A stretch of 64,000 nt of DNA from Lunularia cruciata (lineage: Eukaryota > Streptophyta > Marchantiopsida > Lunulariales > Lunulariaceae). Below are positions 1 through 64,000 of this stretch, piece after piece. The DNA lies in assembly GCA_948567375.1 (NCBI GenBank), contig OX419758.1, positions 5,027,001-5,091,000 on the forward strand. The letters are read 5' to 3'. Made by a program: the position numbers and the translations under genes. How positions within the stretch are numbered: the stretch's first letter is position 1; each line of letters starts with the position of its first letter. The notes beneath the pieces are model-generated. The model was not told the DNA's origin. It worked only from the letters and a program-made list of their open reading frames with translations, and did no database searches.

Positions 1-462
1 GTAACTTCTTACAGAGCCAATCTGTTTCAACTCTGCCAACTTATCTTGTGCAGCTAGTGTGGCATTTATAGCTTGGAACCGACTGATTATTGCACTCTTG
101 AATTCTGCCCATGTCAAGATTGGTGCAACCATTTGTCGTTTGGCTCGCTCCACTCGGAATCTCCACCATAGCTTTGCTACTCCATCCAATTGGCTAGAAG
201 CCAAGAGAATCTGTTTTTGCTCATCTTGTAGATTGGTAGCTTCAAAATAACATTCACAATCAAACACAAAATTCTCCACTGCACCCGAGAGATTCTTGCC
301 TTCAAATACCTTGGGTTTAGGGAATCTGATCCAATCTTCTCCTTCTCAAATTGATACTCTCTCCACCTACTCTTGTCATTGAAGATCTTGTTCATCCAAC
401 AATCAAGTGAGGTGCTCAATTTGTTGTTGCATAGCAAGGATAACATCAGGTATTGCCGCCAT
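1..462 (-). pseudogene. Ty3/gypsy gag (capsid) fragment, runs off window edge
   Basis: Reading the minus strand from an ATG at 460-462 gives a short glutamine-rich start, then about 110 residues typical of the Retrotrans_gag capsid domain: an ASSQLDGVAKLWW segment, a tryptophan-containing stretch before 'EFKSAIISRF', and 'DKLAELKQIGSV' close to the window edge. The first 50 codons contain stops and a frame change near 310-340, so the gene is broken. It lies about 260 nt inside the primer-binding site and LTR at 721-1238, where gag should be. The rest of this minus-strand element is outside the window. Gag would form the cytoplasmic virus-like particle. The domain assignment is firm; the clade (chromovirus) follows from the LTR it shares with chromodomain-bearing copies nearby. 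Confidence 0.75.
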
Positions 463-720
463 GGTTGCTCCTCTATCACACCATTCCCAATCTATCTAAT
501 TTATTAACACATAGAAATAGCACGTCCACCGTTCTCCATAAGTTACAACCGGAAGCACCAAGGGTTCCTCAGTTATGGTGATCATATGTAGAAAATCTTG
601 TCCAAAGTGTGAGGTGATGAACTGTGTGAAACGATGCTTGGGTAGTATTTGGACGCAAAAATCCCAATGGTTTGGTGGAAGTGGATTTGGTGGTCCATAA
701 ATTCCATCCATCCCATTCCT

Positions 721-732
721 GCTCTGATACCA
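721..732 (-). other. Primer-binding site (initiator tRNA-Met type)
   Basis: On the minus strand TGGTATCAGAGC begins one base after the LTR end. This is the usual plant primer site complementary to the 3' end of initiator tRNA-Met. It proves that the LTR at 734-1238 is a 5' LTR read leftwards. Confidence 0.85.
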
Positions 733-733
733 A

Positions 734-1238
734 TGTAAAAGACCGAATCCGAGGAGAGAAATAGGAGAATGGAAACTCACATTGAGACACTTGAATGAGA
801 GAAAACTCCAAATGCCTAGCATGAGCTTTGGCCTTGGTATTTATAGGTAGCATACAAGATCCTTGAAGCTTCTCAAGAAGCTTCCTTGAGCCGCTTTCTT
901 GGAGTGCAAGCCAAGTTAACTAGGAAGCTTCTCAAGAAGCTTCCTTCTAGAAGCCGCCTACTTGGCATGCAAGCTAAGCTAGTTAGAAGCTTCTAGAAGC
1001 TTCCTTCTAGAAGCTACCTGCTTAGGGCGCAAGTTAACTAGTTGGGAAGCTTCCCAAGAAGCTTCTTAGATGCTTCTAGAATATTCTAGGCTATTTTGTC
1101 TTATTCTCTACTTTGTAAGCCCGACTAACTTTGTCATTAAACTCCATATTGTTACTTCTAAAATATTCTAGGCTAATTTGTCTTATGTGCTACTTCGTGA
1201 GCCCGACTGACTTTGTCGCTAAACTCCATATTGTTACA
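734..1238 (-). mobile_element. Chromovirus 5' LTR, minus orientation
   Basis: Minus-strand LTR starting TGTTAC-like/TGTAACAATATGGAG and ending TTTTACA, next to a tRNA-Met primer site. It matches the plus-strand LTRs at 4588-5012 and 5462-5827 and the decayed LTR at 36231-36643. It is rich in AAGCTTC/GAAGCTT inverted motifs (many short palindromes built on AAGCTT and TTCTAGAA). Its first roughly 80 bp are present twice in tandem (about 1080-1156 and 1157-1238), which makes it 505 bp against 366-425 bp for the others. Confidence 0.85.
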
Positions 1239-1764
1239 GTGGTGGTGTGCTTGGATGATATCTATGAGGTTTGTAGTGGCATCTCTACACTATGATATCA
1301 TTCTGGGTCTACCTTGGCTTGAATATCATAAGGTTCAGTTTGATTGGACCCAATGCCAAATTCAAGTATAACACCAAGGTAGGAATTTTAGATTAGGTTG
1401 TTTGGCACCTTTGAGTAAGACACCTAAGAATAGTCAATCCCAAGATGGGGAGTTTGTTGAGAAGGTAGCCATAGAGCAAACCTGGAAGGGAGATGAGTCC
1501 CAAGATGGGAAGTTTGCCAAGAAGGCAACCAAAGAGCAAGCTTGGAAGAGAGATGAGTCCCTAGAAGGGAAGTTTTTTAGTAAAGCAGCCATAGAGCAAG
1601 CTTTGGAGGAAGATAAGTCTGTATTTGCAATGTGGATCAAACCGATTGCACAAGAACAATTTGCGGAGGGCCAAGAGCCTCATCAACCAATGGTTGATCA
1701 GATAGTTAAGGAGTTTGTGGACATGTTTCCGGATGATTTGCCAAAGAGATTACCCTCCAATTGA
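1239..1764 (+). pseudogene. Chromovirus 1: protease end and protease-RT linker
   Basis: Plus-strand remnant. At about 1290-1345 the frame encodes the end of a retroviral aspartic protease (ILGLPWLEYHKVQFDW type), followed by a charged linker at 1402-1764 made of three imperfect repeats of about 23 residues (each around 'DGxFxxKAxxEQAWK'). It stops directly before the RT domain. The 5' LTR, gag and most of the protease of this plus-strand element are missing: position 1239 abuts the start of an oppositely oriented LTR. Confidence 0.7.
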
Positions 1765-1767
1765 GGT

Positions 1768-3030
1768 ATGCACTTCAAGATCGAGTTATTGCCAGGGAGT
1801 AGACCGATCTATCGGCTCTCACCAAAGGAGTTGGAGGAGTTGCAAACAACATTTACAGAGTTATTGGAGAAGGACTTCATACAACATAGTACCTCTCCTT
1901 GGGGAGCACCGGTACTATTTGTTCCAAAGAAGGATGGAGGAGTTTGTTTATGTATTGATTATTGTGGGCTCACTAAGCAAACCGTGAAGAATGCATATTC
2001 CTTGCCTTGGATTGATGACTTTCTTGATCAACTAAGTGGAGCACGCTACTTTTCCAAGCTAGATCTTTGCAGCGGCTATTGGCAAATTCCTATTGATAGA
2101 GAAGATGTACAAAAGACTGCCTTTTGCACAAGGTATGGGCATTTTGAGTGGAGAGTTATACCTTTCGGACTCACTAATGCTCCAGCAGTCTTCATGGATT
2201 AGATGCATTGGGTGTTGGATGGACTATTGGATTGGTCCGCGGTGGTGTTCTTGGATGATATCTTAATCTATAGCAAGATAGAGGTGGAACATGTGAATCA
2301 TGTACGAGAAGTCCTAAGACGACTACGACAATGGAAATTTTATTGCAAGAAGTCAAAGTATACCTTTTGGCAGAAAGAGGTTACCTTCTTTGGCCATAAG
2401 ATCTCATCAGAAGGGATTAAGATGAAGGAAGAGAAAATCAAGGCTATTACTAATTGGCCTACTCCAAAGGATGCTACAAAAGTACGGACATTCAATGGAT
2501 TGGCCAGTTTTTACCAACGGTTCATCCATTATTATGATCATGTGGTTGCACCATTGACTGACCTCTTGGGAAAGAACTTGAGCTTCTAAAGGACCACCAA
2601 GCATGAAGAAGCATTCCAAAAGTTAAAGCATATGGTGTCTTGAAGACCCATTCTTCAGCCATATGATCCTCAACTACCCTGTGTGGTTGATTTTGATGCT
2701 TCTAACTTTGCAATTGGAGTCGTGCTGCAACAAGAATTCCCAAATGGAATCCATCCCATTGCATTTGTATCTTGCCGACTCAATACGGCTAAACAAAACT
2801 ACTTTGCTTGAGATCAAGAACAACTTGCAATGGTATATGCCACCAAGATATGGATGCATTACCTCTTGCAGAAACAAGTGATCATGCAAACTGATCACAA
2901 ACCATTGTTGCAGACCTTACACTTGGAACACATGAATAGTCGATATCATTGATGGAAGGAACAACTCCAACTGTATGACATCAAACTTGAGTACAAACCA
3001 TGTTGGTTCAATGTCATCCCTAATGCTTTA
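1768..3030 (+). pseudogene. Chromovirus 1: reverse transcriptase and RNase H
   Basis: Ty3/gypsy RT on the plus strand. Motifs seen in order: [16 protein letters not shown], the catalytic '[12 protein letters not shown]', '[12 protein letters not shown]', an in-frame TAG at 2200-2202, then 'VVFLDDILIYS' with the catalytic Asp pair intact. The connection region 'TWPTPKD...' type and an RNase H-like stretch (about 2600-3030, with an 'AKQNYFA'-like segment and a 'QTDHKPLLQTLHLEH' segment) follow, with several stops and frame changes. The enzyme would copy element RNA into cDNA. It is not functional as it stands. Confidence 0.85.
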
Positions 3031-3045
3031 TCACAATGACCTAAT

Positions 3046-4300
3046 TTGAAGTCTCTTCCTCTCATCACAGTGGCAATTTCAACGGTGTCAATTGACTCCA
3101 AGATCCAAAACAAGTTTCAGTCAACTCTACACCAAGATCCCTTCTTCCGAATGGTACATGGTCTCTTTATAGCATGCGATAAGGAGTACAACACCTTCTC
3201 TATCAAGGAGGGCCTTTTATTCCATGAAGACCGGATTTATGTTCTAGCTAAAGGTGATCTTCAACTTGTGCACCTTCAAGAAGCCCATGATTTACCCACT
3301 GCTGGTCACATGGATGTGGACAAGACCTTGGGTACCCTCCAACATCAATGGTGGTGGCCCAACATGACACGAGATGTTCGAGAATTTGTCCAATTGTGTG
3401 AGAGCTGCCAACGTAACAAGACCAGCAACCAAAAGCCGAGTGGACTCCTTCAACCACTCATTGTTCCATCTGCTTGCTGGGAGCATGTGAGCTTGGATCT
3501 CATCACATCCTTGCCAAAGATAAAACAAAGGATACATCACAATCGTGGTGTTTATGGATAAGCTTAGTAAGCAAATCCACTTGGCACCAACCTGTGATAC
3601 CATGGATGCTCCAACCTTAGCGCAAACCTACTTCAACAATGTCTTCAAGCATCATGGGATGCCATGTGTACTCATCTCCGATGGTGATCCTCGATTTACC
3701 GGGAAGTTTTGGCAAGCACTCTTTTAGATACTCGACACCAAGCTTACTTTGTCCATGTCCTATCATCCTCAAACTGATGGACAAACCAAACGTGCAAATC
3801 GTACATTGGTGGATATGTTACGTGCCTTTGTCAATGTCCACCATACCAATTGGGATGAATGTCTTGTAGGTGCAAAATTTGCCTACAACAATTCCAAACA
3901 GACAAGCACCAGATTTTCTACTTTCTTTCTCAATTTTGGCCAAGATTCGCTTGTTCTAGATTCTCTTCTTGCTCCTCCTCCATCTCAGGTTCCTCATACT
4001 TCCACATTCTTGACCACTATATCTAGATCTCTCCAACAAGCCAAGTCTCACCTCCTTGTTGCTCAAAATTGCCAAAAAAAATATGCAGGCTACCATCGTC
4101 ATGATCTTACCTTTGAAGTTGGTGATAAAGTCATGCTATCCTCTAATAACCTCCCTCTCCCACTTGATACCCAAGTTCGTAAACTTGCCCCTAATTGGAT
4201 AGGACCCTTGATATCACCCAAATTGTCTCTCTTGTTGCTTATCTACTTGCCTTGCCTTATCACATGCATATCTATCTTGTCTTTCATGTTTCCAAGTTGA
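3046..4300 (+). pseudogene. Chromovirus 1: integrase
   Basis: Gypsy integrase in three reading blocks (3046-3561, 3545-3727, 3749-4300). The first carries the HHCC zinc-binding region (H..GHMDVDKTL...CESCQRNK). The second holds the first core Asp after 'VFMDKLSKQ' and the second at 'LISDGDPRFTG'. The third has 'YHPQTDGQTKRANRT', where the family's catalytic Glu is replaced by Lys, then 'FAYNNSKQTSTRFS', and a C-terminal domain ending near 'KLAPNWIGP'. Frameshifts separate the blocks. The damage and the Glu-to-Lys change mean this copy cannot integrate DNA. Confidence 0.85.
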
Positions 4301-4365
4301 AACCCTTTATTCCTAACCCCTCTTCCTTTTCTTCTTGAGTCCAACCTCCCCCTCTTCCTGTCCCT

Positions 4366-4556
4366 ATCAATGATCATGAGGAATATGAAGTTGATTGGAT
4401 CCTTGCACGTCGCCATATTCAACAAGGCCGTTGCCAACATACGGTGTACAAGGTCCTTTGGAAAGGGTAAACCTTTCATGATGCAACATGTGAACCTCTT
4501 TCTCACCTCCAGACTGCACAGATGGCCATCTAGAAATTTGAAGCTTCATTAGCAAC
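4366..4556 (+). pseudogene. Chromovirus 1: C-terminal chromodomain
   Basis: Immediately after the integrase C-terminal domain the frame from about 4369 reads a chromodomain: 'EEYEVDWILARRHIQ', then 'YKVLWKG', one TAA, then 'FHDATCEPLSHLQTAQMAI'. A chromodomain fused to integrase defines chromoviruses and is thought to steer integration to heterochromatin. The same module occurs in the partial duplicate at 5250-5430, in chromovirus 2 (about 8525-8700) and in chromovirus 3 (36674-36889, minus), so four copies agree. Confidence 0.85.
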
Positions 4557-4573
4557 GAGGACATCACCAACTA

Positions 4574-4587
4574 GCAACGGGGGAATA
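4574..4587 (+). other. Polypurine tract before 3' LTR
   Basis: A purine-rich stretch (GCAACGGGGGAATA) directly abuts the LTR start at 4588. A similar GCGGCGGAGGAATA precedes the LTR at 5462. This is where plus-strand synthesis would be primed. Confidence 0.6.
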
Positions 4588-5012
4588 TGTAACAATATGG
4601 AGTTTAGTGACAAAGTTAGTTGGGCTTACAAAGTACATAAGACAAATTAGCCTAGAATATTCTGAAAGTATCTAGGAAGCTTCTTGGGAAGCTTCCCAAC
4701 TAGCTTAGCTTGCACCTCTCAAGAAAGTAGCTTCTAGAAGGAAGCTTCTAGAAGCTTCCAACTAGCTTAGCTTGCATGCCCAATAGGCGGCTCCTAGAAG
4801 GAAGTTTCTTGAGAAGCTTCCTAGTTAACTTGGCTTGCACTCTAAGAAAGAGGCTTGAGGAAGCTTCTTGAGAAGCTTCTCAAAGGCCTTGTATGCTACC
4901 TATAAATACCAAAGCCAAAGCTCATGCTAGGCATTCGGATTTTTCCCTCATTCAAGTGTCCCAATGTGAGTTTACATTCTCCTATTTCTTTCCTCGAATT
5001 CGATCTTTTACA
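4588..5012 (+). mobile_element. Chromovirus LTR (3' LTR of chromovirus 1)
   Basis: 425 bp, TGTAACAATATGGAG ... GATCTTTTACA. It contains tracts of AAGCTTC/GAAGCTTC palindromes, a TATA-like CTATAAATACC at about 4909-4919, and the same end sequence as the LTRs at 734-1238 and 5462-5827. Confidence 0.85.
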
Positions 5013-5461
5013 CCTCTAGTAACCTCCCTCTTCCACTTGATACCCAAGTTTGTAAACTTGCACCTAATTGGATAGGACCCTTTGATATCACCCAAATTGT
5101 CTCTCATATTGCTTATTGACTTGCTTTGCCTTGTCATATGCGTATCCATCTTGTCTTTCATGTTTCCAAGTTGAAACCCTTTGTTCCTAACCCCTCTTCC
5201 TTTTCCTCTTGAGTCCAACCTCCCCCTCTTCCTGTCCCTATCAATGATCATGAGGAGTACTAAGTTGATCATATTCTTGCATGTCGCCATATTCAACAAG
5301 GCTGTTGCCAACATACGGAGTACAAGGTCCTTTGGAAAGGGTAAACCCTTCATGATGCCACATGGGAACCTCTTTCTCACCTCCAAAATGCACAGACGGC
5401 CATCCAAGAATTTGAAGCTTCATTAGCAATGAGGACGTCACCAACTAGCGGCGGAGGAATA
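5013..5461 (+). pseudogene. Partial duplicate of integrase C-terminus and chromodomain
   Basis: About 450 bp that closely match 4137-4587 (end of integrase, chromodomain, polypurine tract). It starts directly after the LTR end, with no primer site or gag, and runs into the next LTR. The arrangement internal-LTR-short internal-LTR points to recombination or deletion between two related elements rather than a simple insertion. Confidence 0.8.
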
Positions 5462-5827
5462 TGTAACAATATGGAGTTTAGTGACATAGTTAGTAAGGCT
5501 AACAAAGTAGAGAATAAGCCAAATTAGACTAGAATATTCTAAAAGCATCTAAGAAGCTTCTTGGGAAACTTCCTAACTAGTTAACTTCTGTTCCAAGCAG
5601 GTAGCTTCTAGAAGGAAGCTTTTAGAAGCTTATAACTAACTTAGCTCGCATGCCAAGTAGGCGGCTTCTAGAAGGAAGCTTCTTGAGAAGCTTCTCAAGG
5701 GCCTTGTATGCTACCTATAAATACCAAAGCTGATGCTCATGCTAGGCATTCGGATTTTTCCCTCATTCAAGTGTCCCAATGTGAGTTTCCATTCTCCTAT
5801 TTCTCTCCTTGGTATTGGTCTTTTACA
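5462..5827 (+). mobile_element. Chromovirus LTR, second plus-strand copy
   Basis: 366 bp, TGTAACAATATGGAG ... GGTCTTTTACA. Same LTR family as 4588-5012. Its right end joins minus-strand giant-LTR sequence at 5828. Confidence 0.85.
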
Positions 5828-6958
5828 AAAGGGCACAAAATAATGTGGTGGCATATCTATTCTCCAACCTGAAATCATTTTCCCCACTCGTTGGTGCAGA
5901 CATTTTGCCCAATCTACTTCCTCTCCTACAAACATTTGGTGAAAGAACACCGCCTGTTGCATCATAACATAAGTGCTTTGCTCTGGCTTGAACATTGCCA
6001 TCATCACACTTATAATCTTTCTCCTCTCAAGGTCTCTGTAACTATCCACCTTATACCCGTTCTTGGTGTGAGGTTGATTGAATGAGTTCCTCACTTTGGC
6101 AGTCTCCTTTAAAGCATCACACTTCCGATAGAATGGTACCTCCTTCCTCTCCTACTTCTTTCTCCAAGACTATTCTCCAATCCAATTCCGTCCATCAAGC
6201 CGGATTTCCCCTCTTCTCCTCGTACTTTGGCCCATCCTTGCAATTGCTTGCCGCAATTTCTACCATGAAACCTAGAAAATTGAAGTTTTAGTTCTAGGCC
6301 AAGAATGTGATACAAAGTTTGACAAGACTTCAATCCGTGCTACTACTTCTAATCTACAAAGTGCAAGTCCCCTCACCGCACTTTTCTTACTCACTTTTGG
6401 GGCCATTGTGTGTTTCCTCACCCTCTTCTTGTGGAAGATCATTCTCAAGATCCTAACCCACTCTTCTTCTTGTGGATTTGAAATTTGCATTACTTTGGGT
6501 TGACTTTGAATAGGGACAAGGTAGCATCTGGACATTGTGCTGCTTGCTTGCAGAACTCTTGATTTTATAGTCTTGTACAAATCGTTCATTCTTTAGTTGT
6601 TTCTTTGATTCACTAGTCATAGATTCTATAGGGTTGTTTCTTGTCACTATCAATAACTTCTTGATCTTGAGTTCATTACTTTCTTCTTGCATACTTTCTT
6701 GATTGACAGACTCGAAAGAAGTTTGTCACAAGTTCATTGGATAAGACTACATTGCTTGATACAAAGTCCCCTTCTTTGTTTCTTCTCTTGTCCATCTTGG
6801 GTCCTTTGGTCTTGACCCGAGGTTGACTTTAGGTTTGGCTCCAAACACACGCTTCTTTGTATTTCTTTCCCGTTTAGCCCTCCTTTGGCTTTACTAACAT
6901 ACTTCTTCCACCAAATTCCCTTCGAACTATCCAAAACCAGAAAAATGTGGGCACCACA
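5828..6958 (-). mobile_element. Giant-LTR element, 5' fragment of the LTR with U3 ORF start
   Basis: Minus-strand fragment beginning TGTGGTGCCCACA at 6958, the same start as the complete giant LTR that ends at 61642. An ATG at 6535 lies 423 nt in, close to the 413 and 406 nt in the two complete copies. The reading continues (with frame changes and stops) through 'CRLEVVARIEVLS' and the core 'TKNGYKVDSYRD', 'TYVMMQQAVFFHQMFVGEE', 'DWAKCLH', 'PPHYFVPF', then is cut at the chromovirus LTR at 5827. The start abuts the RNase H of chromovirus 2 at 6959, so the element had inserted there. Confidence 0.7.
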
Positions 6959-8720
6959 TATTGCAAAAAAGAATTACTTTGCTCTCAAGATCAAGAATCA
7001 CTAGCAATGGTACATGTCACCAAGGTATGGAGGCATTATCTCTTGGGGAGACAAGTGATCATGCAAACCAATCACCCTTGTTACAAACATTACATTTGGA
7101 GCACATGAGGAGTTGAAATCATCAATGAGAGGAACAACTATAGCTGTTTGATATCAAACTTGAGTATAAACCCAATAGGTTCCATGTCATCCCCAATGCC
7201 CTATCATGACTTGATTTGAAGACTCTTCCTCTCATCATGGTGGCAATTATGATAGTCTCAACTGACTCAAAATTCCAAATTGAGTTTAGGATCACTTTAC
7301 AACAAGACCTCTTCTTGCATATAGTACAAGGTTGTCTTGTAGCACAAGACAAGGAATATAACACCTCTCCTTCAAGAAAAGCCTTTTCTTTTGTGAGAAC
7401 CGGATCTATGTTCCAACCAAGGGTGATCTATAACTTTTGCGCTTTCAAGAAGCCCATGACTTACCAATCATTGGTCACATGGGTGTAGACAAGACCTTGG
7501 GTACCTTATAGCACCAATGGTGGTGGTCCAAAATGGCATGAGAAGCTCAAGAGTTTATTCAACCTTGTAAGAGTTGCCAATGTAACAAGGCCAATAACCA
7601 AAAACTGAGTGGACTCCTTCAAGCACTTCCCATATTCTTGATGAGAACACATGAGCTTAGATCTAATCATATCCTTGCCCAAGATAAAACAAGATCACAT
7701 AATAATTGTGGTGTTTGTTAATAAGCTTAGTAAGCAAATCCATTTGGCACCAACCTTTGACATAGTGGTTGCTCCAACATTGGCCAAGATCTACTTCAAT
7801 AATATCTTCAAGCATCATGGGATGCTTGATGTACTCATCTTTGACCATGGTCCTTTGGAAAATTTTAGGAAGCACACTTCTAGCTACTCGATACTAAGCT
7901 TGCTTTGTCCATGACCTATCATCCTCAAATTGATGGAAAAATCAAACATACAAATCATACCTTGGAGGATATGCTTTGTGCCTTTGTCAACATTCACCAT
8001 ACCAATTGAGATGAATGTCTTGTAGCTTTTGAGTTTACCTACAACAACTCCAAGCAAGCAAATAGCAAGTTCTCTCTATTCTTCCTTAATTTTGGCCAAG
8101 ACCCATTTCTTTTAAATTTCCTTCTTGCTCCACCTCTATCTTATGTCCCTCATACTTCTATCTTCTTAAGCACAATATTCCAATCCCTACAACAAGCCAA
8201 ATCTCATCTCCATGTTGCTCAAAATCATCAAAAAAAATTACATGGACCAACATTGTCATGATCTCACCTTTCAACTTGGTGATAAGGTCATCCTTTCTTC
8301 TAGTAACCTACTCCTACCACTTGATACCCAAGTTTTTAAACTTGCTCCTAATTGGATAGGTCCATTTGATATCACCTAAATCATTTTTCATATTGCTTAT
8401 CAACTTGCCTTGCCTTGTCATATGCAAATTCACCTTATCTTTCATGTTTCCAAGTTGAAATCCTTTATTTCTAAATCCATCTTCCTCTTGTGTTCAAATC
8501 CTTCCTCCTCCCACCCCTATTAATGATCATGAGTAATATGAAGTTGATTGTATCCTTGCACGTTGTCACATTCAACATGGCTGCCAACCACATACTAAGT
8601 ACAAAGTACTTAGTATGTTGGGAAGGGTATCCTTTTCATGATGCTACTTGCGAGACTCTTTCTCATCTCCACAATACACAAATGTCCATCTAGGAGTTTG
8701 AAGCTTCTATGGTGATGAGT
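6959..8720 (+). pseudogene. Chromovirus 2: RNase H, integrase and chromodomain remnant
   Basis: Decayed plus-strand copy colinear with chromovirus 1 from RNase H onward. About 6960-7200 matches the RNase H end. 7216-7640 is the integrase zinc region. 7651-7914 is the core ('SLDLIISLPKIKQDHII', 'NKLSKQIHLAPTFD'), with the second block around 7910-8120 ('LIDGKIKHTNHTLEDM' type). 8250-8480 is the C-terminal domain and about 8525-8700 the chromodomain. Stops and frameshifts occur throughout, and no LTR is recognisable downstream. The 5' part was interrupted by the giant-LTR element and is not seen. Confidence 0.75.
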
Positions 8721-8918
8721 TTGTAAACTAAGAAAGCTTTATCGGAGGTGCTTTTTGGTTGCATTCAATTTGGAAGCTTTGATGTGAAAGATTTAGTCGT
8801 TGAGCTCTCAATTACGATATGAGGACAAAAATTTATAACGGTTTCTTCTCATGTCAAGAGGAGCATGTTTGGAGCATATGAGGGAGAAAACAAATTATCT
8901 TCTGTTCATGATACACTA
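8721..8918. other. Unassigned sequence
   Basis: Short unassigned stretch between chromovirus 2 and the first non-LTR copy. No coding signal or repeat recognised. Confidence 0.4.
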
Positions 8919-8931
8919 TTTCTAGGTAAGG

Positions 8932-9832
8932 TAAAAGGCGACCGCGTAGGAAAAATGAAGGATGAGAAGACCCTATCAAGCCGTACAAGGGAGAGACAAA
9001 AAGGGTAACATGGGGCTAAGCCCCAATAGAGTCTGTATGAGAAATCTGCCCTACTGCACCTAAGATATCCGAGCTATGCAAGTCGTACGATCTACACACA
9101 ACTGGAGCATCCGAAGAAACATCACCTAATGTGATTGCTCTCCTATAGATTGCACCAGCCACTGCCCTCTATAGAGCAATGGACACACGCTGTCTAAAAT
9201 ATGCTACAAAGTATGAGAGTGAGAGTGGTACCCCCTGTTGCCTAACATGATAAGCTCTCGCGCACTCCCTAACAAATGTGTCAAATGCCGTGTCCATCGC
9301 TCCATATAACTCCAAGGCTAGAGGAACAAAGAGGTGACCTCGCTGCATGGCCCTATACTTGGAGACCTTGCGACCTGCTGCTGCACTTGCCGCCCATCCA
9401 GGGGGATGGGTAATCACTCCCTCCAAAACTGTATCCCACGTAGGGTCCACGACATCCGCTATTGTCACCTGATCATCTCGGACCAAGTATAAGTCTGCCC
9501 TGACACGTGTCATCTGCAAAGCATACGAACGCTCCCTCCAAGCCAAGTATCCACTCTCTCGTGCCATAGCAAACACTATGTCTCTAATGGCATAATGGGT
9601 AGCTATCCTCTATCCACCAAAAGGACACCGTGTCATGTGCACCGCTGCTGTATCTAGTGTAGAACCATATTCACAAGTGAGTAGTGAAGATGCAGATGGA
9701 TGGACCAAACCTAGGCAAAACCTCATCGCTGTAGAGAAAATAACCGGTGCGAATCGGAAAGCCCTAATGCACGGTCGAGCTAGGATCCACGAGCCTGCAC
9801 CCTTGCCGGAGCTTGCACCCTTGGCAGAGCAG
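8932..9832 (-). mobile_element. REL-endo non-LTR retrotransposon, 5'-truncated copy 1
   Basis: Minus-strand 3' end of the element described at 10376-14111, very similar in sequence to it. It keeps the 3' tail with the GGGGC-TAA-GCCCC hairpin (9012-9024), the endonuclease region (9169-9576 in frame) and the zinc-binding stretch up to about 9805. The second Cys of CEC is Tyr here. The in-frame TAG at 9610-9612 is at the same codon as in copy 2. It is flanked by TTTCTAGGTAAGG (8919-8931) and TTTCCAGGTAAGG (9833-9845), a 13-bp target duplication with one mismatch. About 25 bp of partly repeated sequence at the truncated end may come from template jumping. Confidence 0.85.
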
Positions 9833-9845
9833 TTTCCAGGTAAGG

Positions 9846-10358
9846 GAAGATCAGCCTTACTCACATCGACTATGATGATGTGCTCAGGCTGAGTGAGCTT
9901 CCATTTCTCCATCCTAGTGGTGTTTTTCAATTTTCCTGTTACTTTCTGGCCGAAGTTGCCTATTTGATCTTTCTCCTGCAGAGTTTAGAGGATGAGATGG
10001 AGTTTAGAGGATCAGATGGTCAGGCCTCAGTCCTGGAGTTGGCACACTTCGGCTATGGCACGCTCGTTCACCGGGTCGCCTTCAGGTTGTCTATAATCCT
10101 GATGGTCAACGAAAAGGTGAGTTTCCGACAGTGTCTCCTGGTGTGTCTTTTCAAAGTGGACCAAACTCGTGGAACTTATCTGAATGCAGTCTCACAGTCA
10201 CCGAGTTGTCACAATTTTCACACTGCTTATCACAGGATTGATTTCAACATAATGTCTTTGTAGCCAAATGGCATGCGGACCGGAGGTCTTTGACTACCGC
10301 TACTAGGGAGGACTACCTTCGCCTCTACAACTCCTAATACAAATGTTTATCCTTCCCT
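9846..10358. other. Unassigned unique sequence between two non-LTR insertions
   Basis: Higher-GC DNA with no repeat partner in the window. It contains a possible exon-like block: CTGCAG at about 9975-9980 before an open stretch to AAAAGGTGAGTT near 10112-10124. I do not recognise the encoded peptide. It may be 5' sequence of the locus that later became the FAS1 relic, but nothing proves this. Confidence 0.35.
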
Positions 10359-10459
10359 TCTTGTCTCTTATAAATGAGAAAAAAGGCGACCGTGTAGGAA
10401 AAATGAAGGATGGGAAGACCCCATCAAGCCGTACAAGGGAGAGACAAAAAAGGTAACAT

Positions 10460-10472
10460 GGGGCTAAGCCCC
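10460..10472 (-). other. Conserved 3' hairpin overlapping the stop codon
   Basis: GGGGC-TTA-GCCCC in the sense direction, a perfect 5-bp stem with a 3-nt loop, with the ORF's final TAG inside it. The same hairpin is present in the other copies at 9012-9024 (perfect), 23498-23509 (shortened by one pair) and 44059-44071 (one mismatch). It is a candidate recognition element for the element's reverse transcriptase. Confidence 0.7.
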
Positions 10473-13400
10473 AATAGAGTCTGTATGAGAAATCTGCCCT
10501 ACCGCACCTAAGATATCCGAGCTATGCAAGTCGTACGGTCTACACACAACTGGAGCATCCGAAGAAACATCACCTAATGTGATTGCTCTCCTATGGATTG
10601 CACCAGCCACTGCCCTCTGTAGAGCAATGGATACACGCTGTCTAAAGTAAGCTACAAAGTATGAGAGTGAGAGTGGTACCCCCTGCCGCCTAACATGATA
10701 AGCCCTCGCGCACTCCCTGACAAATGTGTCAAATGCCGTGTCCATCGCTCCATATAACTCCAAGGCTAGAGGAACAAAGAGGTGACCTCGCTGCATGCCC
10801 CTGTACTTGGAGACCTTGCGACCTGCTGCTGCACTCGCCGCCCATCCAGGGGGATGGGTAATCACTCCCTCCGAAACTGTATCTCGCGTAGGGTCCGTCA
10901 CCACGACATCCGCTACTGTCACCTGATCATCTCGGACCAAGTATAAGTCTGCCCTGACACGTGTCGTCTGCAACGCATACGAACGCTCCCTCCAAGCCAA
11001 GTATCCACTCTCTCGTGCCATAGCAAACACTATGTCTCTAATGGCATCATGGGTAGCTATCCTCTATCCTCCAAAAGGACACCGTGTCATGTGGACCGCC
11101 GCTGCATCTAGTGTAGAACCACACTCACAAGTGAGTAGTGAAGATGCAGATGGGTGGACCAAACCTAGGCAAAACCTCATCGCTGTAGAGAAAGTAGCCG
11201 GTGCGAGTCGGAAAGCCCTAATGCATGGTCGAGCTAGGATCCACGAGCCTGCACCCTTGCCGGAGCAAGAGCGTAGACGTGCTCTAGTAGCCTGAGGAAT
11301 GGACGAGTCAACTAAGAGAGAATGTAGCGTATGCTCACACTGTCGCTCCATCAAGGAAGACTGTAGACCTCTAGTCCAATCTGATGATAGTGAAGCAAAC
11401 GGTGGAAAACCCTCTCGTGCTCGTGAAGATAGACTATCTCTCGTCTGCCGCAATAACACCTGGAGAGAAAAGGATCCTCCCTCCACCTCTGTCACATAAG
11501 TCTCCAAAACCGGCCTATCAGCAACCACAAAACGAGATGCAAGTAGGGGTGCCGAGAGAGCCCAACTACCCAAAAACGCTATAGGTGCCATCTCCTCCAT
11601 AGAAAGCAAGCCAACCCCACCACATGAGATCGGTAGAGCCGTCTGTCTACGTGCCAAATCCCCTGTCACACACTCAAAAGTCCCTGGTCCAATAATATCA
11701 CCAAAGACTCCCATAATCCTCCTATCAAATGCTCTCAGACGTGATAGGAAGGACGATGAGGGGGGAACTGTACGGATGAGGTAGGATGCTCGACGAGCAA
11801 TACTGGAAGAGAGTATACCAAATGCCACCTGCGGATCTCCTAGTAATGGAAGGTCATCCACATGGAGAACATCCTCTACAAGAGCAGCGTCCAAGAAGCG
11901 TGTGACAAAATCCTCCGATCCTACTGGCACTCCAAGAACACGAAGTCCCTCTGTGGATGTGATACACCCCTCTGGAAGCTCAAGGTGGGGAGGGATACCT
12001 AAAGGGGACCATGCCCTACACTTTGACACCTTGACTCTCAAGCCTACTAGATGTAGCTCGGTAGTCAAGTAGTCAAAGGCCTGCCTAATCTGATCTACCG
12101 GGCCTACGATGTGTGTATCATCTGCCAAGGATGGAAATACACAACCTGGCATGGCCAAAGTAGTAGACAGGAGAGCTCTAAAGTGAGCCATGGCAAATAA
12201 GGGCCCCCCCAAAGGATCTCTCTGACGTGTACCAACAGTTGACTCCAAGACGGTGACTCCCTCCTGTGAACCACCATGCTGGTAGTAAAGGGAAGCAAGA
12301 GAGCCATAAAAAGACCGCACAAAAGGAATGAGACTCGCCAAGGATCCACTAGCCTCCCTAAGCTCTCTAAAGATGGATGCACGTGAGACGCTATTAAAAG
12401 CGTTCTCAACGTCCACCTGTAGGACGACCCACTCCGGATGGATATCTAGGAATGCTCTAATGCCTAGAGATATAGCCTCACATCCTCTAGGTGTAGCTAC
12501 TCCAAACTGATGTGGACTAAGGTGCTGTCGAAAGTGAGAACGATGCTGAAGGACAATGGTACGACTGACCAAACGCAAAAAGATCTCTCCAATAGCGATC
12601 GGTCTAATGCCTCCAGTGTCCTTCTCGATCGCGAGAAGTCGACTAGCACCTAAGACCCGACTAACAGACATAGGAATATCTCCTCTCGCTACTGCTGCAG
12701 CCACCTGAAACAACTCGGTAAAACCACTAGAAGGATCATCTGCCTGGAAGCAATCTCTAAGGTGCTCATAAACCATCCCTGACAAGCCTCCTGAGGAAAG
12801 GCGAGGGGCAGTGCACAATGCTTGTGCAAATAGCGACCTATCAAGACATAAAGGCTGCTCTGGCTGATAATCTAAGACCTCTAGTGGTAGTCCCTCTACT
12901 GCTATAGGATGCAATGAGCGTAGGGAAGAGATGGTCTCATCAGTAGGACTCGCTATAGACAGAGGGTGTAGCGCTCGTGCTGCTCTACTAAACTCTCCCG
13001 CCTGACCCAATGTCCTACATCGTCGTAATCGAGTGGAATCTATGGTATCCTGTGGCGATGTCTGTCTCCTAAATCGTGTAGCCCTAACAGACTCCTCCTG
13101 AAGGGCTGCCCAATCCCCCGCTCGGAATCGACGAAATCTAGCCGCCACCTCTCTATGCCCCGCACGTCCCCCTCTAGCATAACGAAGACACCATCGAGGG
13201 AGTAGGAGGAATAGGAACCACGCTAACTTGTCCAAGGGATCACGTGCCAAACGATCCAATGGTAGGCGAAAAGCCTGTCTAGCCTCATCATGGAGTGTGC
13301 GGGGTAGCCTATGGAATAAACGTGGACATGGAAAACTAGTCTCAAATAACCCCAAAATGCAACCCGCCTGAGAAGCTAACCACTCCCACGAGTCGATCGG

Positions 13401-13631
13401 TATCCCTGGAACGATCAACGAAGGTATAGAAGAAGCGTGCGTAATCCCGAGTGTCACTGCTGTCGATGTGGTCGCTTGTCTCACGTGGACATCCCAAGTG
13501 GTCCAATCATAATCCTTGTGCATCCTTCCCACATGGGTCTTTACCCCTTGCGAGGTAAAGCGTCGGTGACACACCGGGCATGGTGTATCCCGACCCGCTC
13601 TAGGCGACCCCACATGGAAAGGTGTAGCCAT
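10464..13631 (-). CDS. ORF of REL-endo non-LTR retrotransposon (zinc finger, RT, endonuclease), one in-frame stop
   Basis: Numbering from the ATG at 13629-13631 (GCCATGG context), although the frame is open further upstream to 13718. Residues 18-38 form a C2H2 finger (C18, C21, H33, H38) that probably binds DNA. RT follows: 'GGIRPIAIGE', motif A with D407 in 'LQVDVENAFN', motif B 'RQRDPLGGPLF' (family Gly is Arg), and motif C 'SLADDTHIVG' with D504-D505. C-terminally there is a Cys-Cys-His-Cys knuckle (C835, C837, H847, C851), an in-frame TAG at codon 856 (11064-11066), and an endonuclease-like region with 'RADLYLVRDD' and 'VADVVVTDP'. The order fits R2/NeSL/HERO-type elements, which nick DNA with a restriction-like endonuclease. 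Without readthrough the nuclease half would be lost. The stop codon at 10464-10466 lies in the 3' hairpin. Confidence 0.88.
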
Positions 13632-14111
13632 GGCTAGCACAAGAAAAATGATAGTAACACATGATACTCTTCTCCGTATCTCCCCATATCTGCAAAACCA
13701 CAACCCCTCACATCCCAACTCACGTAAGAAAACAATCTCTCTCCCAACCCTAAAATCTATAAACTTTCATAACTTTCAATTTCCGTCTCCAAAATTTTCA
13801 AATTAAATTCCCATGGAACTTAATCATGAAAACCCAGAGATTAGAAATGAAAATTCACAACCCATCACTCTCAATGTATAATAATCACTCTCAACCCTAA
13901 AAAAACTAAAAAACTTCATAACTTTCTACTCCATTCTCCCTAGTTTTCAATCTAGGTGCCAATGGAACCGGAATTGAAAAACGAAGAGAATAGTCTATTC
14001 ACTCGAAGGCTACATGCTAGAGAGCACTCAGATTTTATCAAAATCGTCTCACGTCTCTCCTTCTCCTCTCTCGTCTCCACACTCTCCCCGCAGCTCCTCC
14101 CGCCGCCCGCC

Positions 14112-14128
14112 TCTTGTCTCTTATAAAT
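14112..14128. repeat. 17-bp target-site duplication, right copy
   Basis: TCTTGTCTCTTATAAAT, identical to 10359-10375. The bases outside differ. It marks the insertion point of the non-LTR element 47 bp before the first candidate ATG of the FAS1 relic. Confidence 0.92.
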
Positions 14129-14174
14129 AATGAATTCTCATCAGAATTGCGCGTCGTTTACGCAGGTCCAAGAG

Positions 14175-16324
14175 ATGGGAACGCAGCAACTCCTGGATAT
14201 GAAGATCTCGCGTGACACGTTGATGCTAAAATGCGCGGAAGAGAATTGTTCAATTCTTTAACGAGGAGCAAGAACTGCAGATAGCACCTAGGGCTGGCAA
14301 AGAAAATGCTAGCGCAGGAAATAACGTTCAGCGGAAGAAGATAGCCGCTTGTTTGGAGGACAGCACGCTTCCGTTTTCAATCCTGGTGAAAGAGATTGCG
14401 GAGAAGATGAACAGTAATGGTGATCATGTTACCTTAGTCTGTAAGGACTCTTGTGCTTTCGATTGGTTTGCGAGTATGCTACGGAATCACTTACACAGAT
14501 GCAGATGTTCTCGAGGACAATACCGCCACCAGCCTCTGGCGCTGGGAAGTAAGAGAATTGAAGTTTCTTCCAATATCCTACAGGGAAGAAATAGCTGAGC
14601 GGCGGCGAAGAAGGAAAAGAATAAATGAAAGGTTGTTGGATCTTTCTAGTGCAGTAGAGGTATTCAAATTCAAGCCGAACGATGTGAGCGATGAAGCTGC
14701 ACTTGCTAAGGCGAGGGAAATTCTTGCCAAGGGTGATGACGAGCTTACGCTTTTGTCTGCTAGAGTGGAACGGCTCTCGGGAAAATCTGGTGTTGCAAAT
14801 CAAGTGGATGGAGCGTCAGTGGTCACTGATGAAGGAACAAAGAAAAGGAGGAGGTCCGATCCTGAGGAGCAGGAAAGGATCAAGCCGGAGAGGATCCTGA
14901 AGCGACAGAGGATTGTGGAAGAGAGGGAGCAGAAACGAAAAGAGAAGGAAGAAGCGGAGAAGGAGCTCAAGCGCAAGGAAAAGGAGGAGGCTGATAAGAA
15001 AAAGCAAGAAAGGATGCCGAGAGGGTGTTGAGGAGGAAGGGAAAGGAAGAGGTGGAGCGGAAGAAGCAAGAGAAGGAAGCTGAAAGGGAACAGAAGAGGA
15101 AGGAGAAAGAAGATGACGAGCAGAGAAAGAAAATGGCTTTGAAGAAACAAGCCAGCTTCATGGACAGGTTTCTAGCGAGCAAGAAGGAGCCGTAAGAGCA
15201 AGCGAGTCAAGAAATCTCTGAGACAAACACCAAGGTTCCATCAGGTGCTGAAGAAGTGGAGAGGAAGGTGCAGCAGCCCTCAAGTGTACGAGATTCAGAT
15301 ATTTACTGAGGTAGTCAGGCGTATGGACGCTCTATTTCAGAGCAACGAGGATTTTGATCTGGATGAATTGTGGAAACAACATATAAGCACCTGGCAGGAG
15401 ACTCGTCAGCAGATGGCTTTGGGAAGACTTCCTGGATGGGGCACTCGTCGGAAGCCCAAAGCGATTGTCGCACCAGCGATTCGTCTTCATGGAGCTGGTG
15501 GGGATCCCCGAGCAAGTAGCAGCCACGATATGAGCCAGACGAAAACATCAGCAGCAAATGTAACGAGCCCGTCTCCTACTGCCTCTCCTCCGAAGGGGCC
15601 TCGAATTGAGTCTGACTTAGACGCCCTTGAGGATGTGGATTGGAAGGAGAGTTTTTCCGAATCTTGCCCCAGCACACCTTTGTCAGATTCTAAAAACTTT
15701 GTTTCTGATAGATATCTTCAGCTGCGCACCAAGAGGAAGAAGCTTTTCCAGTTTGACAAGAGTCATCGTCCTCCTTATTATGGAACTTTCTCCAAGAAGA
15801 GTGCTTTGATCAAGCCTCGGAATCCGTTGAAGCAGGTCCCAATGCTGGCGTACGATGTGGACAGTGATAAGGAGTGGGAAGAAGAAGAACCTGGAGAAAG
15901 CCTGTCCAATTTGGAGAACGATAAGGACGAGGGAGATGAGAGAGTAGACAACGAAGAGGAGGAAGACAGTCTACATGATGAGTTCATGGTGCCGGTTGGA
16001 TATCTATCCGAAGGTGAAGGAGTGCATATGGAGGGCGGAGCTGGAACTGCTGGAGATAACGCAAGAAACGGAATCTCTTATCATTCTCCTTCGTCAGGGA
16101 CGTGCAGTTCTGATATTGTTCCCAACGGCATGTCCCGGGAGCATCATGGTAAAGTTCTAGACAATGCAACTGAGCATGCTCTTAAGACGAATCGTCCTCG
16201 TCTCATTAACAACTTGGGCTGGGATTCTGAAGAAGAGGTCCTTCCTGCAACCAGGACAGAGGCTCTGGTTTTGGAAGCTCTTAGAATAAGAGACCTCACT
16301 CCCAGCAACACCGGAGTTCCTTGA
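14175..16324 (+). pseudogene. FAS1: FAS1 relic: CAF-1 p150-like large subunit, broken and intron-free
   Basis: FAS1 is the large subunit of chromatin assembly factor 1, which deposits H3-H4 on replicating DNA. Colinear matches are visible: 'KRIVQFFNEEQEL' (about 14236), 'TLPFSILVKEIAEKM' (14370-14412), 'VCYGITYTDADVLEDN' (about 14475-14525), a long Lys/Glu-rich helix (14830-15150), 'KKQASFMDRFLASKK' (about 15145-15189), 'FDKSHRPPYYGTFSKK' and the acidic 'DVDSDKEWEEEEPGESL' and 'DEFMVPVGYLSEGEGV'. Breaks: frame changes near 14235, 14440, 15005 and 15295, a TAA at 15193-15195, and a TGA at 16322-16324 before the expected C-terminal quarter. No GT-AG introns are needed over 2 kb, whereas the Arabidopsis gene is split into many exons, so it could be a processed copy; no poly-A or duplication was found. 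Identity is secure; non-function is well supported. Confidence 0.88.
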
Positions 16325-18729
16325 AGTTTGCTCGTAGTTCCAACAGGCAAGTTCATTTTGACCCTTTTCCCCAAATCTGGAACAATCAAAACCCATGCGA
16401 GTGATCTTCAAGGAGCCACTTACTTCTTTCAGAGGGGACAAATTTTTCACGAGAGTAGATGGAGTAGCGGAGCATCCCAGCAAGCAAAGCACTTCTCGAG
16501 CAACTATGTTGTGATAAGAGCCATCTAACATCCACCATAACGTTTCCCGGCAAGCCTTCTTCATTTCAGACATTGTCGCCTGTTGTGCGGTGTTGATGCT
16601 GCACAACCTGGTTTGGCTTACATTGAAACTTGGTCAACTTAATGGGCTTATACTCGGGGGGAAAATTCGTCTAGGATGTGCGCGTTGAAGCGAAGTAATC
16701 TTGATCATCAATTTTATGTGCATTTATGCGGATCAGATTCGAAGAGCTTCGCAGTGGGCTTCGTCTGTTTCCGTTGAGAAACACACTAAGCGTCCAGCTG
16801 CATAGTAATTCCTATATCCTTCAGCTTAGCTTGAGATTAGTCACTTGTGAACTGGTCTCAACCAGGAAATTGCATCTCTACAACACAGATACACTTCCTT
16901 GCTATGATCGGAGTCGGGAGAAAAGAAAACCCTTGAGGTTCAGGCTGCTTATCAGCCACTGAGCATGGAGCTCATATACGTCATCTGAGATACGGGGTTT
17001 AGGGTTTAGGGTTTAGGGAGAGACGAGCGTTGTTGTACATAGGTAGGAGAGCTTGATCTTCGACACACCTGGTATGTGTACAGTACTCCCATCTGTGTTT
17101 GTTACATATTGTGCACATATTACGCATAACCCAGCCAATTTGAATATTATATGTTCATGGATATGTACTAGATTATTTTGAGGTGAAGTACGATTACTGG
17201 CTGAAATAGAGACCTGAAATTGATCCCACAGTGGGTTTAAAAATCTTTTAATGGGACGACGATGCAGCGACGAGTTTCTGTTGGATTCTAGGTTGCGCAA
17301 GTTCGGCAACCTTTGCTGCGTTACACTACCTGCATAACGCACGACCTCCATGATCCATTTCCCATCTGGTGAAAGCTTAAGTCTTCAAACTGAAACACCC
17401 TATTCTTCCTGGTACTGGGCTTTTGTGTCGACTCTGAAAAGGCTGCTATTGAGATAGCAATACTGTTCAGTTTCTTCCAAATTATCTCCAAAGATTGCAT
17501 AGACTTCTTTCTCCTCTCGCGATCATTCCTTCCCACCTGGAACCCATTCGGAAATGTGGGTCGTATTCCTCGGCAGATATCAAGGTACCTGTGTCTGCGG
17601 TGTAGTGCTACAATCTTGGTACAGACCCCAAATCGATCTGTGCAATTGCCTAGGCTAAGACTGCTCCTAGTGTGCGAGAAGTGCTCCCATGAATTAGCCA
17701 AATATAGTGTAATCATGGGTGTCATGCTCTCCTGTTACTGAAAACAGGAGAACAAATGAAAGAACATTTCCACAAGAGAGGTGTTTTAACACTAGTACAC
17801 GTCTGACAAACTGCAACGGGTAAATGGCCATTTAATGTTATTGAAATATGAAATAAAAAATCTCCGTCGTTAGACCGATATTCAGAGTAACGTTGGTTTC
17901 TTTTCGAGCGTTTTGTCATATGGTTATCTCATCGATGTCATACAACTCACATAACCCGTATCGAATGGCATTCTATAAACTTTTGCTTGATAGATGGATT
18001 TAAGTTGTACGATGGATGTTATTCTCTCTGGGGGCTTTCTATCCCCGTTGTTATCCTGGTCTTGTATAAGTCGTATAACCTAAATACCTTTACTACAATT
18101 TTCTTTGATCAATGAATTCTGTACAATCTTATTGAGTGGTCTGTTGTACTTTACTTTCCTTGCAATGTGTTGGGACGAAGATTCTGTTGTAACTTCTGTT
18201 TGGGAGGATGAAACTCATGTGGATGCAATCGGACTGATGTGCGCTAGAAACGTCGCACTGAGAGATGTAGTGAAGGTACCATATTGGGACCAAGATTGGT
18301 TCTGTGTGGGTGACAAGGATACCACTCAATAACGTCTCGTCGACTCTATTTCTCATCGTTCTTGAATGTGTACTGTGGGTCTTCTGAGTTCTGCCGAGGT
18401 TCTACCCTAGAAGAATTATGGACTGTAGGTACAGACCACAGAAGCTGCAGTGCTCTTTCTCATGAAAGACCTGAAACATCTCGAGTGGGAGCTTCTTCCG
18501 GTTGATATTTTGATTTCGACAGGCAATCATCGTATTTATAACCTTGTAAACTCTTCAAATGTTGAGGTCCTACTATCGCCCTTAGGGAACCCACAATGTC
18601 TTTGAAACAACTAGCTGTTACTGTTGCTTTCGGACAAGTTCAGATTTTCTATGGAGATCCTAGAGGTAGTGTTTCTCATATTGCTATCCTCTATATGTAA
18701 GGGATGGGTCACGTCCCGTGACATCATAT
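16325..18729. other. Gene-poor stretch after FAS1 relic
   Basis: No protein is recognised. The expected FAS1 C-terminal winged-helix region is not seen. Base composition is close to that of the FAS1 relic, without obvious repeat content apart from the telomere-like motif at 16994-17018. Open frames on both strands are short and look random. Confidence 0.4.
16994..17018 (+). repeat. Short interstitial telomere-type repeat
   Basis: Three consecutive copies of the plant telomere heptamer (GGGTTTA reading) at GGGGTTTAGGGTTTAGGG and the next TTTAGGG. It may be a telo-box regulatory motif or a repair scar; length alone cannot decide. Confidence 0.7.
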
Positions 18730-18734
18730 TCCCT

Positions 18735-19045
18735 TTCCGAAAAAGTAGCTGATTGTCTGGTTGAATGCCTTACGACGAGCACACGCTGCTCTTGGACTTG
18801 TTGAAGAGGACCTCGTACTGGCGTACTCCTGCCTCTTTCGGCTTGACTTTATCTTTGGCTCAGCAAGTGGTTCTCTGGTGCGTTCTCGGCTATGCTCCTG
18901 GTCACGGTCATGCCACTGACATTGGGTCGGGTCAAGATGACATTGACCTGCGTGAGGATGAGTCAGGTGACGCAGAATCGCTGTTAAGTTCAGTTCCTCC
19001 TACCGGGAGCGAAGCGTCAGAATTCGTTGGAGGCCGAAGCTAAAC
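18735..19045 (+). repeat. Fragment of an unknown sequence repeated at 46.5-46.8 kb
   Basis: DNA from about 18750 to 18965 aligns with the reverse complement of about 46565-46790, including CTCTTGGA-CTTGTTGAA-AGGACCTC and TATGCTCCT...GTCATGCCA-TGA-ATT. In one frame both encode a 'VWLNAL...ALGLVEEDLVL' stretch and then a hydrophobic segment; each copy needs at least one frame change. I do not recognise the protein family. It may be a relic of a repeated gene or a mobile element. Confidence 0.55.
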
Positions 19046-22000
19046 TAGCACATTCGAGCGTGTAAGGGTTAATGTACGGAAGGCGAAGACTGAACTCAGA
19101 ATCATACAGGAAGCCAGGAAACATTCATCATTCAGTAGCTAGACTTTCCATCAACACATCCATCCCTTTTGCTAAAAGTGAATCTCAGTATTACTATCTT
19201 TCGTAAACATGATACCAAGATTTCATGGAAAGGCACCCGAGGGAACGGGTTTCATGACAACGTCGAAAATCAGAAGAGCATGCAGTGCCAGTTCAGTACG
19301 TGTTGCGCAGATGGGTAATCAGCATTGAGATCCCTTTCCCGCGGTACGTGCCGTGGGGAAAGAGATAGTCTCAAACGCTGGGTTACAGACACGGTTGGGC
19401 AAGACCGCAGGGTCCAATGTCTGGAAATCAAGGAAATTCGTTTACAGACTTTTTGTCTAGCGTCTGTGAAATACACCTGGTGATAAACAACCCATGCAAA
19501 CGATATTAGATGGATACTAGGGAGATTTGAATATAGAATTCATGTGATCGAGTGTATGGAAGGCAGATACATCCAGTGAACTGGGGACATTTGATGACTG
19601 GTTGTTTAAAGTATTTCGCGAAGGAGGGGGATTGCAATCTTACCACAAATCTCATAGATCACATTCCCCTCGAAACGAGTCAGGTGGGAAGATGTGCTCG
19701 AGGGGAAATCCTTGAGGCCAATGTTCGTTTGCCAATTATATTTGTACATGGTAAGACGCTTAATTTCGATGGCGCTATGAAGTGAAATCTGAAGAAACAA
19801 ATGCCACCGACTTGCGGGAAGCATGCAAGGAACTCAATCCTGACCAGACAAAAATCAAACTAGTAAACAAGTAGAGATCACCTACACGATTTATGAACAT
19901 AGCTTTAATAGCCGCTTTATTTGCCTGAATGCGCGCAAACCAAAAATTTATCAATAAATATGACGCGAGCCAATTCCCTCCCATCCTAAAAACTTGGAGC
20001 GTCAATCATTTTGACTAAGACTGAGGAACTCAGTGTGAAGTGTCCAATGCTCTGAGAGCTTCGTTCGCCGGAAAAGAGCGAGTCTCTTATTTCTTTCTTG
20101 TAGAACGAAGCCTTCCAAGGGCGCCAAAAAATCGGGGAAGTGATCGTCTCAATTTATTCTGATCGACTTGCAATCAGTAAAAGATGCAACTATGGAAAAG
20201 TTCCACGGTTCTTAAACTACGACATTTGTGTACATACATCTTGTGAGATTCAACCGGATAGGGACATTCAGCTAGAATATCCCCAAAACCGGAAAGCACT
20301 TCGTAGTTCCACCTGAAGTGTACTCTAAACTCAAGATCTAGTCCTCTTCATGCACTGTGGTACTACTCAAGCATCCAAATTGTGTAAGTATAAATCGAGG
20401 GGATGACATGATATCAACCCTGCTGCGCTTTCTCCCACTTCTTCTCAACACGACTGTCACCCCTCCTATGCGCGTGTCCTGCTTCATGTTGTGCGTTGAT
20501 TAGCTCTACGACTAGATCCAGAGCTGTTCTCTCAGACAAGATAAGGAGACCCAGTAGGCATAACATGGTCAGCTACGAAAACTCCCAAGAAGCTCATGAC
20601 AGTATCCGTACAGAGTAACGTAACACAGAAGAACTACATGAACATCCATACTTGGTTGCCTATTTACGTCAAGCGAGGGATTGAATATGAAACAGAAAGA
20701 CAGGCAAGTTATTACCTTTCGAGAAATTGCTCTGCGCAGAACGTAAGTGAGGAGAAACTAAAACTCCAAACCAATGCAAAGGTTGTGCCGTGTCCTTTGA
20801 GACCTGTCAAAGATCATCTAGGAACGTTATCTCACGATATTCTTCATCGAGTATAATCATTATAGAAGGAGGGATGAATACGCCCAATATACATGGCAAT
20901 CAAATGCATGTTGATCACTATGAGTGATAGGCAAAGGAAAGTGAACTCCGATGTACCATTCACTGATTCGTAGCTGAAACAGAACGATGTAGAAGTTTAC
21001 TTCGAACAAGCTCGAATCATCATCAGAATCCGTGGCGGAATCGTCGACCAAATTCCTGATCTCCCATTGGTCCATCCATCCCTACAGAGCAAAGTCGGGA
21101 TGCACACGATCACGGCCCCAGTAGCTCCACAGAGGACTCGGATCGAGAGCTAAGCACATCTATTCTGGAATTGACAACGCTGAGTCTTCTTATCACTGAT
21201 CCGCTTCCAGTGCATTTCCTGAAAACTCATCCAATGATTCCATCTGATGCCCTCTGTCGGCTAATCTTATGCTTCAGCCCGGAAATTCATGTAGTCCTTT
21301 GGACTCCAACTTATAAACTAACTAGATTGAACTAAAACACTAATAAGAGATTTTCAATGTGTGGTCTTAGTAGACAGCTTGCATTTTAGCTCGATCAAGA
21401 CAAGGAAAACTACTACAAACCTGACGTAGCGTCTGGTGAAATATGTCGCGTCGTTTGAACATGTGATGCACAGAATCTAGACAGTCCCAATATTTCCTTA
21501 CCCAATAGCTCTTTGTTTCCCGTATCCTCCCGCATCGTTCCTTCGACCACCATAGCTCTCAAGTTCCCGAACTTCTCACACGGTAGTTTCAAATTCCAAG
21601 TCCTCGAAGGTGAACCCTAAGCCTAGAATCCGTGAGACGCAAACCTCTTACGTCCGGCAATCCTAGCTTTACGTACACTCATGAATAAAGACGGACACGT
21701 CACGCCAGATTATTCTCCAGGTAGCCTAGGACGTTGGCTAGTAAACTCCTCCACAAAGTATCCTGCAGTATCATCCCAGCGTCCCGCCACATCGACTCCG
21801 ATGAGTTCAAAACTGTTCAAAACTGTTCTAGAGGCTGATATGCAATATGCTGAGTCAGAGCTTAGTTGGCGCTACGTGGCCGCGTGAACGGAAGTAAGCT
21901 GGATAATAAGTGGCTCAGAACATCTAACCAATGACACTTTACCAAACCCTTGCCACAAGATTGGCAGGTGGGGCGATTTTGTGGACCTCCGGGCTATCCA

Positions 22001-22500
22001 CGTGGAGAATGAAGAGGCTGTAACGAAGGCGCTACTCGTGATGTCAAGTGTCGCAATCCTGGTCGGCACCACGTTGGAACGAATTCAAGCTGGAAAGGAA
22101 GTCCAACCGTCTTCTTCCTGTCTGCTGACTATTTTCATCCGCTAAACTTTCTCCACCTCAGACTTTTCTAGCGGCTCGCATCTATCCCTGCAGTCTTGCG
22201 AATAACGCCGTTAGATAATATATCGTCTGGACCAAGCAAATCTTCCCTCTATTGCCAAGGACTTGCTCCTCAAATTTCTTCGTATCTTTCCCCAAAAGAG
22301 CACATTCAATTTATTATCTTCTTTCTGGCTTGGACTCTTCAGTTTGTGCACTGGTGTTATTCTTCTTTACAAAAGGTTGTTTAATGGACCTTTTCGTTAC
22401 AGTCACTCTAAGAAGCAAAGCATAAGCATGTTTAGTTGTTATATGAGAAAACTAATAATCATGAAAGATGTTTACGTCGGAGTTAGAGGCGGTATTAGAT
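19046..22500. other. No recognised gene
   Basis: Mixed-composition DNA with only short open frames on both strands and no repeats shared with the rest of the window that I can see. Nothing can be supported here. Confidence 0.4.
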
Positions 22501-23400
22501 ACGAAAACTATGATTATGAATTATTTAATTGAAAGGGTCAATTTCTGTATGATGTTGAGAGATGATAATATTCATGTTTAAATATGCGGATAAGTAAGAG
22601 TTTTTATTCAAAAATAATTTGTGAAAAAGGAAACATATACTCTGGTTTAAAATAATTAGCTTACTAAATACACTAATCTACTATAGATTTGGATTATATA
22701 TATGTGCTGTATTCATCATTCCATGATTTTATGATTTTATGAAGTCAAATCAAGTTTCTAATGACGGAACTTTTTATAACCATCCAATACATTGTGGTGA
22801 TATAAAATACATCAAGGATCTAAACTGAAAAGTTACTTCTGTTAATAACGTGGGTAGTTTCGTTTATGGTGCTTTGCTAGCATTTCATCAAAATGGACCT
22901 TTTTATGCAATGTTTTATATAACATTGAAATTTTTGGGTATAGATTTGATTTCATAATATTAACTATAAATTACCTACCTCTTATATCTACGTTATTATG
23001 AAGCTTGTGAACTGGTCTGAACAGTTAATATGGAATACGCTAGGTTTATTTTATACAATCGCTATGAATACATCCCGGTATACTTTATCAAATCATCAAA
23101 GAATATTAAAAAAAAAAAGTTAAGAGGTAAAAGAACTTCTGTAATAAAATGCTATGAAAAGATTGCCGTTGCAACCCATATCAGGTTGGCGAAAGGGTGA
23201 AATATTTAAAGATATAAGTAAGAAAAATAAATTTTGTATCGGTTTGTTACACATGGAATAGTTGATGACACTTGTGGATGACACTTGAAAAACTCAAGTC
23301 TTTGACAGCCTTTAGAATTCTTGTCGTCATCAGATCCAGCAAATTTTGGTATTTGAGAAGCCGCCATTTATCTTCTCTAATTCATATTGAGCATTATAAG
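22501..23400. other. AT-rich spacer
   Basis: AT-rich intergenic DNA with no coding signal. A poly-A tract lies at about 23107-23120. Confidence 0.4.
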
Positions 23401-23413
23401 TATACTTCTCAGT

Positions 23414-23525
23414 AAGAAAAGGCGACCGCTTAGGATAGTAAGAAGGATGAGAAGTCCCCCATTAAGCCGTACAAGGATAAGACATAAGATGTAAAATGGG
23501 GCTAAGCCCAAATAACTTCAGATCT
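23414..23525 (-). mobile_element. REL-endo non-LTR retrotransposon, 112-bp 3'-end copy
   Basis: Extreme 5' truncation of the family at 10376-14111. Only the 3' UTR and the hairpin remain (AAAAGGCGACCGCTTAGG ... GGGGCTAAGCCC). It is flanked by the perfect 13-bp duplication TATACTTCTCAGT at 23401-23413 and 23526-23538. It shows that about 100 bp of 3' end was enough for insertion. Confidence 0.88.
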
Positions 23526-23538
23526 TATACTTCTCAGT

Positions 23539-26064
23539 TGATGATGTATTTCGAATAAAATAGAATAGAATGGAATAAAATCTGACGGATAGACTTTCGA
23601 ATAGAATAAAATCTGACGGATTCAAATGATCAAATTATCTACTTCTTCAGACAGTTATGCGAAACTTAGGTTCAACTTCAGAACATCACCATTCGACACA
23701 CAGAAGTATCTATTTAGTGACTCAACTTTTACTTCTTACCTCAACTTAGTGACTCAACTTTCAACTTCTTCTTCTACTTTTACTTTTCTAACTGGTTTCT
23801 CTTACTACTTGACAGCTCCTAAAAGTGTGCAAAGAAATCATTGAAGATATTTCCAGGGCTGATTTCTGAAGTGGAGAAGTATTCTTAAGAAAACAAATCT
23901 CGCCCATTTGTGTCTTTCTTATCTGGTTCTGAAGAGAACTACATCCAAGATAAGAAAATAGAGATGATGCACTTATGGGTGAAACTCACCATCAGCATAC
24001 GCTAAGACACCATCAGAACACCATTTAAAAAATCAAAACGCCAAGTATTATCCTTGTCCAACACAGTTTGACGAGGAGAACACTCCTTGCAACATAAATT
24101 GCATGAAAAGAGGAGAACTTCCAAGAAAAAAGAAACACATCCTCAAGGGATAATGTTATAAACTTTCTGATATGCACATCGACTGGAATTACCTAAAAGA
24201 CCACATGACAAAGTTATACAACATCGAATCCACTTACATGGATGGGTCCCGTAATTCAAACCTCTTTATTTATTACGGCATTGTGATCCTAATAACCCTT
24301 TCTAGCCACAAGGGAAGTCTTTGAGAATGAGTGATGTACATGATGATATCGACTATATTGAAACGTTAGGTCAATTCTATGTGTTTGAACAGACAATGTT
24401 TTCGTCTTGGAAGTTTCATGACCTACTCCAGCAACTTTAACAATGAATGATCGACGTTCCAAAGAGTGTTGTCTCCAAATCCCCTGTTTCCTTTAGAGTA
24501 AACTACCCCGCGAGAAGGAAATAAGGCAGTGGTGGAATCAATCACACTACATTAGAAACTCTATGTGTTATGACTTTCTGAGTTGATCATTCTTCCCGAC
24601 TTTTGCAATTGAAATGGCTGCTTTCGAGTTATCTCCCGGTCATGGAGGATGCTGAGTGATATTCTCCATGAGTCGTTAGAAGAGCTCAAAATGAATATCG
24701 GTATAATTCACAATAATAACCTTTGCCAGATAGATAATAAATTCAATTTAAACAACTGTATTTGCTAATCCCGGTGGTTGTCCGTTTCAAGCGAACTCCA
24801 TGTTGGTTTGAGTAATGAGACTTGCAATCAGAAATGGACACGTGTCAAAGCGACATATATTTCCCGCTTTCAGGGTCGCTATCCCACTGGCCGGTAAGTG
24901 GTCGGTAATTCGTCCCTGCCGCTAACTTGCCTCTACCCGCTAACGGCCATTTCTCTGCGGTTAGCATGGTGAGCCTGTTGGCCGTTGGATGTGAAAATCC
25001 AACGAGTGTTAGGTTTTGAACACGAGGTACCTCGCGGAGTGGATAGAGAAAATCCCGAGGAGGGCCCCGCCGTGGGCAGGAGGCGAGGGCCGGGAGGGGG
25101 GTCCCAAGTGGAATTCGAAGAAAGGGGGAGAAAAGTGAAGGGAAAGAGACATAAGAAGGATGAATTCAAGTAAGCAAGGGAAGAAGAAGAAGACGGAGGA
25201 GGAGGGGGAAATCCATCGCCCAGAGGGTGAAAAAGACGAGGAAATTTATGGCTCGATCAGCTGCGTAGGTGGACGAGAAGAAAGCGGAGATGGATTGATG
25301 GATCACATGATATGATGATGCTTCCTCCTGCCTCTTAGCAGTAGAAGAAAAAGGAGAAAGCAAAGCACGCTGACTTGTCCGAAAAGTGAGCCTCTTCGCC
25401 TGAAGGAGAAGAGGTATACATTGGCCTTGTGACTGCCATGCAAGTTTTTGCCAATCAATGCTTCCTTCTCTGTTTCCTCTCTTCTTCCGCCTTCAACTGC
25501 TTGTTTCTCCTTCCTCCTCCTCCTGGTGGCTCTGTGGCGCTCAAGAGCTCATCATGGATGGCGCAGCTAGTTCCTGGGTCCGTGGCGCAATGACATGGTA
25601 GGAGGAAGGAACGAAAACGGCTACAGTCCGCCGGAGTTGACGCACGGATTAGTAGGAACGTACGTGGGTGCCGTGACGGATGTGAAGGCGGTGAACCTGC
25701 CTGCCTCTGTTTGTGTTTGTATGTTGTCTCTGTCCGGGTCAGTCGATTGGATTGCGATGGTTGCGTGAGGAGTTGTGGATTTGGTATCTGATGAATTTTA
25801 ATGTGGAAGATACGTGAAAGGTAGTTAGTTACACCGCAGGGGAGGCGAGAACTCGGAGGTTCTGGCCGAGAAATTGGCCGAGAAATTCATTCAGGACATG
25901 GGGAAAATATCTTCTAAGATCCGAGAGTCTGACGAGCAGGACTCGAAAGTGCTCTAGTTCGTGTCTGATGAGAGATCATTCTAGGACGATATTTGCTGGC
26001 ATGCAATGTTTGACCGCGATGTGAAAATGCCTGTCCTGTTAGGTGGAAACACGAATTGTAGTCT
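23539..26064. other. Spacer and probable upstream region of LESV
   Basis: 23.5-24.8 kb is AT-rich and holds a short direct repeat (CGAATAGAATAAAATCTGACGGAT-like, about 23553-23622). From 24.8 kb GC rises, with a perfect G-box palindrome GACACGTGTC at 24837-24846 and purine-rich DNA at 25120-25220. No gene is recognised. The GC-rich part could be promoter or 5' UTR of the gene starting at 26709. Confidence 0.4.
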
Positions 26065-26100
26065 CCCCCCCCCCCCCCCCCCCCCTCTCTCTCTCTCTCT
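26065..26100 (+). repeat. (C)n(TC)n simple repeat
   Basis: About 21 consecutive C followed by about seven TC units. It lies 0.6 kb upstream of the LESV start. Length is likely to vary and may be misassembled. Confidence 0.9.
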
Positions 26101-26708
26101 GCTGTCGGTCCATGCCACCGATATCAAATTTTGCAATTGCACGAAATTTACGACCTGACCTACGGGCAGCGACCTCGTGTTTCTCTACTTATGGTTGTCT
26201 CATGATTGGCTCTCGCTAACCAGCGCTTTCTCAAACAGTGTTCTCATGGTTGCCCTTGGATTCTACAATGGCTGGTTTTGGTTTCTAGCAAGCCATGTGC
26301 TGTTCATTGTCTGCTTTGTATTTTACTTATATATTGTTCAGTGAAATTGACGTTCTTTCCTTAAGCCGTCTTACATTCTTAAGTTGCAATCAGCAGCCTG
26401 TTAGGAAGGGGTGGAACGTTGGATGTGGCATTTGGCACCTGCTGTTGCTATCTCCTCGTGTTGTATCCTTTTTTGTTTTTTTTTGGGGTCAGTGCAAGGA
26501 ACTTCATTTTGCGCGTGCCTAATGCAGACGTTGACGCTCCTTTTTGGACAATGCAGAAACACGAAGTCATACTGGGATTGCCTCATCGGACCTCCTCGCA
26601 TTTATCAGGGGGTATGATCTGAAATGTGGCAAGGGGGTGATAGGTTGGAACTCTTTTGGCAGATTTTATTGAGCTCCCCTCCTTAAGAGAGGAGGGGTGA
26701 ATGAGTGA

Positions 26709-29700
26709 ATGGCTTTGGACGTACTTGGAAGGCTGGGGTTCCTAAACTGCAGCAGTACTTTTGGCTCCGCCGTGGCTCAATGCTCGGTGTTAACAAGACC
26801 TTCTGCTGGTGTCAAATGTAATAGTAAACAGGAGAGCACTTCTTCATGGTTCCGCCCCATCAGAAGCTCTACTAGTTGTTGGAAAGCAGCAAGCTATTTT
26901 CTTTCCGGTAAGTGCGTGGTGCACAAGGCTTCGGAAAATGGCTGGCCTCGGACGCGGCAAAAGGTACCTGTTGAAGTTGCCAGTAGAAATTCCGTCTATA
27001 GTTCTGGGCTTTCGGTTAGTTCAGTATCCGCCAGGACGACTTCGAGCCTTACCGGTCGCCGTAGTTCTGTCTTGGGAGGGTGGTTTTCGGGAGAGCTTGG
27101 CGGGGAAGGCAGACAGACCTTGTTGAGGGATCAAAGTACTTCTCTTTCGCTTTTGTATACATTGCAACCGTCGCGGCGGACGAATTGTGCTGGAAAGGTG
27201 GTTTGTCATTTTCAGAGGAAAAACAATTTAGGGAGCTTATTAGGCAGCCGTGTTGTGGAAGAGCCCTGGTCATGGATCTCAGAGGGTTTCATCTTGAAAG
27301 CTCTTACGTTAAGGCGGCCGGATGGGGGTTCCGAGGTGGAATTGAGCAGAGGTTCCCACAGAAGGGGGCGTGTTCATGGAGCGAACCACGTTCGTCCGCT
27401 TCAAAGACCAGACTCTGGGCACCCACAGCCCCTCACGTCGGCCAGGCAAGTACAAATAGGTTGCATAGCTATTCTCCAGCTTGAAATATGTACGAGATTC
27501 AAGACAGTTCCATTCTACCTGCAGACAATGAAGAAATACAGAAAGAATAATGAACACGGAATATTGCGATGGGATGTGCTAACGCTGACTAACCACAGTC
27601 GGTGAAGATAAGTTGATGAAGGAATTTGAGGAGACGATTGCTTGATATGGAAATATAATTCATGGTTTCTCCCTTGAATCAGTTCAGGAGTTCTGGATAC
27701 TCTTTCCTGGCGGCTAACTAAGTTGCACACGCCGCCGTTTGTAGCGTACTCACTAAGGCACTTTTGGGGTCAACTTGTCTTTTATGAGCAAAGGGTCATG
27801 CCTAAATTTTTAAATATATACTTGTCTGTTCTCTTTTCTCATTCCTTTCCCCCTTCAAGCCATAATCCCAATAGCGTTAGGGTACTTGATGACTTAGGTT
27901 CAGAATGTGGAGTGTTGTGTGCTTGTTAATATATCGATGCCCTCTTATTTGAGGGCAGAAGGATGTATACTAATCAAGGAAACGTGATGCTTGAATCTTT
28001 TGGACATGAATATATTGATGTGCATTATAAAACAAGGTGACGCTTTGCTACCCGTTCAATCGCTCTCTCCTCATTAGCTGATGGAAGCTGACAAGTCAAG
28101 GAAGATTGGGCATGGATCGGTTTCTTGAAGAATTCTAAGATTCATGGTTTATGGTTCGCTTTTCTAGGCCAAGGCGAGGCACAGATCATGATGATTTGCC
28201 ACTCAGGCGAACCCTTCGAAATTGCATTCCACATTCACGGGACACACCACCTAAGAGGGGTAACTGTCGCTACTTTGCTGCCTGTCTATAATTGCCTGCT
28301 ATGATTGAATACATGAAATACCTTTACAAGGTTCTGCCATGCAGACTTGTGGTTTGCAAGAGTTGCTACTGGAAGTCGGTAGGATAATCTTGGCCTTATA
28401 CTGTTCAACTATTGAGTTGCTGCGTGTGTATGGGACTTGGGGTGTAGACACGGGGATAGCCAGTGAGAAAGACTGGGGCATCAACTTGAAGAATGAGAAG
28501 ACAAGTGAGTCGGGGGTGAATGAAGATGGCAGCACGTGGTATCGTGAAAATGGAGAGGATCTCGGAGACAATGGCTATCGTTGTCGCTGGACGGTTATGG
28601 GTGGCAAAAATGCGGATGGAACTTCAGAATGGAAAGAAGCTGTATGCACACAGATGTTAACTTTACTTCGTTTTGCATACGTTCGTTACGGTTCTATATT
28701 AAGTGAATGCCTTGTTGTGAAAGTTTGTTGAAATCCTTCTCGGGCAGTACATGTTCGCAACAATGCTGCTTGATTACTCAAGCACCGTAAAGGCTGATAT
28801 GATGGCGACCTCAGCAGTGAAACCTTTATGCTAACACATAGTTACATCTGGTTGATAGCATACTTCTTTACACACTTTCATGTATTAGGGGTCATTTTCA
28901 AAGCACGTGAGTGTGGCCAATGGTTGGACCCTCTACATACTGAATTAAGGGTTGAACCAAGCTTAACAGTCCATCCCGCTTGGACGCACAGGTGCATAAA
29001 TGTATTGTCTAAGTGTTATTCTCGATGCTCACGAGCTATCTTCACTGGTTATTGCAGTGGTGGGAGAAGAGTGACTGGACTGGCTACAAAGAACTTGGTA
29101 TGTGGGGATGTGGACTACGAATAAGTCTGACTCCGCGTTTTGTATTTGTTCTAATACACTAAACAATTACGCTTTACTAGCAAATGCCTCTGATAGGGTT
29201 GATCCGTTATCTCAAATACGCTATCATCAAGTGTTAACTTAGGTTTGGCTTAAGACAGGTGCGGAGAAGTCTGGAAAGAATGCTCAAGGAGACACGTGGT
29301 GGGAAACCTGGCAGGAGATTCTTCGCCAGGATGATTGGAGGTAAGATAAGTTGGGTCTTGTAGATTCGTTATTGGCCGTTAGTATCACTTACCATGATTC
29401 ACCTTCTTAGCTTTGGTAGGCCAACAGTGAACTCCTTGCAACTCCTTTTCGACGATGGTTATTGGAAGTTTTTTTATCCCTTTGAAGACTGATTCTTCTC
29501 ACGTGGATGTTATGAACAGCAATCTTGCAAGAATAGAGAAGAGTGCACAAAAGCAGGCCAAGTCAGGAAGTGGCTCTGCTGGTTGGTACGAGAAATGGTA
29601 ATGTGTTAATGGGTGATAGGTTTGTTGGAGGTTTTACCTTTGAGTACACGCGTGTCCAAATGTTCTAACGTTAGACGAGGATTCTGTCGGATCATTCTAC

Positions 29701-31711
29701 CTTGTCTCAGAACCTTGAAGTTCGTTTCAGGCATACTTGATATTCGTAGTTTCAGTAAAGTATGCTTTTGTGATGTGACCATGGAAACATAACGTGTGGT
29801 GGTGTGCAATACTAGCTTCAAATCGTCCCAGTGATCAAACTCCAACCTTCTTTTGTAGGTGAATGATTGTCTTAAACTATGTGCCCTGGTGCTAATCACT
29901 TGGTCTTCTCCTGAGCAGGTGGGAGAAGTACAATGCAAAAGGCTGGTCCGAGAAAGGTGCCCATAAGTACGGTAGATTGAACGATCAAGGATGGTGGGAA
30001 AAATGGGGTGAGCAATACGATGGCAGAGGAGCCGTCTTGAAATGGTATGTACCTTCTCGAGTGACTCTCTCTTTCGGAATGACTCTCATGGGAACGTATA
30101 TACTTATTATACAACGGATGGAGCAACCTTCAATCTTAGAAGCGAATTCCGTCTTGTTCAAATGACGCAACGGAATGAATCGTTCGAGATCAATGTGAAG
30201 AAACCTCTAGGAATTCGTTTGATCGATCAGCGATCCAGCAGACTCTCCGCATTTGAACCTCTGAAACATATGCTGACCAGCATTGTTACGTGTAGGAGAT
30301 TTGAAGGTCATCGGATCATGAACATTTCAGCTAGTACATTCATCCCTGATGCTTGGTTTTGTAGGACGGACAAATGGGCCGAAACGGATATGGGAACAAA
30401 GTGGGGGGATAAGTGGGAGGAGAAGTTCAATGTTGGTATTGGAACCCGGCAAGGAGAAACGTGGCACTATTCTGCCACTGGTGAACGTAAATCTCTTGAC
30501 ACAATCCGAACAGTATCTGCGCGAATGTGTTCCTGTATTATCTGCAACGATAGTTTGGATGCACTCGTCTTTGGCCGCTCGAGCTTCTCTATTATTTTTT
30601 TCATTTCTCGCATCAGCATTCACAGTTGTCCTTTGTCCCTACGTGATTGCATTTGACATTGGAATACATTCTTCATTTCATGCATCATTTGCCAAAAACT
30701 TGTGAGGAAATGAAATGGGAAAAGGACTCCTTCCATCTCCTTCTATTCGAAGATGGTGTTGGTGAGAGTACCTCCCTCCCGAATATGTATTCATATTTGA
30801 AATTTGTACAAACTTGGTCTTGTCAAACATTGAAGGCTGATAAACGATATTGTGATGACTAGCAGGCTGGTCACGTACGTGGGGAGAAGAGCATTTCGGG
30901 AATGGGTACGTCTCAGTTTTAACTTAGCAGCTCTAACCAAAATTATGTTGAGTTGTCGACTTTACCTAAAAGTCACAAGGAGAAGAACAAGGGAAAACAT
31001 GCTTTTTCGCTTGAGCATATAAATTTTCTAGTCAGCCAGAATTTATAAATTTCAGTCTTCAAAGAAGAGTTGTGATGAGCTTCTCAATTTCTGAAACATG
31101 GTGGTTGGTGAACTTTGCAATGCTTTAACAAATCAATCGCCAATGTCCAGAAGTTTATTCTGCACTAGACTCGAACTAAGTGATTGATTTAGATAAGTGG
31201 CCTGTAGATCTTGCAATATTTTGGGCTGTGCTTGGTCATTGGGCTCAGGGAGTTGGTGCCGGACGATCTGTGTGGTGCAGGAAGGTCCATAAGTACGGGA
31301 AAAGTACGAGTGGTGAAAGCTGGGACAGTGTTGTTGAAGAGGGCACATTCTATCAGTAATGATCTTCACCTTCCTTTGCCTTGATTTTGCTCAACCAGAG
31401 TCAAGTGCTGAACCTCTTATGTCAGGAATCTTTGGATATGAACTCTGTGGCTCGCTCTACTACATGCTCTCTAGCACTTGATCTTAAGCTATTCAGAAGA
31501 ATGCCGAAGCGTTACGGAATGTACCTTTCTAGATTTTGCCTTTCACTGTTTTTCTTATCAAACCATCGTGTTTGTGAATAGAGCGGAGCCTCATTATGGT
31601 TGGGCAGATGCGGTAGGGAATTCCGGTCAACTTTTGGCAATTGTCGCTCTAGAAAGGCCACCAGGTATATATCCCGATCTGGATTTGGGCATGAACAAAG
31701 AGCAACAATGA
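26709..31711 (+). CDS. LESV: LESV/ESV1-family plastid starch protein, multi-exon
   Basis: LESV and ESV1 are plastid stroma proteins that bind starch glucans and control how amylopectin packs into granules. The tryptophan-rich domain can be read through nine GT-AG exons with no stop: about 28460-28641, 29058-29097, 29259-29340, 29520-29597, 29919-30044, 30365-30486, 30866-30905, 31281-31355 and 31582-31711 (TGA). Landmarks are 'GSTWYRENGEDLGDNGYRCR', 'WWEKSDWTGYKELG', 'AGWYEKWWEKYNAKGWSEKG', 'RLNDQGWWEKWGEQYDG', 'DKWAETDMGTKWGDKWEEKF', 'RWSRTWGEEHFGNG' and 'AEPHYGWADAVG'. The 5' part starts with an ATG at 26709 giving a Ser/Arg-rich, acid-poor N-terminus as in a plastid transit peptide; a donor at 27450 would end exon 1. 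Junctions between 27.4 and 28.46 kb are not resolved. Family certain; LESV rather than ESV1 is likely. Confidence 0.88.
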
Positions 31712-32800
31712 TTACGGCCACACATCTGTCCTCTCAGGCTGGCTCTGTTGGGAGACGCTGGTCGGAGTTTCATTTTTTGGGTCAGATTTGATCTATTCAT
31801 TGAGGCATTCTGGAGGTCAGTTAAAGTCTCTGAAGCTCAGGCCAAACATGGATGACATATTGGTTGTAGCAATTCCTCTTTCCATTGAAGGGGCTAGGCT
31901 TTTTTCTGGAGTCTTCCGATGTAACGGATGGAAAATGATTTTTTAATCGAGGAATATCTTCTTCTTACATTGCATTGCATCACTACTCTCTATGTATTAT
32001 CTCGTGGTTGTGATTGTAAGTTACGCAGAAAGTGAATATAGTGCTCCTATTTGTGCTCAAACGGTGGAGTCAGTAAATACTCGAGAATACTTCTTTCGCA
32101 CACAACTGTTAGCCTTTGCTCGAAGCAAATCCCGAATGGTTGGAAGACTTGGAATATGAATGCCCTGTTCCTACTAAAACTTCATCCCTCCCCCCTCCAT
32201 ATAGCAGGCTGACTATCCAGTCAGATTCTCTCCTGAACTTATCGGGCACTCAAGTCCACACTCATCAAATGAGCATGAAGGTCGAGTAGTGCGGTTACAA
32301 GACCTGCCCTGAAGAGGCTTCACCTACATAAATGAAACAAGATCTAGCTCTTCTTCTCTATCCTTGATGAATTAGATAGAGGTCTAATTGCGCAATGTTC
32401 TTTAGACTAATCAGAGTTGAAGCGTGGAAAGCCATCATCCTGTGAATTTCTCTTGTCTGATTTCTCCAGTGTCCAGAATTTTGTCAAGAGCATAGCTATA
32501 CGGTTTGAACCATATGTTAATCGATTGTCACAAACGTGTTTATATACTCTGGTGCGACACGTGGGCCCACCTTGTCCATCATTTCACCTTTTGCCTCTTT
32601 TCTTTGCTCTTTCCTGCGGTGCTCTATGTCCGTCCTTTCATGCTTTTCCTTGCGTCTCTGTTCTTTCCTTCGAACACCTCGCCTTTGTTTTTCCTGTTTC
32701 TCCGAGCATCGCTGTTGTTTATTGTTCCCCTCTCGTATTACTCACGAACCTTTGCTTGACGATTTCTCAGTGCGATGTTTCGGGTTTTATCTCTTCTAAT
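31712..32800. other. Probable 3' UTR and spacer
   Basis: Downstream of LESV. 32.4-32.9 kb is pyrimidine-rich with open frames that look compositional (Leu/Phe/Ser/Cys-rich) and match no family I know. Confidence 0.4.
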
Positions 32801-32831
32801 GATGTTTGTGATTTCAGGGATCACAAACATC
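32801..32831. repeat. Perfect 12-bp inverted repeat, 7-nt loop
   Basis: GATGTTTGTGAT, loop TTCAGGG, ATCACAAACATC. A second, outer pair (TGCGATGTTT at 32771-32780 and AAACATCGCA at 32826-32835) overlaps it. It could be a terminator-like or hairpin RNA structure or a small palindrome; no evidence favours a function. Confidence 0.6.
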
Positions 32832-33848
32832 GCATTACGATTCCTTCCCTCCTCCTATTCATATTGATTCTTTTCTTTCTTGCCTGGTTCACATTATGCG
32901 GCTGAGACTCCTGCCATTACTCATTTGCCAACACTTCTGCTTGCTTTTTCTTTCCACACTCTTCCACTTCTGGTCTTCTGTTCTTCAACATTTCCACTAC
33001 TCCTGAGCCGTTCTATCTGTAAACATCTTCCACTTTAAACATCCTACACGTGGTTTGTTAGAGTATCTAATATCTCAACTCAGTTGAACTTGGAATTCGC
33101 CATTCCAGGACCAAGGAAAGTCGGACAGGTTAAGAATGTCAATGAGATCCATTATTCAACAAAATATATGTCCACAAAGGAACGAGATTTTTCAGAGAAT
33201 GTCTTGAAAAAATCTAATGTTTGCTACACAACATAAAGGTTGGACAGGTCAAGAGACTATTCAACAGAAGGACGTGAAAGAACAAACAAATCAACAAGTC
33301 AACAAGTATATGAGATTATTCGACAGAGACGAGTCAAATGGACGAGATTCTTCATGTGTTAGAAAATTTTCTAACGATTGCGTAATTACGCAGACACTTA
33401 AAACAGTCCCGGAACCAACAATGTACAAGTATGGGTAATTTTACCCTGAGTGATCAACTGACTGAGAGAGGGTTGAGCGAGCAAAATAAGTCGTCATTGT
33501 CACTACAGACTTGGCCACAATTTGACTACAATTTGACTACTTCCGCCAAATCAATGAGCTATTGCTACTTCATGTCAGAAGAGCTCAGGCATAGCTCGAC
33601 CGGACGCGGATTACCACCATAGATGCCATATTAAAAAGGGCACGTAGTCCTTAACTGTACTGCTTACAGATCCAATCTTCCGGCAGGATACTCCAGCCCT
33701 TGCGGTCATTATTTCCAGAACAATAAGGTGGAACACCTATGGGGTTAAACCTCCGTGTGAAAACCCACAAAGAAGACAGCAATGCGAAGAAAAGAATCGG
33801 TATAAAAACCAATGTTGGTCCACCTATCTGTAACAATGGTCGAATTAC
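32832..33848. other. Intergenic region between LESV and Costars
   Basis: No gene recognised. It ends in what would be the 3' UTR of the minus-strand Costars gene. Confidence 0.4.
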
Positions 33849-34100
33849 TCAGGCCTTGAGAAGAATGACATCAACCTTGTCATGAACCCCTTGGAAAAGG
33901 ATCTCTCCCTCAAATTTAACGAGGTTCCTCTTCTTGGCCGCCCTAAGAGTGCCCACCAAAGCTTCGAAAAGATTTGCACATCTGTCATCATTGAACAATG
34001 TTCCAAACTTCACCACAATTGATCCGTCAGCACAGGGCTTTCCAAGACGAGTAATCTCCTCCTTTAGGCGCTCAATCTCCTCATTCACATTCATAGTCAT
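33849..34100 (-). CDS. Costars family protein (ABRACL-like)
   Basis: Complete 83-residue ORF. The family signature is present: 'NEEIERLKEEITRLGK', 'VKFGTLFNDDRCANLFEALV', 'GTLRAAKKRNLVKFEGE' and 'FQGVHDKVDVILL'. Length matches plant Costars proteins (about 80-90 residues) and the ATG is the first in the frame. Costars and its animal homologue ABRACL are small winged-helix proteins linked to actin dynamics; the plant role is poorly known. It is read towards LESV (convergent pair). No intron is needed in the coding part. Codons and frame are intact, so this is likely a working gene. Confidence 0.92.
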   Translation of the reverse strand: MTMNVNEEIERLKEEITRLGKPCADGSIVVKFGTLFNDDRCANLFEALVGTLRAAKKRNLVKFEGEILFQGVHDKVDVILLKA

Positions 34101-35074
34101 CCTGACTTCCTTGGAACCAAATTTCCACGCAAATCCTTAGCTTCCACTGCGGAATAAACAGATACCAGATTAAACAGATGTCAACTTCCTCTCCTCAATT
34201 TCGATTCCAGAAACTGAAGCCCAACCCCCCGAACTTTACCACCGCAGGCTCACTTCATCGATCGAAGAATGCAAAGAGTCGTCGTAACGCTAGTGCCCAA
34301 CGGGAAATAGTCTGGAAAGAAAGTGGGACTCAAGGTTGAAGCAATAATCCATCGGCAACGGCACTCTGCAGAATATATCACCCTTTCCATGTGACGCCCA
34401 GACCCTGCCCGTATGGCGCTCCTAACGGGAAGTCGGGAGAACCTGGGAAACGACCGTGGGCCTACAAGTGCACGTTCTGTGGCACTTCGCGGGTCTTGAA
34501 CGGCGATGGAGCACGTTACTTTCACGACAAAAAGAATGGGTTGTCGCATTTCGACGGCATTTCGCGGCTGCTGTTAGGCCTCATAGGGCTTACTCCCAGG
34601 TCCCGGTCACGCGCTTCCGCACAGCAGGGGCAGCCAACGTGCGGATGTCAACACTCGGTCGCTTCACTTGGCGGTGCCGGCGTCACAGGTACCAAGTCGC
34701 CGGTGCGCCTGAATGTTGAAGTGCCGGGCCTGTGACCGCGACGTCTTCTTCGATGTCCTAGCGTTGCGAAGTTTGAGCTTCAGGACCCACGACGTGGTCT
34801 GAACTAACTGAACGGAGCCGTGACCCCGGTTTTAATCTCGATCGGGTTTAGTCTCCTTGGAATGAGCGAAGAGGCAGATTAAAAGAAAGGTATATTGCTA
34901 AGATAACATGGTAAAGATTCTGCTCTCTCTAACTTGCAAATTTTGCTTCAGAGGGATAAATTAGATCCAATTCGCGTGAGGGTGTAACGGCTTACCCTGT
35001 TGAGTTAGATTGCTACTAATTTTATAATATATATATAAAACTTGTTTTAGGAAGTAAAAAGATCTATAAAATTT
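34101..35074. other. Upstream of Costars; possible BED-like ORF
   Basis: Relatively GC-rich. An open frame on the plus strand (34391-34735, 114 residues) contains 'WAYKCTFCGTSRVLNGDG' and 'RYFHDKK', faintly like a BED zinc finger of a hAT transposase, but the second His pair is not convincing and the rest is unlike any family. Most likely Costars promoter and 5' UTR DNA. Confidence 0.3.
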
Positions 35075-35085
35075 GAGAGAGAGAG

Positions 35086-35166
<81 letters not shown>

Positions 35167-35174
35167 TATATATA
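35075..35174. repeat. (GA)n(TA)n microsatellite
   Basis: Eight GA units followed by about 35 TA units with a small interruption near 35161. It produces an artificial Tyr-Ile repeat frame on the minus strand, which is not a gene. Confidence 0.95.
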
Positions 35175-36230
35175 AAATAAGTTTTTAAAGTAAATAAAAA
35201 TGATAAAATTATGTATATAATATCAACTAAAAGATGAAATGAAATAGTAAAATTTTGATTCTTATCCATTGTGTATTTATAAAATTATTAATTTAATTCT
35301 TTATGATTATATTTATAAAGGAATTTGAACCATATAAAATTATCCTCTACTTTTCAAGTTTTAACAAAATATAATTCATTCTATAATAGTTTCAAAGAAC
35401 ATTTCTCACCTATTCGAATTTTACTTGAGAAAATTTCTCAATGTATTATTAATGTTTCGATTTCTGAAGTATGTTCATATGTTACCCGTAGTTAATCGCT
35501 TGCAAATGAGGGGGTTTAGTTACTCAAGAGCTTCCACTCTCCCCCCTTCCTCCCTAACAAGCACTGTTTGTCTTCTATCCAAATGAATTTTTTTTATTAT
35601 TTTAACTAGAGCAAATATTTATATCTTATTTTGAGAAGATGTATCTAAGAAATTTGAAGTCTGTTTGAGAAAAATAACAAAGATGGATAAATAAATAGAA
35701 AATAAACAGAAAATAAAAAAATAAAAAGATCTTATGTTGGTACATCCATCTATTAGATTCCAGATCTTTTATTTTAGTTAGCTCTATTTGCCTGTTCATA
35801 TACCAACATCATTATGCCTAATAATCATGCATAACATCAAAAAGAAGCTATTAATAGTTCTTTTTTATATCAATAGTCTCATTTTTTATTTTATTTAATT
35901 ATTTTTTATATTTATATAATAAACTAAAAAAAGAAATGATAAAATTATATTTATTCTTACAAGTTAGGAAAGTATAAAAGTACAACTTGCCCTTTCCTTA
36001 AGCTAATTTTTGTGGTATTTGCTGTCATGGCAGATTGAATTAACCACTTAACTCAAATAAGATAATATTCTTCATCTGATTATTTACATAGCAAATTATT
36101 ATAGCCGTATGTTGACTCATGCTTTTTGATGCTAGAAGAGAACATAACTTTTACAAACTACACTCTTCTTTTACATGATGCATATAATGTTTATAAATGA
36201 TATTCATTAAGTGACTTAATTGACTTAATT
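35175..36230. other. AT-rich spacer
   Basis: Very AT-rich, with no coding signal and no repeat family recognised. Confidence 0.5.
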
Positions 36231-36643
36231 TATAAAAGACCCAAGATCAAGGAGAGAAATAGTAAAGAATAGAAGATCACATTGGTATATTTGAATGAGT
36301 GAAACTCCAAATGCCTAGCATGAACTTTGGCTTTGGTATTTAGAGAGAGCATACAAGGGTCTTGAGAAGCTTCTCAAGAAGCTTCCTTGAGCCGCTTTCT
36401 TGGAATGCAAGCCAAGTTAACCAGGAAGCTTCAAGAAGTTTCCTTCTAAAAATCACCTACTTGGCATGCAAGCTAAGCTACTTGGAAGTTTCTAGAATCT
36501 ATCTAGTTGGGGTGGAAGCTAAGCTAGCCAAGAAGCTTCCCAAGAAACTTCATAGATACTTTTGGAATATTCTAGGTTAATTTAGCCTATTCATTACTTT
36601 GTTAGTCCTAATTAACTTCATCACTAAACTCCATATTGCTAAA
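36231..36643 (-). mobile_element. Chromovirus LTR, decayed, minus orientation
   Basis: Matches the LTRs at 734-1238 and 4588-5012: TATAAAAGACC at the left (for TGTAAAAGACC), the AAGCTTC-rich centre, and CTCCATATTGCTA at the right (for CTCCATATTGTTACA). Both terminal dinucleotides are mutated. It is the 3' LTR of chromovirus 3. Confidence 0.8.
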
Positions 36644-36659
36644 CCCCACCACTAGTTGG

Positions 36660-39600
36660 TGACGGCCTCGTCGCTAGTGAAGTTTCAAACTCCTAGATGA
36701 TATTTGTGCATTTTGGAGATGAGAAAAAGGATCCCATATGGCATCATGAAAAGAATACCCTTTCCAAAGGACCTTGTACTCCGTATGTTGGCGGCAGCCT
36801 TGTTGGATGTGATGACATGTAAGGATATGATCAACTTTGTACTCCTCATGATCATTCATAGGATTTGAGGAGTAGGAGGTTGGACACAAGAGGAAATAGA
36901 AGGGTTAGGAATAAAGGGTTTCAACTTGGAAACGTGAAAGATAGGATGGATGTGCATATGACAAGGCAAGGCAAGGCAAGTCAATAAGCACAAGAGAGAT
37001 GATTTGGGTGACATCAAAGGGTCCTATCCAATTAGAGGTGAGTTTACAAACTTGGGTATCAAGTGGGAGGGGTAGGTTACTAGAGGAGAGCATGACCTTA
37101 TTGCAAACTTGAAAGGTGAGATCACGATGATGTGGTATGCATATTGTTTTTGACGATTCTAAGCAACAAGGAGATGAGATTTGGCTTGTTGGAGGGATTG
37201 TGATATAGTGGTCAAGAAGGTGGAAGTATAAGGGATATGAGATGGAGTAGGAAGAGCAAGAAGAGAATCTGGAACAAGTGGATCTTGGCCAAAGTTGAGA
37301 AAGAAAGGAGAGAATCCAATGCTTTCATGTTTAGAATTATTGTATGCAAACTCTACAGTTGCAAGACATTCATCCCAATTGGTATGGTGGATGTTGACAA
37401 AGGCATGAAGCATATCCTCCGAGGTACAATTTGCACGATCAGTTTTTCCATCAGTTTGAGGATGATAGGCCATGGACAAAGCAAGCTTGGTGCCAAGTAT
37501 CTAGAAGAGTGCTTGCCAGAATTTTCGAGCAAATCAAGGATCACAATTGGAGATGAGTACACAAGGCATCCCATGATACTTGAAGACAATGTTGAAGTAG
37601 ATCTACACCAAGGTTGGAGCATCCACGGTATCAACATGCTAAATGGATTTGCTTACTAAGCTTATCCACAAACACCACAATTGCTATATGACCTTGCTTT
37701 GTCTTGGGTAAGGATATGATGAGATCCAAGCTCACATGTTTTCATCAAGCAGATGGAATGGGGAGTGGTCAAAGGAATCCACTTGGTTTTTGGTTACTAG
37801 CCTTGTCGCATTGGCAGTTCTCACACAATCGGATAAACTCTCAAACATCTTGTGTCATGTTGGGCCACCACCATTGGTGTTGGAGAGTACCTACCGTCTT
37901 ATCCACACCCAAGAGACCAACGATTGGTAAATCATGGGCTTCTTGGAGGCGCACAAGTCAAAGATCAGCCTTGGATGGAACATAAGTCTGGTTCTCACAG
38001 AATAGAAGGCCTTCCTTGTAGGAGAAGTGTTTTACTCCTTGTCACATGCAACAAGATAACCTTGTATCATCTGAAAGAAAAAGGTCCTGTTTTAAAGTTA
38101 TCTTAAACTCAATTTGGACTTTGGAATCAATTGATACCGTCATAATTGCCATCTTGATGAAGGGAAGAGACTTTAAATTAGGTCGTTGTGATAGGGCATC
38201 AAGGATGACATAGAACCAACCAGATTTGTACTCAAGTTTGATGTAAATCAATTTTAGTTGCTCCTCCCATCTATGATGTCAACTTTTCATGTGTTCCAAG
38301 TGTAATGTCTGCAACAATGGTTTTTGATCAGTTTGCATGATCACTTGTTTCCCCAAGAGATAATATCTCCATACCTTGGTGGCATATACCTTTAAAAGTT
38401 GTTCTTGATCTCAAGTAGAGTAATTCCTTTCAGTTGTATTTAGTCGGTGAGACACAAAGGCAATGAGGTGCAATCTATTTGGGAATTCTTGCTGCAACAT
38501 GGCTCCAATTGCAAAGTTAGAAGCATCAAAATCAACCACGCAAGGTAGTGGATAATATAGTTGCAGAATGGCTCCTAAAGACACCATATATTTCAGATTT
38601 TAGAATCTTCTTCATGCTTGGTGGTCCACTAAAAGCTCAAGTTCTTCCACAAGAGATCAATCAATGGTGTGGCAACATGAGCATAATAGAGGATGAACCG
38701 TCAATAAAAGCTAGCCAATCCATTAAGTGCACGTACTTCTATAGCATCCTTTGGAGTAGGCTAATCAATAATGGCCTTGATTTTCTCCTCTTCCATCTTT
38801 TCCTCTGATAAGATCTTGTGACCTAAAGAGGTAACTTTCTTTTGCCAAAAGACACACTTCAACTTCTTTTTATAAAATTTCCACAATTGAAGTCATCTTA
38901 GGACTTCTCGCATATGATTCACGTGTTCTACCTTTATCTTGCTATGGATTAAGATATCATCCAAGAATACCACCATGTACTGATCTAATATCCATCTAAT
39001 ACCCAATGCATCTGATCCATGAAGACTATTGGAGCATTAGTGAGTCCAAAAGGTAGAACTCTCTACTCAAAATGCCCATACCTTGTGCCAAAGGTAGTCT
39101 TTTGCACACTTCCCTATCAATGGGGATTTGACAATAGCAGCTGCAAATATCCAACTTGGAGAAGTATTGTGCTCCACTCAATTGATCAACAAAGTCACCA
39201 ATTTGATGCAAGGGATATTCATTCTTCATTGTTTGTTTATTGAGGCCATGGTAGTCAATACAGAAATGAAGTCCTCTATCCTTCTTTGGAAAAAATAGTA
39301 CCAATGCTCCCCAAGAAGATGTACTATGTTGTATGAAATCCTTCTCCAACTACTCCGTAAGTGTTGTTTGCAACTCCTCTAACTCCTTTGGTGAGAGCTG
39401 ATAGATTGGTCTACCCATTAGAGTGCTCTTTGGCAATAACTCAATCTTGAAGGGCATACCACAATTGGAGTGTAGTCCCTTGGGTAGATCATCCAAAAAT
39501 ACATCTATAAACTCTTGAACTATTTGATCAACCATTTCTTGATGAGGTTCTTGACTCTCCTCAGATTCTCCTTGTGCAATCTGCTTGATACACACTGCAA

Positions 39601-39990
39601 AAGTAGACTTATCCTCCTCCAAAGCTTGCTCTATGGCTTCTTCACTAACAAACTTCCCATCCAAGGACTCATCTTCCTTCAAATCTTACTCTATGGCTAC
39701 CGTCCCAGCAAACATCCTATCCTAGGACTGACTATTCTTAGGTGTCTTACTCAGAGGTACCAGACAACTTAATTAGAAATTCCTACCTTGATGTTGTACT
39801 TGAATTTGTCATCAGTCCAATCAAATTGAACCTTATGATGTTCAAACAAAGGTAGACCTAGAATGATATCATAGTGTAGAGGTGCCACTACAAACCTCAT
39901 ACACTCCAGTTACTCTTTCCCAATCTTGAAGGTAATAGGATACAAGGTACAAAATGCAGAACTCTTTCTACCATCTGCCATCATCTAATA
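36660..39990 (-). pseudogene. Chromovirus 3: pol (protease end to chromodomain), decayed
   Basis: Minus strand, in order from the right: protease remnant and charged linker (39350-39850, with 'DESLDGKFVSEEAIEQALEE'), RT start (39026-39349, 'STSSWGALVLFFPKKD', 'FSKLDICS'), more RT about 38600-39020 including a recognisable FLDD region near 38965-38985, RNase H (about 38100-38500), integrase zinc region and core (37160-38080, 'YHPQTDGKTDRANCTSEDML'), C-terminal domain (36905-37093) and chromodomain (36674-36889, 'EEYKVDHILTCHHIQQ', 'YKVLWKGYSFHDA'). Stops and frameshifts occur in every block. No 5' LTR or gag is seen to the right. Confidence 0.82.
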
Positions 39991-40790
39991 CTTCTAGGAC
40001 AAGAGAACTCTCCAAGAGAGAAAATACTATTTCACACTCAATACTCTAATGCCCCAAAGGAGCATCTCATCTTTATTATATAGCAGAGAGGATCCCCTCA
40101 AAGGAAGCTCCACCCTTGGATTAAATACATGGATTGGTGATATGTCAGTGAGCTCATCTTTGGATTAGTTGTTTGGATGGGTGATATGCCAAATCCTCAT
40201 CCTATCTAGTTGGTCAAATGGGTTTGACCAAAGGGAATCTTCCTTTAGGGAGCTCAAAATTGTATGGGTTAGGTACCATTGGAAAGCTCTCAATGAGAAA
40301 AATCATAGGGAGGAGAATGCAAGTGTTTTTTATTCTTGAGAGGGAAGAATCCCTTCATTTTTGAGGCCTAATTCATCCGTTTAGGCCTCCAAAATTGGCT
40401 CTAAGGTTTTCAAGCTATTTTTGGCTTTTTCTCTATTAGTAGAAGTATTCTTTTGGTGATACCTCTATCTCATCTTCTTAGCCCATTGTACACAACACCT
40501 TTCTAGATGTTACCATGCCAATTTTCACCTCTAGATTATATGTCTAGCTACTTGTATTACATACGTCCTCCCTTTTAAGACACAATGTCATTGTGCAAAG
40601 TTGCTACTCAAAATATTGAACTAACACTAGTGCGTTGCTCAAGTTGACTGTTGGTTCTCATGGTTGCCTCATATGGTGAGTACACTTTCCAATGGACTAG
40701 ATATTTCACGAGCCAATGGTGTGTACCACAAATGCATTTTTGGAGAAAACATTTGACCTCATACTCCTCCGCTTCATCAACAAGTGTTGG
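39991..40790. other. Unassigned, between two gypsy remnants
   Basis: No coding signal recognised. It may be further decayed retroelement DNA. Confidence 0.4.
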
Positions 40791-41900
40791 ACAAGGTCAA
40801 CTTTCTTGGATGGAAGAGAAGTGGGGTGGCCGGGGAGCATATTGGCATAATAAGGAAACATGAAACACCGGGTGGATCTTCATATGTGGTAGTAGCTCAA
40901 GGTGATAGGCCACGACATTGATGCAACAAAGGATGGAGAAAGGTCCAATAAAACAAGGTCTAAGCTTATGAGGACTAACTAACTTGAGGTTGGTGGTTGA
41001 CAACTAGACTTGATCTCCCACATTGAACTCCATGTGTTGGCGGTGTGCATATATGTATTGCTTTTGCCAATTTTGGGTGATTTGCAACTTGTGCTTGGCA
41101 TTCTCTACACCATGTTGGATTCTAGAAACAAAAGTGTTGACAACATCAACCTTGGTAGCCACTGGACAGACCTTCATCAAGCTTGAAGGTGTGAAAGGAT
41201 GTTCTCCATACATGAGGAAGATAAGTGTGCCTTGTGTGGAGGTATTCACTAAATTTTTGTAAGCAAATTCCACCAGTGGGAGTAAGGTGTCCATAAATAC
41301 TCTCTTGCTCATCTAAAGTAAAGCCCCAAAGCATGTCCTCAATAGTGCAATTCACCATCTCCGTTTGTCTATTTGTCTGTGGATGGTAAGCTTTGGATAT
41401 GGCCAATTTGGTTTTGAAGAACCCAAAGAGTATTCTCCAAAACAAACTAGTGAATTGAGCCTCTATTTATGATGAGCGCTTGAGATAAGCCATGATAGGA
41501 AAAGATTGCATCTAAGTAAAATTGAGCTAGTTGCGGGGCACTCACATCCTTGGTGGTAGGACGTACATGATCATTTTGCTGAGTTGGCCAACAAAGACTA
41601 TGATGAAGTCAAACCCAAAGGTGGTCTAGGGCAATTTACAACCAGATCCATGCTTACATATTCTCAATGTTGTGTAGGAGTGGGGAGAGGTTGGAAGAGT
41701 CATGCGGGAGCTTGATTAGAAGCCTTATTTTGTTGATAAAGTAAGTAACACCAAACATATTCCATCACATTGTGCTCATCTTGAGCCAATAGTAATGGCG
41801 TTTGACCGCATCCAAGGTCTTGTCCACTCCAACATTGTTATGTTGTGGTTTGTGTAGCCCATGAAAAAGTAAATTGGTGTGGTTTAAGTTAGCCTACTCT
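40791..41900 (-). pseudogene. Another Ty3/gypsy integrase remnant
   Basis: Minus strand. At about 41800-41870 lies a zinc-region-like 'GVDKTLDAVKRHYYW'. At 41290-41445 'AISKAYHPQTNRQTEMVN' with the integrase Glu still present, then 'LVEFAYKNLVNTSTQGTLIFLMYGEHPF' (41004-41312), and the C-terminal domain 'KLVSPHKLRPCFIGPFSIL' with 'HPVFHVSLL' (40797-41003). The sequence differs clearly from the chromovirus copies here, so it is a second gypsy lineage. No chromodomain is seen after it. Confidence 0.75.
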
Positions 41901-43958
41901 ATCTTTACAGAAGTAAAGATGGAGTAGGTTGTATGATAGATTCCATGATTGAGCTATTTCCATGTGAGCAATCTATGTACATGTATACAATTGGCCCTCT
42001 GTATTATGGTCTTGTATTCTTTGAGTGCTCTTATGTATATAGGTGGTGGAGAGTTGAATGGAAGGTGTGTTTTAGTTGGAGGACTCCTGAGGGGGAGTAG
42101 GATGTTGAGAGTGAGAGTTGTAGCAGAGCATGGAGGCCGGACATTAGAAAGAGCAATTGAATAGGAGATGTCCCATACTCCCAAATCCTTTTCTCATTAG
42201 GCTTTAGATTCTACACCATAATGGATTACGGGATTGAATGGGGGCACATTTTGAGGATTCACAAAGTCAATGATGGAAAACCCAGATCCTATTGTCCTTC
42301 TGATTACTTATAAGCAAGTTTGGGACTTGAAAATCTATGTGCTCTTGTAATTGGAGAATGATGAGTTTCAAAGTGTATTTGTGGGGTCCACTTGTCAAGA
42401 AGTGAAGAGGCTAAATGACAAAATTGCAAGAGATTGGGTTCCAAGGAAAAAGTTGGGAGTTTTTCAACCATGGAGGGAGTTTGGGGAGGACATTCAAAGA
42501 TTCAAGACCACGTTTAGAGAGAAGAGCTGACCGGCTATAATTTGGAGACTAATATTAAGTGATTTGAGTCAATTCTTTGGGAGAATGATCAATTGAATCA
42601 AGGAGGGTAAAATTTCTACCCAAGAGCACAACATAAGTGATTAAAGGAGCTTCATGAGACATTTTCATGATTTTTCAGTTAGGTTAGAGAGTTCACCAGC
42701 GTTCTTGTATTGTTGAGCTCAAGAAATTTTAGGGTTTAATCAATTTCAAATCAGATCTGGCCAATTGAAGTTGGAGCTTTGGAAAGTGAGGAGTTGGAGG
42801 TGAGATGCTAATTAGGTTTGAAGTTTTGGTCACTCTTGAAGTTGTGGTCCAAATCACCTTGTGAAAATTTCCAATATTTTTGGTGGCTAAGGTTTGTACT
42901 TTATGCAAAGGTTTCATGTGAATTCCTCAAATGGAAAATTTAGAGTCTTGGAGCAAATATACTTGGGTCTATAGAGCTCACAAGTTAGCCTAGCTCAAGA
43001 ATTGATCCATATCTAGAATTTGGGGTTGGATTAGGGTACTAAACTTAACAGAATGCACAACTAGCTATTGTGAAAATTTTGGTTAACTTTGGGTCTATGG
43101 AGAATGAGAGATGATGCAACAAACTCTACTGAAAATACTATTGCAAGCTCGGTAGAGCATTTCTATCTTTTATCACTTCATGTAGGATTTGATTGACTTC
43201 CTAAAAGACCACAAGATTGCCTACAAGTCCTTGTCTATTTTAGGATGCCTCACCCCAAACCTCAAACATTAGGATGCCAACTCAAAAGATAGACATAATG
43301 GGTAAATAAAAAATTCTCTATGGGAACCTCCTATTTCTCGCAAGATACAATGATTGTGAAAACACGGTGTTTCATGACAAGTTGTATCAAATGAAGAAAT
43401 GGCACCACATGCACAATGTTTGGGGTTTTAATGTGAAATAGTACCAAGTGGAGGATGATTCTTTTTATCCAAGTGCAAAGCAATGTATTTTGCATGGAAA
43501 ATTTTAATCTTGGCAAAAAAGTACACAATTGACAAGGACCGCATCCCAAAAAAATCCTATTAGGAACCCAAGTCATTCAAGCTTGTTCAAAAAAGAAGGT
43601 ATAAACTCAACCATTGAGAAAAGTGATTGTGGGAAATCAAGCTAGCAACAAAGAATCACCTATGGGAATGCAATTGCAAAGATAGATACTTAAAGTTAGT
43701 GAATGCATGCAAAATGATCAAAAATTCACTAGAAGGTTAATTTGGGGAGCTCTTTTGGACCATTTGGATCAAATAAGAAGAGAAATAAAATTCTAATGCT
43801 CATAAATTCTGGATTTATGCAGAAAAATATTGAGCACACAAAGTTTTACCCACAATCCTTTTGGGATGAATTGTTTTTATCAATTACACTATTACACTAA
43901 GGGTTTAATTGTCAAAATAATCTATAATTGAATTATAATCTAAATTGTCATTCTCAAC
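41901..43958. other. AT-rich unassigned DNA
   Basis: Contains only short, stop-broken frames on both strands. A plus-strand stretch near 42270-42540 reads a few tens of residues between stops but resembles nothing I recognise. Probably old retroelement DNA. Confidence 0.4.
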
Positions 43959-43974
43959 ATGCATGATCATCTTC

Positions 43975-46037
43975 AAGTAAAATGTGACCGTGTGTGATAG
44001 CAAGAAGGATGAGAAGACCTCATCAAGCCATACAAGGAAAAGACAAACGGGGTAAAATGGGGCTAAGCTCCAATAATATTGGTAAGAGGAATCCATCCTA
44101 CAAGACCTAAGATATCTAAGCTATACAAATCATATGGTCTAGAAACAACTCAAGCATCCAAAGAAGTATCACCTAGTGTGCTTGCTCTCTTATGGATTGT
44201 ATTAGCCAATGCTCTTTATAGAGCAATGGACACATATTGCCTAAAATATGTGGTGAAATAGCATAGTGACAATGATACCTACCTCCTAACATCTTGAATG
44301 ATATGCTCTTTGGCACTCCCCAACAAAAGTGTCAAATGTTGCATCTATTGCTCCATATAACTCCAAGGCTAGAGAACAAAGAGGTTACCTCATTGCTTAC
44401 TCCTATACTTGGAGACCTTGTATGTTGACACTTTACTTGCTACCTATCTCATAGTATGGATGATCTGTCCTCCAGCAGTACATCACATATAGGGTCTATA
44501 ACCACAATATCCGCTACTATCACATGGATCTTGATCCAAGTATAAGTCTGCCCTAACTCATGTTAACTACAAAGCATACCAATGCTTTCTCCAAGCAAGC
44601 TCTCTTGTGTCATGGCAAACATTATATCCCTTATAGGATTGTGGCTATCCTTTATCTTCCAAAAGGACACCATGTCATATGGACCATTGTAGCATTTAAT
44701 GTAGAACCACACTCATAAGTGAGTAATGAAGATGCAAATGGGTGAATGAAACCTAGGCAAAACCTCATCTCTATAAAGAAAGTACTTGGTGCAAGTTGAA
44801 ATTCCCAAATGCATGGTCAATCTAGGATCCAAGGGCCTGCATCCTTGCCAAAGCAAGAACAAAGACATGCTCTAGTAGCACAAAGAATGGATGAGTCAAC
44901 TAAGAAAAAATGTAATGTATGTTGAAGGAAGACTACAAACATTTGGTCCAATCTAAGGAAGGATGGAAGGTCATCTCAAGCCCATGGAGATATATCATCT
45001 TTCATCTATTGCAATAACACTTGGAGTGAAAAAGATCCTTCCTACACCTTGGTCACTTATGTCTCCAAGACTAGCCTATCAACAACCAAAATTTGGGAGG
45101 AAGGTAGAGGTGCTAAGAGAGCCCAACTACCCAAAAATGCTATAGGTATTATCTCTTCCATAGATAGTAGGCCTACCCCTCTGCACAAGATTGGTAGAGA
45201 TGTTTGTCTATGTGCCAAATCCTTGATTGCACACTCAAATGTCCTTGGTCCAATGATATCACCAAAGATATCCATATCCTTTTATCAAACACTCTCAAAT
45301 GTGATAAGAAGGTCAGAGAAGGAGGAATCATGCAAAGAAGGTAGGTCAGTCTTTGAGTAATACTAGAGGAGAGTATACCAAATGCCATTTGTGGATCTCC
45401 TAATAAAGAGAGGTCATCTACATGAAGAATATCCTCTATAAGGGCTGTGGCTAGGATGTGAGTGAAAAATTTCTTAGATACTTTTAGCACTCCAAAAATA
45501 CATATGCTATCTATAGATATGATACATCCCTCTAGAAGCTAGAGGTGAGGAAGAATACCTAAAGGGGACCATGCTCTACACTTTGACACCTTAACTCCCA
45601 AGCCTACAAGATGAAGCTTGGTAATCAAGTGGTCAAAGGCCTACCTTATCTGATCTACAAGGCCCATGATGTGTGTATTGTCTATCCAAGAGGGGAGAAC
45701 ATAACCTAGCATGGCCAAAATAGTAGATAAGAGGGCTCAAAAATGAGCCATGGCAAATAAATGTTCCCTTAAAGGATCTTCCTATTTTGTACCAATGACC
45801 AACTCTAAGACAATGACTCCCTCTTATGAGAAGCCATGTTGGTAATAAAGGGAAGAAATAGAGCCATAGAAAAACTACATGGAAGGATTGAGACTCATCA
45901 AGGATCCACCGGCTTCACTAAGCCCTCTATAGATAGATGCACGTGAGAAGTTAGAAACATTCTCAACATCCACCAAAAGGACAACCCACCCTAGGTAGAT
46001 ATCTAGGACTGCTCTAATGCTTAGAGATATATCCTCA
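43975..46037 (-). mobile_element. REL-endo non-LTR retrotransposon, old 5'-truncated copy
   Basis: Colinear with the full copy from the 3' end (hairpin at 44059-44071) through the endonuclease, the 'ILHVDDLSLLGDPQMAFGIL' region (about 45270-45440), the active-site region and motif B ('EDPL...LFAMAHF', about 45730-45800), ending within RT near 46037. It is much more diverged and poorer in CpG than the 9-14 kb copies, with many stops. At the codon homologous to the in-frame TAG of the other copies it has TAA (about 44663-44668). Flanking ATGCATGATCATCTTC (43959-43974) and ATGCATGTAATCATCTTC (46038-46055) form a diverged target duplication. Confidence 0.85.
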
Positions 46038-46055
46038 ATGCATGTAATCATCTTC

Positions 46056-46515
46056 TATGAAAATAAACTGATGTTTTTTCTTTGACAAGTTTTGGCTATT
46101 TTCTTACCCATAACAATATTACCTTTAACCTTTTATTAAATAAATGGTCCTATACTTGAGTAGTACTTGTAAATATATGGAAAATTCAAAAATCTAAGTC
46201 AATAATATTTATGGGTACCCATAGAAATATTTATAGTAATTCCACTCTACCCATAGAATCCTATAAATTTCTCAATTGAAAACCCCCTATGGTTACAAGA
46301 TATGCAAGGAGGTCCTCTATTTTATATAGTAGCACCTCCCATAATCCAATAAAGGTTAACGGATCATGATTTTCAAAACACATAAAATTGTATGGTCTAT
46401 GGGAGGTCTTGTAGACCATAAGCCTAAAAAATTAGCCCAAATATTTGAATCCAATAAGAAATTAATCTAAACTGAAATTTTTAAATTTCAGTTTTAAATT
46501 TTTAAATTTAAATTT
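46056..46515. other. AT-rich spacer
   Basis: No coding signal or repeat recognised. Confidence 0.4.
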
Positions 46516-46564
46516 TTATGGCTTTATTGTGAATAGAATAAAATTTAGATATGTAACTATATGG

Positions 46565-46795
46565 AAAATTTTACATGAGTTGCCTCTCACCCAGAAACTC
46601 CAAAACTGAAACCCTAATATCAATGGCATGACTGTCATTAGGAGCATAGCATAGAACAGACAAGAGGACCACTTGTATGAACCAAAGGTAAACTCCAAGC
46701 CAAAAGAGGAAGGAGTCCACCAATATGAGGTCCTTTTCAACAACTCCAAGAGTAGCATGTAGCATATACTCTTAAGATGGCATCTAACCATACAA
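46565..46795 (-). repeat. Second copy of the unknown 18.7-kb fragment
   Basis: Minus-strand sequence homologous to about 18750-18965. Its best frame (46571-46765) reads 'ATLGVVEKDLILVDSFLFWL' and continues into a hydrophobic stretch that could be one membrane span. The two copies need frame changes to align along the full length. Function unknown. Confidence 0.55.
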
Positions 46796-49352
46796 GAGCG
46801 TAGTTCAAATAAAAATGTTATGGGTTCTTTATGAGATCTGTAAATATTTTATTTATGGGTATTGAAAATAAAAGGTTCAAAAGTGAATCGTTTACATTTT
46901 TTATTTATGGATACAGGAAAGAAAAAATTGAAACATCTATATTAGGAGTTTCACTTCTGGAAATTACTGGAGGTGTATCGATCTGGTAAGCCTCTCATAA
47001 ATTTTTGGGCAGGTCGTCTAAACCAAATGAGGCTATTCAGGAATGGATTCATAACATTTTAGGGTTGGTATTTACTTATTTGTTGGTGCAAATTTCAACC
47101 TACATTTTATGTCGATATGGTCTATTGGACCTCCGTTAACCCATACAAATTTATCAGTCATGAAAATCATGACCCATTAACTTTTAAGTATTATGGAGGT
47201 TCTCCCATAAAATTCAAGTACCTCTTTCCACACCCTATAAGAATTTATGGGATGTTTCATAGATCTCCCATATATAAATTTACGTATGCCAAAAACCTTA
47301 AAGTGAAACCCTCTATTGTAGGGAAATCATAGAAATTATGGGCCATTTCATAATCCCTTGATTTTTTGATGGGTTAGAGACAACTGAGTGGTTACAAGTC
47401 TGATTAGATGATAATAGTAATGAGGATTTAATAACGCATATAATGAACTAGAGTTTTCTATGTGTCATAACATCATGACATAATGAAAAAATCTATGACA
47501 AACATTCTCATTGAGGAGGCATCACTAATATTTGAATTCCCTTTTGTATGCTTTCTCAAAGGACAAGGATCTCTAGAAATCTACTTCATGGTTTTGTGAA
47601 ATACAAGGATCTCTAGGTTATGTGTTTTGGTAGTTATGTATATTTCTTTCAAATCCAAAATTGAAATCTAATTCCCTTGTAAAAATGTGTTCACTAAAAT
47701 TGAAGATGAGTACAAAAATTAAACATGATCATGGAAAGATGGAAAGTGTTATGTAAATCTCTGACATGCAATGCATTGACTCTTTAAGAGAAATTTTGTA
47801 ATTTTGAGTCACTATGCAAACTTTGAGATTTCTTGAAATTTTAGATTTGTGGAAGGATAAGGAACTTTCACTACCAAGATGAGGAAGATGTTCATCCTAA
47901 AGATGAGATCAAAGTAGTTTCTCCTTCATTGTTTCCTTATTCATTATTCAATTTTGTTGGATTTGAAATTCTTTTGGAATATGTATTAAAGGAAAAGGAG
48001 ACTTGATGGATCTCAAAGAATTAATAGTGACTAAATAGAAGGGAGGAAAAGAGTTTTAGAATGATCTTCTCTTATTATGCATAGACTTTTGATTATTTAA
48101 ATAACTAAAACATTTCAAACATATTCATGGAGGTAGTACTAAAAAACCTATACAAAAGCATACAATTTTCAACCACATAGCCAATTATCTAATGAATTTT
48201 GGAAAGGGATTCATGAGTCTATGAATGGCAAGAAATTCAAGGAAATTTAGTTTTGGGCCGGGCCAAGATGATGAAATGGGAGAAATCCATGAGGACAAAG
48301 AACAAATGATTGGAAAAGATTCTCCTCTCTCATTTGCAATCACATTTCTTGGTAGTGTTCCTAGTACCCAAGACCCATATGTTCTATTTTTGCAAGGTGT
48401 AGAAGAATACACTTAAGGGATAAATTTTCTTGAAGAGTAGAGTAGATCTTACTTATTTGTCACACCATGTAGATTTGCAAATTCACACCATGATGCAGAT
48501 TCACACCATCAAAATATATTGCAAATCGCTAGGGCATTTGGAGTATGTTCCGCTATCACAAGTGTATTCTTAATCTGAATATATTCCTACATCATATTTT
48601 TCTCATGAGATTCCTTTTGCACAAGCCATACCATTAGGAAAGGAATTGAAATGGGCTAAAGCTCCACCAACAAAAGAAGAAACTGCAAACCAATACAAAG
48701 AAGAGCATGACAAAGAGGAAGAATAGGAACCTGAATCTAGGAAAATGAAAAGGATTGCACATAGGAAGATGACACCTTTATTTACCATTGCAACATGTTT
48801 GCAAGATCTTTCCAATCATACAAAAATGAGTCCTTGGAATCCAAGGAAAGATACAGATTGGCCAAAATTGAAGCACAAAAAATGGCAAAGATAGAGCAAA
48901 TTTGAGTGAAAGCTGAAGTGGAAAAAGGTTTAGGTACAAGAAGATGAGATCAAAGGTAAAGAGACTCTATATAAAAGTGAGGGAATCAGAAAATTAGAAG
49001 CATACTAAATCAAAATGCTTCCACTCAATGATCTTGGAGTTAACTAGGTCCTAAAAGACATAAGATGAAATAAAATTATGATGAGTATGCTTAGTGAGAG
49101 ACTCTCAAGCTCCCAAAGCTCTAGGATTGGGAGTAAAAATTGCAACATTGATCCAAAACTTGCAATATCTGATTACCCTAGCAATTTGAATAGTGACTTC
49201 AATTTACTCTAATTTCATAAATAGACTTTGGATTCAGCTCCAATTGATTGGAGTTTGTAACTCAAGCAAATGATTATATATAAAGTTTGTTCATAAATTT
49301 TTTTTAGGAAGGTGAATATATAAATGTTGTTGCCTCTAAAATTTTATGGACT
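46796..49352. other. AT-rich DNA with scattered short frames
   Basis: A plus-strand frame at 48225-48416 continues through stops to about 48960 with Lys/Glu-rich reading. It may be an old element ORF but is not recognisable. The rest looks non-coding. Confidence 0.35.
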
Positions 49353-49455
49353 CTCAATTCACTTGATTTCAATTTGTAATCAATGAGAAGGAGTATATAT
49401 TAAGATGTTTTACTTCAATTGATATCAATTTGTAACCAATGAGAAGGAGTATATA
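49353..49455. repeat. Direct repeat, two units
   Basis: Two copies of a unit around 'CAATTTGTAA(T/C)CAATGAG' followed by AAGGAGTATATA, spaced 56 bp. A weaker third relative lies near 49231-49270. Confidence 0.7.
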
Positions 49456-49492
49456 AAAAAAAATTTCACTTGCACTTTTGTTCCTCGAACTT

Positions 49493-49713
49493 GGAAAATT
49501 CTTGTAGCACACTTTGTTTTGAGAAATGTATATGGCTCTTTTTGCTCAAGGTTCAAGAGAGGGAATTTGGAAAATTCTAATAGTGCTCTTTGTTTTTAGA
49601 AATGTATGTGGCTCTTATTTCTCAAGGTTCAAGAGATGGAATTTTGCAAATTCTAGAAACCACTCTTTGTTTTACAAAATGGTTCGTATTAGCTCAAGGT
49701 TTCAAGAGAGGGA
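49493..49713. repeat. Tandem repeat, about 76 bp x 3
   Basis: Three imperfect units, each with a GGAAAATTCT-like start, CTTTGTTTT, AAATGTAT-TGGCTC and GCTCAAGGTTCAAGAGAGGGA. Units start near 49493, 49569 and 49645. Non-coding as far as can be seen. Confidence 0.8.
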
Positions 49714-50399
49714 TCACTTTGAAAGCAAGGCTTTGAGAGGATTGGTTATCAAGGTAAGGATTTAGGAGGGAGATTGCTTGACGCAAGACAAGGTTTGGGA
49801 TTGTTTGTGGTTTTGATCAAAGGATGGAGGGTTGTTTGGGGTTTCACTTAGAAGAGTGAAATGGGAGAGGTTTTAGGAAAGGAACTTTGAACTGCACACT
49901 TTAAGATGAACAATACTTATAAAATTCACACTTTAGGAGAAATACTTATATGTGTACACTTTCACTATAACTAAAAACTTAGGCACACTTTTGAATAATT
50001 TGGAACATACTTATATGGACACATTTTCACGCACTTTGGGTGGAACACTTATATAATTTGAGCACATTTTTATACTTTAAGAGACTTCTTATGAAACTTG
50101 ATGAAGAATGTATACATAATTTATACATGAATGGATCAACCAAAATTTTTATATACAATGGATCAAATTGCATATATATAAAAAGTTCAATTTGAATAAT
50201 GTATACAATTTTTTTTACTTAAGTGTAGAATGTAAGGGTAAATGCAATCCAAATTCAAAAAGTATGCTCAATTGATGCTCAAATGTAGATATAAAAATGA
50301 TATGTATATGTACATAAAATAATTTAACATCATGTGGTAGAGGCTGGGTGATTGGTATACTCCATCATGATATCCTTTTGAATTAGTATCTAGTGAGAG
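49714..50399. other. AT-rich DNA flanking the giant LTR
   Basis: Contains loosely repeated CACTTT/ACACTTTTA motifs (49880-50080). No gene recognised. Ends at the giant LTR start. Confidence 0.4.
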
Positions 50400-50805
50400 T
50401 GTGGTACATACATTTTTATTTTTGTGAGTTTTTAGAGAAGAAGTGAATTGTTGAAGCCAAAAGGAAGAAAGACGAGAAGAATTGTGGGTTTGGATCCAAA
50501 CTGAGGAAGTAAAATTCATGGTAGAGGAAAAAAAGACTCAGATTGGATTGAAAGTGCAATAGACCTAAAATAAGGTTACTTTGCATTAAAATGATCAACT
50601 TGATCCAAAAACACCTTACCAACTTTAGCTCGGGCCGTACCAACCAATAAGGTATAATCAGTGAAATGGCTACTTTGTGTTAGGATAAATTTGAGAGTGA
50701 CAAGAGTAAGTCATGCAAAACATGTGAGTTTTGATTAAGGCTTGATTGAAGAAAGACTACAAATTGGAGAAATATAAAATTGAGACTTAGCAAGGGAAAT
50801 TTTCA

Positions 50806-53343
50806 ATGCTAAAGCAATATCATTTTCCTTTGAAGAATTGTCTTCAAGGAATTAGAATCATGAGCCAAGTCCCGGGGTTAATTTGTGAGAAATCAGGAGT
50901 TAGTGAACACACTATGCCAATGAAGGGCAACAAATTCTGGACTGCAATGAATTGCAGTCAAGAATCCTGCAATGTTGAGGTTAGATATGCTAGCTAGGAT
51001 CAAAGTCTTGAGCCAACTAAGGATCATGTTTCTGGCCTGGAACTGGAACTTGAGTTTTCTAGAGTTCATGGTAGAAATTACTAGTAGTAATTGTATAGAT
51101 GGTCCTAAGGTGGAAGAGAAGAGAGGAAATATGACTCGATGGATTGAGTCAGATTGAAGACTTGTGTTGGTAAGATATGCAAGCAAGTAGACAAGATCAT
51201 ATTTCTGATTGGGTTGAAGAGTACCTTCAATGCAACTTGAATGAAGAACGTGTATAAGATAGAAACCTATAGAGACCCAATGAAGCAAAGTATCATTAGG
51301 GCTCTGATGGCCATGTTGAAGCCAAAGTGAACCACCTATGTTATGAAGCATTAGGCGGTTTTCTTTCACCTCATGTTTGCAGGAGAGAAGGTGAATTGGG
51401 TAAGGTGCTTCTACCACAAAACAAGACAAATGATTCCTTTGGGTTTCCTACCCCATTACTTTCTACCTCTTGCAACACATCTTTACTTGAGTTTGAACTT
51501 GCTTAGTTTTAAGGAGAGAAAGAAGATGGTTTCATATTTCCATCCAAATTTTTGTTGAGATGCAAATGATAAAGAACAATGTTATATGGCAAAAATCAAA
51601 GAAGGAGATGAGTACTTTGCCAAAATTGGATATGAGAAGATGGTGATAATTTCCATCCCAAAGTCAAGGAAGAGTAGACCCAAGGAATATGGTATACTAG
51701 GTGAAGAGAAGGACAACTAGGAGATTGACCTTGAGACATGAGATAATGGTGGTCAATTTATCATTGGAGTTGAGTCGGAGGCAGAAGTAGAGTCCAACAT
51801 GGGGACTTTGAGGAAGAAAAACTCACTTTGAAGAGTAAGGAGTCAAGCAATGAAAGTTAAGGGAAGCTTGAAGTTCAATATTCAGCCAAAGAAATGGCTG
51901 AGGAGGAGGATTAGGAGTTCCATGTGGAAATTGAGCATATGGAAGGAGGCGATACCCTTACTTAAAATTACCCAAAGATGACATTCTAGAAGAGAGAGTG
52001 GAAGAACCAAGTGTGGTGTTCTAGAATGAAGTAAGATTGAGAAGGAGTTTGCAATCTGCTAGTGCAGGGCAGAGTTGAGCAAAAGATGACGAAGGAAACT
52101 CAAAAGAAGTTGGCCTAAAGATAAGGAGATTGAGAATTTGGGTTAAGACACCATTGAATGTATTATTTATGGAAGTTGGCAACAAAGATGCATTCCAAGA
52201 CATAAACTACCCATCAAGTGTAGTTTATCCCTTACTAGTGCATTTGCAGGAGAAGATGAAGGAGATGAAGAAAGATCATCCAAAGGTGAGGGATGAGCTT
52301 CAGGTGGTGAAGAAGTTGAGTAATGAAGTCCTTCAATTGAAGGAGCAATTGACCAATGTGAGGAGGAAGCCAAAGTCCTTTAGGTGGATGTGGTGATTTG
52401 CTCATAGAGTGTAAAAGACTTGCATGAGAGTTTCTAAAAGTGTGGAGATTTCTTGGAATGCCAAAAGGAAGAGTTGAAGGAGCAAAAGGTAATGTTCAAG
52501 AAATTGAAGGAAGAATTCAATGATGCTCAACTCAAAGTGATGCATTCTAAGAAAAGAGCACTAATAAATGAACGTGCAAGGGAGTAGTTGAGGTCAGTTG
52601 CAGCAGAGAAAGATCAGGCCTTGCAAAATGAGAACTAGCAAGTTGAGGTCGTGAAGAAGAGAGGTTGTGGGATATAGTCAAGAGCTAAAAAGCTCAAGTT
52701 GTGCCCTTGGCTGAAGAGCGAAAGAAGATAGAGAGGAAGCATGTTGAGGAGTTGAGGATGCTTTAGAAGAAGTTGAAGGAGTAGATGACTCAAGGCAAGT
52801 CAACCTCATAGAAGGAGTTGGGATCAATGGAGGAGATTGTCATCAAATTGAAGGCAATATTCAGCACTGGAGCTAGAGTGTAATGAGAGGAATCATACTT
52901 GCATGAGTTGAAATTGTTGGTGTAGTAGAATTGGAAGCATTAGGTGAAGGGCATCAAATTGAATCATTTGTTGATTCATCTTAGAGATAGAGTAAATAGA
53001 AAATGATGAAGTAGGAGATAATGTTTGTCTCAAATTAGATTTGGTAAGATCAGACTTAGATAAACTTGGTCATAGACTAAATGAAACTGTAGTAAATTGA
53101 CCCAAAGTAGTCAAAGGCTGGAGTGCAGTGACTTTGGGTGAGTAACCCAAGTCCACTAAAGAAGTTAGAGTAGAGAAGGAGAAAGTAATTAGTATACCAA
53201 TGACTTCAGTCTCAGTCCAGACCAAAGAAGTGTTGGATGTAGAAGAGGATGTAGAAGTAGTAGATGAACTCAAACTATAGGAGGTGCTTGTAGAGGATTT
53301 GGGTGTAGAAGCTAGAGTCAAGGTAGTACTCAGATTGGATTAG
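50806..53343 (+). pseudogene. U3-encoded coiled-coil protein gene, degenerate copy
   Basis: About 846 codons from a conserved ATG (406 nt from the LTR start) to a TAG at 53341-53343, with many stops and some frame changes. Its N-terminal part aligns with the minus-strand copy, including 'LRLDMLARIKVLSQLR'. The core is clearest at 51240-51540: 'YRDPMKQ', 'TTYVMKH', 'AVFFHLMFAGEKVNWVRCFYH', 'PHYFLPLATHLYLSLNLLSF', 'MVSYFHPNF'. Downstream it is Lys/Glu-rich with coiled-coil character (about 52230-52800). Family not recognised. Reading the same element strand as the LTR, it lies in U3, upstream of the LTR TATA box. Confidence 0.7.
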
Positions 53344-53463
53344 TAAGTAACAATTTTCAGATTTGAAGTGGTGCAAATGTAGATAGAATGATTCAAATCT
53401 AAGGATCAATAGAAAGTGGTTGAAGTGGTTTAGATAGTTTTGATAATTGTTGAGTGCTTTGCC

Positions 53464-53471
53464 TATATAAA
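53464..53471 (+). promoter_or_regulatory. TATA box of the giant LTR
   Basis: TATATAAA, 121 nt after the U3 ORF stop. In the solo copy TATTTAA (58543-58549, minus) lies 117 nt after the same stop. The distance from TATA to LTR end agrees once the 60 bp of extra tandem units in this copy are removed, so it is the likely start region of the element's genomic RNA. Confidence 0.65.
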
Positions 53472-54079
53472 GTAGTCATTCATAGTGTATTATATTTAGT
53501 ACTGATTTTAAGTTGAGTAAAGCAAAGAGCTGAACTCAATGCTTGTCATTTTAGCTTAAGTCCAAGTACAATCCTACATGTGTGTTTATGAGTGTATGTA
53601 GAAGGTTGGATTGCAATCAGAGTGTGTTAGATTTTAGATTTTGCAGCTTTGGTGTTCATTCTATGTTTTTGATCTTGAGTGGATGGCAGTCGGACCCAAT
53701 GCCTTCATGGATCTATGAAGAACTATAGTGTTGTTAGTATCTATAAGTTGTGATTGCAGGCACTAGGCTGATGCAAAGTCATTTTGATTGAGGAAGTTGT
53801 ACCTTTAGTGGAGGGCTGGAATGCAATTCTAAGGCAAAGTCACTTTGTGGTGAAGTAGCCTTCTTCAAAGCAATTACATCATCACAATCAACATCAATTT
53901 GGAGAGGATCTGAAAAATTGTGATTTTGGGTAACTTTTAATTGTGACAAGAGTTGTTGTTGAGCACTTGTTACTCTTTTCTAGGTGTGGTTTCTAACCAA
54001 GAGGCTAAAGAAAAAATCAAGAAGAACTACATTGTCACATTTTACTTTGTATTTGACAATTCTTGACCATTATCTCTAT

Positions 54080-54169
54080 GAGAATGAACAATTACTCGTT
54101 AATTACTTTGGGAATGAACAATTACTCAATAATTACTTTGGGAATGAACAATTACTCATTGATTATTGC
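54080..54169 (+). repeat. 30-bp tandem triplication within U5
   Basis: Three near-identical 30-bp units around GGAATGAACAATTACTC. The solo LTR copy has a single unit at the homologous place, so the expansion happened in this copy or its lineage. Confidence 0.85.
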
Positions 54170-54204
54170 AAAAGTGATATTTGCTAGGTTGTCACATGAT
54201 TTTT

Positions 54205-54222
54205 TGGCGCCGCTGCCAAGGA
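54205..54222 (+). other. Primer-binding site, tRNA-Asp type
   Basis: TGGCGCCGCTGCCAAGGA, close to the TGGCGCCG-TGCC primer sites known from Athila/Tat-group plant gypsy elements. It starts 8 nt after the LTR end and identifies 50400-54196 as a 5' LTR. Confidence 0.7.
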
Positions 54223-54450
54223 GTAGTCCTGAGTCAAAAGGACAAGAAGAAGAAAGACTACCCATCTATTATGCCAACCAACAACTTTTAGTTGCAGAGA
54301 AGAATTAGTACTACTATTGAAAGAGAAACACTTGGAACGGTGTATGCTTGCAAGAATTTTTGCCACTTGTTGAGATAAAAATTGTTGGGATACAACTTTG
54401 TAGTCCATGTGGACCATTATAAATTACAATATTTGGCAAAAAGGTGGATT
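54223..54450 (+). pseudogene. RNase H remnant joined directly to the primer site
   Basis: Only about 30 nt after the primer site the sequence reads a gypsy RNase H: 'LPIYYANQQLLVAEKN', 'RETLGTVYACKNF', 'GYNFVVHVDH', 'LQYLAK', with a few frame changes. Gag, protease and RT should lie between, so about 3-4 kb has been deleted. The Athila/Tat-like wording suits the primer site type, which suggests that it belongs to the giant-LTR element. Confidence 0.6.
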
Positions 54451-55142
54451 TTTCCTATGAGCTGGCCTGTCTCTCACTCAAGATGAACCTCTTATGGCTA
54501 TTATGGTAGTGCACCATGGACTAAGAAGGCAAGGAAACTCAACTCTATCATACTCCTCCAAGGCTAACACTCCAAGACTCAAGACATTGCTCACTAGAGA
54601 GCTTAATGAAAGGGAGATAGTTGCAATGAAAGGATGATGAGTACTCCTTCACCCCTTGTTTATATACTTGTGAAATAGTTACGCACCAAAGTTACTAATT
54701 ACTAGAGTAACTCAAGTTACTAGGCTAAAAGTCAAGTAAAGTCAAAAAGTATAAAGGAATATCCATCCACATGAGCATATTCCATTGAGCATGTGATCTT
54801 ATCTTGACCCAACCACTAAGTCAAGGATTCCTTCACATGGGCTATCCTTGGACTATAGAAGAATCCAAATCAAAAAGGCTTGCGGGCCCCAACGTTCTAA
54901 ACTCTTTCTTCAAAGCCAAACACCTAGGAATAATACCAAGTTAACACACTAGAATCCAAAATAGTAATGCTCATCTTTTCCATTTCCTCTAAAGTAAGGT
55001 CCCCTCTATCTTAGATATGACTAACTTTAGCTAATCATGACTAATGTAGAACCATCCTTTATCTATATATAAATAATATCTCTCAAGTACTTATAATACC
55101 AAGCTAAATATCACAATACCACACTTATGCACAAATGTAACA
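54451..55142 (-). mobile_element. Possible 3' LTR of the gypsy element at 55180-63896
   Basis: Lies where a minus-strand 3' LTR should be. The right border reads ...TGTAACA at 55136-55142, which is TGTTACATTTG on the minus strand, preceded by a purine-rich tract. The left border is not clear and no second copy is in the window to confirm it. Confidence 0.4.
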
Positions 55143-55169
55143 ATCGGACTAAGTTTTCACTTTATCCTC

Positions 55170-57865
55170 AAAATGAAGGTCTCTCTACCTTCTATGATAC
55201 ATCTTCAACTTATCATGGTTAATCCTATTAAAGTATCTTCCTCCAAAATCCTTGAGATCATAGGTGTAATTTCCCCACACCTTCTCCACTATGAAAGGTC
55301 CAAACTACTTAGGCAAAAACTTCTTTTGTACTCTCTTGAATCAAAAAGAATCAAACAAAATTACCCAATCACCTTCTTTGAAAGGTTCCACCTTCTTCTT
55401 GCCTTGCCTCTTGTCATAGCTCTCCTTTTGTTTCTTTTGGGCTTGCTCCACTTGAACCATAGCAACTGCTCTTGCCTCTTTCAAATTCATGAGTTGTTCC
55501 TTCCTTGACTTCTCTGCATCATCTCCTTGTGCTTTCTTCAATCTCTTATGAATGCTTTGGAAGGTAGGAAGATCAAGTGAATAGGTAGGGCAGACTCAAT
55601 ACCATGAAATGGAGAATATCCGTTGGAAGTATTCATGGTTGTCCTATACTCCCACAAAACTGCATGAATCCTCTTGTTCCAATGATGTTTAGCCCCCTCT
55701 ATTTTTGCATCTTTGGCCACCATCATGCACAAGGTCTGATTGGTTCTCTTTGCCAAGCCATTGGAATTTGGCTTATAGGATGTAGTTACTTTGTGTGATA
55801 GAGAAATGTCATAGCATAGCTGTAGTGATGCTTCCTGTAAACTCTCCTCCTCTATCAAAAACCAACTCCAACGGGCATCCAAACCTAGTGATAATGCATT
55901 CATAAAGAAATCTACCAACTTCATCTTCATTCTTGTCCCTCAATGGTCTAGCCTCAACTCACTTGGTAAGGTAATCAATAACTACCACAATGTACCAATT
56001 GTTCCTTGAGGTTCTATTGAGAGGACCTACAAAATCAATTCCCCACTTCTCAAAAGGTCCTAGCAATGGTATTGATCTAAGTGGTGGAGTGGATATAGAC
56101 TTTCTAGAAAAAGCTTGACAAACATGACAAGTTTTGCAATAATCAAGACAATCCTTGAAAGTCCCTCTCCAATGGTAATCTGCATCAAGAATTTTGAAAG
56201 CAGCCACCTTTCTTGCAAAGTGTTCTCCACATACTAAACCTTCATGAAACTCCATTATGAGTTGGATAGACTCTTCCTTACCCATTGCTCTTCAAAGTAG
56301 ACCATCTACTCCTTGGTGAAAAAGAATATCATCCACCATTGTGTAAGGTCTAGATCTTGCTGCAAGGGCCTTCCTCTCCCTAGCATGTGTTCTTCTAGAT
56401 AGTTACCTCTTGTCACAAAATCCACAATCTCCTTGTACTCCATTGGAACCTCTTGATTGATTGAGATTGTCATGAGCTCCTCATCTGGGAAGGAATCATC
56501 CACTAGTTCATCTCTATCATGATCATAGGCCCTAGATAACAAATCTGCATTTGCATGTTTCTTCCTTGGCCTATCCTCAATGGTATAGTCATACTCAGAC
56601 AAGAGTATCATCCACCTTGCTAGTCTCCCTTCCACATTAGGCTTGTTGAAGATGTACTTCAAAGCCTTGTGATCTATGACAACGGTGGCTTCTCTCCAAT
56701 CAAGTAGTGTCTCAACTTCTTGAGACCGAAGATCACTGCCAACCCTTCTCTTCTCCGTGACAAAGTAGTTCTTCTCTGTTAAAACCATCTGCATACTAGC
56801 ATAAGCTATTGGATGATCATGCCCATCTTGGTCTAATTGACTAAGAGAGCATCCTATAGCTACATTAGAAGCATTAGTGTAGAGGATTAAAGGCTTACTC
56901 CAATCAGGTTTAGCAAGAATTGAAGCTACAACAAGGGATTTCTTGAGCTCCTCAAAAGCTTTGAGAGCCTCCTTGTCTTCTAGAATCACCATGTAATCTA
57001 CACCCTTCTTCATATAGATGGTCAATTCATAAGCCATGTTAGAAAATGAGAAGATGAACCTCCTATAGTACCCAAAAATTCCCCAAGAATTGGCATAACT
57101 TTATCAAGCTTGAAGGGAATAGAAGGTCTAAGATTTTCCTCACCTTCTCAAGATCAATTGCTATTCCATCCTTGGAGATGATGTGCCCCAAAACTGGACC
57201 TTCTTCACATCAAAAAATGCACTTCTCTGGGGTCAGTGATGCATTTGCCTCATCCAAGCATTGCAAGACCTTGATTAGGTGCTCAAAGTGCTCCTCCTTG
57301 CTCCCATAGACACAAAATTCATCAATGAAGTCTCTCACAAATTTCCCAATGAAATGTTCAAATACCTTGTTCATGAACCGTTTGGAATGTGGCTGGAGCA
57401 TTGCAAAGCCCAAAAAGCATGACCTTGAAAATGTAAGTTCCCCAAGGTGTGGTGAATGTGGTGAGTTGTTGATACTCTGGTGCAATCTTGATTTGGTTAT
57501 ATCCACTATAACCATCTCCAAAACTATACCTCTCATGACCTGTAACCTCCTCCAAGATCTCATCAATGAATTGCAATGGGTAGTAGTCCTTCTTGCTTAC
57601 AGCATTGAGCTTCTTGTAATCCACACATACCCAAAGCTTGTCATTCTTTTTCTTCACAATGACAATTGGAGACACCCATTCTGAATTCTCCACCTCAAAG
57701 ATAAATCCGGCCTCCTTGAGTTTATCAATCTCCTCCTTCACCACCAAAGATATTGGTGGGCTAATGCAACATTGCTTTTGGCGGATTGGTCTTGCATGTG
57801 ACTCCACCTCTATCTTGTGCCCCTCCAAGGTGACTTCCTTCAAATCCTTGTAACTAAAAGCAAAC
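55170..57865 (-). pseudogene. Athila/Tat-like gypsy pol, second half: RT, RNase H, integrase
   Basis: Minus strand. RT starts at 'HVFAFSYKDLKEV' (57865), with 'WVSPIVIVKKKNDKLWVCVDY', 'DGYSGYNQIKIAPE' (first catalytic Asp present), 'FGLCNAPATFQ'; at 57310-57325 the usual catalytic Asp pair reads Asp-Glu ('DFIDEFCVYG'). RNase H is at 56306-57037 ('YASMQMVLTEKNYFVTEKRR', 'VVIDHKALKYIFNKP', 'KKHANADLLSRA'). Integrase follows: zinc region at 55990-56285 ('CHVCQAFSRKS', 'GIDFVGPL'), core at 55538-55930 ('YKPNSNGLAKRTNQTL'), C-terminus at 55180-55541. No chromodomain. Several frame changes. The DGYSG motif is typical of the Athila/Tat branch. The other half of the ORF lies beyond the solo LTR at 57871-61642. 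Confidence 0.85.
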
Positions 57866-57870
57866 ACATG
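57866..57870. repeat. 5-bp target-site duplication, left copy
   Basis: ACATG at 57866-57870 and again at 61643-61647, flanking the solo giant LTR. Removing the insert and one copy joins 'IFCKFIH' to 'VFAFSYKDL' in frame, restoring the RT reading frame of the host element. Confidence 0.9.
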
Positions 57871-60800
57871 TGTGACAACCCGGCAAATATCACTTTTGCG
57901 GTAATTGAGTAAGTAAAGTTTGTTCCCGTAGAGATACGATTCAGAATTGGTTGAATACAAAGTCAAACAGTAACATGTAGTTCTTCTTGGTTGCGTCTTT
58001 AATCTCTTAGGTAGAAACCACACCCAAAAGAGAGTAACAAGCACTGATTTGCAGTCTTGTCACAAATTAGCACTCCATAATCACAACTCCATCAAATCTT
58101 TCCAAACAATCTTGATTGTGATGATTTAGGCTCTCCCAAAAATGGCACTTCATTGCAAAACAACTTTGACTCAGAATTGTGTTCCACCCCTCCACTGAAG
58201 GCACAACTTCCTTGATCAAAATTGTTTCACATCAACTTCGCACTGCACTCACAAATGCAGAATACTACCAACACTACAATTCCTCTCAGATCTGTCAAGG
58301 CATTGCTCCGATTGCACTTCACTTAGGATCAAACACACAAAATGAAGATCACAGCTGTGGAATCCAACATCCAACAAGCACACTGACTTGCACTTTGAAT
58401 TTCTCCAAACACTCACAAACACAATTTACAAAGTTGATATTCGGAATCAAGCTCAAGCGACGAGCACTACTTCACAGCACTTTGTTTTATCTATTCTCAG
58501 AAATAATGAGCATTGAACAACATGATACTACAAATGCCACTCTTAAATAGTGAATCAATTGAAAATTCTAACAACTATACCGTTCTACAACAACTCTTCT
58601 AACCTGCAGATCCGAAATGACAATACACCTCTTCATATCTACCTCTTCAAATCTCAAATTTATTACTACTCCAATTTGATGTCTACTTCTTCCTCGGCTT
58701 TCAAACCTGAACCCAAAGTAATCTTACTTCCTATCACTCTATCTTCGGGTTTCATATCTTCTACTTCTTCTATCAGATCCAGCAATTCTCTTTCCTGATC
58801 TGAAATTCCACTAGTGGGTAATCTATCTAACTCCTCATCTCCCGACCCACTCTTCTCTAATGTCTCCATCGATAATTCCAAAGACATTTGCACTCCTATG
58901 TTATCTACTTTGGGTTTTGCTCTAACATCCTTCTGAAGTTTTTCTATCTCTATTTTCACTAAGTCTAATCTAATTGAAATGTTATCTTCTACTTCTAATA
59001 TCTTCCGGTCTACCTGAGTTCTGAGACTAATTAACAAGGCGTTCATATTTGTGTCTTTTGCCTGTCTTCGCCTCGTCTCCTGCACCAACAACTTCAACTT
59101 GTGCAGTCTCGTCTCCTCAATCCAAACACTGGCTTCTGTACTTAGCATTGCATTCATTCGGAGTACTATCTCCTTCAATGGCTCCAATCTGGTCTTCCTC
59201 TCACGCTCACGATCTGCAAGCCAGTCCTCTCGGTACATTGCCAACTCTGCTTCAAAGTCGGCTTTCACCGTCTCCTTCTCCTTCTCCTTCTGTACAATCT
59301 TCTCCTCCTGATTACAAAGTAATTTGCGTAGTCGTTCATCTTCTCGGTGTCGTGCCGCCAACTCTCTTTTCCAGAGTTGCTTCTTCTCCTCGACACTCTC
59401 CATCACTCTATTGAGCTCCTGATCCTTGCCATAGCATGGATTACTTCTACTCTTGAATCAGCAAACTGCTGCTTCAAGATCTCGTACTCTACTACTTATC
59501 TTTCCCTTGCTATGTCACTCTTCCTCACAAGATCCTCTCGATAGCTCAATTCTCTCTTCAGGTCTTCAATTACCTGACTTCTCTCTACTGCCTCCGCTCG
59601 TAGTACTTCCCTTTCCTTCTCACCTCGGGTTATACTCTTCTTCAACTCCAAGTTTTCTTCTTCTAATTGCGCTAATACCTGCAACACAGTCATCACCTTC
59701 GGACATGTCGACTGCATTTCCTTCTTCTTATACTCCATCTTTACCAGTAAGGGACATACCACATCCTGCAGGTACTCCACTCCATTGCTTGTGGTTACTT
59801 CTTTGCGTGTGGCCACTTCTCTTCGTACTTTGTGTTCATCTGATACTCACCTTTTTCTCTGCAATCTTTGTATTGGAATTGATACCTCACTTCTCGAGCT
59901 TTCTCCTACCTCTTCCTTCACTTTACTTGGCCCCGCTTCACACTTCGCCTTACATCTCGAGCAAACTCCTCGCTGTACTTCGATCTTCTTCTCTTTGGGC
60001 ACAATTACTTTGTCTTCTAATTGTGTGTTGTCTTCGGCTTCTATCTTGGCTCGTACTTCTTCTTCGTATTCTTCAGCCGCTGGTGCCAATGTCATCTCTC
60101 CCCCTTCATCACTATCATTGCTCGTATCTCCGCTCTGCAGCGTTAGCTCAAGCTCCTCCTCGTGTTCCGAGTCTTCAGTTTTGAGCTCGGCATCTCCTTT
60201 TGAGTCTTCATCCTCCAACTCAATTACCATCATACTTCTCCTCGGGTTGCCTCTCTGCATCTCTCGAGGTTTCTTGATGTCTTCGGCTTCCCCTTTCCAA
60301 CTTCTCTTCTTCGTAGTCGGAGTACTCACTACAACCTCCACGTTCTTCCCCGTCTTTGCATAGTAATCATCAGTGCTCCTGATCTGCAAGATGTATTGCT
60401 GCTCCTCGACGTCGACGTCTCTTCTCAAGTCGGGATGGAAGTGAGACACCATTCTGTTTTGCTCCGCCAAATTGAGCAAATTCAACCCGAGGTAGAAATG
60501 TGTTGCAAATGGCACGATGTAGTGGGGAGGCGACTTATCCCGCAAATTCCACACCATCTGCCTTGTTCTCCCATGGAAGCACCTCGCCTAATTAATAGGT
60601 TCTCCTACAAACAACTTATGGAAGAACACTGCTTGGTGCTTCATCACATAAGTTGTTCTCTCCGACTTCAAGATTACCATGAGAGCACTCACAATCCCTC
60701 TCTTCACTGGATCCTTGTAACTCTCAACCTTATACCCATTCTTTGTTCTCTTCAAAGAGAAAGTGTCTCTCACCTCCTGAGTCTCCTGAGCTATCTCTCC

Positions 60801-61642
60801 CTTCCCCAAGAACGTGGCTCCCTGCTCCGAGCATGCCTCCTTCCCGAGTACAAGTCTCTAATCCGACTCTGTCCAGCAAGCCGGATTTCCTCTCTTCCTT
60901 TCTTCCTTGGGTCCATCGAGACACTTACTCTCAATGATTTCTGTCATGAATCCTAGAAAACTTACATTCTAGTTCAATGCCAAAAATGTGATCCAAAGTC
61001 GGCTCAAGACTTCGATCCTTGCTATTACGTCTAACCTCCAAATTGCATGATTTCTCACTACGAATTTGGAGTTCTTCTTTCCTCCTCCCATTTCTTCTAC
61101 TTTCTCCCTCTCTCTTGACTTCACTCTCGCGACTTCTCCCTTGTGCACTAACACAATTCCAACTCTATTTCCCTTCCCCCGATCACCTGCAAGACGACTT
61201 CTCAACGGCAAAGGAAAATTACTCGACATTTTGTCATTGCAAGTTCAATTTTTATAGAGTTGTGCTTCTTCGTCTTTCGTCACTTCGAGTTTCTACCAAG
61301 AAATCACACCTCTGGCATGCAACTGTCACTGTCAATAAACCTTCATGCATATGGACCGCCAGTTTTTAAACGGCCCCTTCTTGAATTTCTTGCCCCAACG
61401 AAAGGTTGTTAGACTGTCTTTGCCTCGGGTTGAGCTCCTTCCAATACGAAGACAATTTACTTTGGGTTGTATGCTGACAGGGCATTTCCAAGTACTTTGC
61501 CTTAAGACCCGAAGTCACTTTACTTTGGGTTTCATCCCGAAGACTCTTTTCTTCACCTTCTTTGGCCATGCAGGCGCAATCTGACTTCTCTATACACTTC
61601 TTCTCCTTTATTTTGAAAAAAACAAAAAATGTGGGCACCACA
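57871..61642 (-). mobile_element. Giant solo LTR, 3,772 bp, inserted in a gypsy pol gene
   Basis: On the minus strand it begins TGTGGTGCCCACA and ends GGTTGTCACA, has TG...CA termini and a 5-bp target duplication. Only one LTR is present and no primer site or pol belongs to it, so it is a solo LTR left by LTR-LTR recombination. It contains the U3 ORF (61229-58666), a TATTTAA box at 58543-58549, and about 680 bp of R-U5. It is homologous end to end with 50400-54196 (opposite strand) and at its start with 5828-6958. It is richer in GC and CpG than those copies, so probably younger. Confidence 0.85.
58666..61229 (-). pseudogene. U3-encoded coiled-coil protein gene, best-preserved copy
   Basis: About 854 codons from ATG 61229 to a stop at 58666. 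N-terminus is basic ('MSSNFPLPLRSR'), then 'WRLDVIARIEVLSRLWITF'. Next comes a conserved core (60560-60790: 'NGYKVESYKD', 'TTYVMKHQAVFFHKLFVGE', one TAG where other copies have Trp, then 'PPHYIVPFATHFYLGLNLL', 'MVSHFHPDLRRD'), an acidic region and a basic Cys cluster ('CSRCKAKC'), then a long Glu/Lys/Arg-rich region with heptad character (59816-59496, 59406-58900). Damage is limited to about three stops and two or three frame changes. I do not recognise the family. The core resembles in layout the plant mobile-domain/'putative plant transposon protein' type, which is only a guess. Confidence 0.72.
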
Positions 61643-61647
61643 ACATG

Positions 61648-62300
61648 GATGAACTTACAGAAAATCTCCTCAAATCTCACCTGCTCCTCCTTGGTAACAT
61701 TTGGGCCATACTTGAGGGTAGATAACCTCCTCTCTATCTCCTCAAGTATCAATGGTGATTTATTTTGGTCCTTCAAAACCTCTGGCTTAGGTGCAAAATC
61801 CATAGCACACAAGGGATATACATCTGAATCAGATTCAAATTCATCCTCCTCCGTAGAGGTCTCCTCTTCTATGCTTGTGTCCACACTTGAAGCTCCTTCT
61901 TCAGAATCTGATTCCCAATAATTAGAAGATTGTGTATCTGAATGTGAAATGTTGGTAGTTAGAAGAACTATGACTCTATGATTTGATGGCCCAATCCTCA
62001 AGTACCTTTTGTGATATCGATCAATTGCATGTGCTGCTCTCAACCATGGCCTCCCAAGAAGTAGTCATAGCTTGAATCCTTCAAGACTTGGAAAGTCATG
62101 AGATTTTGAACTATTATAATTGAAACTACCACTTTATCCATCACCCCTACTGGTCGAACTTGTTGTTTGTTTGCCATGCTTACCACAAATGTTGAAGATC
62201 TTGAGGGTATCATACCCAACTTCTTCATCAACCTTTCTTACGTAGCATTCATTGATGATCCTCCATCAACCAATGCATCCTTGATGTTGTGACCATTTAC
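61648..62300 (-). pseudogene. Athila/Tat-like gypsy: protease and protease-RT linker
   Basis: Minus strand. The protease active-site region reads 'DALVDGGSS' near 62255-62285, with DGG replacing the usual DTG, as in several plant gypsy groups. It is followed by a stop, 'LGMIPSRSSTFVVSMANKQQ' and a frame change into 'LLGRPWLRAAHAIDRYH' (about 62010-62055). An acidic linker (61790-61950) leads to 'VTKEEQVRFEEIFCKFIH' at 61648, where the giant LTR has inserted. The reading resumes at 57865. Confidence 0.82.
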
Positions 62301-62336
62301 TCTCATATCTATCTTGGAGGCATATTCACAAGCCTC

Positions 62337-63896
62337 CTATGGTGTTGGTTTGGCATCCACCACCCCCATTGATATTGGAAATTTTGCCTTCTTCTTCCTC
62401 TTGCTCCTTGTAGCACTCAAACCACCTCTAAGCTCCTTTCTCAAAGTAGGATTCAAAACAATCAATTGGCCCATGTTAGCCTTGTGACTATCAACATCCT
62501 CCAAGACACTATAGTTCCATTGTTGCTTTGAGATCAAGAAGTCTTCCATCTCCAACTTCTTCCTTGGAGTCTTTGTTGTTGATGGTGTTGAAGTGCTTGT
62601 ATGAGTGCTCCTAGTAGGCATAGGAGTATCTTGGCTGGGACTAAATCCTTGAGAAGAGAGTACATCCTCTACAAAACAAACTCTCTTCTTCTCTTGTGCC
62701 AAAAGCTCCAAATTAAGACTCTTGGAGTTTGAGCACTCTCCCTTCTCATACTTGCTTTCAGCCACATCTATAGATGTTATCCCCTTACCTTATTTTGGAT
62801 TAGGATCCACTTGGGTTTCACTACCTCCCTCTATTGGCTCCCTCATAATCCCTTCCTCCATGGTAAGTGGAATTTGGGCAATATTTTTGGATATGGCCTC
62901 TTCCTCCACAACCAAAACAATTTCTCTCATTGAAATTGTTGGTTGGTTGGCCTCCTCTATATGGATAACTTCTATAACTCTTAGGCCCTCTTCCCACATT
63001 CTAATCCACCTCTCTCTTCTCCCATAGTTGCACCACATTGATCTTGAGATCAGACAAGTTGTTTTGTGATGGTTTAAAGTGGATCCTTTGGTGGAGGTGT
63101 TAGACCTAGAGCAACTACTACTTGTGGTGCAACCTTTACCACCAAAGTATCAGATGCTCCACCATACTTGTAACCTTGAAGAGGATGCACAACCTCCTTC
63201 ACCACCAAATCAAATTGCAATCTTGATTGATTACAAATTGCAATCTTGATAGCTTCAACCTTGGAAGAAGGTTTCTCATATCTCACCTTGCTTCTAATTT
63301 GTGGTATCAATCCTCACACAAAATTCTTGGTGAGCATGGCCCCTATGCCAATCATAGTAGTCTCCACATCATCCCCACCCTTCCTCAACACTATGCAAAA
63401 TTTGGACTCTAACTTCTCCACTCTTTCCACATAGATTCTCACTTTCTCTCCATCTCCTTGTTTGAGAAAGGTAACCTCACTCATCAATCTCTCATAACTC
63501 ATCAATCTCATAAATCTCTCATAATAAAGTTTTCAATGAGTGTTGAAGTCAAAATCTCCCAAGACTCTTCTTCCCCATCTCTCCTCTCTCTCTTTTGGTA
63601 TTTTGACTCATACCATGTAGGTGCTGCATCCTCAAAGAAATTTGGTAATAATGAGGCCCACTCATTCTTCCTCCTCTCATTGTTTCCTATGCACGCTCTC
63701 TTGAAGTCTCTCACAAAGGCTTCCATATCTTCTCCATCCTTGCAAAAGAAAATCAGAAGTTTCCCTATCTTAACTCCTCACTATCTTTCTTTTCTCTCAA
63801 TTTTTTTCTTTTTCTCTTTTCTTTTCTCTCACTCTATAACTAATAGATTATATACATGAATAAAACCATCTGAGAATAATCCACTCTAGGGAACAC
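62337..63896 (-). pseudogene. Athila/Tat-like gypsy gag with CCHC zinc knuckle
   Basis: Minus strand. Capsid-like region at 63314-63726 ('KRACIGNNERRKNEWASLLP', 'FEDAAPTWYESKY', 'LTSTLIENF', 'TFLKQGDGEKVRIYVERVEK'), a linker, and a complete zinc knuckle at 62878-62919 (C-x2-C-x4-H-x4-C in 'CFGCGGRGHIQKYC'). A second, mutated knuckle lies just upstream (around 62985-63030, 'CNYGRRERWIRMWEEG', two Cys and one His lost). The stretch at 62337-62765 leads to the protease. Frame changes separate the blocks. The 5' LTR lies outside the window. Confidence 0.8.
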
Positions 63897-64000
63897 AAAA
63901 GTTTCAAGTTGCTCCAAGATTTCTATAGCAACATCAATTCCTAGAGTGCATATTAATCAAACTCTCATGGATAGTTTATCCATAAATTGAAAGATTATCT

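What the first reader, a model, noticed from the sequence alone, without database searches (positions are those of the whole stretch)
50400..61642. A retrotransposon family whose giant LTR encodes a predicted coiled-coil protein in U3
Two complete LTR copies (50400-54196 plus; 57871-61642 minus) and one partial copy (5828-6958 minus) share termini TGTGGT...TTGTCACA. In all three an ATG lies 406-423 nt from the LTR start (50806, 61229, 6535). In the complete copies the ORF is 846-854 codons and ends 117-121 nt before a TATA-like box, so it lies in U3 and would be carried at both ends of every element. One copy has a primer site right after the LTR and another has a 5-bp duplication, so these are LTRs and not chance neighbours. 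U3-encoded proteins are known in a few animal retroviruses; I know of no well-described plant case of this size.
Basis: partly seen in the sequence, partly recalled or inferred. Interest (0 to 1): 0.92.

Follow-up and report, generated by a model that had tools for sequence, protein, structure and literature searches.

The report
Jumping gene carrying protein in LTRs
A family of retrotransposons in this genome carries, inside each of its long end repeats, an 858-codon protein gene that natural selection preserved while the family was active, an arrangement known from a few animal retroviruses and not found described for plants in the papers searched.

Summary
The finding holds up. The two complete window units are LTRs of a Ty3/gypsy element. 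Unit 57871-61642 (-) is a solo LTR: a 5-bp duplication flanks it, and without it the host element's frame reads on for 198 residues with no stop. In the source genome, 31 aligned copies carry the ORF: ATG 31 of 31, end stop 29 of 29 with data, no frame change 22 of 31, 858 codons in full-length frame-keeping copies. Elements with two such LTRs exist; one has an outer 5-bp duplication. Variants shared by four or more copies hit codon positions 0.175/0.135/0.357; single-copy variants 0.228/0.227/0.204: selection while active, near-neutral decay after insertion. dN/dS between subfamilies is about 0.3.

Corrections: all 31 copies are broken (3-11 stops). "U3" is unproven: a second, more constant TATA box lies 27-34 nt before the ATG, so the ORF may have its own mRNA or lie in R. 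The coiled coil is only partly supported. Function is inferred.

The parts
50400..54196 (+). LTR copy A, 5' LTR of a deleted element (TGTGGT...TTGTCACA)
   Evidence: followed by primer site at 54204
50773..50779 (+). TATA box 1 of copy A, 33 nt before the ATG
   Evidence: TATAAAA invariant in A, B, C
50806..53343 (+). broken LTR ORF of copy A (ATG 50806; end stop TAG 53341-53343)
   Evidence: (alignment of end stop)
53464..53472 (+). TATA box 2 of copy A (TATATAAAG)
54204..54217 (+). primer binding site TTGGCGCCGCTGCC (resembles tRNA-Asp 3' end, recalled)
   Evidence: a like site follows LTRs L003, L007, L044, L056, L060, L065
54220..54383 (+). RNase H fragment of the same family, joined to the primer site by an internal deletion
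   Evidence: 79-82% to L041:5183-5349 and L040:5105-5250
57871..61642 (-). LTR copy B, solo LTR inside the pol of another Ty3/gypsy element
61643..61647 (-). target-site duplication CATGT (upstream copy)
57866..57870 (-). target-site duplication CATGT (downstream copy)
61248..61256 (-). TATA box 1 of copy B (TATAAAAAT), 27 nt before the ATG; 29 of 31 aligned copies identical
58666..61229 (-). LTR ORF of copy B (5 internal stops and one frame change; end stop TAG at 58668-58666)
58669..59454 (-). C-terminal open piece, 262 aa; residues 7-179 predicted as one helix
60330..61067 (-). N-terminal conserved domain region (all-helical, poor model; no Pfam match)
58541..58549 (-). TATA-like box 2 of copy B (TATTTAAGA), 117 nt after the end stop
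5828..6958 (-). truncated LTR copy C with TATA 6569 and ATG 6535, broken ORF

Best explanation
SHOWN: a Ty3/gypsy LTR retrotransposon family with ~3.78-kb LTRs carries an 858-codon ORF wholly inside each LTR. It lies between a constant TATA box (27-34 nt before the ATG) and a ~0.8-kb conserved tail holding a second TATA-like box. While the family was multiplying, the ORF was under purifying selection at the protein level; after insertion, copies decay almost neutrally. Of 28 copies whose ends were examined, 18 are solo LTRs, so the ORF with its TATA box remains in the genome without gag-pol. INFERRED: the LTR has two start sites. Start 1 (TATA 1) makes a short mRNA of the LTR ORF, which ends at the polyadenylation site of the same LTR. 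Start 2 (TATA 2) makes the genomic RNA; there the same poly(A) site is too close to the cap to be used, so transcription runs on into gag-pol. The product (helical N-terminal domain, acidic linker, long helical C-terminal part) is an accessory protein that helps the element, most likely as a scaffold in particle or RNA handling or against silencing. It would be comparable in role to the extra ORFs (eORF, ORF0) that other plant elements hold inside.
For: Ends and 5-bp duplications: 14 of 28 copies by script plus 4 by eye. Empty site. Two-LTR elements with primer site, purine tract and gag-CCHC-RT-RNase H-integrase matches; outer duplication GCTAA on the C12 element. LTRs of the C1 and C12 elements are sisters (100/100, 100/98). 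ORF kept: ATG 31/31, end stop 29/29 with data, no frame change 22/31; stops 4 versus 79/49/60 in 15 copies. Selection: shared variants 457/1716 at positions 1+2 versus 428/858 at position 3, Fisher 5e-31; 5' flank p 0.56, 3' flank p 0.49; dN/dS B-A 0.345 (0.26-0.44) and B-C 0.30, shifted frames 0.93-1.34. TATA 1: 29/31 identical and invariant in A, B, C.
Against: No intact ORF among 31 copies (3-11 stops each). No transcript data. The first 46 codons show no codon-position signal (p = 0.43), so the start may be the second ATG (B 61091). The two LTRs of the C11 locus are not sisters and its outer flanks do not match. One of three control frames of the B-A flanks also gives dN/dS below 1 (0.69, interval 0.49-0.92). 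Single-copy variants lean to position 3 when only sites without shared variants are counted (0.32/0.30/0.41). Coiled-coil support is uneven. Two-promoter use and function are inference.
Confidence: 0.72

Rival explanations
1. The ORF lies in R, not U3: TATA 1 is the only promoter, U3 is ~400 nt and R is ~3 kb, so the LTR protein is the first ORF on every genomic RNA and is repeated at its 3' end.
For: TATA 1 is more constant than TATA 2 (29/31 versus 21/29 exact) and invariant in A, B and C. Retrosat2 of rice is described with U3 1-244, R 245-2266, U5 2267-3292 (PMC3485330 section 8).
Against: A TATA-like box 2 occurs at the same place in A and B and in 21 of 29 copies with data. From TATA 1 the start would fall within a few nt of ATG 1, leaving almost no leader unless the second ATG is used.
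Confidence: 0.35
2. A host gene or fragment was captured recently by the LTR and carried along without function for the element.
For: No significant match to any Pfam family; gene capture by LTR elements is known in general (recalled).
Against: A and B are only 65% identical in the ORF with dN/dS ~0.35, and shared variants in 31 copies show constraint: long retention under selection, not recent capture.
Confidence: 0.08
3. Chance open frame: the ORF is a by-product of composition (GA-rich strand) and codes for nothing.
For: All 31 copies have stops; an antisense stretch of ~261 codons is also open in 6 of 8 copies.
Against: In 15 copies the other sense frames hold a median of 49 and 79 stops against 4. 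The third-position excess is confined to the ORF and is strongest in widely shared variants. dN/dS in the shifted frames is 0.93-1.34.
Confidence: 0.02
4. The LTR borders are misjudged and the ORF is an internal extra ORF like eORF-5'F or ORF0.
For: Plant elements with extra ORFs and very long LTRs are described (PMC6317226, PMC3485330).
Against: Solo units with exact 5-bp duplications hold the ORF. The primer site follows and the purine tract precedes the ORF-bearing unit. Both ends of the C1 and C12 elements carry it.
Confidence: 0.01

Closest known systems
Mouse mammary tumour virus sag (ORF in the U3 of the LTR) and, in part, HIV nef / foamy virus accessory genes (recalled; many of the 15 papers listed for 'LTR ORF' concern MMTV, listing only)
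   Same: protein gene inside the LTR, present at both ends, with a promoter other than the genomic one used for it (recalled)
   Different: animal retroviruses; sag is ~320 codons and a superantigen (recalled). Here a Ty3/gypsy element, 858 codons; similarity to Sag was not tested directly
Retrosat2 / RIRE3 / RIRE8 / FRetro3 (rice, long LTRs plus ORF0)
   Same: LTRs of ~3 kb or more and an extra fast-evolving ORF of unknown function (PMC3485330: mean Ka 0.2574, Ks 1.6471 for ORF0); short U3 and very long R described
   Different: ORF0 is stated to lie upstream of ORF1 in the element (passage), not stated to lie in the LTR; no sequence comparison was made here
OTA (Athila/Tat/Ogre/Retand) elements with eORFs and LTRs up to about 5 kb
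   Same: large LTRs, extra ORFs that are often without known domains, 5-bp duplications, tRNA-Asp among primer types (PMC6317226)
   Different: [quoted passage not shown] the passages and section I read do not place them in LTRs. Lineage of the present element not determined

Membership tests
LTR retrotransposon | two direct LTRs beginning TG and ending CA flanking a coding region | tested here: met
   C12 element; C1 element, whose 3' LTR lacks its last part; sister LTRs. The C11 pair is not sister, not counted as clean
LTR retrotransposon | target-site duplication | tested here: met
   solo LTRs 14 of 28 by script, 4 more by eye; C12 element GCTAA. Not seen at the C11 locus; not testable at C1
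LTR retrotransposon | primer binding site after the 5' LTR and polypurine tract before the 3' LTR | tested here: met
Ty3/gypsy order | gag, zinc knuckle, RT, RNase H, then integrase | tested here: met
   Pfam on pieces: gag and CCHC in L039, CCHC, RT, RNase H, integrase in L041; no protease family matched
OTA / Athila / Tat lineage | RT-RH-INT phylogeny; aRH domain for Tat | not tested
   no named plant reference sequences at hand; only the tRNA-Asp-like primer site (recalled) points there
U3-encoded accessory gene (MMTV sag type) | ORF inside the LTR | tested here: met
U3-encoded accessory gene (MMTV sag type) | ORF upstream of the genomic RNA start (in U3) | tested here: inconclusive
   TATA boxes before and after the ORF; no transcripts
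U3-encoded accessory gene (MMTV sag type) | protein homology to Sag | not tested
   no named comparison made; Pfam scan gave no significant family

The most novel reading that the evidence does not exclude
Every LTR of this Ty3/gypsy family, solo LTRs included, is a self-contained gene cassette (own TATA box, 858-codon ORF, terminator in the same LTR) making a trans-acting accessory protein. Solo-LTR formation therefore multiplies helper genes instead of leaving dead scars, and choice of start site decides between helper mRNA and genomic RNA.
Probability: 0.35. Interest if true: 0.86.

Novelty: new variant of a known kind. Interest (0 to 1): 0.74.

Why it matters
LTRs of retrotransposons are usually treated as regulatory DNA, not as coding DNA. 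A protein gene kept by selection inside the LTR means that solo LTRs, usually seen as the end state of element removal, can leave behind a gene. It also gives a simple, testable picture of why some elements have LTRs of 3-5 kb. The first test needs only transcript ends from the source organism.

Tried and rejected
Led nowhere: Pfam on pieces and on longer stretches with X at stops (nothing significant); PDB by sequence with the N-terminal 238 aa (best E 0.3); protein database searches with the N-terminal 238 aa and the 607-aa stretch (none at E <= 0.01; a control with the neighbouring element's RNase H found 28 relatives, so the database seems thin for this kind of genome); viral contigs with an 89-aa piece (none); bacterial promoter scan (not informative); N-terminal fold (mean pLDDT 43.5, not used for a fold search). 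Literature for ORFs inside LTRs: searches gave no plant case that I could find. Eight of the papers they listed were opened by passages only: PMC1560396, PMC12037069, PMC4016481, PMC7319988, PMC5408684, PMC5408686, PMC11117352, PMC13195028; none of those passages describes an ORF inside an LTR. The rest of the listed papers, apart from PMC3485330, were seen as search listing only; some searches were wider searches. Considered and rejected: chance ORF, misjudged LTR borders, recent gene capture (see rivals). In one search the 3' ends of L045 and L047 were cut wrongly (identities 0.890 and 0.935 there); corrected, and one search gives 0.940 and 0.933. Never answered: the genome-wide protein search for this ORF, so whether an intact copy or a host homologue exists outside the copies examined is unknown. 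The 31 copies are strong matches to copy B and the LTRs of three element loci, not a random sample; L069 and the duplicates L046 and L048 were dropped before counting.
Full report
What was checked. A (50400-54196, +) and B (57871-61642, -) are homologous from the first base (TGTGGT) to the last (TTGTCACA). C (5828-6958, -) shares the start and is cut short. A search of the window against itself and a translated search showed no further copy in the window at the thresholds used.

LTR identity. B is flanked by CATGT on both sides, and joining its flanks with one CATGT gives an uninterrupted 198-residue frame of the RT region of the surrounding Ty3/gypsy element. B is therefore one precise insertion of a single LTR. 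A is followed after 7 nt by TTGGCGCCGCTGCC, which resembles the 3' end of a plant tRNA-Asp (recalled). Two nt further begins a stretch 79-82% identical to the RNase H region of two element loci of the family, so A is a 5' LTR whose element lost its inside.

The family in the genome. The window is part of a 565.8-Mb assembly. Copy B's LTR has 48 listed matches there, a lower bound since 37 of 13,577 candidates were scored. Ends of 28 of the 48 were examined as a set (L001-L008, L050-L069). In 14, an exact 5-bp duplication flanks the LTR by script. In 4 more (L051, L057, L067, L068) it does so by eye once a changed terminal base is allowed. 5 are followed by the primer site, 2 are preceded by a GAGGGAGGGGGTA tract (one of them by eye), and 3 are unclear. 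Elements with an LTR at both ends lie on C1 (6,170 nt between the LTRs; the 3' LTR lacks its last part) and C12 (with a nested element inside and GCTAA on both outer sides); the LTR pairs are 94.0% and 93.3% alike and sisters in the tree. A third locus on C11 also has LTRs at both ends, but they are only 81% alike, are not sisters, and show no matching outer flanks, so it may be composite. Pfam finds gag and a CCHC knuckle in the C12 element and CCHC, RT, RNase H and integrase in the C1 element, in Ty3/gypsy order; no protease family matched. From the other side, a gag-leader probe gave 40 listed places. Of the first 6 other than the C1 element, 3 have the LTR start at the expected ~3.78 kb upstream and 3 do not show it in the 201 nt read, one of these showing an inverted LTR piece instead. 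4 of the 40 have one of 63 listed LTR starts 5.4-6.2 kb downstream.

The ORF. In 31 aligned copies (27 of those 28, plus four LTRs of the element loci; L069 and two duplicates dropped) the ATG is present in 31 of 31, the end stop in 29 of 29 with data, and 22 of 31 show no frame change. Full-length frame-keeping copies span 858 codons. Each copy has 3-11 internal stops, median 5, so none is intact. In the 15 copies of exactly 2,574 nt the ORF frame has a median of 4 stops, the other sense frames 79 and 49, shuffled sequence 60. In 12 copies, 20 of 32 codon columns with one to three stops fall into four classes that fit C-to-T or G-to-A decay of methylated DNA (inference); the other 12 are scattered.

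Selection. Variants shared by four or more of the 31 copies, which mostly arose in active ancestors, hit codon positions 1/2/3 at 0.175/0.135/0.357. Variants seen in a single copy hit them at 0.228/0.227/0.204. The widely shared class has 0.181 in the 5' flank and 0.179 in the 3' flank. For variants shared by two or more, 457 of 1,716 first and second positions against 428 of 858 third positions gives Fisher p = 5e-31; the 5' flank gives p = 0.56 and the 3' flank 0.49. Among sites without shared variants, single-copy variants still lean to position 3 (0.32/0.30/0.41), so some terminal branches include an active phase. Between subfamilies, dN/dS is 0.345 (95% interval 0.26-0.44) for B-A and 0.30 for B-C. 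The shifted frames give 0.93-1.34, the B-A flanks 0.69-0.92 (the lowest with an interval of 0.49-0.92, so not fully neutral-looking) and the B-C 5' flank 0.83-1.30. A and B are 65% identical in the ORF and 74% in the 3' flank. The ORF was thus a working protein gene of the element over a long time and decays almost freely once inserted. The first 46 codons carry no clear signal (p = 0.43), so the true start may be the in-frame ATG at 61091.

Promoters. A TATAAAA box lies 33, 27 and 34 nt before the ATG in A, B and C; it is one of four runs of 7-8 fully conserved columns in the part before the ORF, and TATAAAAAT is exact in 29 of 31 copies. Three arrangements fit: two promoters, only the first (ORF in R), or only the second (ORF in U3). 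Rice Retrosat2 has been described with a 244-nt U3 and a 2-kb R (PMC3485330 section 8), which makes the R arrangement a real possibility. I favour two promoters: the short RNA from the first would end at the LTR's own poly(A) site, while RNA from the second starts too close to that site to use it, as known for retroviruses (recalled). This is inference; no transcript data were available and the poly(A) site was not located.

The protein. No Pfam family matches significantly. The N-terminal region is predicted all-helical but with low confidence (pLDDT 43.5). The middle is acidic. The C-terminal 262 residues are predicted as one helix from 7 to 179 (mean pLDDT 78.5, pTM 0.34, from a single sequence), which suits a coiled coil. 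The periodicity test is significant in only one of two segments (p 0.015 and 0.21) and a second heptad measure in none. Extra ORFs of plant elements are likewise mostly without known domains (PMC6317226 passages).

Compared with what is known. [quoted passage not shown]), and ORF0 upstream of gag-pol in the Retrosat2 group (PMC3485330, passages and sections 5, 6, 8). ORFs inside LTRs are known from MMTV and other animal retroviruses (recalled; listing). Searches of the held library showed no plant or Ty3/gypsy case; eight listed papers were opened by passages and none bears on it. Subscription papers are mostly not in that library. That the source organism is a plant was not tested here.

Limits. 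The protein search of the own genome did not complete, so intact copies or host relatives beyond the examined copies are not excluded. The copies examined are biased to B's subfamily. The protein database seemed thin for such genomes (control).

Noticed in passing
window 59453-60184 and 59785-60363 (+), opposite the LTR ORF of copy B: Long antisense open stretches; a ~261-codon antisense stretch recurs in 6 of 8 first LTR copies. Probably a shadow of the acidic codon usage of the sense ORF.
   Followed up: partly
window 15245-16324 (+): ORF of 359 aa with a CAF-1 subunit A dimerization domain (E 3e-22), probably part of a host chromatin-assembly gene; could help name the organism.
   Followed up: no
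window 11064-13718 (-): 884-aa open frame with a reverse transcriptase domain; looks like a LINE-type element (by eye).
   Followed up: no
genome C12:3519010-3526482, C7:30913073-30920536, C2:66463813-66472403: LTRs of this family inserted into or abutting other LTRs of the same family in opposite orientation.
   Followed up: no
LTR start, e.g. window 61642-61630 (-): The LTR begins with a perfect short inverted repeat TGTGGTGCCCACA followed by a run of T, kept whole in 10 of the 12 copies shown.
   Followed up: no
window about 54384-64000 (-): A second Ty3/gypsy element on the minus strand (RT and RNase H; edges by eye) lies next to element A's RNase H fragment and itself carries solo LTR B: apparently three-level nesting.
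   Followed up: partly
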